Shown here: one piece after another, positions 1 through 32,796 of the stretch
Layout of the letters: each line of letters starts with the position of its first letter
Numbering within the stretch: the stretch's first letter is position 1
Source: a virus
Strand: one strand, 5' to 3'
Virus record (IMG/VR): IMGVR_UViG_3300027983_000064
Location: 1-32,796 of that record
DNA length: 32,796 bases
Made by a program: the position numbers and the translations under genes
Notes under the pieces: generated by a model
Seen by the model: the letters and a program-made list of their open reading frames with translations, nothing else
Database searches by the model: none
What the model was told of the DNA's origin: nothing

Positions 1-779
1 TAAGATGTAGGTAAACTTGATGCATCTAAGTATCTTTTAAATAAAACAGTTCTGTGATCATAATGACAGGTGTTATTTCTGTCATCCGTTCTTTTAGTTA
101 TTCTACCTTTCGTTACTGTACCTGTTAAGGGAGTAGTATAGTCTAATGTGTACTCAAGTTTATCATTTGGATAAGTTGGTTGCCAAGCTTCAGAAGCTAA
201 GTTATTTGCTGAAATAGCAAACACTACAATTGGATCAACTGCAGCTGTTTTAAAGTTATTTCCTGCGATTGGAGTTGTAGCATCTGAATAATCTGGTTGA
301 TCATACATTGTTGCAAAATCAGCAATCAAATACATTTGACTTGGTATAAGAGTTGAAGCATCTCTTAGATCAACTAAATCTGCATGAAGTATTGGGACAA
401 TAGTTGCTCCTGTGGGAGTTATACCTAAGCTGCTTAATGTATCACCAACCCAGTCAACTATTTTTACAGCAATTTCGTTTATTGAGTCAAACTGATTAAA
501 AACAACTGTATCCGCAAGAGGATAATTAGCCGTCTTATCATCAGACGCTTTTACTATACCGCAAAAGTAATCTACAATCTTAGAATTAATAACACCAAGA
601 GAATCTCCTTGCGCATAAACGGGTTCTCCTGCACATTCTTTATCTTCCCCTAAGTGTAATACACATTCCGAGTTAAAGACCTCTACGCATGGCTGAGGTG
701 TAGCACATTCTGCCTCTTCACAATTAACACAAGGAGTTGATACTGGTAATGATTGTTGTTCACATGATGGACATCCCAT
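1..779 (-). CDS. Cys-rich virion/tail protein, partial (3' end outside window)
   Basis: Open frame read from an ATG at 779 to the window edge with no stop, giving 259 codons. The N-terminus is very rich in cysteine, with C-x-x-C and C-x-x-x-x-C spacings in the first 50 residues (MGCPSCEQQS, TPCVNCEE). The middle contains hydrophobic and beta-type segments. It is the last gene seen in the late minus-strand block and follows four other Cys-rich genes, so a virion (tail or adsorption) role is inferred from position. I do not recognise a family. The start is the only ATG that leaves a normal 14-nt gap to the next gene upstream. Confidence 0.7.
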   Translation of the reverse strand, partial: MGCPSCEQQSLPVSTPCVNCEEAECATPQPCVEVFNSECVLHLGEDKECAGEPVYAQGDSLGVINSKIVDYFCGIVKASDDKTANYPLADTVVFNQFDSINEIAVKIVDWVGDTLSSLGITPTGATIVPILHADLVDLRDASTLIPSQMYLIADFATMYDQPDYSDATTPIAGNNFKTAAVDPIVVFAISANNLASEAWQPTYPNDKLEYTLDYTTPLTGTVTKGRITKRTDDRNNTCHYDHRTVLFKRYLDASSLPTS

Positions 780-793
780 AATTTCTTTTTTTT

Positions 794-1471
794 TTAATAT
801 ATTATTCCTGGTAACGGTTGAAAATTACCAGCCCTTTGTAAATGAATACTGCAACCGTTGCATTTAATAACTACCCCGTTGTTTATAATTGCAGTCAGTA
901 TTTCTCCTTTTTGTTCCTTAGTTAAAACAGGAGTAAGGGAATTTAAATAATCCAACATTGCGATTATTCCGCTTTTCCCATTTAAACTAGATCCTTCTAA
1001 TAATTGAGTAAGAATGTTATCAGATACCGTCGTTTCGTTAGTTAGTCTTTGAATAATTGACCCAAAATCGTTATCACAGCAAGTAGGTGTTTTATTAAGA
1101 TCAAAAGTTTCATCAAAATCCTCAAGATCATCTTTAGTTAAGCTTTTATTTAAACAACAACCGTACTTATAACTGGTGTCAGCATTGGGTCCAATGGAGT
1201 TAAATCCTAAATCCTCAGCTAGATCAAAAAAATGTTCAGGACCACCAAGATAATAAAATTTTCCTTCACCTGAACAATCAGGACAGCAGAAGAAACTTGA
1301 ACCAGTAACATTAACTCCCTGGAGTAATACATAATCAGTTGCGTTTTCTAATGTTCCCCCAGCTGCTTCATTTTTTGCAAAAATCAGTTTAAGCAAATAG
1401 ATTAAAGGATTAACACACGGTGTAGGCAATCCTTTAGCAACGGTTTCTTTACAACATTCTGTAGTGTTCAT
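794..1471 (-). CDS. Cys-rich virion protein, unknown family
   Basis: A 225-aa protein with repeated vicinal cysteines (TECC, FFCCPDC, YGCCLN, PTCCD) and a final CNGC. It shares this style with the flanking 166-aa and partial 259-aa products. The middle has alternating acidic and hydrophobic stretches, and there is no signal peptide or membrane segment. It sits 10 nt downstream of the 166-aa gene and 14 nt upstream of the partial gene, so all are probably cotranscribed. A role as a tail or neck component is inferred only from location after the capsid and connector genes. The paired cysteines could bind metal or form disulfides after release. Confidence 0.65.
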   Translation of the reverse strand: MNTTECCKETVAKGLPTPCVNPLIYLLKLIFAKNEAAGGTLENATDYVLLQGVNVTGSSFFCCPDCSGEGKFYYLGGPEHFFDLAEDLGFNSIGPNADTSYKYGCCLNKSLTKDDLEDFDETFDLNKTPTCCDNDFGSIIQRLTNETTVSDNILTQLLEGSSLNGKSGIIAMLDYLNSLTPVLTKEQKGEILTAIINNGVVIKCNGCSIHLQRAGNFQPLPGIIY

Positions 1472-1481
1472 TTTTAAAGTA

Positions 1482-1982
1482 TTAAGTTAACAGAGTAGCC
1501 TCTAATGAAATAACTCGTTCTTGCAAATCTGTTATTGCGTTAGTTTGACTTTGGATCAAATTTATTTGATTACAAAGTTGGTCGGCAATCATAGCGATGT
1601 AAGTCTTAACATCTGTAACGTCATCACCACCCTCAGATTGCAGACAACCAGCAATTGCTATCTCATCCGTTGCAGGAGAAACGACAGTACCATTAACGGA
1701 CTGTCCTGTTTTTAACTCACACAAGGTATCCAAAACTAATTGAAAAAGATCAACAAATGTTTCAGGACCACAGTTGGTATCAACCAAGCACGACACGTCG
1801 TAACTATTAACATTTAATGTTTTAAGAACATCACACAACTTTGTTGCTAGTTTATAAACAACATCAGATACTCGATCTCCTGTACACAACTTAATCCCTG
1901 GTATATTTGGACCAGACCATACAACACAATTACTTGTTGTTGTAACACACCCATCAGGCTTTGTATTTTTTGGAACTCCCAT
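1482..1982 (-). CDS. Cys-rich virion protein with C-terminal coiled coil
   Basis: A 166-aa protein. Residues 1-90 carry regularly spaced cysteines (GCVTTTSNC, KLCTGD, KLCDVL, VSCLVDTNCG, DTLCEL). The last 35 residues (LCNQINLIQSQTNAITDLQE onward) have the heptad pattern of a trimeric or dimeric coiled coil, as often found in tail fibre or whisker subunits. It lies between the 209-aa and 225-aa genes of the same late block. The fibre or tail assignment is an inference; I cannot name a family. Confidence 0.65.
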   Translation of the reverse strand: MGVPKNTKPDGCVTTTSNCVVWSGPNIPGIKLCTGDRVSDVVYKLATKLCDVLKTLNVNSYDVSCLVDTNCGPETFVDLFQLVLDTLCELKTGQSVNGTVVSPATDEIAIAGCLQSEGGDDVTDVKTYIAMIADQLCNQINLIQSQTNAITDLQERVISLEATLLT

Positions 1983-2005
1983 AGTAATAATATAATGAAA
2001 TTTTT

Positions 2006-2635
2006 CTAATTAGGACAGCACATTTCTGCATTTTCTACTAAATCCATTTTTAAAACAAAATGGTCTATTACAGATTGTTCTATGTCATCTGATATGTGCA
2101 TTGCAACACCCATTCGTTTTTCCATCATCTGTCTGTAAACAGTATTGGCAAAACTACACTTGATGTCAATTACTTTTTTAACGTTTATTCCACCAAAATA
2201 AGCTTCTGCATATATTACTTTTGTGTTAGTAATTGGTGCCGCAGGAGGTATAGGTAAACATTCATTACACGTTTTTACAGTATCTGCTTTAAAAAAGAAC
2301 TCTTCCCAGTCAATAGTTTTATACTCAGCTACACATGTTACATCTGTCAATATAAAACAACCTGTAAATTCATTTTGACTTTCATCAGTTATTTTTGTAA
2401 TTACTTTTCCAAGTAAATCATCTGGATGAATTGAATTACTCATTGCACCACTAAACTTAAACCTTACAGGCAACCCATCCATTTCTACAGGAAGATTGTT
2501 ACAACATTGTGTAAGTTGGTAATACTCATTAGTATCTTCACCTTCAGTAAGAGGAAAAATTACATTTTTTGAATAACCTTCAAGACCATAGTATAAAAAT
2601 TTAAGTTTATTACCAAGGTATACTTCTAAGTCCAT
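2006..2635 (-). CDS. Cys-rich virion protein, unknown family
   Basis: A 209-aa protein. It has an N-terminal hydrophobic/aromatic beta-type half, a QCCNN motif near residue 44, a CNEC pair near the middle and a terminal CCPN. The C-terminal third is more helical and charged (YRQMMEKRMG). It begins 2 nt after the stop of the 41-aa zinc-ribbon-like peptide, which suggests translational coupling. The position after the connector genes suggests a tail or neck component, but this is not shown by motif. Confidence 0.6.
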   Translation of the reverse strand: MDLEVYLGNKLKFLYYGLEGYSKNVIFPLTEGEDTNEYYQLTQCCNNLPVEMDGLPVRFKFSGAMSNSIHPDDLLGKVITKITDESQNEFTGCFILTDVTCVAEYKTIDWEEFFFKADTVKTCNECLPIPPAAPITNTKVIYAEAYFGGINVKKVIDIKCSFANTVYRQMMEKRMGVAMHISDDIEQSVIDHFVLKMDLVENAEMCCPN

Positions 2636-2637
2636 TG

Positions 2638-2763
2638 TTATTTATTATTTTGGTTATAAATCACTACACACCTAGAACAACAAATTGTTCCGTTATTTGC
2701 AGTTACTAAATAGGATCCTGTACATGTACAAGTCCCACAATTTGGGCAAGTTTGTGATGACAT
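2638..2763 (-). CDS. 41-aa zinc-ribbon-like peptide
   Basis: A very short frame with seven cysteines in 41 residues: C-P-N-C-G-T-C-T-C near the start and C-C-S-R-C near the end. This is the two-knuckle pattern of a minimal zinc ribbon. It fits exactly between two late genes, with 2-nt gaps on both sides, and has its own ATG at 2763. This tight packing and the family-like cysteine content are the evidence that it is real. It could be a metal-binding scaffold peptide or a small virion part. Confidence 0.55.
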   Translation of the reverse strand: MSSQTCPNCGTCTCTGSYLVTANNGTICCSRCVVIYNQNNK

Positions 2764-2765
2764 AA

Positions 2766-3326
2766 TTAAAATATTTTGCAGTTAAATTCATCAATTAATT
2801 TGTTTGCATAGTTGTACAAAACCATACCTTCTTTTGAGTTATCGCAGAACTCAACCTTCGCTTTTGCCGCTTCTACATAACTCATAATAGTCATAAGATG
2901 ATTTAGCTTACTTGTTACCGTAGGTGAAGGCTGACACGCAGACAACTGTAGTTCACAAAGCTGAAGTTTAATTTTTTTGTTTATTGCCGTTACTCTTAAA
3001 TGGTCATACTCTACAAACAATCTGTCATTTGGTGACATTGAATAGTTAAAAGTATAAATACCATCAGGTAATGAATCAAAATCTACACCACATTCTGAAA
3101 ATTGTGTTTCTAAATTACAAGCAGTAAGATTAAAGACAAAACCCTTAGCTACTGCTGGAGTAGTGATGTTTGTAAAAGTAACACAATCACTGTAACCAGG
3201 AACGGTAACTTGTAATGTTGGACAAACGTAAGGCATTAAAACTTCATAAACACTTGTGTCTTCTACACGAATAACACATCCCGTCATGATGTCTGGAATA
3301 TTTAAGCTTAATTTATTTGTTGCCAT
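2766..3326 (-). CDS. Cys-rich beta-type virion protein
   Basis: A 186-aa protein. The first ~125 residues look beta-rich, with spaced single cysteines (TGCVIR, PYVCPT, SDCVTF, TACNLE, SECGVD), and resemble an Ig-like or jelly-roll fold. The last ~60 residues are helical (SKLNHLMTIM onward). It is the first gene after the 3345-3373 terminator, so it probably opens the Cys-rich sub-operon. On the minus strand just before its ATG is TACCTTTA, close to the Bacteroidetes TAnnTTTG box. Function unknown; a tail or receptor-facing protein is the working guess. Confidence 0.65.
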   Translation of the reverse strand: MATNKLSLNIPDIMTGCVIRVEDTSVYEVLMPYVCPTLQVTVPGYSDCVTFTNITTPAVAKGFVFNLTACNLETQFSECGVDFDSLPDGIYTFNYSMSPNDRLFVEYDHLRVTAINKKIKLQLCELQLSACQPSPTVTSKLNHLMTIMSYVEAAKAKVEFCDNSKEGMVLYNYANKLIDEFNCKIF

Positions 3327-3344
3327 AATTTAAAGGTAAAAAAA

Positions 3345-3373
3345 AAGAGGATAGAGAAATTCTCCATCCTCTT
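3345..3373 (-). terminator. Terminator after the 510-aa structural gene
   Basis: A 13-bp stem (AAGAGGATAGAGA / TCTCCATCCTCTT) with a 3-nt loop, followed on the minus strand by a run of nine T. The single imperfect pair is A/C on the plus strand but a U-G wobble in minus-strand RNA, so the hairpin is built for minus-strand transcription. It lies between two late genes. Confidence 0.85.
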
Positions 3374-3393
3374 CTTAAAGAAATTAATTTTTA

Positions 3394-4926
3394 TTAGATA
3401 CTGATTGGTGTAGAAGCAGTGTGTCCAAATACATCAAGTGTAACTGGTGTATTTGCCGCAGCCAACCACGTAGCAACGAATACTTCAAAAGAAGTAGCAG
3501 TAACCGCAGGAACATAAATGTTCAACGCATACTGATCGTTATCATGAATACCACTTGCATTGTTGTAACGAGGAACCGTGTGTTGTATCACATATCTTGT
3601 GTACTTAGCGAATCTATTGATTGAAGCACCAATTTGATCTCCTTGATTGATTTCACGCAATCTAATGTCATCATGGAAATGATTAGTTAAATACGTTTCA
3701 TCTAAGATGATGTTTTTCAAGATAGTGTCTCCAAAACCTTGACCCTGGAATCCTTCATGCTCAACAGAGATACACAATGCACTTGAGCAAGGGTTACCTG
3801 ATAAGTCAGTCATTGAAGCAATGATCTTAACAACTTCCTTCTCAAAGAAATCAGTTTTTTGGAAAGAACACTGAGTAAAGTCTGCATCAGAACTTACATA
3901 AGCACCAACTAAACGAATACCTGCTAATTTTCCTGCAACGTGTCCTGGAGATACATAAGTAGTCCAAATATCAAGTGCTGTGTATCCAGCAGCTAATGCT
4001 TCAGCAGCTGTAGCAAATAAAGCGTTCCCCTCTTCAGTATAAACAACAGGTCTTACAAAGTCCTTTGTGTATCTGTCTTCGATTATTTGGTTAGCCCAAT
4101 TAATCATTACTAACGTAGAGTCAACATTTGCTGGAGCTGCTCCTGTGCAACAACCTGTGTAAGCAGCATACGTTCTGTAAGAACGGTGATTCAAGAATCT
4201 TAAAACTGGAGATCCTCCTAAAGTTAATCCTAAGTTGTAAGATTCGTTACACAAGAACTCAAGATTACAACGAGCAAATACTGTTAAAGTAAAATCAGCA
4301 TCTGTTGTTGCAGTACCATCTGTAATTGTTACTACATCCGTAGAAATATATCCTGTACCTACTTTGTTAACTGTAACACTTGTTACAATACCAGCAGCAA
4401 TAGTTACATTAACTGTAAGTCCTGTTCCTGTACCACCAGTAGTAGCAACATCAGTAAAAACACCATCCGTAAAAGCAATACCACCCGTAGTAATAACCGC
4501 AGTTGGTTTGTTCAAGTTTGTGTTACCAACGTGAATAATTGCTTGTTCTGCATCAGCAGGAGTCATTTTCAAAAACTTATGGATAAACTTTGGGTTTATC
4601 ATTTTTGACTTGTTTGACTCAGCATATCCTCCGTGAAACGGACCGATTTTGTCGTTAGACATTAATGAAGCCGCAGCTAACACTAAAGGTTTACCTGCAG
4701 CAACTTGAGGAGAACCTGCTACAACTGAAACGTATGTGTTAGGATCGAAGAAACCAAAGGTTCCTTTTCCTAATGCAAACGGAGCTGCTGTATTTGATAA
4801 TTCGCCGGAATGAACTCCAGATTCAATTAAAAATCCTTCATTTACTGCTTTAGCAGTACCTGAACCCGCTTGGGTAACTTTTGTTCCTACAAATGACTTT
4901 CTGTAAGCGTGATTAAAATAACTCAT
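3394..4926 (-). CDS. Large virion structural protein with inserted beta domain
   Basis: A 510-aa protein. Residues about 140-215 form a Gly/Thr/Val-rich repeat segment (TGGTGTGLTVNVTIAAG, followed by a GTGY turn) of a type inserted in many phage structural proteins. Around it is a mixed alpha/beta body with few cysteines except FTQCSF, a GCCTG near the centre and PCSSALC. It has its own strong downstream terminator, which suggests an abundant product. The position two functional groups after the major capsid gene fits a tail tube, sheath or major tail/neck protein, but no catalytic or family motif settles which. The ATG at 4926 is the only good start. Confidence 0.7.
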   Translation of the reverse strand: MSYFNHAYRKSFVGTKVTQAGSGTAKAVNEGFLIESGVHSGELSNTAAPFALGKGTFGFFDPNTYVSVVAGSPQVAAGKPLVLAAASLMSNDKIGPFHGGYAESNKSKMINPKFIHKFLKMTPADAEQAIIHVGNTNLNKPTAVITTGGIAFTDGVFTDVATTGGTGTGLTVNVTIAAGIVTSVTVNKVGTGYISTDVVTITDGTATTDADFTLTVFARCNLEFLCNESYNLGLTLGGSPVLRFLNHRSYRTYAAYTGCCTGAAPANVDSTLVMINWANQIIEDRYTKDFVRPVVYTEEGNALFATAAEALAAGYTALDIWTTYVSPGHVAGKLAGIRLVGAYVSSDADFTQCSFQKTDFFEKEVVKIIASMTDLSGNPCSSALCISVEHEGFQGQGFGDTILKNIILDETYLTNHFHDDIRLREINQGDQIGASINRFAKYTRYVIQHTVPRYNNASGIHDNDQYALNIYVPAVTATSFEVFVATWLAAANTPVTLDVFGHTASTPISI

Positions 4927-4993
4927 TTTTTTTGGTTTTAATAAATAAACATTACAATAACTTAGTCATAATTTTTCAATTATTCAGATATTG

Positions 4994-5116
4994 TTACTTT
5001 TTTTTCTTTGCAGGGGCTTTCGCTGCAGATGCCTTTTTCTTTGCGGGTGCTTTTTTAACATCTTTTTTTTCATCTTTTTTCATCCATGGTGGAATCCATT
5101 TTCCTTTTGCTGCCAT
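4994..5116 (-). CDS. 40-aa Lys/Ala/Pro-rich basic peptide
   Basis: A short frame starting MAAKGKWIPPWMKK, followed by alternating KKAPAKKK-type repeats that resemble the tails of histone H1-like proteins. Nearly half of the residues are lysine. The opposite strand carries a Phe-rich frame that is only its shadow. It is the third of three consecutive tiny basic genes. A role in binding packaged DNA or as a cargo protein is inferred from composition. The gap to the preceding gene is 32 nt and holds ATTGTAAACAAT, a small palindrome. Confidence 0.6.
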   Translation of the reverse strand: MAAKGKWIPPWMKKDEKKDVKKAPAKKKASAAKAPAKKKK

Positions 5117-5148
5117 CACTTTTAGTTTAACATTGTTTACAATATGCT

Positions 5149-5282
5149 CTATTTTTTCTTATGGGTTCTTGCAAAAGAACGAGCACTTTCTTTGCTTCCA
5201 AATCCCCAAGCTTTTAATGCTAGTTTTAATCGAGCAGGTTCACCATTTGGTTTTTTTTTCTGGTCCATGCTGGTGTAGCCAT
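5149..5282 (-). CDS. Small basic phage protein, frame broken at an A9 run (probable -1 frameshift)
   Basis: Translation begins at an ATG one base after the stop of the 59-aa gene (TAAC-ATG) and gives MATPAWTRKK. This N-terminus is like the AWTRK start of a common small phage protein family. In that frame it stops after 18 residues. Moving back one base on the A9 run (plus strand 5251-5259) opens a frame that continues PNGEPARLKLALKAWGFG and ends THKKK at 5149. The joined product is 44 aa. An ATG at 5268 would also open the second frame (MDQKKKPNGE), giving 39 aa without a shift. Options are ribosomal or transcriptional slippage, a sequencing indel, or internal initiation. Confidence 0.5.
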
Positions 5283-5283
5283 G

Positions 5284-5463
5284 TTAACACCTTTTTTTCT
5301 TAACAGATCCTCCGTTTTTGAAGGCTTCGTTTAAACTAGACTTTTCTAATTTAACTGTAACCGGTTTGCTCTTTTCACCTGTTTTTGCATCTGTCATTTG
5401 TTTTTTAACAGTCATCGTAGATGATACTTTTTTAACTGACTTTTTCTTTTTTGGTTGTAACAT
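5284..5463 (-). CDS. 59-aa Lys-rich protein
   Basis: A frame from an ATG at 5463 that starts MLQPKKKKSVKKV and ends SVKKKRC. Basic ends flank a middle segment with TDAKTGEKSKPVTVKLEKSS. It has no membrane segment. It starts 10 nt after the 234-aa gene and ends 1 nt before the next ATG, so translation is probably coupled. Its function is unknown. With its two small basic neighbours it forms a unit in the middle of the head-to-tail gene series, where DNA-binding or cargo proteins would be plausible. Confidence 0.6.
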   Translation of the reverse strand: MLQPKKKKSVKKVSSTMTVKKQMTDAKTGEKSKPVTVKLEKSSLNEAFKNGGSVKKKRC

Positions 5464-5473
5464 AACTTATTTA

Positions 5474-6178
5474 TTAATTGTTTGTTTCTACACTTCCACT
5501 TGCAATCTCTTGTTGAGTAATGCTTTCAATATCTCCCGCAAGGATTTTAACGCATTCATCAATTAAAACCTCTACCAAATCATTTTTAAATTCACACTCT
5601 ACATCAGACATAGAAGGCAGTCCTGTGTATGGATCTACGGAACCTAAAAATTGTATAAAAACAGGAAACCTGTAATACACTAAATTTGTATCTGTGATGT
5701 GAAATAAATTATTTGTGTGTACTCTTAGTTTGTTTCCAATTAAAGTACATACGGTTTCCGACCATTCAAAGCTAGGTCTTTTATGTTCGTCATCGTTAAT
5801 TAAATCGATGTCTGCTTCAGGAACCAAGTATGTTTTCATTTTCCTTGGTTCCGTACAACATCCTTTTATAGCTTTCGGAGTTACTCTTTTCCAGGACATA
5901 TAGTTTTCTGGTAAAGCGTTTGACTCATAATACCCATCTTTCGAAAACATTGGTATTTTATAATCGGTAAGAAGAAGTTGCAGATCGTCTATTCGTTTTG
6001 TTGAACCTTCGTCTCCTTCTTTTAACATGTTTGTTCCATGAAGGTTTCTTCTTACCCAACTTAACATTCCTTTATTGAACGCTTCGGAAATTTTCCAAGG
6101 TTCAATGTTATCATAATCATTACTGGCAAGCTTATTCAAGCGTTGCTTAACTTTGATTTTAATTGCTAAATTGTTCAT
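5474..6178 (-). CDS. Head-tail connector / ring protein candidate
   Basis: A 234-aa protein with a helical N-terminal third (KIKVKQRLNKLASNDYDNIE and the following AFNKGMLSWVRR). A mixed middle contains aromatic segments, and a terminal acidic helix carries FKNDLVEVLIDECVKIL. This layout, and the position after portal, scaffold, capsid and a 329-aa protein, match adaptor or ring proteins that sit under the portal of podovirus-like phages. The assignment is by order and shape, not by a diagnostic motif. It is the last medium-sized gene before the tiny basic cluster. Confidence 0.5.
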   Translation of the reverse strand: MNNLAIKIKVKQRLNKLASNDYDNIEPWKISEAFNKGMLSWVRRNLHGTNMLKEGDEGSTKRIDDLQLLLTDYKIPMFSKDGYYESNALPENYMSWKRVTPKAIKGCCTEPRKMKTYLVPEADIDLINDDEHKRPSFEWSETVCTLIGNKLRVHTNNLFHITDTNLVYYRFPVFIQFLGSVDPYTGLPSMSDVECEFKNDLVEVLIDECVKILAGDIESITQQEIASGSVETNN

Positions 6179-6195
6179 TTTTAATTATTAGTTAA

Positions 6196-7185
6196 TTACG
6201 CTTTCCACAACGTTTCTGTTTTTGCCATAAGCAAATCAAGTACGTCGTCATTTGCTGGATTTTTTAAGAACTCCAAAACTTCAGCAACATTTCTTCCAAG
6301 CATTATGTTTTGAGTTGATTCATAAAGAACCGAATCAGATTTTGCAAAAATGTATTTGTAAAAAACACAGTCTTTGATAATTGCTTTTATTTTAATGTCT
6401 TCTTTTGAAAGCTCAGTTGATTCAATAAACAAGTTAGCACATCTTCTAACGTCTTTGTCAAAAGAAGCTCCGTTTATAAACTTATCTAAGTTTTCATAGA
6501 TCTGATCAACCATCGTTGAGTTAGAGTACTGAATGCTGTTTATGTCAATGTTTTTAGCAATGTAAAACAATCTTCGCGGCTCATCTTCATAAATAGTTTG
6601 CAATAATGCCAATGCTTGATTACGAAGTTTAGTAACCGTAATTTTAGCAGAAACAGAATCAATCTGTCTATCTAAATACCATTTCTTTTTTTGAGCTCTT
6701 GCATCGTCAAAAGATTTTGCAATTAATGAAAAGCCTCCATTTTCAATAGCTTTAACCAACATCAAATCTTCCATTTTTTTCTTAGGGTCTAAGAATATTT
6801 CATCGTTCCCTAATCGAACCGTTACCTTACCCCAGATTTCACCGTTGTCAGGTTTAAACATTTCGATTTTACTCCAGAAGTCTTCGTCATCTATTTTTAC
6901 AAGATTGTAATTTCTTTCTTGCTCTAAAACAGAAACTGTCTGTCTGATGTCTTTAATTACAGCCGCTTTTTTATCTTTGTCCTGAATCATTTTTATTTCA
7001 GGTGCAAATTCATTCAACCCATTAAGGTATCTTGACTTTCCGTTCTGCTCAATTGCTGCTAATGATTCTACCTGGAATGTATTTGGAAACACAACATAGT
7101 TGTAATTTTCTAATCCCATGTTTTCATCTTCTGCATTAATGTAAGGCTTAATGCTTATTTTTCCTTTAAATGTTTGCTCACTCAT
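6196..7185 (-). CDS. Late virion-block protein, unknown function
   Basis: A 329-aa mostly helical protein with many charged residues (DKDKKAAVIKDIRQ, ARAQKKKWYLDRQ) and no membrane segment. It starts just after a terminator and a TACATTTG box, so it may have its own transcript. It lies between the 87-aa post-capsid gene and the 234-aa connector candidate. A head-completion, internal cargo or connector role would fit the position. I recognise no family. Confidence 0.55.
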   Translation of the reverse strand: MSEQTFKGKISIKPYINAEDENMGLENYNYVVFPNTFQVESLAAIEQNGKSRYLNGLNEFAPEIKMIQDKDKKAAVIKDIRQTVSVLEQERNYNLVKIDDEDFWSKIEMFKPDNGEIWGKVTVRLGNDEIFLDPKKKMEDLMLVKAIENGGFSLIAKSFDDARAQKKKWYLDRQIDSVSAKITVTKLRNQALALLQTIYEDEPRRLFYIAKNIDINSIQYSNSTMVDQIYENLDKFINGASFDKDVRRCANLFIESTELSKEDIKIKAIIKDCVFYKYIFAKSDSVLYESTQNIMLGRNVAEVLEFLKNPANDDVLDLLMAKTETLWKA

Positions 7186-7208
7186 AATGTTGGTTTATTA
7201 TTGTCTGA

Positions 7209-7216
7209 CAAATGTA
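7209..7216 (-). promoter_or_regulatory. Bacteroidetes -7 box (TACATTTG) before the 329-aa gene
   Basis: On the minus strand TACATTTG matches the TAnnTTTG consensus of Bacteroidetes promoters. It lies directly after a terminator and about 24 nt before an ATG. The -33 TTG element is not clear because that position is inside the terminator stem. Confidence 0.4.
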
Positions 7217-7220
7217 ATAA

Positions 7221-7247
7221 AAAACAGCTTCATAAAGAAGCTGTTTT
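7221..7247 (-). terminator. Terminator after the 87-aa gene
   Basis: A perfect 11-bp stem AAAACAGCTTC / GAAGCTGTTTT with a 5-nt loop. It ends in T residues on the minus strand and sits 3 nt past the stop of the 87-aa gene. Confidence 0.85.
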
Positions 7248-7250
7248 AGT

Positions 7251-7514
7251 TTATGCTTTTAATGCTGCAATTAATGCGTCAATCTTAGCTTCAATAACAT
7301 CAAGCCTTACTTCTGCTTCTACTCTTAAATCATCTACCGTTAACCCTGTCATTAAAGTAGTGACACCTATTGCTGCAGGAAGCTCTGTTGCTTTTGTATT
7401 TAGTTTTTCAACTAAATCATTTACATGAGCTATTCTTGCAAATACAAACTCATTGTAAGGTGCTTTAGCTAACAAGTCGTTTGGACTGTTTGTTTTATAT
7501 TTTTGTAATGCCAT
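7251..7514 (-). CDS. 87-aa protein next to the major capsid gene
   Basis: A small helical protein (MALQKYKTNSPNDLLAK; the C-terminal half carries RVEAEVRLDVIEAKIDALIA) with a coiled-coil pattern over its last 35 residues. It sits between the capsid terminator and its own terminator, so it can be expressed as a separate short transcript. Its small size and location beside the major capsid gene would suit a capsid decoration, trimer-forming fibre or head auxiliary protein. I do not recognise a family. Confidence 0.6.
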   Translation of the reverse strand: MALQKYKTNSPNDLLAKAPYNEFVFARIAHVNDLVEKLNTKATELPAAIGVTTLMTGLTVDDLRVEAEVRLDVIEAKIDALIAALKA

Positions 7515-7527
7515 TTTAGTTTAAATT

Positions 7528-7569
7528 AAAAAAGGAGCAACTAGGGGGTTACCTAGCTGACTCCTTTTT
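7528..7569 (-). terminator. Terminator after the major capsid gene
   Basis: Outer stem AAAAAGGAG / CTCCTTTTT, with an inner stem CTAGG / CCTAG, followed by T residues on the minus strand. It starts 9 nt beyond the capsid stop codon, as expected for a gene needing high, discrete expression. Confidence 0.85.
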
Positions 7570-7577
7570 AGTTAATA

Positions 7578-9194
7578 TTATAACGATCCACCAGTAATAG
7601 GATTTCTCATTACGATTTTCAATACTTTCGTAGGATCTTCTACTTTGATTGCAGGCATAGCTTGCGTCATGTAAATTTTGTATCCGTTGAAGTTACCAGA
7701 AGAAGCAAACCCTTGAGATCTACCCATGTAATCCATTGTTCCATTTACATATCTCCATTGAAGATCTTTGTTCCATTTTGATTTCAATAACTTGATGTTA
7801 TCAGAACCATTCTCAGTAATATCGAAAACGATAAATGAGTAAGAAGACAATCTATGTCCATCAATGATTGGGTTCTCCGTATCATTGTTTTGTAAGTTGT
7901 CAAATGCAGGATTCAATACAAACTTGATGTTTGCTAAGAAAGGAATCATGTACTCTGTGAAAGAGAATCCAAATCCTAAATCCATTCCTGAACCAGTAAC
8001 TGCATCCAATTCCTTAGCATTCATAACAAGACCAGAAGAAAAAGCTTCTCTCTTGATAGCCTCATTGATGATTCTCATTCCTCCAAGACCTGTTTGAACG
8101 ATCAACTGACGTTTAGAATCTGGTCCTTGGAAGTCAACTTTACCGTTGTAGAAGTTGAATAACTCAGAACGGAAGATGTCTAATCTGAAATCAGCTTTGT
8201 TGTAAACATGTTTGAAAGACAAATCTAATTGTTTCCAAAGTCCAACAGATAATCTCAAGTCATCAGCACCGTCTTGCTTGATTCTACCTCCTTTACCCCA
8301 CATAAGGTAAGTTTCAATATCGTAAGCAATTTTAGAAAGATGGGCTGCTTCTAACTTAGTGATAAAAGTTTTAACCATGTCTCCATTTTCAACTGCTTTC
8401 TTCACATAAGATGTTCCTTTTGCTTGAACAAATCCTTCTAAAGTAGTAATTGATGGGTCTAATTCTGTGTCATTTGTTTTCCAAAGCTCAGTAACTGGTA
8501 CACGACTATCTGCATCCATACCACCTTTTTCCATCAATTTAACTCTTGATGAGATAGAGTAATGAACGTGTGCATCTGCATTTCCAACATAGTTGTAAAA
8601 CTCACGAGTTGTATGAGTTGTAGTCATGTCAGAATATCTTTCACCGTACTCACCTTTAGCAGAACCAACTCTGAAATAAGGAGTTTGGTTCTCCAAGAAT
8701 TTATTGTTAAATGCTTGGTAAGAATTTGAATTAACAATTTGCACTGTGTAGATCGTACCATCTCCTAAATCCAAAATGTCTTCATCTGTGATGAAAAGCT
8801 CCAATCCGTTGTATTTATCGTAAGTGATTATATCACCGTGACCAAAGCAACGCTTGTTCATTTTAATACGGAAAGGTGTACCGTCAACACCTTTACCTGG
8901 ATTATTTGGATCTAAATCTTCCATAATGTAAGGTAATTCCTCAGAAACAGGAGTTGACCACTTGTACTCACCTCTTGGGTGATTTACTTCAATTACATTC
9001 TTCCCATTAAAAGAAGACATCTTGTAAAGAGGCATTTCAATCTTTTTGGTTTGAGCCCATAATTCTACAGGACCTAAATCATCAGGTTGTGCATCTTTCA
9101 TCATTTGCATCATGTGAAATGAATCAACATGTGAGCTTGCTGTGTAATGGTTATCTCTTAAAAAGATACCATTATTTAAAACTGGTGTTGCCAT
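7578..9194 (-). CDS. Major capsid protein (probable)
   Basis: A 538-aa protein of the usual size for HK97-fold capsid proteins of larger Bacteroidetes phages. It has mixed alpha/beta composition, almost no cysteine (one in KRCFGHGD), and many Gly/Asn turns. It follows the portal and an acidic scaffold-like protein and is followed by a strong terminator. Packing order TerL - portal - scaffold - capsid is the classic head-gene order. No motif alone proves the HK97 fold, so the call rests on order, length and expression signals. The start MATPVLNNG at 9194 is the first ATG. Confidence 0.7.
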   Translation of the reverse strand: MATPVLNNGIFLRDNHYTASSHVDSFHMMQMMKDAQPDDLGPVELWAQTKKIEMPLYKMSSFNGKNVIEVNHPRGEYKWSTPVSEELPYIMEDLDPNNPGKGVDGTPFRIKMNKRCFGHGDIITYDKYNGLELFITDEDILDLGDGTIYTVQIVNSNSYQAFNNKFLENQTPYFRVGSAKGEYGERYSDMTTTHTTREFYNYVGNADAHVHYSISSRVKLMEKGGMDADSRVPVTELWKTNDTELDPSITTLEGFVQAKGTSYVKKAVENGDMVKTFITKLEAAHLSKIAYDIETYLMWGKGGRIKQDGADDLRLSVGLWKQLDLSFKHVYNKADFRLDIFRSELFNFYNGKVDFQGPDSKRQLIVQTGLGGMRIINEAIKREAFSSGLVMNAKELDAVTGSGMDLGFGFSFTEYMIPFLANIKFVLNPAFDNLQNNDTENPIIDGHRLSSYSFIVFDITENGSDNIKLLKSKWNKDLQWRYVNGTMDYMGRSQGFASSGNFNGYKIYMTQAMPAIKVEDPTKVLKIVMRNPITGGSL

Positions 9195-9223
9195 GTTTGT
9201 TGTTTGTTATTTGTATTTAATTA

Positions 9224-10543
9224 TTAACTTCTTGAGAAAATAGATTTACCTGTTCTTTGTAAAGGTTTTTTAGGTAGTCTATTTGCAGTTTGTTTGTTTT
9301 CTGTTGCAAAAGTAGATGAAGAATTTCTACTTGCTTCCTCTGTCTTTAGCATTCTTACGGTTTTAATATTCGCTTCTTTGCTTCCAATCTTTTTTACAGA
9401 ATCTCTGTAGTTTTCTGGATCTGCAAGTAACCATAAAGCTTCAGCTACTAAGCTTGGGTTTGCTTTCTCCCCAAATTGATGTTGCTCTAAAAGAAAGCCT
9501 AAAGCATTTGTTTGTTTCCCATCAGCGTTCTGATACTTCGTAGAATCCGTAAGACCGTGATACAACATTGTCTGAACCTTATTGTTTAAAGGGATTCCGT
9601 TTAAGTTATCCGTATTTAAAGTTTGGTAAATGGTTTGTTGATACTTACCTGCTTGTTCCGTTTTTCTATTTTGTGCTTCTTGTTGTTTTTTTAATCGTTG
9701 TTCAACAATTTCAGCTTGCTTAGCATCTAATTTAGGTTTATACTTTGTAGCGTATTTCTCCATATCCCCACGATCTTTGATGATGTTAATTTCATCTTCA
9801 ATCTCTTCGGATGTGTCGTTACCTAATGTATTTAACCACTGTCTAACAATTAATTCTTGATCCTCTTGGTTTTTAACATCTAAATCAAAAGTTTCTTGAG
9901 CTTTTAAAACTTGACTCATTACTTGTTTTACATCAGTACCTCCATTAAGTGCATAATGAACAACCGCTTGAACATCATCTGGTAATTGTTTAAACAATTC
10001 CAATGGTGCATTTTGTGCAGTATCCGAAACCTTGTTTTCAATATTTGCTTGAATCAACTCCTCAAAGTCTTCAGCTGTATATTGCTCAATAGGTTTATCA
10101 TCAGCAAACGGTTGCAAAATACCTTTTTCGATAAGAGATTTTGCCGCAGTTATTAAAGCGGAAGGTCTGCCTCCTTTATTAACAGAAGAACTGTCGTCGT
10201 CATCGTCGTCGTCTTCGTCAGATTTTTCAAGATCATCATCCAATAACTTAGATGCAATTTTTTCTAAATCGTCTTTACTTAACTTATTTAATTCTTCTTC
10301 ATTATCGATCTCTTCGTCATCATCTAGAAAATCAACATCAACTGTGCCTGAATCAAAAACACGAGGTTTTTTAGTTGGTTCATGACCTTCTGCTCCTTTG
10401 TCTGGAACAATAACAGATGAGGAAGATATTCCCAATAATTCATCTAAGTTGTCAAAATCTATCTCCTCAACCGTTGTTGAGGATTGTGCTGCAGTTTCTG
10501 CAGCAATTTTTGCAGCTGTTGCTGCTTTCTCTTCTTCTGTCAT
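9224..10543 (-). CDS. Acidic scaffold-type head assembly protein (probable)
   Basis: A 439-aa protein between portal and major capsid genes. Residues 20-120 are extremely acidic, with a run of eleven D/E around residue 110 (EKSDEDDDDDDD) followed by SSSVNKGGRP. The rest is Gln/Lys-rich helix with coiled-coil segments (EIVEQRLKKQQEAQNRK) and a basic tail. Acidic, low-complexity, helical proteins at this place usually scaffold the procapsid. There is no obvious protease triad, so a built-in protease is not supported. Confidence 0.6.
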   Translation of the reverse strand: MTEEEKAATAAKIAAETAAQSSTTVEEIDFDNLDELLGISSSSVIVPDKGAEGHEPTKKPRVFDSGTVDVDFLDDDEEIDNEEELNKLSKDDLEKIASKLLDDDLEKSDEDDDDDDDSSSVNKGGRPSALITAAKSLIEKGILQPFADDKPIEQYTAEDFEELIQANIENKVSDTAQNAPLELFKQLPDDVQAVVHYALNGGTDVKQVMSQVLKAQETFDLDVKNQEDQELIVRQWLNTLGNDTSEEIEDEINIIKDRGDMEKYATKYKPKLDAKQAEIVEQRLKKQQEAQNRKTEQAGKYQQTIYQTLNTDNLNGIPLNNKVQTMLYHGLTDSTKYQNADGKQTNALGFLLEQHQFGEKANPSLVAEALWLLADPENYRDSVKKIGSKEANIKTVRMLKTEEASRNSSSTFATENKQTANRLPKKPLQRTGKSIFSRS

Positions 10544-10676
10544 AATGTGTTGGTTTAATTACTGACTTATTATAATTTATGCAAAAAATGCGGGTTTAAA
10601 CAATATTAAGTTAACTGTTTTAGATTCCAAAAAATAAAACCGGAAACTATATGGTTAAAACTTCAAAAACCCAACC

Positions 10677-13412
10677 TTACTTAGGTTTTTTATCGTCATA
10701 TTTATTTTTGTTTTCTCTAGCAATTGCAAACTCTGTTTGTTTATTTCTTTGATCTGACATGATTTTTTCTCTCTCTAAATCTAATTTTTGTTGAGCCATG
10801 TTAGACTTGTTACCTTCTTTTTCTCTGTTAAAATTCATCGTTTCTTGATACTGCTCAGATTCACGCACACCTTTTAAGGCATCTTCATAATCAGATTCTT
10901 GATTTTGATTAATGTCTTGCTGAGCTGCATATCCAGCAGATTTAATTTCAGCTTCCAATAAACGACTACGACGATCCTTTTCTTTTTCCCGTGATTCGTG
11001 ATCCATTTCAAATTTCCGTTCATCCTGTCTTGCCTTAATTTCAGCTTCGGCCATTTGGTTCTCATGGTCCATTTTTTCTTTATTCGCAGCTGCTGCTTTT
11101 TTCTCAATTTTCTTCATCGCGCTATTCAGCGTGCCTAATGAATCAGCTTGCATTAATCCTCCTAAATCATAAATAGAAGCACCACTTGTATTGTTCTGAA
11201 TAAACAATTGTTTTAATTGCTCAAGAGTCGCTCTGTTGTTTGCATTTGTTTGACAAAAAACATTCAAATCAATTAATAACAAATCCGTACCATTCATTTC
11301 AAAGTTTGTCCTCTCCTCTGGAGAAATCATGCCTTGTAGTCTTAATGATGGATTTGTCGAGTGATAATACTGAGCAAGGTCAGTTCTCATTTTATGAACT
11401 CTTGGCATTAAGTGATCACTGTGCTGAGAAAAGTAAACTTCTGTTTGAGCATAAGAACCGCTTACTGCTTGTTCTACACCAGTTGCCGTATTTGTCTGTC
11501 CCAACTGTTGACCCATTCGTTGTGGATTAACTCCTACAACTTCCATCGCTTGTTGTTTAAAATAATTAGCTAACTGTATCCTGGACATTAATCGTCCACT
11601 CTGCTCCATATTTAAAACCTGATAATGCTGAAAGTTAGTTGCACTTTCAGTATTTGCAATACTTGGATCTAATGGAAGTATTGAAAAGTCTTTCATTGCC
11701 ACGTAGGCTTTGTCTAAGTTTCCTTTACCCCAGTCTTCTCCCATAGAATGCTTAGGTAATGCGTTTTGATCTAATACGACAACTGTTCCAATTTCATCTA
11801 TAAGAATATCTGCTATTTGATTATTACACATGTTGAAACCAATTTGTGCGGGTTTCATTAAATCAACTAAAGACATGGACTTCGTATTTCTGTCAGAAAA
11901 AACTCGTCCTTCTATTGGCAACTTAGAACCATAAAGAGAATTGTCTCCTTTGAATTGAAAACGCAAAGCTCCGGGTTCAGATTTATCTATACCTAAGTAA
12001 ATTGAACTGTGTTCTGATTTTTCTATTGAATCCCAAAGAGTACGATTGTTACCAATTTTAACACCACCCCAAACTTCATTAATCCAAGTCCATTCAATGT
12101 GGTCACCAAATATTAAATTCTCTTCATCTTTAGATGCTTTAAATGTTGTATTGTAAACAGGTTTGTCTAAAACAACATACGTTTCATCAATTATCTCAGT
12201 AATTATTTCTCCATTAATGTCAACCTTCGTTAAGTAACCAACTTTCTTTTGAGTTTTCCAATAAGAAGTTGTTACACGAGCCATACCTGAGTTTTCTAAT
12301 AATCCTGAATGCTGACTTTGACCTGTTATCCACCCTACAATATCACTATCTCCCATTTGATTGTCAAGAAAGCTCAAGTGTCTTTTCATATCAACACCAA
12401 CCATTCTGTTACTTTCTACAGACTCATCCGTATTGTAATCAGAACCATCTATCATTCCTGGTATTAAGCTTCGCGCAGAAGTTGACGGATACATTGACTC
12501 TAACGAATTTAATTGATCCTCAGTCATCAAGTATCCGAAAACATCAATAACATCAGCAATAGTCATTAATTCAATCCACCCAGCCCAGTTGGCTTGAGAT
12601 ATGTATTTAACATTTGGAGACTTATGGTAAAAAGTTAAAGCAGGGTTTAGTAAGTTAATGTCATAATCATTTTCTAACATTCTAAAATGCCAAAATTCAC
12701 TGTCAGTTATTAACGAATCCCTAAAAGCCTCTTCTTCCAATTCATCCATGTTAAATCGATTAACATCAATTGCATGTTGTTTAGTGGCCCATTGTTCACC
12801 AACAGTTTGATAGGTTTTATTGTAAAAACTTTCAATTGCAGGTAAACCTCGTAATGCTTCTGGATTTAATTGTTGTTGAGCTTCTTCTGAATTTGGATCC
12901 ATTCCTTGCTCAATCATTGCAGCAACCATTTTTTGTTGCGCATCTTCAAGTAAAACGGAAGAGATTGCTTCCATTTTTTTATCCATTATCTCATTGTAAG
13001 AATACTCATCAATTGCTCGGTAATCAACTTTAGTGTTTCTTTTTGCAAACTCTGTTACAAGAGTGTTTATTACATTAGGAATGATTGGATAAAACTTTAA
13101 ATCCATTGCTGAATCTTCATGGCCCTCGTCAATAAGAGCAGCCATCATGTCACCGTATTCATTTTCAACATCAGGGATGTAATCAGATTTATCAATTGTG
13201 CCAACTGCCAATTTATAATTCTTCATTAACCTACGGGACTTTTCTGTAATCTGCTTGATAGCCTGCCACTCCATCCAATCCATGTTGTGCATGGCATACT
13301 CAATATCTTTTTCTGCCATTGGAAGAAATTGGATAGGTTGAGTAAAAACACCAAACTTGTTACGTTTAGTTTTTTTACCTTTCTTAATATCCATTGCATT
13401 TAAAATCTCCAT
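10677..13412 (-). CDS. Portal protein
   Basis: A 911-aa protein starting directly after the TerL stop (adjacent codons). The first ~690 residues hold the long mixed alpha/beta body expected of a portal. A segment near residue 630 reads SRIQLANYFKQQAMEVVGVN, with the following GVEQAVSGSYAQTE typical of the portal stem and crown region. Residues about 760-911 are a charged coiled coil (KEKMDHENQMAEAEIKARQ), a tail seen in portals of crAss-like and related phages. It forms the dodecameric ring through which TerL pumps DNA. The 130-bp gap behind it has no strong hairpin. Confidence 0.8.
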   Translation of the reverse strand: MEILNAMDIKKGKKTKRNKFGVFTQPIQFLPMAEKDIEYAMHNMDWMEWQAIKQITEKSRRLMKNYKLAVGTIDKSDYIPDVENEYGDMMAALIDEGHEDSAMDLKFYPIIPNVINTLVTEFAKRNTKVDYRAIDEYSYNEIMDKKMEAISSVLLEDAQQKMVAAMIEQGMDPNSEEAQQQLNPEALRGLPAIESFYNKTYQTVGEQWATKQHAIDVNRFNMDELEEEAFRDSLITDSEFWHFRMLENDYDINLLNPALTFYHKSPNVKYISQANWAGWIELMTIADVIDVFGYLMTEDQLNSLESMYPSTSARSLIPGMIDGSDYNTDESVESNRMVGVDMKRHLSFLDNQMGDSDIVGWITGQSQHSGLLENSGMARVTTSYWKTQKKVGYLTKVDINGEIITEIIDETYVVLDKPVYNTTFKASKDEENLIFGDHIEWTWINEVWGGVKIGNNRTLWDSIEKSEHSSIYLGIDKSEPGALRFQFKGDNSLYGSKLPIEGRVFSDRNTKSMSLVDLMKPAQIGFNMCNNQIADILIDEIGTVVVLDQNALPKHSMGEDWGKGNLDKAYVAMKDFSILPLDPSIANTESATNFQHYQVLNMEQSGRLMSRIQLANYFKQQAMEVVGVNPQRMGQQLGQTNTATGVEQAVSGSYAQTEVYFSQHSDHLMPRVHKMRTDLAQYYHSTNPSLRLQGMISPEERTNFEMNGTDLLLIDLNVFCQTNANNRATLEQLKQLFIQNNTSGASIYDLGGLMQADSLGTLNSAMKKIEKKAAAANKEKMDHENQMAEAEIKARQDERKFEMDHESREKEKDRRSRLLEAEIKSAGYAAQQDINQNQESDYEDALKGVRESEQYQETMNFNREKEGNKSNMAQQKLDLEREKIMSDQRNKQTEFAIARENKNKYDDKKPK

Positions 13413-15641
13413 CTACTTTATGTTTTTATAAGGATTTCTTTTTTCTCTAACTCCTAATCGAGTATTGCCGTTTTGACCAATTGTTTTAAACGGCGATCTA
13501 TTTAATTTAACGAATTTTTCCGAACTATCCAAATGATCCTCATTCTCATACTCAACTCTTTTCTTTAAACCTCTGCTTGATTCTTGAATTTTCACAAATG
13601 TAATTAATGCACCTAAACTTATTAACCTATCGACATTTATTCCAGGTTGGTACTGTTCCATTTCAATCATTGCCATCATATCAGGAATCCTTGTGATTCC
13701 GTAAGTAACAATTTGACCTTGTCCTCCATGAGTTTCTTCTACATCTAATTCTTCTTTTAAGAACTCAATTAAGTAACTAAGCATAATGGTTTTGAAAATA
13801 GTAGATACGTTTCTCCAACCGTAAGTCTGGAATTGAGTTTTAGATGCTTGAACTTCTTTAGAAAAGACCATCTGAGATGAAGGCACTAAATACTTTTGCT
13901 TTCGTTTGAATTGCATGTATTGAATAAACAAGGGGACGTTATTCTCAACAATTGTCCAGGCTTGATACCACTCAATTATTAAAAGCAATCGCTCATGTGT
14001 TTTGTTAATGTCATCAAACCTTCCACACCAAGCAGCTACAATTTTATCACCCTCCACAAATGTTTCTACCTCCCCGTTATCTTTAACCCGCTGAACTTGA
14101 ACTGAGTTTTTGTAAACATAAATCGAACACAATGATTCTGAAGTTACTGTCTTTCCTTCTCCAACAGGGTCAATTGATGCAAAATAAGTTCCGCAAAAAA
14201 CCTTGTCTTCATCGGGTTCTTCCCAAACTTGTATAACACTTGTTTTATCTTCCGCTTTTTTATTGATTGGAAACTCTGTAATTGCTGCTTTTAATGTTGG
14301 AGATGCCATTATTAAGTTATTTTCAGTATAACTTAAATTGTAACCGTTCCAAGGATAATCTCCGTCGTCAATTCTGCGCTTGTTTCCTTTAACTAAATTT
14401 ATTGGGAAAATGCTTTCTCCTCTTACAGCAAACGCTTCTTTTAAATTTGTTGGATGCTGAGAACATCTAATTTGATATATTTCTGGAGAAAGATCTTTCT
14501 TCCACTGGATACGTTTTTTGTTAATTGCTTCAAGAGCTTTGTCTACAAGAGAGTTACCAAACGCATCAATGTAAGGAGGCATTGAATATTGTTCTGGAAT
14601 AAATAAACCAGAAATACCAGCAGTTCCATCTTCATCCATGTACTTGTTACGAACACCATAGAAACCATTTGCTTTTGGTTTATACATAAATTCTCGTAAC
14701 GGTTCACAATGTTTCAAGTCACCTACAGATCCTGCGCCAACAAAGTAACCAGTAGTTATGTCACCAGACTCCATTGCTGGTCGCATAAACTCGTAAGTCT
14801 TATTCATAGTTTTCGCAATCCCTGCTTCCTCGTAAAAAAACAAGGTACATAAACCACCTACACCACTTGTGTCAGACTGCTCAAAAGATGTAGCTTTTAA
14901 AGTACCTTTTCTTCCTTTTTCTGACTTCCTGCCTTTATCAACGTATTCGATTTTTTGTTGCCATTCTCCTACACCACTTGGGTTCAAGGGTCTATACCAA
15001 GCAGTGTGGTCATTAAGAAATACTTTGTAATCATTTAGTATTTTCCATGTACCATTTATACCAGTAATGTAATCACTCAAAGAAGCTCCAATTTTTAATA
15101 CAGGACCATACTCAAACCAAAGAAGATTTATTAGTTTTGCCGCGTGATACAAAGATGAACCAAACTGTCTTTTTTTAAGTATAACTCCGTGCTCGTAATT
15201 TAACTCTCCAATTATTTCATAGAGTGCCATGTGCAACTGAGTATCCCAAATATCAGTAAAGTCAGATCTCTTTTTTACTTTATCACTAATGTGCAAAAAG
15301 TTAATCCAGAAATAATAATCTCGTGGAAGATACCATTGTTTTTTACCTACTTTAAAAAAACATCCTTTTCTTGATTTCTTTTTTTGGTCATCCCAATACT
15401 TAATGAAATCACGAGATCCGTGATTTGCTTCTGTATAGTATCCGTTTTTTCTAAAAAACAACCCCGGTTCTTGCCACAACCTAACTGTTTCATCCAGATC
15501 GTATTCACCAGGTTCCTTGAAGTAGTTATCTTCAAGGTCTGTTTTAAAATCTTCTCGTGTGTCATAGTCTACAGTCGTCCATACCCCATTATCAAAACAG
15601 GGGATGTCCGTGTAAATTTCTCCAAATGGATCTTTAATCAT
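13413..15641 (-). CDS. terL: Terminase large subunit (ATPase and nuclease)
   Basis: A 742-aa DNA-packaging motor. The ATPase part has a deviant Walker A (KKRQFGSS, residues 156-163) and a Walker B (LFFYEEAG, about 267-274, with E271/E272). The RNase H-like nuclease has the three acidic clusters: SIDPVGEG (D491), IVENN (E566) and RIPDMM (D654). It is longer than the usual 500-600 aa because of an N-terminal extension of about 130 residues and extra loops, as in crAss-like phages. It starts 8 nt inside the end of the 170-aa gene, so translation is coupled. It acts with the portal immediately downstream. Confidence 0.92.
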   Translation of the reverse strand: MIKDPFGEIYTDIPCFDNGVWTTVDYDTREDFKTDLEDNYFKEPGEYDLDETVRLWQEPGLFFRKNGYYTEANHGSRDFIKYWDDQKKKSRKGCFFKVGKKQWYLPRDYYFWINFLHISDKVKKRSDFTDIWDTQLHMALYEIIGELNYEHGVILKKRQFGSSLYHAAKLINLLWFEYGPVLKIGASLSDYITGINGTWKILNDYKVFLNDHTAWYRPLNPSGVGEWQQKIEYVDKGRKSEKGRKGTLKATSFEQSDTSGVGGLCTLFFYEEAGIAKTMNKTYEFMRPAMESGDITTGYFVGAGSVGDLKHCEPLREFMYKPKANGFYGVRNKYMDEDGTAGISGLFIPEQYSMPPYIDAFGNSLVDKALEAINKKRIQWKKDLSPEIYQIRCSQHPTNLKEAFAVRGESIFPINLVKGNKRRIDDGDYPWNGYNLSYTENNLIMASPTLKAAITEFPINKKAEDKTSVIQVWEEPDEDKVFCGTYFASIDPVGEGKTVTSESLCSIYVYKNSVQVQRVKDNGEVETFVEGDKIVAAWCGRFDDINKTHERLLLIIEWYQAWTIVENNVPLFIQYMQFKRKQKYLVPSSQMVFSKEVQASKTQFQTYGWRNVSTIFKTIMLSYLIEFLKEELDVEETHGGQGQIVTYGITRIPDMMAMIEMEQYQPGINVDRLISLGALITFVKIQESSRGLKKRVEYENEDHLDSSEKFVKLNRSPFKTIGQNGNTRLGVREKRNPYKNIK

Positions 15642-16146
15642 CGTATCCTAATTTAGTACCACCTCTTGCTCTTGACGATTGCTCCTCTTCTAAATCTTTA
15701 GCTACACCTTTAAACGATTTTCTAATGTGGTCAAAGTTTTTTGCTGCATTAACAATGGAGGTAATGTTACCATCTCTTCCATCGGTAATGTCTTGCGTCC
15801 CCATGTAGAATGCCAGTTTCTCAAGCATGTTGGAGATTCCGTCATAAGCTCTAACAGTAGGAGTTTCGTATAACTCCTTAGTTCTTTTTAAAGCAATTAC
15901 AATTAGATCATCTTCTGTGCAAAAAGTTGCTTCTAAATCTTCAATAATCTCTTCCTCAATGTTATCTTGAGGTCGATTAAAGAAAGGGTTTTCTTGACTT
16001 CGGCAAGACATGTAAAACAAATAAGCAAGTATTTTTAAATACTCATCTGGATACGCGTCAACAATGTTTTTTAAGAACGGAAGCTGGTAAACATGCTCCG
16101 TAGGGATAACATTGCGATTTACAATTTCAAATAATTTAATGGCCAT
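15634..16146 (-). CDS. Candidate terminase small subunit
   Basis: A 170-aa mainly helical protein with acidic stretches (NIEEEIIEDLE) and a basic C-terminus (SSRARGGTKLGYDD). It overlaps both the nuclease gene upstream (11 nt) and terL downstream (8 nt). The position directly before terL and the helical build are what one expects of a small terminase, which recognises the phage DNA. I do not see a clear helix-turn-helix, so the call is by synteny. It could also be another conserved gene of this block. Confidence 0.4.
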   Translation of the reverse strand: MAIKLFEIVNRNVIPTEHVYQLPFLKNIVDAYPDEYLKILAYLFYMSCRSQENPFFNRPQDNIEEEIIEDLEATFCTEDDLIVIALKRTKELYETPTVRAYDGISNMLEKLAFYMGTQDITDGRDGNITSIVNAAKNFDHIRKSFKGVAKDLEEEQSSRARGGTKLGYDD

Positions 16147-16975
16147 GGTTTAGTATTTTTTCTCGATTATTATTTACAAATTTAAACAAGGTTAAAACCT
16201 CCGATTTAAGATACGGAATGTTGTATGCAGTAACTTTCTTTACTACGGGGTTTCTATCTGCATCAAGTTTAACAATAGGGTATCCAAACTCGTTTAGTCC
16301 AGTTAACTCAAATTCAACATGATCTATTCTCATTACTCCAGGACTAAGTGTAGGATTGTGCTTTAACATCATGTACATGTAAATGCTTAATTGCAAAGCA
16401 TAATCATTAAAGTTGCAATCATCTAAATGAGACAATGGAGGGAGCATTTTTTTTGTTTTCCCATTGTTCATTTTAAACCCTTCTTGTTTAATTTCCTTGT
16501 TTGTTTTGTAGTCATACAAGTCAATAAACTTATCGATTTTTTCTACCCTGTCGGCTTGTCCGCAAATACCTGAAGATTTTAAGTAAACCAAGTGCTCAGG
16601 ATGAATACCATCAACTAATTTTTGATCTGGAGCTAACTTAACGGTTCCTTCCATTAATGGAACTAACACTCTTAGTTCAACCCCTTTTCTTGTAATGGTA
16701 CTGCAACCAATTATATCTCTTTCTCTTTGATCGTGATACCAAGAACCAACAGTAATTGCTCGTAAGTTTTCGTCCTTCCAGATTTTTCTAATTGCTTCAG
16801 GAGTCTTGCCTGTGTATTTTGGGTTTTTTCCTTTTGAACAACTAACGGACATTTTCATTTCATCAAATTCTTCTTTGAAGTAATGAATTAATCTAGTAAC
16901 ACTTATCCAATCTATTTTTTCAGAAGGATCAGCACTTATGTATTTGTGGGTGTCTGCGTAAAATTTAATTGCCAT
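16136..16975 (-). CDS. PD-(D/E)XK nuclease (RecB/Cas4-like)
   Basis: A 279-aa protein with the motif order of the RecB/Cas4 nuclease group: a histidine motif VGSWYHDQRERD (H81), GQADRVEKID (D142), YDYKT (D155 and K157) and YALQLSIYMYMM (Q195). These are the metal-binding and QxxxY motifs of the family. It would cut or resect DNA, probably in replication, recombination or packaging. It is separated by only a few bases from the 75-aa gene and overlaps the candidate TerS gene. A nuclease beside terL is also found in crAss-like phages. Confidence 0.8.
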   Translation of the reverse strand: MAIKFYADTHKYISADPSEKIDWISVTRLIHYFKEEFDEMKMSVSCSKGKNPKYTGKTPEAIRKIWKDENLRAITVGSWYHDQRERDIIGCSTITRKGVELRVLVPLMEGTVKLAPDQKLVDGIHPEHLVYLKSSGICGQADRVEKIDKFIDLYDYKTNKEIKQEGFKMNNGKTKKMLPPLSHLDDCNFNDYALQLSIYMYMMLKHNPTLSPGVMRIDHVEFELTGLNEFGYPIVKLDADRNPVVKKVTAYNIPYLKSEVLTLFKFVNNNREKILNHGH

Positions 16976-16977
16976 AA

Positions 16978-17205
16978 TTATAGTTTGTTATTTATTATTT
17001 TAGTTGCTAATGAAACTACGTCATTGTCATCAGAACTTATCATTTTTAAAAGCTTGGAGTGCTCTTCTTTAGTAATGCTACCTGTGTCTGTCAAAGCTTT
17101 TAGCTGCTCCTTTAAGTGAATGAATGAGAAACTCTTGTTAATTTCTTTCATCCCAAGGACTCCTGTATATATCCGTAAAGTTCTATCAATTAAGTTTTTC
17201 TCCAT
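16978..17205 (-). CDS. 75-aa helical protein, unknown
   Basis: The start is placed at MEKNLIDRTL (ATG at 17205), because the 12 residues before it in the longest frame lie inside the upstream gene and the ATG overlaps the end of that gene (ATGGAGAAAAACTTAATTGA). The product is helical (KEQLKALTDTGSITKEEHSK), with the two-helix pattern of small regulatory or structural proteins. It lies between the zinc-ribbon protein and the nuclease. Function unknown. Confidence 0.55.
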   Translation of the reverse strand: MEKNLIDRTLRIYTGVLGMKEINKSFSFIHLKEQLKALTDTGSITKEEHSKLLKMISSDDNDVVSLATKIINNKL

Positions 17206-17509
17206 CTTGTAGTTTCTTATTAAGAATGTATTCTTCTTCAAAGGTCAATTCTGCCAACCAGAAACCGTTTGGACATTCTGATGACAAAGACCTTGTTTTT
17301 AATTTCAAAGTGCACCCACAATCTCCACAGCAAGGACCTGTTCCAGGAACTACACACGAAGTACCTTTCTCATCAAACAGATCGCATTTTTTACAAACAG
17401 CAAGTCTTTCTTCAGCAATTAATTCAACGTGTTCAGTCTTAAAGAGGTTGTTCTTTATCCCCTCTAATATCTTGCCTTTTTCCTTCCAAATTTTTATTGC
17501 GTTTTTCAT
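17186..17509 (-). CDS. Zinc-ribbon protein
   Basis: A 107-aa protein with a four-to-six cysteine cluster in the middle: CKKCDLF, SCVVPGTGPCCGDCGC and SECPNGFW. Its pattern is that of a zinc ribbon followed by an aromatic cap. Proteins of this kind occur beside the late block of several Bacteroidetes phages. Its first 71 nt overlap the HU/IHF-like gene in another frame, which is unusual, but no later ATG exists. It could serve as a nucleic-acid-binding or transcription cofactor. Confidence 0.65.
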   Translation of the reverse strand: MKNAIKIWKEKGKILEGIKNNLFKTEHVELIAEERLAVCKKCDLFDEKGTSCVVPGTGPCCGDCGCTLKLKTRSLSSECPNGFWLAELTFEEEYILNKKLQDGEKLN

Positions 17510-17843
17510 AAATTGGCTTGTAGTATTCGTTGCAAATTTCTAAAGATTCCTTTTTTAAATTTAACAAGTCGTGCGTTAAATTGTACTTAATAATTTTTTT
17601 AAAGCTTTCATGATCTCCGCCTGAAAGTATTTTCTCTAATCCCGCAATGTCTCTTCTTAATTTAACTCTGCTTATTTTTATTGTTCCCAAGCTATGCAAA
17701 AAAAGCGAAGGATTTTTTAAAGACTCCATTTTTTTAATTACCGTTTCCCAATAAAAATCAACAACGTCTTGGACCATTTCTTGAGAAAGATTAAGATCAA
17801 CCGCGGTTTTATGTATTAAGCTCTTTGCTTTTGTTGGTGTCAA
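17439..17843 (-). CDS. HU/IHF-like DNA-bending protein (divergent)
   Basis: A 134-aa protein. Residues 1-75 follow the HU/IHF layout: helix (AKSLIHKTAVDLNLSQEMVQ), helix (VVDFYWETVIKKMESL), then a beta strand with the LGTIKIS turn. This matches the 'GFGtF' type strand entry of IHF subunits. The C-terminal 45 residues are a charged extension. IHF-like proteins near the packaging genes are a known feature of crAss-like phages. It would bend DNA during replication, packaging or late transcription. It overlaps both neighbours. Confidence 0.6.
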   Translation of the reverse strand: MTPTKAKSLIHKTAVDLNLSQEMVQDVVDFYWETVIKKMESLKNPSLFLHSLGTIKISRVKLRRDIAGLEKILSGGDHESFKKIIKYNLTHDLLNLKKESLEICNEYYKPIYEKRNKNLEGKRQDIRGDKEQPL

Positions 17844-18195
17844 CGTGATATACTTTTAGTTCAATTAAAATGTTTCCTTCTGTAAAAATAGACATATCCT
17901 GGTTGACAGAAATAATCTTATTTCCATTTCCGCTGCGTTTTACAAGACTTCCTTTTACTGATTTTGTAATAAAGTTTCGAGCTGTTTGACTATTGCTAAA
18001 AATACTTTCTTTTACTGTTTCTTCACAAAAATCAGAAATATTCATTTCTCCATACATACCTAATAAAGCTAAACAATCAAGTTGGGCGGGGCTCACTCGA
18101 ATCTTATTTATGAAACAATAATTATTCAACTGAAACCTAACTATGTCATAAAGAGAAAGCTTTATGTTTTTTTTAATTAAGTTACCCTTGCTCAT
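17809..18195 (-). CDS. Winged-helix DNA-binding protein (probable)
   Basis: A 128-aa protein with a helical region (VSPAQLDCLALLGMYGEM, then ISDFCEETVKESIFSNSQTA) leading into a wing-like beta pair (GSLVKRSGNGNKIISV). This is the order of a MarR-type winged helix. It is the second gene of the late operon, so a late-gene activator is an attractive but unproven role. It overlaps the 86-aa gene before it and the HU/IHF-like gene after it. Confidence 0.5.
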   Translation of the reverse strand: MSKGNLIKKNIKLSLYDIVRFQLNNYCFINKIRVSPAQLDCLALLGMYGEMNISDFCEETVKESIFSNSQTARNFITKSVKGSLVKRSGNGNKIISVNQDMSIFTEGNILIELKVYHVDTNKSKELNT

Positions 18196-18442
18196 TTTTT
18201 TCAGTTAAGGGTTTATCATTCTCTTCATCTTGTTTAGTTAAAGACGTGTACAATTGTATGTATTTAGTACGAGCATCTAACTCTTCGTATTCCGCTTTTT
18301 TTTGTCTTGCTTTTAACTCATCAAACTCTGTTTTTAATCTCATAAACGGAAGTTGGTCTTCATAAAACAAAATTTGTTTACGTCTATACTCCTTGATTTC
18401 CTCAACGGTAACCTCTTTTTCTTTTGCTTTTTCTTTTACCAT
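18182..18442 (-). CDS. 86-aa charged coiled-coil protein, first late-operon gene
   Basis: The product is almost entirely Glu/Lys-rich helix (KEKAKEKEVTVEEIKEYRR, KTEFDELKARQKKAEYEE) with heptad spacing. It is the first gene after a well-formed promoter, with a leader of only about 10 nt, and it overlaps the winged-helix gene by 14 nt. Function unknown; a partner or regulator of the DNA-binding proteins that follow is possible. Confidence 0.6.
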   Translation of the reverse strand: MVKEKAKEKEVTVEEIKEYRRKQILFYEDQLPFMRLKTEFDELKARQKKAEYEELDARTKYIQLYTSLTKQDEENDKPLTEKNEQG

Positions 18443-18457
18443 GACTAATTGTTTTTA

Positions 18458-18487
18458 CAAATATAACAATTATTGTTCTTAAACAAA
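18458..18487 (-). promoter_or_regulatory. Bacteroidetes-type promoter of the late operon
   Basis: On the minus strand TTTG, an 18-nt spacer, then TATATTTG match the TTTG / TAnnTTTG promoter boxes of Bacteroidetes. The -7 box ends about 15 nt before the ATG at 18442, so the mRNA is nearly leaderless. It sits immediately downstream of the 18506-18529 terminator, making a clean operon border. Confidence 0.75.
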
Positions 18488-18505
18488 AAAAAGTTAGCAA
18501 TCAAA

Positions 18506-18529
18506 AAAGCCTCCCGTCAAGGAGGCTTT
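18506..18529 (-). terminator. Terminator between the lysis operon and the late operon
   Basis: A perfect 9-bp stem AAAGCCTCC / GGAGGCTTT with a 6-nt loop. T residues follow on the minus strand. It ends the operon whose last gene is the 97-aa basic protein. Confidence 0.88.
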
Positions 18530-18557
18530 GTAATTTAATGAATTATAACAAAAATAA

Positions 18558-18851
18558 TTATTTTAATTTTCTTGTTCCTCCTTTACCATTTCTGGCTCTG
18601 TTGGTAGATGCTTTTTCATTAACCAATTTTCCTTTTGAGGTATGTGATTTATCCTTACCGTCTCCATTACCGTAGGTTCCTGATTTTCTATTTGCTTTGT
18701 TTAAACCTGACCGGTAAGCTTTTCTTTCTGGTGTAGCATGGTATGCTTTATTGTAAGCATCCTTTTTTTTCTTTGCTGCAGGGTTTGAAGCAAAGTATTT
18801 TGCTGATTCACTTTTTCCTGTAGACTTACCTGCTAACCCGTTACGTGCCAT
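18558..18851 (-). CDS. 97-aa very basic protein, small phage family
   Basis: Lys/Arg/Ser/Gly-rich protein with recognisable segments GKSTGKSESAKYFASNPAAK, YNKAYHATPERKAYR and a GDGKDKSHTSKGKLV stretch. Similar small basic proteins are widespread in phage genomes of several hosts, and I believe this is one of them, without a defined function. A nucleic-acid-binding role is suggested by charge. It is the last gene before the terminator and follows the endolysin. Confidence 0.65.
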   Translation of the reverse strand: MARNGLAGKSTGKSESAKYFASNPAAKKKKDAYNKAYHATPERKAYRSGLNKANRKSGTYGNGDGKDKSHTSKGKLVNEKASTNRARNGKGGTRKLK

Positions 18852-18876
18852 CTTTGTGTAGTTTAATTAAAGTGTT

Positions 18877-19308
18877 TTATTTTTTACTAAATAAAACGCT
18901 TTCTGCTTTTCGTCTTAATATCAATCCTCTCAAAATTTTGCCACCACCTGTAATGTAATGAGTTTCCCACCAAACGTTTGTGTCAATTGCTTTTGAATTT
19001 ACCTTTGAAAACAATGTTTTTGAAGATCCACAATTCCAGCAAAACGATACTAATGCATCAAATTGATTCTGTGTCAATTCAATTCTTATAGCATTCTTAA
19101 CCGTTGTTTCATAGCGAGGCAATAAAGAAAGTAGCAACTCCTCGGCTCTCGCTTGTGTTATACGATCCGTTGCAAGTATTTTTTTACCATTCTCATAGAA
19201 AGTGTTCCCGTATCCAATTGTCATCACTCCTGCAGGACATTTGTACGCACTTAACTTACACCCTTCAAATTTCTTAATTAACGCAATTCCTTCAATTCCT
19301 GTTTTCAT
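18877..19308 (-). CDS. Endolysin, GH24 lysozyme (muramidase)
   Basis: A 143-aa phage lysozyme that cleaves the MurNAc-GlcNAc bond of peptidoglycan. The active-site region reads KKFEGCKLSAYKCPAGVMTI then GYGNT. By alignment to T4 lysozyme, E15 is the catalytic acid and T30 the conserved threonine, while position 24 is Cys where T4 has Asp20. The same CPAG variant occurs in other GH24 endolysins, and a Cys at this place is reported to be tolerated in T4 lysozyme. The C-terminal half has the helical lobe (LTQNQFDALVSFCWNCGSS). It overlaps the holin gene by 4 nt. Confidence 0.9.
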   Translation of the reverse strand: MKTGIEGIALIKKFEGCKLSAYKCPAGVMTIGYGNTFYENGKKILATDRITQARAEELLLSLLPRYETTVKNAIRIELTQNQFDALVSFCWNCGSSKTLFSKVNSKAIDTNVWWETHYITGGGKILRGLILRRKAESVLFSKK

Positions 19309-19505
19309 CTTAATGTTTTTGAGTGTTGGTTAATAGCTGGTAATAATAAGGCACTACCAACTGACAGTATAATTATAGCAATTGGATTAACAACTAAGCC
19401 AGTCGCTAATATAGTGGCGCAAATAGTCCCTATACTACCTAATATGTGTCCGTTGCGTTTATTACAACGTGGCGTTTTCGCTTTTAATTTATCAATTAAG
19501 TTCAT
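19305..19505 (-). CDS. Holin candidate
   Basis: A 66-aa protein with a short basic N-terminus (KAKTPRCNKRNGH) and two adjacent hydrophobic segments (ILGSIGTICATILATGLVV and PIAIIILSVGSALLLPA). It then has a short polar tail. Size, topology and position between the endolysin and a membrane-anchored coiled coil are typical of a class II holin that makes the membrane lesions for lysis. There is no family signature I can name. It overlaps both neighbours by 4 nt. Confidence 0.65.
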   Translation of the reverse strand: MNLIDKLKAKTPRCNKRNGHILGSIGTICATILATGLVVNPIAIIILSVGSALLLPAINQHSKTLR

Positions 19506-19825
19506 TTGTTTTTTAAATCTTGTTTTATTTCTTTTAAATCTTGTTTTATTTCTGCGTACTCTTTCAGTATTTGATCAAAGCGCAAATCAAAAAGTTTAAC
19601 TATATTTTCCTGATCGCTTTTAGTGTTTTGCTCTAAGTTTTTGACTTTTTCCTGAATGATAGCATATTTGTCATTAAACTTTAAAATTGTCAAATCGTAT
19701 TGATTGCACCTAATTATTAAAGCGTTTATCTTTTCTTCGTAGGCTTTTATTTTTTCTTTTAAAAGCCATTGCAAAAGTGCAATTACTAAACCTACTATTA
19801 AAACTATCAGTTGTGTTTCCTTCAT
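19502..19825 (-). CDS. Membrane-anchored coiled-coil lysis-cassette protein (spanin-like)
   Basis: A 107-aa protein with one N-terminal membrane segment (QLIVLIVGLVIALLQWLL, about residues 5-22) followed by a long charged coiled coil. This is the layout of an inner-membrane spanin or a holin partner. Its C-terminus has a heptad duplicated exactly (EIKQDLK EIKQDLK) from a 21-bp tandem repeat in the DNA (19511-19552). It starts and ends with 4-nt overlaps with its neighbours. Confidence 0.55.
   Translation of the reverse strand: MKETQLIVLIVGLVIALLQWLLKEKIKAYEEKINALIIRCNQYDLTILKFNDKYAIIQEKVKNLEQNTKSDQENIVKLFDLRFDQILKEYAEIKQDLKEIKQDLKNK
19511..19552. repeat. 21-bp perfect tandem duplication inside the coiled-coil gene
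   Basis: Two adjacent copies of a 21-bp unit (TTTTAAATCTTGTTTTATTTC on the plus strand). It adds exactly one heptad to the coiled coil, so it is a recent length change that keeps frame and register. Confidence 0.9.
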
Positions 19826-20295
19826 GGCTTAAAAGTACAAAAAATATACAAATCTTTGGGTGTGTAATTTTGAGGATTTTCCAATCCAATGACCCATGCT
19901 ATAAATTCAGAACAAATCAGTTTTTCATTTTCGTTTTTTACTCGCTTCAACTTAACATCTTTACGGGTGAAAACAGATTTAATTATTTTTGATGGATAGC
20001 GTAACAAAAACAGTCTGAAATCATAACCGGTAACACCACTTTTTTGCAATGCTTTTTTATACGGGTCGTGCGCCCACTTCCAAGGCGTTGCGATAATGTC
20101 ATAATTATACTTTTCGGACCATTCTTTAAGCGGTCGTAAATTAACACCATCGTTTTGTGCATCCATTATAAACGGCGCCCCATCAATCTCGAAATAAATA
20201 GCTGAATGAGTAATTGTAGATTTTGTAAATACTCGAATCCCTTTCGATATTAGGCTTTTCCCTTGGCAATGTAGTATGTCTCCGTTCTTATACAT
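19822..20295 (-). CDS. Permuted papain-like (NlpC/P60-superfamily) hydrolase
   Basis: A 157-aa protein with a histidine motif near the start (STITHSAIYFEIDGAPFIMD) and the cysteine motif near the end (NEKLICSEFIAWVIGL). This His-before-Cys order is the circularly permuted papain-like fold of the YiiX/DUF830 group. Members cleave amide or peptide bonds; here a peptidoglycan amidase or endopeptidase partner of the lysozyme is the natural guess. It overlaps the 107-aa gene by 4 nt, heading the lysis cassette. Confidence 0.75.
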   Translation of the reverse strand: MYKNGDILHCQGKSLISKGIRVFTKSTITHSAIYFEIDGAPFIMDAQNDGVNLRPLKEWSEKYNYDIIATPWKWAHDPYKKALQKSGVTGYDFRLFLLRYPSKIIKSVFTRKDVKLKRVKNENEKLICSEFIAWVIGLENPQNYTPKDLYIFCTFKP

Positions 20296-20297
20296 AA

Positions 20298-21254
20298 TTA
20301 ACTGTTTGGATTTGTTGAAATTGTAATACTTCCTAAATCTTCAACCTTAATTCTCAAAGGTTGGGGCAAATCACTTACAGCAAATACACCCGTTTGCGAG
20401 GAAGATGCACGAATTAAAGTAGAGCCATAATTAGAAGTTGCTAAAAAATAACGAGTGTATGAAGCTGCAGGAGTTAAACCAGTCAAAATAAATTCAGCCG
20501 TGTACCCGTTACTTGCTCCGTCATCATCTCCGTTTACTCTAAACCAACCGTTTATTGGCGTTGTTGTTGCTGTGGACGAGTTATGTAAGCCTATACGTAA
20601 ATTAGTTGATGCGTTTGTTAGTACCGCATCAAAATCGATTTTAACACTTACTTGACCGCTTGCAGGCGCAACAAAAACAACCTTAGCAAATCGGTCTGTA
20701 CCATCACTATTCAAGTTAATAGCCGTTGCCGTTGCCGAGGTTGTTACCGTGTGTGTAACTAATGCAGTAGCATTTAATTCAGTAAATGCAAGTAACCTAG
20801 AGCTTGTTGATGCAGGTAAACTTGATATTGCACTAGCAACAAATGCGGTAGTAGCTATTTGAGTAGTATCAGTACCTGGAATTGCAGTGGGTGATAAGGG
20901 AACTCCTAATAAAGTAGGAGAAGTAATATTTGCTTTTAAGCCGATTGAGGTAGCTATTGTAGTAGCAAAGTTCGGATCATTTCCTAACGCAGTCGCTAAC
21001 TCATTTAAAGTATCTAATGTTGCAGGAGATGAAGAAACTAAGTTAGAAATTGCTAAAGCAATAGCAGTCACAGTAGCGTTAGATACAGGTTTGTTTACAT
21101 CTGATGTATTATCAATATTGCTAATTTTACCATCAATAGTATTAACAACGTTATTGAAGTTACTATTTAAAACGTAGTTGCTTAAATCTTGAGAAGCTCC
21201 TGGTGAACCAACAAGATCCATTTTACCGGTAATTGGATTTAAAACATATTTCAT
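20298..21254 (-). CDS. Tail fibre / adsorption-type protein
   Basis: A 318-aa protein. It starts with the NPITGKMDLVG motif often found at the N-terminus of fibre proteins. It continues with the ATLDTLNELATALGNDPNFA module and a TTQIATTAFVASAISSLP segment common to tail fibre shafts of many phages. The C-terminal half (about residue 150 onward) is Thr/Ser/Gly-rich and beta-type, as a receptor-binding head would be. It is unusual in lying beside the lysis genes rather than in the tail block. Confidence 0.75.
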   Translation of the reverse strand: MKYVLNPITGKMDLVGSPGASQDLSNYVLNSNFNNVVNTIDGKISNIDNTSDVNKPVSNATVTAIALAISNLVSSSPATLDTLNELATALGNDPNFATTIATSIGLKANITSPTLLGVPLSPTAIPGTDTTQIATTAFVASAISSLPASTSSRLLAFTELNATALVTHTVTTSATATAINLNSDGTDRFAKVVFVAPASGQVSVKIDFDAVLTNASTNLRIGLHNSSTATTTPINGWFRVNGDDDGASNGYTAEFILTGLTPAASYTRYFLATSNYGSTLIRASSSQTGVFAVSDLPQPLRIKVEDLGSITISTNPNS

Positions 21255-21257
21255 ATC

Positions 21258-21512
21258 TTACGAGATTACAATTTTAATAACTTTAGAACCATTAATTGAA
21301 GGGTCCACATAAGTAATAGTTTCAATAACTTGTTCTCGTCCTTGCTCTGTTTGACCCGTATGTAGAATTTGAGTGATGTTATCTGTACCAACAGAGTGAT
21401 ACGTAAACTCCTTAGTGTATGTTTGGGTTGCTTGCAGTCTTGACAACTTTGAATTACCTAATCCTTCAGCTAACAATTGCAACACTCTTATTTTAAAATT
21501 ATTATCGTTCAT
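21258..21512 (-). CDS. 84-aa protein preceding the fibre gene
   Basis: The start is placed at MNDNNFKIRV (ATG at 21512), because the longer frame would run through the terminator stem at 21561-21590. The product is helical at first (VLQLLAEGLGNSKLSRLQ) then beta-type (KEFTYHSVGTDNITQIL, SKVIKIVIS). It ends 3 nt before the fibre gene starts. Function unknown; a fibre-attachment or capping protein is possible by position. Confidence 0.55.
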   Translation of the reverse strand: MNDNNFKIRVLQLLAEGLGNSKLSRLQATQTYTKEFTYHSVGTDNITQILHTGQTEQGREQVIETITYVDPSINGSKVIKIVIS

Positions 21513-21560
21513 AGTAAATGAGTTTACTATAATATACGGATTTTTTTCTTTTACGCAAAA

Positions 21561-21590
21561 AAAAAGCCTCCCATTTCTGGAAAACTTTTT
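21561..21590 (-). terminator. GNRA-capped terminator downstream of the GroES-like gene
   Basis: In minus-strand RNA the stem AAAAAGUUUUCCA / UGGGAGGCUUUUU has 13 pairs, including U-G wobbles, a GAAA loop and a following U-run. The wobbles exist only on the minus strand. A TACATTTG box lies just upstream (21610-21617), so this could also act as an attenuator. Confidence 0.75.
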
Positions 21591-21623
21591 CTTTAGAAAG
21601 ATTAAAGATACGTGCAAATGTAA

Positions 21624-21917
21624 TCAATATTTGAATACAATGTCGGATTCTTTAATTAATAATTTTAATCCACCGTCAAATTCCGCAACATCTGCATAGG
21701 ACAATTGCTTTGGGGTTACATAAACTTCATCTCCAGCCGTTACAAAAGTAACATCTGCACCTACACCATGAACTTTTAATTTAGTCCACTTGTGAATTTG
21801 CTCTGCTTCTAACTGATCAGTTGTTGTTTTGTCTAATTCAATAAGTCCTTTAGCAGGAGCTACAATTACGGGTCGCTCTAGGACAACCATTTTACCTTGG
21901 TATTTTTTCTCACTCAT
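21624..21917 (-). CDS. GroES-like co-chaperonin (probable)
   Basis: A 97-aa protein of GroES length. The C-terminal half matches the Cpn10 pattern: VTAGDEVYVTPKQLSYADVA, then EFDGGLKLLIKESDIVF, which parallels the 'vGDkVLf ... eYLimrEsDIlAv' end of GroES. Phage co-chaperonins such as T4 gp31 lend host GroEL to capsid folding, so this protein may help fold the 538-aa capsid protein. The N-terminal mobile loop region is short on diagnostic residues, so the call is not certain. Confidence 0.6.
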   Translation of the reverse strand: MSEKKYQGKMVVLERPVIVAPAKGLIELDKTTTDQLEAEQIHKWTKLKVHGVGADVTFVTAGDEVYVTPKQLSYADVAEFDGGLKLLIKESDIVFKY

Positions 21918-21935
21918 AATACTACATTTATTTGT

Positions 21936-22121
21936 TTATTTATTATCTGACATTTTCAATAACTGAATTGCAATACTCACTAGCATGTTTTCCGGAATAG
22001 TTACATAAACTCCTCCGTCACCCATTATCTGCATATCCTTTTTATTTTCTCCTGAGTAATACAAGTTTAAAACGACATCATCTTCTTGGATTATCACAAT
22101 CATTTTTCTTTGATCTACCAT
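21936..22121 (-). CDS. 61-aa protein, unknown
   Basis: A small protein with an N-terminal beta-type half (MIVIIQEDDVVLNLYYSGEN) and a helical end. It starts at the stop of the 142-aa gene (TAATG type overlap), so translation is coupled. I see no motif that identifies it. Confidence 0.55.
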   Translation of the reverse strand: MVDQRKMIVIIQEDDVVLNLYYSGENKKDMQIMGDGGVYVTIPENMLVSIAIQLLKMSDNK

Positions 22122-22549
22122 TACTTAGTTGTTTTTCTATGAGCACGCAATGCTTTAAGAATAGCGAGATAGTTGATTGCATCCATAATCGTGTCATCAA
22201 CAGATTCATCAGCAACCATTCCTGGCTTATCAAGCAATGTAGAAATTCTACTAAACTTATCTCCCAACCTTACCAAAATACCTCTCTCAGCAGCTACTCC
22301 AGTAATCGATTCACTCGTTAAGAAATTAGCAAAAGGATTGTTATTGCTACCACCGTAATCATGATTCTTTTTAACTGCCGTATTATAACACGAGCTAAAA
22401 GTTTCACTCATACTTGTCAACAACGGGTTTTCCTGTACAGCACTAGGATTTGAACTTTCAAAATTTGTTTTTCTTTCTTGTTTAAAAGCAGGAATCTGTC
22501 GTACTTCTGTTTCACCTACATAATCTTCATAACAACTTTCTCTTTTCAT
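22121..22549 (-). CDS. DUF1599/Nmad1-like nucleotide-metabolism protein
   Basis: A 142-aa protein. Its last 85 residues match the all-helical, MazG-like DUF1599 (nucleotide modification associated) layout: KKNHDYGGSNNNPFANF (about 60-76), AERGILVRLGDKFSRI (87-102) and DESVDDTIMDAINYLAI (114-130). Acidic residues there would bind metal and nucleotide. The family is linked to phage base modification or dNTP pool control. The first 45 residues are a variable extension. Confidence 0.7.
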   Translation of the reverse strand: MKRESCYEDYVGETEVRQIPAFKQERKTNFESSNPSAVQENPLLTSMSETFSSCYNTAVKKNHDYGGSNNNPFANFLTSESITGVAAERGILVRLGDKFSRISTLLDKPGMVADESVDDTIMDAINYLAILKALRAHRKTTK

Positions 22550-22551
22550 AA

Positions 22552-22998
22552 CTATTTTTTTACTTGTTTATAAAACTTACCCAATATGTTCCCATTTAAG
22601 AAATCATCATTCTCCAATACCCCATTTAGAAACTGCAACTTTACCTCACAGTACGACAACTCCAACTTACTAAAACAAATCTGAAGAATCTTCCTGTCAA
22701 TAGGAACACCGCTTTTACGTGCAGCTTTCAATACTTCATTACTAGAATAGTAAGATTGGTAATTGAACTTCCTTACTCGCTTGTAAGTCTTCAGCCTCTT
22801 ATCCGTAGGTATATCCTTCTTTGCCAAAGAAGTCTTAACATCAGAATAAAAATTCTTCTTCCCAATGTACCTAACCGCTTTCCCATCTATAACAGCATTC
22901 ATCTCATAGATAAACCCGATAGCTCCTTCAGGAATATGCTCCTGCTTAAATTCTTTTCCGTTTAATAACCACATATCAATTTCTTTTTCTTCTGCCAT
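22552..22998 (-). CDS. GIY-YIG-superfamily protein
   Basis: A 148-aa protein with IGFIYEMNAVIDGKAVRYIG near the start, which is the GIY...YIG pair, followed by a TYKRVRKFNYQSYYSSNEVL region and ELSYCEVKLQF carrying the expected Glu. The end reads NGNILGKFYK, as in many phage GIY-YIG-like proteins related to Seg-type nucleases. It would be a nicking or double-strand endonuclease if active. It is not inserted in another gene, so a homing role is not evident. Confidence 0.65.
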   Translation of the reverse strand: MAEEKEIDMWLLNGKEFKQEHIPEGAIGFIYEMNAVIDGKAVRYIGKKNFYSDVKTSLAKKDIPTDKRLKTYKRVRKFNYQSYYSSNEVLKAARKSGVPIDRKILQICFSKLELSYCEVKLQFLNGVLENDDFLNGNILGKFYKQVKK

Positions 22999-23218
22999 AA
23001 TTCATCTTCTGCTTACTAAACGAACTCGCATCATTCCAACCTAAAGGCTTCAAAGAATGACAAAACAAAGCCTCCCCAGTAAAAGTCCTACTAATAACAT
23101 TCTCAATAGTCCAATTAAAATACTCAAAAGTAAGCTGATCCTTAGATACCCCAATGCAGAAACTCAGGGCAAACAACTTGCTCCGAATACCCTCGCGTAC
23201 TACCTCAATAACATCCAT
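22976..23218 (-). CDS. 80-aa protein, unknown
   Basis: The start is set at MDVIEVVREG (ATG at 23218). A longer version needs a TTG start inside the previous gene. The product is aromatic and mixed, with a basic end (KQKMNYGRRKRN). It overlaps the small membrane gene upstream by 19 nt and the GIY-YIG gene downstream by 23 nt. No family recognised. Confidence 0.45.
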   Translation of the reverse strand: MDVIEVVREGIRSKLFALSFCIGVSKDQLTFEYFNWTIENVISRTFTGEALFCHSLKPLGWNDASSFSKQKMNYGRRKRN

Positions 23219-23349
23219 GATCCACAAAATAAAATTACTAAAACAATAACTAAAAACAAACGAATACAGCCAGTAGCCGCAGCCAACTCATTCTCTACCC
23301 TAATTTCAGGAGTACTCTCATACTCATACTCAAAATCATCTTCCATCAT
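23200..23349 (-). CDS. 49-aa single-pass membrane peptide
   Basis: The frame opens with ATGATG at 23349, overlapping the TGA of the lipoprotein gene. The N-terminal half is acidic (MEDDFEYEYESTPEIRVENE) and the rest is a hydrophobic segment (IRLFLVIVLVILFCGSWMLL). This is a small cytoplasmic-acidic, one-pass membrane protein. Overlap coupling and clear amphipathic layout support it. A role in membrane targeting or superinfection control is only a guess. Confidence 0.5.
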   Translation of the reverse strand: MMEDDFEYEYESTPEIRVENELAAATGCIRLFLVIVLVILFCGSWMLLR

Positions 23350-23570
23350 ATAATCCTTTTAATTTTTTTGCCAACCTTAATTTTTAATACTTTAGGAAAA
23401 CTCCTCTTCCTGAAACGAACCATGCTTTTTCTCATCAACTTATCCTGCTTAATCATCTTCCTGTGATTGTCATACAACATCTGATTATGTATCCCCCCAC
23501 TCGACTTGCAACCAAAAAATACCCCCCCTACTAAAAAAAATAAAACTATAAAATAATTCCGTAATCTCAT
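23346..23570 (-). CDS. Small basic lipoprotein
   Basis: A 74-aa protein with a lipoprotein signal peptide: basic start, hydrophobic core (YFIVLFFLVGGVFFGC) and lipobox GVFFG-C21 followed by KSS. The mature part is strongly basic (RKMIKQDKLMRKSMVRFRK). A lysine after the acylated Cys is common in Bacteroidetes. Phage lipoproteins may be outer spanins or superinfection-exclusion factors; either is possible. It is second in its operon and overlaps both neighbours by 4 nt. Confidence 0.65.
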   Translation of the reverse strand: MRLRNYFIVLFFLVGGVFFGCKSSGGIHNQMLYDNHRKMIKQDKLMRKSMVRFRKRSFPKVLKIKVGKKIKRII

Positions 23571-24052
23571 GGAAGCAATAACTCATCAAAATAAACCAAA
23601 CAATCCTTAGCTATAGTCTTACGCTTACGAGCCAAATGAGGATTCAACATTATGTGCTTAAACTCAATCCCATCCTTAACACCACTAACATAATAAATCA
23701 CACCACCCTTATACAAACGCTTCATGAAATCAGAATACTTATTCCTTGTGTACTTCAACTCATCCATCAAAGACAAATCAGTATGAGGTACCTTGCGATC
23801 AATATACAAAATGTTATAACTGCCATTAGTCATATTGGCCATCTTCAAGATTCTCCCGTAATCAACAGGACTAAAGTTAACCAAAATGTAATTCAATGCC
23901 TTAGAATCAATCACAACGTATTCATCACTATGAACAATAACCAAATCCTCATCAACAACATTAACAGTGCTACCAGATGGTAATACCTCCCCAGTAGTAA
24001 GATCTACCATCTCACCAGTCAACTTCCTTTTCTTTACTATGGGTTTTATCAT
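23567..24052 (-). CDS. RepL-like winged-helix protein, first gene of its operon
   Basis: A 161-aa protein. Its C-terminal half holds a helix-helix-wing run (DELKYTRNKYSDFMKRLYK, GGVIYYVSGVKDGIEF) ending HIMLNPHLARKRKTI. This ending resembles the 'hxlNPxlxRKr' of plasmid RepL-type and related replication or regulatory proteins of Bacteroidetes. It likely binds DNA as a regulator or replication factor. The TATCTTTG promoter box lies just before its ATG, so the mRNA is close to leaderless. Confidence 0.6.
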   Translation of the reverse strand: MIKPIVKKRKLTGEMVDLTTGEVLPSGSTVNVVDEDLVIVHSDEYVVIDSKALNYILVNFSPVDYGRILKMANMTNGSYNILYIDRKVPHTDLSLMDELKYTRNKYSDFMKRLYKGGVIYYVSGVKDGIEFKHIMLNPHLARKRKTIAKDCLVYFDELLLP

Positions 24053-24056
24053 GCCT

Positions 24057-24083
24057 CAAAGATAATCAATTTATCCTTACAAA
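24057..24083 (-). promoter_or_regulatory. Promoter of the RepL-like/lysis operon
   Basis: On the minus strand TTTG, 15 nt, then TATCTTTG, a close match to Bacteroidetes boxes except for a short spacer. It lies 5 nt before the ATG at 24052. The upstream TTTG abuts the first GCACC hairpin repeat. Confidence 0.55.
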
Positions 24084-24185
24084 GCACCTTTTTTGGTGCA
24101 TTAATTTAATTATTTGCACCTTTTTGGGTGCAAACCAAAACCAATTCATTGAGCTGTAGCGTTTTCTCTGCACCTTTTTGGGTGC
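24084..24185. repeat. Three GCACC-N6-GGTGC hairpin repeats (operator candidates)
   Basis: Copies at 24084-24099, 24116-24131 (stem extended to 8 bp, TTTGCACC / GGTGCAAA) and 24170-24185, each with a T-rich 6-nt centre. They are placed just behind the minus-strand promoter, so they look like operators or RNA hairpins at the strand switch. The first 350 bp of this 560-bp gene-free stretch hold no gene I can support. Confidence 0.75.
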
Positions 24186-24404
24186 AACGAAAAGCCACAA
24201 CTCCCTCTAAATCAACCACCTCCGTAAAGCTCCCTATATTACTATTATTACAGAGAGATTTCTACACAAAATTTACCCAAAATTTACAACTACTCCCCCC
24301 CAGAAAGGTAGCACTACTTTTAAAGAACCCCCACCTGGGTAAACCAAAAAAATAGTGCACGGGGAGGGGTGAGGGATGATATATAATTTAATCCCCCCAT
24401 CGAA

Positions 24405-24534
24405 GACAGCTTTGGGGTACCCCCCTTGGTTTCTATCAGCTTCGCTGGAAACCAGAGCTTAATTCAGCCAAAAACTTGGCTGGGGGAAGTTGTTTGTTTG
24501 AGAGGTGTTCATCCTCTCCTTCGTCGAGGCTGTC
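24405..24534 (+). ncRNA. Candidate structured RNA at the strand switch
   Basis: A closing stem GACAGC (24405-24410) / GCTGTC (24529-24534) encloses three hairpins: TGGTTTC / GAAACCA with an inner CAGC-TTC-GCTG (24427-24454), CAGCCAA / TTGGCTG (24465-24482) and GAGAGG / CCTCTC (24500-24518). This is a four-way junction layout, shorter or longer than any tRNA and with no CCA end. It may be a stand-alone RNA or the leader of the 24615 gene. A GGGGTACCCC palindrome (24414-24423) lies inside. No known family recognised. Confidence 0.45.
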
Positions 24535-24566
24535 CCAGAAAGTGACTTTTGGAGAGATGAGTTGTG

Positions 24567-24593
24567 TATTCTAATCTTAAATTGCAAGCAATT
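24567..24593 (+). repeat. Leader repeat copy 1: TATTCTAATCTT plus 14-bp palindrome
   Basis: TATTCTAATCTT followed by AATTGCAAGCAATT (24580-24593), a near-perfect inverted repeat, placed 22 nt before the ATG at 24615. Related copies occur at 25475-25500 and 25605-25631 with different arms that still pair. Confidence 0.75.
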
Positions 24594-24614
24594 ATTAACT
24601 TAAATAAAAGTATT

Positions 24615-24926
24615 ATGAACAAATTTGAAATAATGGAAGTCATGGCAATGACTTCAGAGAAAGAACTAATTGACGCTCTTGCTGAGCGTCAATTAGAACA
24701 AAATGATGATGCAGACTTTGACGAGTTTGCATTCATGGATTACCAGTCATCCTCATGCTCTGATGAGTATGAGGATGATGTGGACTACGCTATGCAAGTA
24801 GCTGAGAGTCTGCTTGCTGAAGCATTCGCTCTTCAACAAGAAGAGCTTAAACATCTAACGGAAGATGAAATCAATGCCATTTACATGGCAGATGATTGTG
24901 AGTATGAGGATGATCTACCTTGGTAG
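24615..24926 (+). CDS. 103-aa extremely acidic protein
   Basis: The start is set at MNKFEIMEVM (ATG at 24615), after the leader repeat. The product has about 32 Asp/Glu and only four Lys/Arg, with clusters such as DDADFDEF, DEYEDDVDY and CEYEDDLPW. It is helical between them. This charge pattern is seen in DNA-mimic anti-restriction or anti-host proteins, which is a guess here. It is the first gene of the plus-strand region, consistent with early expression. The DNA itself is folded into five inverted repeats (see findings), one spanning the stop codon. Confidence 0.7.
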   Translation: MNKFEIMEVMAMTSEKELIDALAERQLEQNDDADFDEFAFMDYQSSSCSDEYEDDVDYAMQVAESLLAEAFALQQEELKHLTEDEINAIYMADDCEYEDDLPW

Positions 24927-24966
24927 GTCATCCTTTAGTATTAACCCTTGAGCTGTGGGGGTAATG

Positions 24967-24999
24967 AGTGCGACACAATAGCCAAGTGAACGTCGCACT
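24967..24999 (+). repeat. 8-bp inverted repeat in the intergenic leader
   Basis: AGTGCGAC (24967-24974) and GTCGCACT (24992-24999) pair perfectly around a 17-nt loop, 16 nt before the next ATG. It belongs to the hairpin-dense tract. Confidence 0.8.
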
Positions 25000-25015
25000 A
25001 TTTAAACTAAAGAGT

Positions 25016-25180
25016 ATGAAGTTAGTATCCATTCTTATAGTCCTGATGATGGGACTTAACATACTATGCTCAGGCATAGTATTCATGCAAAGAACGGCTC
25101 CAGAGATGGAGCTATTCCTAGTGTTCGTTATAACCTTATCCCTTGCCATCATTGTTCTGGCATTGAAGGGTGATGAATAA
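25016..25180 (+). CDS. 54-aa two-pass membrane protein
   Basis: The start is set at MKLVSILIVL (ATG at 25016). Two hydrophobic segments (SILIVLMMGLNILCSGIVF and MELFLVFVITLSLAIIVLAL) flank a short polar loop with QRTAPE, and the end is KGDE. This is a small inner-membrane protein; a superinfection-exclusion or membrane-targeting role is conceivable. Inside the gene two perfect hairpins (25061-25082 and 25097-25112) have 4-nt loops. Confidence 0.6.
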   Translation: MKLVSILIVLMMGLNILCSGIVFMQRTAPEMELFLVFVITLSLAIIVLALKGDE

Positions 25181-25188
25181 GTCACATC

Positions 25189-25214
25189 CACCCATGCTCA
25201 GTAGAGTGTGGGTG
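25189..25214 (+). repeat. 11-pair hairpin with AGTA loop after the membrane gene
   Basis: CACCCATGCTC / GAGTGTGGGTG pairs over 11 positions, with two G-U pairs in plus-strand RNA, around AGTA. It starts 8 nt past the stop. There is no T-run, so it is not a classical terminator. Confidence 0.8.
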
Positions 25215-25293
25215 ATATGTTACATAAGAGATTACTATCTCTGTGTAGGTATAGTATGCACACCCGACCACAGGTTACACCTAGTACCCTAGC

Positions 25294-25392
25294 TCATAGC
25301 ATCGAGCATCGAGCATCGAACACAGTTCATAGCATCGAGCATCGAGCATCGAGCACAGTTCATAGCATCGAGCATCGAGCATCGAGCATCGA
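25294..25392. repeat. Nested tandem repeat: GCATCGA heptamers in 33-bp units
   Basis: Three units, starting at 25294, 25327 and 25360, each TCATA followed by three, three and four copies of GCATCGA; the first two end in (A/G)CACAGT. That makes ten heptamers. It lies in a 557-bp stretch (25181-25737) with no gene I can support; a frame through it only echoes the repeat. Iterons of a replication origin or partition site would look like this, as would a recently expanded spacer. Confidence 0.9.
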
Positions 25393-25393
25393 G

Positions 25394-25407
25394 CCTGTAA
25401 TTACAGG
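25394..25407. repeat. 14-bp perfect palindrome CCTGTAATTACAGG
   Basis: A perfect palindrome directly abutting the last heptamer repeat. As a symmetric site it could bind a dimeric protein. Confidence 0.85.
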
Positions 25408-25474
25408 GCGACAGTGTAGTGATGATAGTAAGCTTCGCTTCCTCTACGCACTCTCGTCACGCACTGACAGTGTC

Positions 25475-25631
25475 TATTCTATCTTATCGTTGCAAGCAAC
25501 TCACGTTTTATGTTTTGATGGTACTGCTTGCAAGCAAGCTATGGTTTACGCTTAGTGTTTATTCTAATTTACTCCGCAAGCTTCGTTACGGATTGTTTGT
25601 TGTTTATTCTAATCTTCAAGTGCAAGCACTT
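25475..25631 (+). repeat. Leader repeats copies 2 and 3, with related palindromes
   Basis: TATTCTATCTT with GTTGCAAGCAAC (25475-25500), then GCTTGCAAGC near 25526, a degenerate TTATTCTAATTT at about 25558, and TATTCTAATCTT with AAGTGCAAGCACTT (25618-25631). The arms change together so that pairing is kept while the GCAAGC core stays. No gene is seen in this part. Confidence 0.75.
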
Positions 25632-25737
25632 TCTTAGGCCTTTCGGCCCGCTTCGCTATTTTTGGCTTCGCTTAGATTGTTGCAAGGTGTTATGTGCTAC
25701 CTATATAAGTGCGCATTATTTTAATACCCAAGAAAAA

Positions 25738-26418
25738 ATGATTAATTCATTTAACTTGAAGGCTGAAGCTTTAGCCTTCGTAATCGACAATTCTAACTTG
25801 TTAGCTAATCCGTTAGCTAAGTTCGAACGTCTAACTCGTACAGAGTTAGACGTTTTAATTCAAGAGATTGAATTAAAACAATTTGCATCTTCAGATGCAA
25901 TTGAGGATGCAGTTGAAATCCAGGAAAACGTGACGTACTCTACAATAGAGACAACACGTGCTAACGGTGAAGTTGTTGCGATTGAATGCGCAATGCTTGA
26001 ATTCATTAAGACTGCGGTTAGCCGTGGTGTGATTAAATTCCATTTTGCTTTCGGTAGCTCAATGGTTAGTTTGCGTAACTCTATGCTGGAAAGCATTTTA
26101 GAAAATCAATTTGACAATGATATTGTCAAGTTTAATTCAGAAATGAAGGGAAAGATTTTCCCTATCGTAAATGAAGCTATCACACTTCCTGCGAGCGCAG
26201 GAGGACGTGCAAGCTACACCGTTGTTTATAACGGACGTATTTTGGAAAGTGCAGTACCAGAAATGGTACAAGCACGCGAGAATGCGTTAGCTTTGGAATT
26301 TGCATTAGCGAAGAAGTCGGCTAAGATGCGAGAAACATTGGGTGCATTGGACGAAGCAACTCAAGCTGAAGTTCGTGCTCAAATAGCTGCAGGTATTGCT
26401 AAAAGCTTAGGTTATTAG
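25738..26418 (+). CDS. 226-aa helical protein, hairpin-dense gene
   Basis: The start is set at MINSFNLKAE (ATG at 25738). The product is mostly helical, with acidic and Ala-rich stretches, a middle with short beta segments (RASYTVVYNGRILESAVPEM) and a C-terminal Ala/Glu/Lys helix ending AAGIAKSLGY. No catalytic or binding motif is seen. At least nine perfect inverted repeats of 6-12 bp lie inside the frame. A strong terminator follows, so the product is probably abundant. Its function is unknown. Confidence 0.7.
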   Translation: MINSFNLKAEALAFVIDNSNLLANPLAKFERLTRTELDVLIQEIELKQFASSDAIEDAVEIQENVTYSTIETTRANGEVVAIECAMLEFIKTAVSRGVIKFHFAFGSSMVSLRNSMLESILENQFDNDIVKFNSEMKGKIFPIVNEAITLPASAGGRASYTVVYNGRILESAVPEMVQARENALALEFALAKKSAKMRETLGALDEATQAEVRAQIAAGIAKSLGY

Positions 26419-26429
26419 TAATACCTGAT

Positions 26430-26477
26430 ACTGTAAAAGAAGTGCACTACCTTATGTGCGCTTCCCTTACAGTTTTT
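26430..26477 (+). terminator. Terminator after the 226-aa gene
   Basis: Outer stem ACTGTAA / TTACAGT, inner stem GAAGTGCAC / GTGCGCTTC with one mismatch, then TTTTT. It lies 12 nt past the stop codon. Confidence 0.85.
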
Positions 26478-26484
26478 AATTAAC

Positions 26485-26680
26485 GCTTCAAAACTATTGA
26501 TTTAGTTCTGAAGCACTAGGTATGCCATAGAACATAGGCTAAGTGTATATTTACACACCGAGTATTAGTTCTAAAACTACATCAGCGAATAATAGTAGCT
26601 GATGAACAATTGAGTTTACCTATTAAATTAGGGTTACAGTTGTTTTTATTTAATTTTACTATCACTAAACCCATGAAAAA
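26485..26680 (+). promoter_or_regulatory. Leader with hairpins and MKK minigene before the 108-aa gene
   Basis: Hairpins GCTTCA / TGAAGC (26485-26514), GTGTA / TACAC (26543-26556) and CATCAGC / GCTGATG (26580-26604) are followed by the motif ACTATCACTAAAC (26658-26670). An ATG at 26673 opens a three-codon frame (Met-Lys-Lys-stop) whose TGA overlaps the ATG of the real gene at 26681, so it could couple or tune translation. Confidence 0.45.
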
Positions 26681-27007
26681 ATGAACATTGTTAATTTAAC
26701 ACCGCATTCTATCTCCCTACAAGTGGGAGATAAAACCACGATTTTCCCAGCAAGTGGGACGGTGGCTCGTGTGAGCCAAGAGTGTGTCCCTACGAGGGAC
26801 GAAATTGCAGGTGCATTAGTGTACTCGTCTACCTTTGGAGAGGTGGACATGCCAGGAAAAATAGACGGTACTATATATATAGTATCTGGAATGGTATTAA
26901 CAGCCTTAGCAGGCTGTAGGGGTGACGTGATTGCACCCAAAACTGATAGCACGGCTATCAGAAACGACCAAGGTCATATTGTTGCTGTAACCGGTTGGTT
27001 GCAGTAA
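26681..27007 (+). CDS. Conserved NLTPH-type phage/plasmid protein
   Basis: A 108-aa protein with the pattern of a family widespread in bacteria, plasmids and phages: VNLTPHSISLQVG at the start, FPASGTVARVS, then STFGEVDMPGKIDGTIYIVS and a GDVIAPKTDSTAIRN-DQG end. Its function is not established. Several pieces of this pattern are present in order and at the expected spacing, so the family call is good. The gene carries at least six perfect hairpins in its coding DNA. Confidence 0.7.
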   Translation: MNIVNLTPHSISLQVGDKTTIFPASGTVARVSQECVPTRDEIAGALVYSSTFGEVDMPGKIDGTIYIVSGMVLTALAGCRGDVIAPKTDSTAIRNDQGHIVAVTGWLQ

Positions 27008-27034
27008 CATAAGTATTAATTTAAAACTTGTAGT

Positions 27035-27112
27035 ATGAGTGAAGAAGAAAAAATTATTGAAGAGATTAATTTCTTCCTCCGTATGGAGGAAGAAAGTTAT
27101 CATTTAAGATAA
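27035..27112 (+). CDS. 25-aa peptide
   Basis: A short frame MSEEEKIIEEINFFLRMEEE then SYHLR, starting 27 nt after the previous gene. It has a helical, acidic profile. An 11-bp perfect hairpin with a GTAT loop (27070-27095) covers a third of it, so the frame could be incidental to the hairpin. Weak support. Confidence 0.3.
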   Translation: MSEEEKIIEEINFFLRMEEESYHLR

Positions 27113-27122
27113 CAAATAAAAC

Positions 27123-27251
27123 ATGAACCCAGCGCAACTTAGGTTGTTAAGCAACTTGTCAGCGGTATCATTAGCTGACGTACACTTGTGTACGCGTAGT
27201 TGGGTTAAGTCCCGTGAACGATTAACATTGTTTACGGGACTTTTTAATTAA
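27123..27251 (+). CDS. 42-aa peptide overlapping a terminator
   Basis: Frame MNPAQLRLLSNLSAVSLADV through FTGLFN, starting 10 nt after the 25-aa frame. Its last codons encode the terminator stem at 27207-27246, and it holds a GTACAC-TT-GTGTAC hairpin at about 27179-27192. It may be a real leader-type peptide or a chance frame. Confidence 0.25.
   Translation: MNPAQLRLLSNLSAVSLADVHLCTRSWVKSRERLTLFTGLFN
27207..27246 (+). terminator. Terminator ending the hairpin-dense gene set
   Basis: AAGTCCCGT (27207-27215) pairs with ACGGGACTT (27234-27242), 9 bp, 18-nt loop, then TTTT. Confidence 0.75.
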
Positions 27252-27442
27252 ATAAAAACACGGTAGGTTAAGGCATTTGTCTTATGAAATAACTAGACTA
27301 CATAGTGCGAAAGCACAGGGATAAGCTTGTAACCCAAGCACATGGTAACACATCCACACTCCAGAGACAATCTCTGTTGTGTTGGTGTTATTGTGTATCA
27401 CTCAATGAAACCTCGCGGTTTCAGCCGTTAGGCTCCTTCCCT

Positions 27443-27577
27443 TCCCATAGCAAACCATGTCCGGAAGTACATACACAGAAATCACTGTCCCATAGTTTGC
27501 AGTGTCCGGAAGTACACACGTAAAGATTACTGTCCCATTCCCGACCATGCCCGGACGATAGTTACTATCATCAATAA
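27443..27577. repeat. Three 45-bp direct repeats
   Basis: Units begin TCCCAT at 27443, 27488 and 27533 and share the core TG(T/C)CCGGA followed in two copies by AGTACA. The period of 45 keeps frames open on both strands, but the frames only echo the repeat. Located in the 369-bp gene-free stretch 27252-27620. Iterons or a protein-binding array are possible. Confidence 0.85.
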
Positions 27578-27620
27578 CAGCGTACTCATTATTAGTTACA
27601 AATCCCATAAAAAAATTAAG

Positions 27621-27815
27621 ATGTCAGAGCAACAAATAAAAGAAATGAGAATACAAAATGTTAGACTTACTGCTTCAGAGTTCTACAACATGAGAGCTTT
27701 AGCAATGCAAAACAACGTACCAATCACACACAGGTGGGAAGATGATGGTGTGTCCGTAAAAGTAGATGTATCGTTCCTTATTCAGTACGAATACCTAGAC
27801 ATGATAAAATTCTAG
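27621..27815 (+). CDS. 64-aa protein, unknown
   Basis: A small charged protein (MSEQQIKEMRIQNVRLTASE, then FYNMRALAMQNNVPITHRWE) ending in an aromatic beta-type segment. Coding is supported by a normal start after the leader and by codon use like its neighbours. It marks the end of the hairpin-dense tract, because its own coding DNA shows no comparable inverted repeats. Confidence 0.55.
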   Translation: MSEQQIKEMRIQNVRLTASEFYNMRALAMQNNVPITHRWEDDGVSVKVDVSFLIQYEYLDMIKF

Positions 27816-27938
27816 TAAAGATGACACAGGATTGACATTAGCGTTTTACACACACAATACGCATTTCCTAATCTTCACACACAAAAAGCATTAGCGCATA
27901 ACTCGCTGGTTTATAAATAGTTGCAAAAAAACCTAAAA

Positions 27939-27989
27939 TGAGCGCATTAAAAACCATTCGTCGAAGAAATTAGCGAATTTATGCGCTCA
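27939..27989 (+). other. Nested hairpin element in gene-free stretch
   Basis: Outer stem TGAGCGCAT / ATGCGCTCA (27939-27947 and 27981-27989), inner stem ATTCG / CGAAT (27956-27960 and 27974-27978). It is the main structure in the 339-bp stretch 27816-28154, which otherwise holds only repeated TCGTCGAA words. An ATG inside opens a frame of only 11 codons. Confidence 0.6.
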
Positions 27990-28154
27990 AATTGGGGTTT
28001 ATATAAAATTAGTCGACAAAACAACACGTTTCGTCGAAATTGAAACCAAAAAACAGGTAAATAAGGCTTAATGAGGGTAAAAAACCCACACCACCTTATC
28101 TTGAATGCATAAAAAGTCCTAAAATTGGGATTAACTCCTAAATATAGTTATAAA

Positions 28155-28568
28155 ATGAAAAGTCCTATTGTATTGCGAGTAATCAGTGACCGTTTTACAC
28201 ATGTTTGCACGTATCTAATGAGTTCTAGTGGGTTATTGGTAGGTTACGTTATCACTAAGGATAATGTTTCATCTGAGATAAGTAATTCTCTTATTGTTGT
28301 AATGTTGTTATCTTTCCTTAGTCATTCTGTACTTGTATGGAGTAGTTGTAGGAGAGAATCTTTAAAACCAGTCCAACCTGCTCTTACAGAGAAAGAAATA
28401 CCAATGTCATCAGAACTATCTAGTGAAGACGAGATGCTACTGCTACATTCATTAAGCATCATAAACAAGCTTATGTACTACACAAATCCAGAACAAAAAG
28501 AATCCCAATTACTTATAGACAGGGTAAATACCCATTGCAAGAAATTAAAACAAAGTATTAACTTTTAA
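28155..28568 (+). CDS. 137-aa two-pass membrane protein
   Basis: The start is set at MKSPIVLRVI (ATG at 28155). Two hydrophobic segments (THVCTYLMSSSGLLVGYVIT and SLIVVMLLSFLSHSVLVW) are followed by a soluble C-terminal helix region. It sits 11 nt before the next membrane protein gene, so they may act together, for example in membrane remodelling or superinfection control. No family is recognised. Confidence 0.6.
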   Translation: MKSPIVLRVISDRFTHVCTYLMSSSGLLVGYVITKDNVSSEISNSLIVVMLLSFLSHSVLVWSSCRRESLKPVQPALTEKEIPMSSELSSEDEMLLLHSLSIINKLMYYTNPEQKESQLLIDRVNTHCKKLKQSINF

Positions 28569-28579
28569 ACTAAAACCGT

Positions 28580-29101
28580 ATGGAAACTACACGAAGAACA
28601 TTAACAGTCTTATGGTCTGTTTTACTATCACTATTTCTTGCACTAAGTTTACAGTTTTTGTTTTATGCTTTATTTACATTTCGTTGCATTGACTTCTACA
28701 ACTTCACTGGTGTACAAGCAGCGGCAGAAACAGTGTACTTAGCAATTGCCGCAATAATTGGTACAAGAATAGAGATTTCAAGTGATAAAGATTACAGAAA
28801 GCCGTATTGTGACGATGAAGAACTGGACGGGTTACTTGAAATTGAAGACAATACTTACAGAAAAGCAGCAGTAAGTATAAGTAAGATGTACCGAGCATCA
28901 GAAACAGATCTAGAGACAGCATTAGGATACATTGCATTATTGGAAGATCACATCAAATACAATGATGACTTCCATAATGACAACTACATAGCGTATTCAC
29001 AAACAGAATTGGAACTACAAATCAGAGAGTTCAGAGAAAAAAAAGAGATAATAAGTTTAATCAAAGACGGAGTTAATCCTCAATCAAGAATGAAACACTA
29101 A
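28580..29101 (+). CDS. 173-aa membrane-anchored protein
   Basis: Two N-terminal hydrophobic segments (TVLWSVLLSLFLALSLQFLF and AAAETVYLAIAAIIGTRIE) precede an acidic, helical cytoplasmic part (DDEELDGLLEIEDNTYRKAA). Partner of the preceding membrane gene by position. Function unknown. Confidence 0.6.
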   Translation: METTRRTLTVLWSVLLSLFLALSLQFLFYALFTFRCIDFYNFTGVQAAAETVYLAIAAIIGTRIEISSDKDYRKPYCDDEELDGLLEIEDNTYRKAAVSISKMYRASETDLETALGYIALLEDHIKYNDDFHNDNYIAYSQTELELQIREFREKKEIISLIKDGVNPQSRMKH

Positions 29102-29106
29102 ATAAA

Positions 29107-29205
29107 ATGGCAGTAACAACAGCAGCATCAATAAAAAAAACAGAGGTTATTCCGGTTTATCCAGCTATAATGTATTACAAAGAACCATCAGCAGTAGTTA
29201 GTTAA
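29107..29205 (+). CDS. 32-aa peptide
   Basis: Frame MAVTTAASIKKTEVIPVYPA to a stop after KEPSAVVS, 5 nt past the previous stop. Composition is compatible with a real micropeptide, but there is no further evidence. Confidence 0.35.
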   Translation: MAVTTAASIKKTEVIPVYPAIMYYKEPSAVVS

Positions 29206-29238
29206 TTCTGGCTACTGCGTTCATTAAATCCAAATCCC

Positions 29239-29541
29239 ATGAAAAAACTAATAACATTATCATTGCTTCTGCTATGTATGTCATGCAAGAAAGTAAACTT
29301 ACAGGTTTATAAATTCTCCTATTCAGTAGAGAATAACGAAACAACTTACAAGCCTATAAACCAAAGAGGTTCATGGTTCGTGTTAGAAGAAAAGGTGTTA
29401 ACGCCAACAGAATTAGAAACAAAAAGATTCAAGTTGGAATCAACAGAGAAAACACGAATAAGTAACAAAGATTACACCATAAATAATTGCACCTATGAAC
29501 ACGTAGGTGAATCTAAAAACGGAGACATTGAAACAAGATGA
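29239..29541 (+). CDS. 100-aa lipoprotein
   Basis: A signal peptide with lipobox (KKLITLSLLLLCMSC-KK, Cys16) is followed by a beta-type domain of about 80 residues (QVYKFSYSVENNETTYKPIN). The Cys-Lys-Lys start of the mature chain is usual in Bacteroidetes. It follows the AATCCC-ATG start context and ends with a 4-nt overlap into the next gene. Possible outer-membrane-side role such as receptor masking; this is a guess. Confidence 0.65.
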   Translation: MKKLITLSLLLLCMSCKKVNLQVYKFSYSVENNETTYKPINQRGSWFVLEEKVLTPTELETKRFKLESTEKTRISNKDYTINNCTYEHVGESKNGDIETR

Positions 29542-29864
29542 ATAGAGAAGAAGCAAAACAAATCTTTAGAGATTACAAAGATTTCAAAGATTCCAAATGG
29601 AGTTACTCAGAGATAATAGAAAACCTTGATAAAATCTACGACTCAATTGAATCAGAAATGAACGATGGTCCAAGAAAGATTGTCATGAGAAACCACAAGG
29701 GTATTCAAATAAAAAAGAAAATATATGAATCAAAGAAAAAATTTGAGAAGTATGCCCCAGAAACAATAGACAGATGGTCGCGTTTCTTTGAACTTGAAAT
29801 ATACTCAATAATCAGAGATAATTGGACAAGAATAGGTACTGTACCTAAACAAATTAAAGAGTAA
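29538..29864 (+). CDS. 108-aa charged protein, unknown
   Basis: A Lys/Glu/Tyr-rich helical protein (MNREEAKQIFRDYKDFKDSK) starting on the stop of the lipoprotein gene (ATGA). No motif identified. Coupled translation suggests they are used together. Confidence 0.55.
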   Translation: MNREEAKQIFRDYKDFKDSKWSYSEIIENLDKIYDSIESEMNDGPRKIVMRNHKGIQIKKKIYESKKKFEKYAPETIDRWSRFFELEIYSIIRDNWTRIGTVPKQIKE

Positions 29865-29877
29865 GTACAAAGAGTGC

Positions 29878-29908
29878 TTACTATCATCACTAAACACAAA
29901 ATCCCATG
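29878..29908 (+). promoter_or_regulatory. Leader motif TTACTATCATCACTAAAC plus AATCCC-ATG
   Basis: Same 18-bp word as at 32586-32603, and a shorter version at 26658-26670. It is followed by AATCCCATG, the start context also seen at 29239 and 32394. Probably a phage expression signal (promoter or translation enhancer). Confidence 0.5.
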
Positions 29909-30064
29909 ACAAAAGTAATAGAAGTAAAGAAAAAGGCTATCATTCAACAACCGTTAAAAGTTATAATGAAGTGGTGGAATACAAAGGCTGAGATTCCAGA
30001 GACAAAAAGTTGTTACTTCAATGAGGAGAACTACAAGAAGTATTTAAACGCAATCAGTTGGTAA
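29906..30064 (+). CDS. 52-aa basic peptide
   Basis: Frame MTKVIEVKKKAIIQQPLKVI, with a WWNTKAEIPE centre and the end KYLNAISW. It has a shared leader motif and start context and its TAATG stop/start overlap with the next gene. Unknown function. Confidence 0.55.
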   Translation: MTKVIEVKKKAIIQQPLKVIMKWWNTKAEIPETKSCYFNEENYKKYLNAISW

Positions 30065-30336
30065 TGGAAAACTTCATAAAAGGAAGGCTATACAAGAGTA
30101 AAGAGATTGGACAAAGCTTATTAGGAATCACAATTCTACCTGAGTACAGAGTGTCAGGATGCTCAATGAATGAAATACTGAACGATGCAAGAAGACAAGC
30201 GGATATTCTTACGCACTCAGTAAAAGCTGATAAGATTAAATCGGCAATCGCTAAGCTTAAAGACTTGATGACCAAAGAAGACAAACGTGAAGCAGTAATA
30301 CAAGAATGTGCGGACTTAGGGATAGACATTTACTAA
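30064..30336 (+). CDS. 90-aa helical protein, unknown
   Basis: The start is the ATG in TAATG at 30064, not an upstream TTG. The product is helical with a charged end (SAIAKLKDLMTKEDKREAVI, CADLGIDIY). Coupled to the 52-aa gene. No family recognised. Confidence 0.55.
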   Translation: MENFIKGRLYKSKEIGQSLLGITILPEYRVSGCSMNEILNDARRQADILTHSVKADKIKSAIAKLKDLMTKEDKREAVIQECADLGIDIY

Positions 30337-30371
30337 TCTTAATATCACTCAGCACATAATTAAAAGCAAAA

Positions 30372-30455
30372 TTCCCTTGTCTAATCAGGATAAACCAAGG
30401 ATTGAAACCTTGCAAGGGAACACGATGGGTAGCCGGAGATTACTTCAAAGGCTCC
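30372..30455 (+). ncRNA. Structured leader upstream of thyX
   Basis: TTCCCTTG (30372-30379) pairs with CAAGGGAA (30413-30420), and CAAGG / CCTTG with a 7-nt ATTGAAA loop is stacked inside it. Downstream, AGCC (30431-30434) may pair with GGCT (30450-30453), or GGAG with CTCC, which are exclusive choices. The pattern of 8-bp closing stem plus 5-bp/7-loop arm recalls the acceptor and T arm of a tRNA with the other arms missing. It may be a riboswitch-like leader or a tRNA remnant. Weak. Confidence 0.4.
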
Positions 30456-30490
30456 TAACAATTTTTAATACAAACCCAAAATACAATTAA

Positions 30491-31414
30491 ATGGAAAGAA
30501 AAAGAATTAGTGCAGTAGTAATTGCAGACAGTATCAACCAAAACAATGAACGTATCACGACAATGATATTCACATTGCCCCGTATTGTTCTTGCTGAGTT
30601 GAACACTCACAGAGCATTGTCTAAGAACTCAGCGTCAAGTAGAGCAATCCCATTTGAAAAAATGAGAGAGATGGTACTCAATGATCCATTTATTCCTATA
30701 GCTTGGCAAAAAGATCACAAAGGAATGCAAGGTACTGAATACTTTGAAGAATCAAGAATACCAGGACTTACAGAACGTTGGATTGAAGCTGCAAAACTTG
30801 CAGTAAAAGAAGCAACAATGCTAACAACAGCAGGAGTTACTAAGCAATTATGTAACAGAATGCTTGAGCCGTACATGTGGCATACTGTAATCATAACAGG
30901 TACTGAGTGGGAAAACTTCTTTGCCCTTAGAGCGCACCCTCAAGCTGAAATACATATAGCTAAATTAGCTGAAGAAGCACTTGAGGCTATGAATCAATCA
31001 ACACCTAAATCTTTAAAAGAAGGTGAGTGGCACGTTCCTTTTGGTGATACATTTGATGAAGATAGGCTATTCGACCTTTTTTGGAGATACTTTTCTGAGA
31101 ATAGGGTAAATCAAGACTTTGAACAGTTTGAAAACGTAAAGACTCAACTAAAGATAAAGATTGCAACAGCAAGATGTGCAAGAATTTCTTACAACAACTT
31201 TGAAGGAAAAGATGATTATGAGGCTGATGTTAAGTTGCATGATGTCTTACTATCATCAGGTCACTGTTCACCCTTCGAGCACATTGCACAAAACGTAAAT
31301 GACATAAAGTCACATAGTAACTTCACTGGATGGCTTCAATACCGTAAAACATTAACAAATGAAAACCAAAGCGACAGTAGACTTATCAAAAAGAAATACC
31401 AAGAAAAAGCATAA
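30491..31414 (+). CDS. thyX: Flavin-dependent thymidylate synthase
   Basis: A 307-aa ThyX that makes dTMP from dUMP with methylene-tetrahydrofolate and FAD/NADPH. The family signature is HRALSKNSASSR at residues 40-51, the ThyX RHRxxSxNxxSxR motif with Thr39 replacing the first Arg. Further support is ARCARISYNNFEGKDD and the SSGHCSPFEHIAQN region. The length is above the usual 220-270, as in some large-phage versions. It helps supply dTMP for AT-rich phage DNA. The structured leader 30372-30455 precedes it. Confidence 0.93.
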   Translation: MERKRISAVVIADSINQNNERITTMIFTLPRIVLAELNTHRALSKNSASSRAIPFEKMREMVLNDPFIPIAWQKDHKGMQGTEYFEESRIPGLTERWIEAAKLAVKEATMLTTAGVTKQLCNRMLEPYMWHTVIITGTEWENFFALRAHPQAEIHIAKLAEEALEAMNQSTPKSLKEGEWHVPFGDTFDEDRLFDLFWRYFSENRVNQDFEQFENVKTQLKIKIATARCARISYNNFEGKDDYEADVKLHDVLLSSGHCSPFEHIAQNVNDIKSHSNFTGWLQYRKTLTNENQSDSRLIKKKYQEKA

Positions 31415-31496
31415 GTACACCATAGATGGTAAAGACTTTTTTGCTTTTAATTACAACAGTGCATACAGGATTTACCTTAGCACTAGAGGTTATTAA
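31359..31496 (+). CDS. 45-aa basic peptide overlapping the end of thyX
   Basis: Frame from ATG 31359 (MKTKATVDLSKRNTKKKHKY) to SAYRIYLSTRGY, in another frame than thyX for its first 56 nt. The part beyond thyX keeps coding-like composition. This overlapping arrangement is plausible in phages but rests on one frame only. Confidence 0.35.
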   Translation: MKTKATVDLSKRNTKKKHKYTIDGKDFFAFNYNSAYRIYLSTRGY

Positions 31497-31504
31497 TCAG
31501 TAAC

Positions 31505-31520
31505 GGGGGAGCAATCCCCC
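31505..31520 (+). terminator. GCAA-capped hairpin after thyX
   Basis: GGGGGA / TCCCCC, 6 bp, GCAA tetraloop, then TTTACATT. The T-run is weak, so it may be a mild terminator or an mRNA end stabiliser. Confidence 0.5.
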
Positions 31521-31541
31521 TTTACATTATATGTTTAAAAC

Positions 31542-31775
31542 ATGGAAATAGGACAATTACTTAAAGAATACGCGCCTGGTATGAATTTTACTTTTGATGA
31601 CAAGTTTCATGAAAGTATTGCTCAGATGTATGAAAATTCACCAAAAGGATTAGAAATGTTCATAGTAGATATGTACGGTGAACAAAAATTTAGAGACTTG
31701 GTAAAAGAATACATGGACAGCCTTGAAAGATGGGTTAATAGAATTAATCAAGAAAAAAAACTAGAACATGAATAA
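31542..31775 (+). CDS. 77-aa acidic protein, unknown
   Basis: Helical acidic protein (MEIGQLLKEYAPGMNFTFDD) ending in a charged coiled tail (DSLERWVNRINQEKKLEHE). It overlaps the J-domain gene by 8 nt, so it may act with it. No motif. Confidence 0.6.
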   Translation: MEIGQLLKEYAPGMNFTFDDKFHESIAQMYENSPKGLEMFIVDMYGEQKFRDLVKEYMDSLERWVNRINQEKKLEHE

Positions 31776-32373
31776 TACAGAACTATACGCAGCACTTGGT
31801 GTTAGCACGGAAGCAACACCAGAGGAGATCAAAAAAGCTTACAAAAACCTAACAAAGATTCATCATCCAGATGTTGAGGGAGGAAGTGAAGAAATATTCA
31901 AGAAAATTGCAGCAGCATATGATGTGTTGGGTAAACCTGAGCGTAGAAAAGAATACGACTTAACAGGTAAGAAAGACTTTAAAGATTTGTTTTTAACGCA
32001 GTTCTCAGACTTTATCTGCAACATGATAATCCCAATGTTGAACGAAGATACAGATAATCCAATGGATGCTTCAATTGAATTTTTAAATAACTCATTAGAA
32101 AGGTTTGAGAAAAAGATTAAAGAAATTGAAAAGCAAGTAAAACATCTTAATGAAAAAGTAGAAAGAATTACACGTCCTGATAACGAAGCAAACTTTATCA
32201 AAAGTGTAATCTTAACAACAATTGAAAAGATGGAACAATCAGAAGCAGCAGTTAAAGAGGAAATTAAATTAGTACACAAAATAATTAATGAAATAAAAAA
32301 TTACAAGTACAACGAAGAAGATAACCTAGACAATAAAGGGTTCATCACGTTTGACTATAACCCATTTAGATAA
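31768..32373 (+). CDS. J-domain protein with long coiled coil
   Basis: Residues 1-66 form a DnaJ J-domain: YAALGVSTEATPEEIKKAYK, HPD at 33-35 and IAAAYDVLGKPERRKEYDL. The rest (about 67-185) lacks the Gly/Phe, zinc and substrate domains of DnaJ and is instead a long coiled coil (FEKKIKEIEKQVKHLNEKVE). It would stimulate host DnaK on a specific client, perhaps to remodel a replication or head complex. Together with the GroES-like gene it suggests dependence on host chaperones. Confidence 0.85.
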   Translation: MNNTELYAALGVSTEATPEEIKKAYKNLTKIHHPDVEGGSEEIFKKIAAAYDVLGKPERRKEYDLTGKKDFKDLFLTQFSDFICNMIIPMLNEDTDNPMDASIEFLNNSLERFEKKIKEIEKQVKHLNEKVERITRPDNEANFIKSVILTTIEKMEQSEAAVKEEIKLVHKIINEIKNYKYNEEDNLDNKGFITFDYNPFR

Positions 32374-32393
32374 CAATAAAAATACAAAATCCC

Positions 32394-32585
32394 ATGAACA
32401 ATTTTACAACAAAAAAAAGAAGAACATCTGCAATAGAAATTCAAAACAAAGTAGCATGTCTTCCTGGATATGAAACATACACTCTTGGAAAAGAAAAGTA
32501 CATGCTAAACGCTAAGTTCATTAGAAAAAGCTCTAGTGAACTTAGACAAGAGCAATCAAAAAACATAGTACAAATTAGATTTTAA
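32394..32585 (+). CDS. 63-aa basic protein, unknown
   Basis: A basic protein (MNNFTTKKRRTSAIEIQNKV, YETYTLGKEKYMLNAKFIRK) with the AATCCC-ATG start context. No family recognised. Confidence 0.5.
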   Translation: MNNFTTKKRRTSAIEIQNKVACLPGYETYTLGKEKYMLNAKFIRKSSSELRQEQSKNIVQIRF

Positions 32586-32603
32586 TTACTATCATCACTA
32601 AAC
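32586..32603 (+). promoter_or_regulatory. Leader motif TTACTATCATCACTAAAC
   Basis: Exact copy of the motif at 29878-29895, 10 nt before an ATG. Confidence 0.55.
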
Positions 32604-32613
32604 TCCTACGCAA

Positions 32614-32760
32614 ATGGACATTAACGAAAAGATAAATAGCATCACTAAAGACATTGTTGACAATAAGTTAACAGAAATCCTTGAGAAAAAAATAACCACT
32701 ATCGTTGAGCATACGGTAGGAGAGGTTTTTAGTGGTCCAAACAGTACGACAATTAATTAA
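32614..32760 (+). CDS. 48-aa helical peptide
   Basis: Frame MDINEKINSITKDIVDNKLT continuing to a Gly/Ser-rich end (VFSGPNSTTIN). It follows the conserved leader motif, which supports expression. The heptad-like helix suggests oligomerisation. Unknown function. Confidence 0.5.
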   Translation: MDINEKINSITKDIVDNKLTEILEKKITTIVEHTVGEVFSGPNSTTIN

Positions 32761-32787
32761 TTTTACAGAAATAAACAAAAAAAAGTT

Positions 32788-32796
32788 ATGGCTAAT
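32788..32796 (+). CDS. Start of a further gene (partial)
   Basis: ATG GCT AAT at the window edge after an A-rich leader. Only three codons are visible. Confidence 0.25.

Follow-up and report, generated by a model that had tools for sequence, protein, structure and literature searches.

Six consecutive genes at the end of a viral structural operon encode products of exceptional cysteine content, which raises the question of what these proteins are and how their cysteines are used. The DNA analysed (the window) is the complete 32,796-base virus record IMGVR_UViG_3300027983_000064, probably a fragment, on which a minus-strand operon runs from terminase through portal, scaffold-like, capsid, 329-aa and ring proteins, small basic ORFs and a 510-aa protein into the cysteine-rich block. 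The initial annotation had described this block as five cysteine-rich virion proteins and a 41-aa zinc-ribbon peptide following the head and connector genes. All six ORFs were found on the minus strand from position 3326 down to 3, and portal, capsid and ring genes do precede them. Together the six products contain 56 cysteines in 1086 residues (5.16%), compared with 25 in 3790 (0.66%) for eight proteins encoded upstream (head, ring and packaging; odds ratio 8.2, P = 1e-19) and 1.34% for genes further upstream. When bases were shuffled within codon positions, the mean number of cysteine codons was 20.7 and the maximum 35, against the 56 observed, so that neither chance nor composition accounts for the excess. 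For such a composition, CC is only mildly enriched (7 versus 3.2, P = 0.04) and CxxC more so (8 versus 3.0, P = 0.006). The paired cysteines that had been attributed to the whole set occur in four of its six members; the 186-aa and 166-aa proteins have neither CC nor CxxC.

Table 1. Positions of the cysteine-rich block and of the structural genes upstream of it in the window, with the evidence for each assignment.
Feature	Position	Strand	Evidence
259-aa fibre-like protein, 10 Cys, N-terminal Cys cluster, open at window edge	3..779	-	Profile match to 166-aa family
225-aa protein, 12 Cys, sub-clade specific, in fibre gene block	794..1471	-	Conserved Cys in aligned relatives
166-aa fibre or adaptor, 9 Cys, Cys-rich N-terminal domain (Cx6CVVWxG)	1482..1982	-	Lbo-JY46 'tail fiber protein' homology
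209-aa Cys-rich protein, 9 Cys, beta domain + helical hairpin	2006..2635	-	Family in 116 loci, AF2
41-aa zinc-ribbon-like peptide CPNC...CCSRC, 7 Cys, at THB position	2638..2763	-	Invariant Cys, synteny
186-aa THA-like protein, 9 Cys	2766..3326	-	AF2 fold, phicrAss001 gp38 structural match, phi4:1 gp56 homologue, >120 loci
510-aa structural protein at crassvirus auxiliary-capsid position	3394..4926	-	Matches Lbo-JY46 631-aa protein; position as crAss001 gp36
Tail ring protein (R3/R4-like)	5474..6178	-	Profile vs crAss001 gp34; csAssE-Sib 'ring protein' E 3e-66
crAss001 gp33-like protein	6196..7185	-	Profile match E 6e-5
Major capsid protein	7578..9194	-	phrog_11589, E 7e-28
Portal protein	10677..13412	-	phrog_6547, E 6e-79; tblastn to crAss-like portals

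Apart from a weak match to a virion structural protein, searching Pfam and PHROGs with window proteins was uninformative, and the relation to Crassvirales is based on similarity searches. The profile match of the ring protein to crAss001 gp34 has an E value of 0.006 at Z=1000 and 4e-4 at Z=40. Related loci were collected with the capsid protein as bait (80 related viral contigs) and with a 166-aa family profile (a further 80 loci, several of these on contigs already found by the capsid bait), single-sequence scans with the 186- and 209-aa proteins returning only a duplicate contig. The order 510-aa protein, 186-aa protein, peptide, 209-aa protein and 166-aa protein is kept in all 103 environmental loci that carry the five markers. 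The genes beyond the window edge are seen in one relative, L110, where a 193-aa protein comes after the block, ahead of proteins that match, all above cut-off, CrAss_Ring_2 (PF25702, 1.7e-21), CrAss_Ring_1 (PF24228, 4.3e-8) and crAss_MUZ (PF25731, 1.2e-10). These ring and muzzle proteins are those of a Crassvirales-type tail module. In crAss001 the corresponding order is capsid, gp33, ring R4/R5 and R3, auxiliary capsid, tail hub protein A (THA), THB, ring 2, IHF-like, ring 1 and muzzle. This synteny with crAss001 and L110 places the cysteine-rich genes at the locus of the tail-fibre hub, the hub gene being followed by an insertion of fibre-like genes. We propose that the block probably supplies a crAss-like podovirus with its tail fibres and the collar on which they dock, its cysteines probably locking the parts together by disulfide or zinc.

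The gene of the 186-aa protein takes the place of THA when the window and its relatives are compared with crAss001, being preceded by the auxiliary-capsid gene and followed, further on, by those for ring 2, ring 1 and muzzle. The AlphaFold2 model of the protein (pLDDT 90) consists of a beta-sandwich followed by three helices. Foldseek of the model against the PDB gave no significant match; on realignment of the candidates, chains 7qol_W and 7qoj_G ranked first and second of 998 (Z 9.4 and 9.3), with general Fn3-type folds at Z 8 or less below them. Both chains are gp38, the THA of phicrAss001, and the best alignment covers 150 residues with an rmsd of 3.7. A ring protein, which was the first identity considered, was dropped once the matched chain proved to be THA. 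In a viral structure library the top match was a phi17:2 structural protein (E 3e-10, TM 0.76-0.83) and the third a cr128_1 protein whose length equals that of the cr128_1 THA (167 aa). By profile comparison the 186-aa family matches phi4:1 gp56 and proteins of Lbo-JY46 and csAssE-Sib with 97% probability, and these in turn match crassvirus THA with 45% probability. Direct profile comparison of the 186-aa family with crassvirus THA was not significant, and neither the protein nor 40 relatives matched Pfam crAss_THA (PF25724; control gp38, E 1.8e-84), so we label it THA-like and not a member of PF25724. It resembles gp38 (PDB 7qoj/7qol) in its two-domain fold, in the placing of its gene between those for the auxiliary capsid and for hub B, ring 2, ring 1 and muzzle, and in a cysteine content of about 5%. 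With 11 cysteines in 215 residues, gp38 itself reaches 5.1%, and the statement that such content is seldom found in virion proteins has to be qualified. The differences are an identity of about 7% in the structural alignment, which puts the 186-aa protein below Pfam detection, a 41-aa peptide in place of the 114-aa THB that follows THA in phicrAss001, and, in relatives of the window, the fibre genes that separate hub and ring 2.

A second known system for comparison is provided by Cellulophaga phages phi4:1 (gp56-gp53) and phi17:2 (gp58-gp55). Homology between phi4:1 gp56 and the 186-aa protein can be detected, and gp56 is followed by small cysteine-containing virion proteins; gp56, gp55, gp54 and gp53 are all marked in the phi4:1 record as virion proteins by MS/MS. 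The phi4:1 proteins have far fewer cysteines (three in gp56), however, and gp55-gp53 were rejected as sequence homologues of the window peptide or fibre proteins, their similarity not being significant. Taken as a set, the six are supported as virion proteins, as originally supposed, and as tail proteins by their homology, synteny and structure; the MS/MS annotation of the phi4:1 homologue adds to this for the 186-aa family.

Two members of the block resemble fibre proteins. The 166-aa protein matches the N-terminal part of the 669-aa 'tail fiber protein' of Leptolyngbya phage Lbo-JY46 (E 1e-22) and also the 156-aa neighbour of that protein; its own C-terminus has coiled-coil-like heptads, and many relatives in its family reach 400-600 aa. 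A cysteine-rich N-terminal domain common to the 259-aa protein and the 166-aa family emerged from profile comparison (93.6% probability, E 2e-7). One relative of the 259-aa protein runs on into collagen repeats matching phage tail fibres, and a neighbouring protein also has collagen repeats. Fib_succ_major or collagen domains occur in fibre-like genes of the relatives. The tail region of Lbo-JY46 is organized similarly, with a THA-like protein, a 92-aa protein starting MSCNTCG, and the 156-aa and 669-aa proteins sharing the same N-terminal domain, but it lacks a 41-aa zinc-ribbon-like peptide and no member of the 209-aa family was detected in it. The Cx6CV[VI]W-type N-terminal domain offers a simple motif for spotting tail fibres of these phages. 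The 209- and 225-aa proteins gave no functional match. The 209-aa model (pLDDT 81) had no PDB match, a fold search yielding nothing beyond generic helical hairpins, none above Z 6, and neither fold search nor profile comparison supported its C-terminal hairpin as a THB. Its family is repeat-rich, ranging from 84 to 1093 aa with up to 77 cysteines in one protein. The 225-aa family is confined to a sub-clade (24 loci), and Cys 19, 62, 63, 66, 105, 106, 132 and 204 of the window protein are invariant in its aligned relatives.

The high cysteine content is a property of the families. Median values are 5.0% for the 186-aa protein, 10.1% for the peptide, 6.9% for the 209-aa, 4.3% for the 166-aa, 6.4% for the 225-aa and 4.8% for the 259-aa protein, and the cysteines are mostly near-invariant, many of them invariant, and among the most conserved residues. 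The 510-aa structural protein upstream has 7 cysteines in the window and up to 21 in relatives. Some cysteines change in pairs. For residues 103 and 106 of the 166-aa family, both are absent in 28 relatives, both present in 52 and one is discordant (6-7 changes on the tree); residues 139 and 170 of the 225-aa family are discordant in none of 29 (two changes), residues 49 and 73 of the 259-aa family also change together, and the coupling of residues 65 and 88 in the 166-aa family represents one event on the tree. Since cysteines tend to be gained and lost in twos, disulfide pairs fit better than four-ligand sites, although few of these changes are independent. In the 186-aa protein the losses of C17, C35 and the last cysteine are not coupled and are therefore unlike those of one intrachain pair; these residues more likely act between subunits. 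The THA-like protein of Spirosoma has only two cysteines, which shows that cysteine is not needed for the fold. In 14 large relatives a search with working controls detected neither a phage-encoded thioredoxin nor a glutaredoxin, so that oxidation would need the host or the medium, or follow release from the cell.

That the cysteines of these same tail proteins mainly bind structural zinc in C4 sites, already in the cytoplasm and with few or no disulfides, is unlikely, but it is the best of the alternatives and draws on the peptide in particular. Here C6, C9, C29 and C32 are invariant in 71 of 71 non-redundant relatives and likewise in 39 of 39 members, forming the two CxxC knuckles (CPNCG...CSRC) with the four putative ligand cysteines of a C4 zinc ribbon, and the inner cysteine pair is discordant in none of the 71. 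As in the ribbons of the Elf1, GATA and DksA/TraR type the knuckles lie about 20 residues apart; unlike these, most relatives add a C-x-C inside the loop and a lysine-rich tail. The window peptide matched no zinc-ribbon family at E 0.1, and matches within its family are weak and scattered (Elf1, in 8 of 39 members, GATA, DksA and TFIIB), the best being Zn_Ribbon_Prim at 4.5e-4 with no family's cut-off reached. These family-wide matches, and the enrichment of CxxC in the block, favour zinc; the variation of cysteines in twos and not fours, and the 186- and 166-aa proteins without CxxC or CC, argue against it. So does the known hub: in phicrAss001 hubs and barrel are stabilized by disulfides among the hub proteins, between hub and ring, and between ring 1 and ring 2 (PMC10172136). 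That the block's cysteines are oxidized or metal-bound, and which of them would pair, is inferred here; both metal and post-release disulfides, the two chemistries suggested at the outset, are plausible, the disulfides having a direct precedent in the phicrAss001 tail. Zinc is plausible only for the peptide and the N-terminal cysteine clusters.

Zinc-ribbon peptides frequently act as adaptors for nucleic acids or proteins, and not all of the six need be virion parts: late regulators or assembly chaperones might happen to be encoded in the tail operon, the foremost candidate being the 41-aa peptide, for which no homologue has proteomic evidence. We consider this improbable. The peptide is a real gene, as annotated; 122 of 128 loci have it immediately behind the 186-aa hub gene, at a median distance of 19 nt, and at the same place phi4:1 encodes gp55 (100 aa, 6 Cys), which is not detectably homologous but was found in virions by MS/MS. 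The peptide shows no sequence similarity to crassvirus THB (PF25711), against which it and the 209-aa protein gave profile probabilities of 0.0-0.1%, whereas the control gp39 matched. It is very improbable that the cysteines serve host attachment and not assembly, for instance by stabilizing variable domains that bind the receptor or by exchanging thiols with proteins on the surface. The best-conserved cysteines are those of the hub and of the N-terminal docking domains, not those of the variable C-terminal parts, even though the repeat-rich, length-variable 209-aa family and the collagen or Fib_succ_major domains of the relatives would suit such a role.

In the docking collar and fibres that we propose, the 186-aa protein would act like crassvirus THA, whose A2B hubs are disulfide-joined about a 12-fold barrel, and would form hubs around the tail barrel; the peptide at the hub-B gene position would probably clamp the hub as a small zinc ribbon or by disulfides. 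Fibre or adaptor roles would fall to the 166- and 259-aa proteins, which would plug into the hub via their common N-terminal domain, with the 209- and 225-aa proteins as further cysteine-rich collar or fibre parts. The conserved cysteines would most likely form disulfides within and between subunits, locking the hub, ring and fibre joints once outside the reducing cytoplasm, and four-cysteine clusters may bind zinc during assembly. A more specific scheme can be put forward only tentatively, namely a redox-matured tail in this abundant environmental group of phages, in which hub and fibres are assembled reduced or zinc-bound within the cytoplasm and many disulfides form after lysis to give a covalently locked fibre collar. 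Were it true, this collar would be built from families without described relatives (the 209-aa repeat family, the cysteine-rich docking domain and the 41-aa clamp).

Given the disulfide-stabilized hub and barrel of phicrAss001, this kind of system is already known. What is new is the extent of the cysteine expansion, the zinc-ribbon-like peptide at the hub-B position and the unmatched cysteine-rich families; a literature search found no description of a cysteine-rich tail block in crAss-like phages. Disulfide-stabilized tails have been seen in one crassvirus, and the far higher cysteine content that over 100 environmental relatives show in the same organelle suggests that locking by redox chemistry or metal is a strategy general to these phages. 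Proteins at present called hypothetical also gain a function, as hub or as fibre docking domain. Matches in metagenome-assembled genomes (Sphingomonadaceae, Campylobacteraceae and Pseudomonadales) were on contigs of uncertain binning and were not used for host assignment. A related module is present in the isolate Spirosoma terrae, on a 574-kb contig and, since Spirosoma belongs to the Bacteroidota, this points to hosts within that phylum.

The 209-aa family of cysteine-rich tail-block proteins is built in relatives, for example at L080:16670-18904 (a related locus), from tandem repeats of roughly 60-90 amino acids each, with several cysteines per repeat in the pattern YxLTxC...DLxxYVG...CWxV...CxxC. 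Searches of these repeats against Pfam and PDB gave no match, and the sole PHROGs match was weak and to an entry of unknown function. The window's own 209-aa protein appears to retain one repeat copy.

The ring-1-like protein of the related locus L110 contains 11 cysteines, compared with 2 in crAss001 gp43, and these include the cysteine-rich stretch CAPATVNCRTCNSNPCNQTAAC, which is possibly a contact to the hub. A related module (L182) is present in a crAss-like phage region of Spirosoma terrae KCTC 52035 (NZ_JAAFZH010000004.1:512344-532625), which encodes portal, capsid and ring proteins and a THA-like protein with 2 cysteines, together with two 166-aa-family proteins and one 259-aa-family protein. 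Since the region is enclosed within a 574-kb contig of the isolate genome, it is probably an integrated prophage.

In relatives, the ring gene is flanked by basic ORFs rich in Gly and Lys, which differ from one relative to the next and lie in the interval from the gp33-like to the 510-aa gene; many relatives also encode a conserved protein of ∼150 amino acids there. The window's 107-aa ORF with a zinc-finger-like cysteine pattern is located outside the tail block.

Coordinates of the additional features
Feature	Location	Strand	Remarks
Small Lys-rich basic ORFs	window 4994-5463	minus	between ring gene and 510-aa gene
107-aa ORF	window 17186-17509	minus	8 Cys; zinc-finger-like, CKKC, CCGDCGC
Ring-1-like protein of relative	L110:9650-10687		11 Cys

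Gene orientation switches and GC skew shifts at about position 24000 of the window, and the genes of its right part lie on the plus strand.

Follow-up and report, generated by a model that had tools for sequence, protein, structure and literature searches.

Selection on sense-RNA structure in a hairpin-saturated, putatively early gene tract of a crAss-like phage

Why a single 3-kb tract of a phage genome should be filled with short perfect hairpins, within its reading frames as well as between them, and whether this structure matters as DNA or as RNA, is the question raised by the locus at 24405–27422 of IMG/VR record IMGVR_UViG_3300027983_000064. The window, meaning the whole stretch of 32,796 nt analysed, is a genome fragment (33 kb) from a crAss-like phage, a tailed dsDNA phage encoding TerL, portal and major capsid protein, all three of which showed homology to Crassvirales proteins by blastp, with a 24% match between the window TerL and crAss-like phages. 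The giant virion RNA polymerase, which along with homologous TerL, portal and capsid characterises Crassvirales, was observed in relatives, outside the window record: a homologue of the crAss-type enzyme is encoded in relatives G004, G008 and G012, where the DYDxD active site aligned to DFDID. As in phi14:2 and crAss001, late genes lie on one side and early genes on the other; early genes of crAss001 are on at ≤10 minutes and those of phi14:2 are transcribed by the virion polymerase (PMC8375218, PMC10136315). The tract probably represents the start of a rightward early operon, an early status consistent with how the genome is arranged and with the transcription reported for crAss phages. Its features are listed in Table 1.

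Table 1. Positions of the tract, its flanking genes, reading frames and leader elements in the window
Feature	Coordinates	Strand	Observation
Left synteny anchor gene, 161 aa, left of divergence point	23567..24052	-	Identity 68–82% (11 relatives); 33% (G008, G012)
Hairpin-saturated tract	24405..27422	+	31 perfect hairpins vs 4.7; MFE z -3.24; enriched at matching position in relatives
Leader copy 1	24567..24593	+	TATTCTAATCTT + hairpin AATTG-CAAG-CAATT; 21 nt upstream of ATG 24615
Early ORF, 103 aa, acidic	24615..24926	+	4 perfect hairpins
Early ORF, 54 aa, resembles small membrane protein	25016..25180	+	2 perfect hairpins
Leader copy 2	25475..25500	+	TATTCTATCTT + hairpin GTTG-CAAG-CAAC
Leader copy 3, weakest	25560..25591	+	TATTCTAATTT + short imperfect hairpin (TCCG/CGGA)
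Leader copy 4	25605..25631	+	TATTCTAATCTT + hairpin AAGTG-CAAG-CACTT
Early gene, 226 aa	25738..26418	+	9 perfect hairpins; G012 relative at E 8e-7
Early gene, 108 aa, phrog_30542 (phage family)	26681..27007	+	6 perfect hairpins
Small putative ORF, 25 aa	27035..27112	+	11-bp hairpin inside
Small putative ORF, 42 aa	27123..27251	+	Mostly hairpins; ends in terminator-like hairpin
Terminator-like hairpin of 16 pairs (G-U included) followed by a T run	27207..27250	+	Probable end of early unit
Right synteny anchor gene, 64 aa, conserved	27621..27815	+	Hairpin excess ends before gene

Perfect hairpins (stem of at least 6 bp, loop of 3–8 nt) exceeded the dinucleotide-shuffle expectation in the tract at every stem length, with 31 against 4.7 at stems of at least 6, 16 against 1.3 at stems of at least 7 and 10 against 0.3 at stems of at least 8, and 0 of 200 dinucleotide-preserving shuffles matched any of these counts. 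Coding sequence makes up about half of the tract, and the unit is built of short ORFs; in the six tract ORFs combined, 23 in-gene hairpins were observed against 6.1 ± 1.7 in codon-preserving shuffles, in which neither the encoded protein nor its codon usage changes, so that the saturation of coding DNA reported in the preliminary description was borne out. Four of these ORFs contributed 9 hairpins against 1.8 (25738–26418; 0 of 300 codon shuffles reaching 9), 6 against 0.4 (26681–27007; 0 of 300), 4 against 1.0 (24615–24926; 6 of 300) and 2 against 0.25 (25016–25180; 4 of 300). All 11 hairpins named beforehand are present, one of them shifted by a base, to 24666–24696 with stem 13 and loop 5. 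Window genes outside the tract were mostly near the codon-shuffle expectation, including thyX (1 against 1.6), for which the same had been noticed on reading; mild excesses were seen in two non-tract genes, TerL (8 against 3.9) and 15634–16146 (4 against 0.8). Sliding-window folding against shuffles, which had been proposed as a check, agreed with the counts: mean MFE z for 120-nt windows was -3.24 in the tract (25 windows, dinucleotide-shuffle control) and -0.39 and -0.50 in the left and right flanks, with sharp edges at ~24.4 kb and 27.4–27.6 kb.

In relatives from other metagenomes the tract is flanked by the same two conserved genes, and at this equivalent locus the hairpin excess reached z 2.4–8.7 in ten relatives, as compared with 12.1 in the window. 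An assembly artefact is unlikely, as the reading frames are open and the excess is repeated in independent samples; no further identical copy of the tract was found in IMG/VR. Gene content varies among the relatives while the hairpin excess persists, and stem positions are not conserved. ORFs of ~200–227 aa occupy the position of the 226-aa gene in most relatives; a search with the 226-aa protein, whose structure prediction gave pLDDT 41, returned no further relatives besides G008 and G012, and no relative was found for the 25-aa ORF. The tract was not found at the contig ends of other relatives, and the cultured crAss-like phages phi14:2, crAss001, cr116 and FpV4, unlike the window, show neither a saturated tract nor leaders of the kind described below. 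Hairpin excesses in cultured crAss-like phages include tRNA clusters.

In-gene saturation is strong in four genomes, namely the window, G004 (15 hairpins against 6.7 in codon shuffles), G008 (23 against 8.0) and G012 (14 against 5.3), weaker in two and absent in three. It is variable within the lineage, neither universal nor essential, because G010, G014 and G018, which retain the intergenic hairpins, have in-gene counts at or close to those of codon shuffles. Relatives that keep the genes and lose the pairing, named in the preliminary description as evidence against its reading, thus exist in part, for the in-gene hairpins of these three genomes. Where double substitutions occurred in hairpins, pairing was preserved in 73%, against 44% in control pairs; these compensatory changes fall mainly in intergenic leaders and terminators, and in-gene hairpins turn over. 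Ordinary regulation by promoters, leaders and terminators, with the in-gene hairpins as additional chance matches, would account for the intergenic hairpins and for the weaker relatives, but it fails on the in-gene counts of the window, G004, G008 and G012 and is disfavoured by the codon-preserving shuffles, making it a very improbable explanation.

The level at which the structure is selected was examined in in-gene helices with one non-Watson-Crick position, pooled over the window, G004, G008 and G012. Sense-strand G-U pairs numbered 24 against 5.4 expected, a value reached by 0 of 100 codon shuffles, whereas A-C (5 against 3.5) and other mismatches (10 against 13.6) did not show such an excess; perfect helices numbered 51 against 16.8. 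The G-U share exceeded the shuffle share at p = 0.01 in four genomes and p = 0.005 in six, some of these genomes being related to one another. The polarity depends on the pooled genomes, since the window alone gave a non-significant 9 vs 5; outside the tract the G-U:A-C ratio was 10:9, and the non-coding part of the tract showed no G-U preference in this test (4 vs 5). TTCG loops were restricted to the sense strand (TTCG 9, CGAA 0 in non-duplicate tracts), several of them being terminators, and pairing probability dropped to ~0.44 over positions -20 to +19 relative to start codons, returning to 0.60–0.70 from +20. Selection on the sense RNA, not the DNA, is well supported, because in-gene helices accept G-U and not A-C.

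A cause at the DNA level, either template-switch quasi-palindromes or cruciform and single-stranded DNA elements acting in replication or packaging, would also produce perfect stems, and the in-gene excess, about even across the three codon registers, is likewise expected from a strand-blind process. The G-U/A-C asymmetry, the one-stranded TTCG loops, the spared start codons and the confinement of the tract to one early block ending at a terminator-like hairpin all disfavour such a cause, leaving it with a very slight probability; DNA palindromes or a packaging signal are disfavoured by the same polarity. Of the alternatives offered previously, RNA or single-stranded DNA selection or a mutational process, selection on structure was therefore upheld with sense RNA favoured, while the single-stranded DNA and mutational origins were not. 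Binding or packaging sites, also suggested then, are not supported for the bulk of the in-gene hairpins, among which no recurring loop, shape or position was seen.

Neither the proteins, nor codon use, nor dinucleotide content accounts for the amount of structure, which is a property of the sense RNA, ends with the gene block and recurs at the equivalent locus in relatives, most strongly in some of them. With a probability judged roughly even, the tract is a first early transcription unit whose sense RNA is selected for local stem-loops, most likely shielding the first messages. Short local stem-loops would fill the whole sense RNA, reading frames included, with ribosome landing zones kept comparatively open, and early messages would become poor substrates for single-strand-specific host endoribonucleases or RNA-targeting defences in the minutes when infection hinges on them. 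The tract is probably a single early transcript made by the virion RNA polymerase, with RNA shielding as the presumed benefit; of the early-mRNA role proposed earlier, the timing agrees with layout and published transcription, and nuclease protection may be inferred.

Three other readings also concern the RNA. The tract might act in trans as a structured RNA, for example as a decoy titrating an RNase, an RNA chaperone or a defence sensor, as only about half of it is coding and the whole RNA is structured; such a role is improbable, given in-gene hairpins that share no loop or shape, no Rfam family above gathering score in the window (relatives' loci gave tRNAs only) and a search of relatives that turned up no TROVE protein. 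A Ro60/TROVE RNA-binding protein, an idea taken from crAss001, was sought as a partner and not found in 12 records, and GCTTCGC, a d(GCGAAGC)-type stable mini-hairpin, was rejected as a common feature, being present in the window and missing from G004, G008 and G012. Tuning of early-protein translation, by slowing or spacing ribosomes or coupling neighbouring small genes, is quite unlikely: in-gene stems start past +20, sparing the start region, and the unit consists of short ORFs, but an open start region is common to genes generally, stem positions are unconserved and the excess persists despite differing gene content. Lastly, nascent RNA might fold behind a virion polymerase that separates RNA from template poorly, thereby avoiding RNA:DNA hybrids; the N4 virion polymerase, which has no RNA-separation element, forms such hybrids on single-stranded template (PMC4496689), relatives encode the crAss-type enzyme and the tract is the putative first early unit. 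This aid to the polymerase has a small probability, since downstream genes, thought to share the enzyme, are mostly unstructured, cultured crAss-like phages have the enzyme without the tract, and the N4 and crAss-type enzymes are not homologues.

The repeated elements of the tract are leaders, distinct from the in-gene hairpins, each combining an ATTCTAA-type motif with a hairpin in a promoter-like arrangement. These are candidates for the promoters used by the crAss-type virion RNA polymerase, for which no published promoter was found in the literature searched, the main enzyme paper lying outside it. N4 early promoters similarly comprise a repeated element with a short hairpin, and the N4 virion polymerase requires a C:G pair closing a loop that begins with G and ends with A (PMC4496689). 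Eight of nine template-strand leader loops in G008 and G012 are 5' G, 3' A and C:G-closed. Compared with the full N4 pattern (5–7 bp hairpin, 3-nt template-strand G..A loop, C:G closure), two G012 copies fit completely (7 bp, GAA), a third G012 copy has the loop AAA, and in G008 and one G012 copy a C:G pair closes a 4-nt G..A loop. The window leaders differ in their CAAG loops (CTTG on the template strand), and the N4 polymerase is T7-like. Folding energies of the leader hairpins on either strand, in DNA or RNA form, did not discriminate.

Hairpins at the 5' end and processing by RNase III stabilise mRNAs of T4 and T7; these hairpins also precede early genes, but they are single stems at defined sites, whereas here the reading frames are saturated. 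Another likeness is seen to the genome-scale ordered RNA structure (GORS) of positive-strand RNA viruses, in which local folding pervades the coding sequence to a degree that neither composition nor codon controls explain and that varies among related viruses, and the tract likewise contains a long coding-RNA stretch folding beyond both kinds of control. GORS has been linked to interaction with innate RNA defences (PMC3950689). In contrast to GORS, which spans a whole, replicating RNA genome, the structure here covers ~3 kb of putative early mRNA of a dsDNA phage, with the remainder of the window at z ~ -0.4. Tentatively, a dsDNA phage lineage may armour its immediate-early mRNAs, coding parts as well, with pervasive local structure that defends generally against RNA cleavage or RNA-targeting immunity, and carry a repeated hairpin promoter for its crAss-type virion polymerase in the same unit. 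Pervasive RNA structure within coding sequence, known from RNA viruses, appears here in a DNA phage, within a single block of early genes; its varying strength among relatives offers a natural series for testing the purpose of such structure, and the leaders of the tract also matter as promoter candidates for the crAss-type virion RNA polymerase.

All eleven hairpins named in the preliminary description were present in the window, and the tract, which is taken as the start of the rightward early operon, contained 31 perfect hairpins with stems of at least 6 (4.7 expected) and 10 with stems of at least 8 (0.3 expected) under dinucleotide-preserving shuffles. The claim that they are packed inside genes was also borne out, as the excess stayed under shuffles preserving protein and codon use, with 9 hairpins vs 1.8 expected in the 226-aa gene, 6 vs 0.4 in the 108-aa gene and 23 vs 6.1 for the six tract ORFs summed. 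Sliding-window folding (120 nt) gave a mean MFE z of -3.24 in the tract, vs -0.39 to its left and -0.50 to its right, with abrupt borders at both tract ends. Other features are listed in the table.

Features of the window and of one related locus
Feature	Position	Strand	Remarks
TerL	13413-15641		mild in-gene excess, 8 hairpins vs 3.9 (codon-preserving shuffles)
TerL upstream neighbour	15634-16146		mild excess, 4 hairpins vs 0.8 (codon-preserving shuffles)
9-bp hairpin	18500-18570	-	weak Rfam Phe_leader match, below threshold (E 0.0045); probably a terminator
Left anchor gene, 161 aa	23567-24052	-	
Three GCACCTTTTTTGGTGC-type hairpins	24084-24186		upstream of leftward late genes; similar ones in relatives G006, G018, G020
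Tract	24405-27422	+	
Leader element	24567-24593, 25475-25500, 25560-25591, 25605-25631	+	four copies, one imperfect
Tandem 33-nt units	25294-25394		made from AGCATCG
226-aa gene	25738-26418	+	
108-aa gene	26681-27007	+	phrog_30542; relatives in Paenibacillus, Pararheinheimera, Thermobifida and Methanofastidiosa phage records
Two 45-nt direct repeats	27443-27532		with TGTCCGGAAGTACA; separate tract from next gene
Right anchor gene, 64 aa	27621-27815	+	
4675-aa ORF, locus L104 (relative G004)	4197-18221		crAss-type virion RNA polymerase region, fused to alkylated-DNA-repair-like, DprA-like and C-terminal Dda-like helicase regions

The window, a complete IMG/VR record of 32.8 kb, is by its gene content a crAss-like phage genome fragment, with TerL, portal and capsid matching PHROGs head-and-packaging families, and TerL showing ~24% identity to Crassvirales and 64–100% to IMG/VR relatives. 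Late genes run leftward from 24052 and predicted early genes rightward from the tract, which in the relatives is bounded by the same pair of anchor genes. In G004, G008 and G012, giant late ORFs encode homologues of the phi14:2 virion RNA polymerase, their DYDxD aligning opposite its active-site DFDID. The phi14:2 enzyme is reported to transcribe the early genes of that phage, and the early genes of crAss001 are reported to be on at ≤10 minutes (PMC8375218, PMC10136315). A less likely alternative is that the structure aids RNA release from the virion polymerase.

Counted from anchor to anchor, a span that brings the window to 35 instead of 31, hairpins reached 35 vs 5.6 expected in the window, 33 vs 8.1 in G008, 25 vs 5.7 in G012, 23 vs 8.0 in G004, 19 vs 6.0 in G013, and 13–15 vs 5–7 in each of G016, G018, G010, G014 and G006 (G010/G011 and G013/G027 being identical or nearly identical pairs); the incomplete loci of G003 and G020 were enriched too. 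The top kilobase of the whole-record profiles of G004, G008 and G012 falls within the tract. Tract DNA of the window is mostly unalignable with that of relatives, its genes are small and fast-evolving, most relatives carry an ORF of ~200–227 aa at the equivalent site, and the IMG/VR search, in a collection that may leave out near-identical records, returned no second copy of the window tract, the strongest example. Splitting coding from non-coding DNA revealed two layers: intergenic hairpins occur in all genomes compared, and in-gene saturation occurs in the window, G004, G008 and G012, and more weakly in G016 and G013. Loss of pairing in relatives, named beforehand as evidence against selection, thus applies to the in-gene layer of G010, G014 and G018, which lies at or near expectation, while their intergenic hairpins are kept. 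In aligned segments, double changes preserve pairing in 73% of cases in hairpin pairs vs 44% in control pairs, these compensatory changes being mostly intergenic.

On the sense strand of the tract, an ATTCTAA motif (variants ATCCTAAA and ACATAAA) is directly followed by a hairpin whose stems vary yet stay paired, with five copies in G008, four in G012 and two each in G010, locus L095, G018 and G006, many lying ~12–30 nt upstream of an ATG. Total matches to the loose motif-plus-hairpin pattern are about the chance number, so the pattern by itself proves nothing; in the four records with marked tract limits, copies sharing a flanking consensus are all inside the tract, and scattered matches outside lack it. 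Loops differ by genome type (CAAG in the window's group; TTAC or TTGC in G008; TTC, TTT or TCTC in G012). Of the 9 template-strand loops of G008 and G012, 8 have G as first base, A as last base and a closing C:G pair, a pattern reminiscent of N4 virion polymerase promoters (PMC4496689). Loops of the window depart from this rule. The element is a lead for a candidate early promoter or 5' leader.

Folded sense RNA predicts helices tolerant of G-U and intolerant of A-C. In-gene helices of the four strongly saturated genomes pooled had 24 G-U vs 5.4 expected and 5 A-C vs 3.5, remaining mismatch types being fewer than expected; across six pooled genomes the G-U share exceeded the codon-shuffle share (p = 0.005, such pooled values being optimistic because some relatives are akin to one another). 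Outside the tract there was no difference (10 G-U, 9 A-C), and the window by itself gave numbers too small to weigh (9 and 5). Loops of the UUCG type are confined to the sense strand. Of the options first offered, selection on RNA or single-stranded DNA or a mutational process, these results favor sense mRNA, and there is good support for selection on structure in the predicted early sense mRNA. Around start codons little pairing is predicted between -20 and +19 but much beyond +20, so the RNAs look built for translation; a less likely reading is that the structure tunes translation.

The stems turn over, share no loop, fill reading frames and spare starts, and so more probably reflect a bulk property than specific sites; a less likely reading is that the tract acts as a trans-acting RNA. 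The purpose that fits best is a protective one, in which structure would shield the first messages from single-strand-specific cleavage, RNA-targeting defences included. The variability of in-gene saturation among relatives speaks against an essential housekeeping role and would be in keeping with a pressure that depends on the host.
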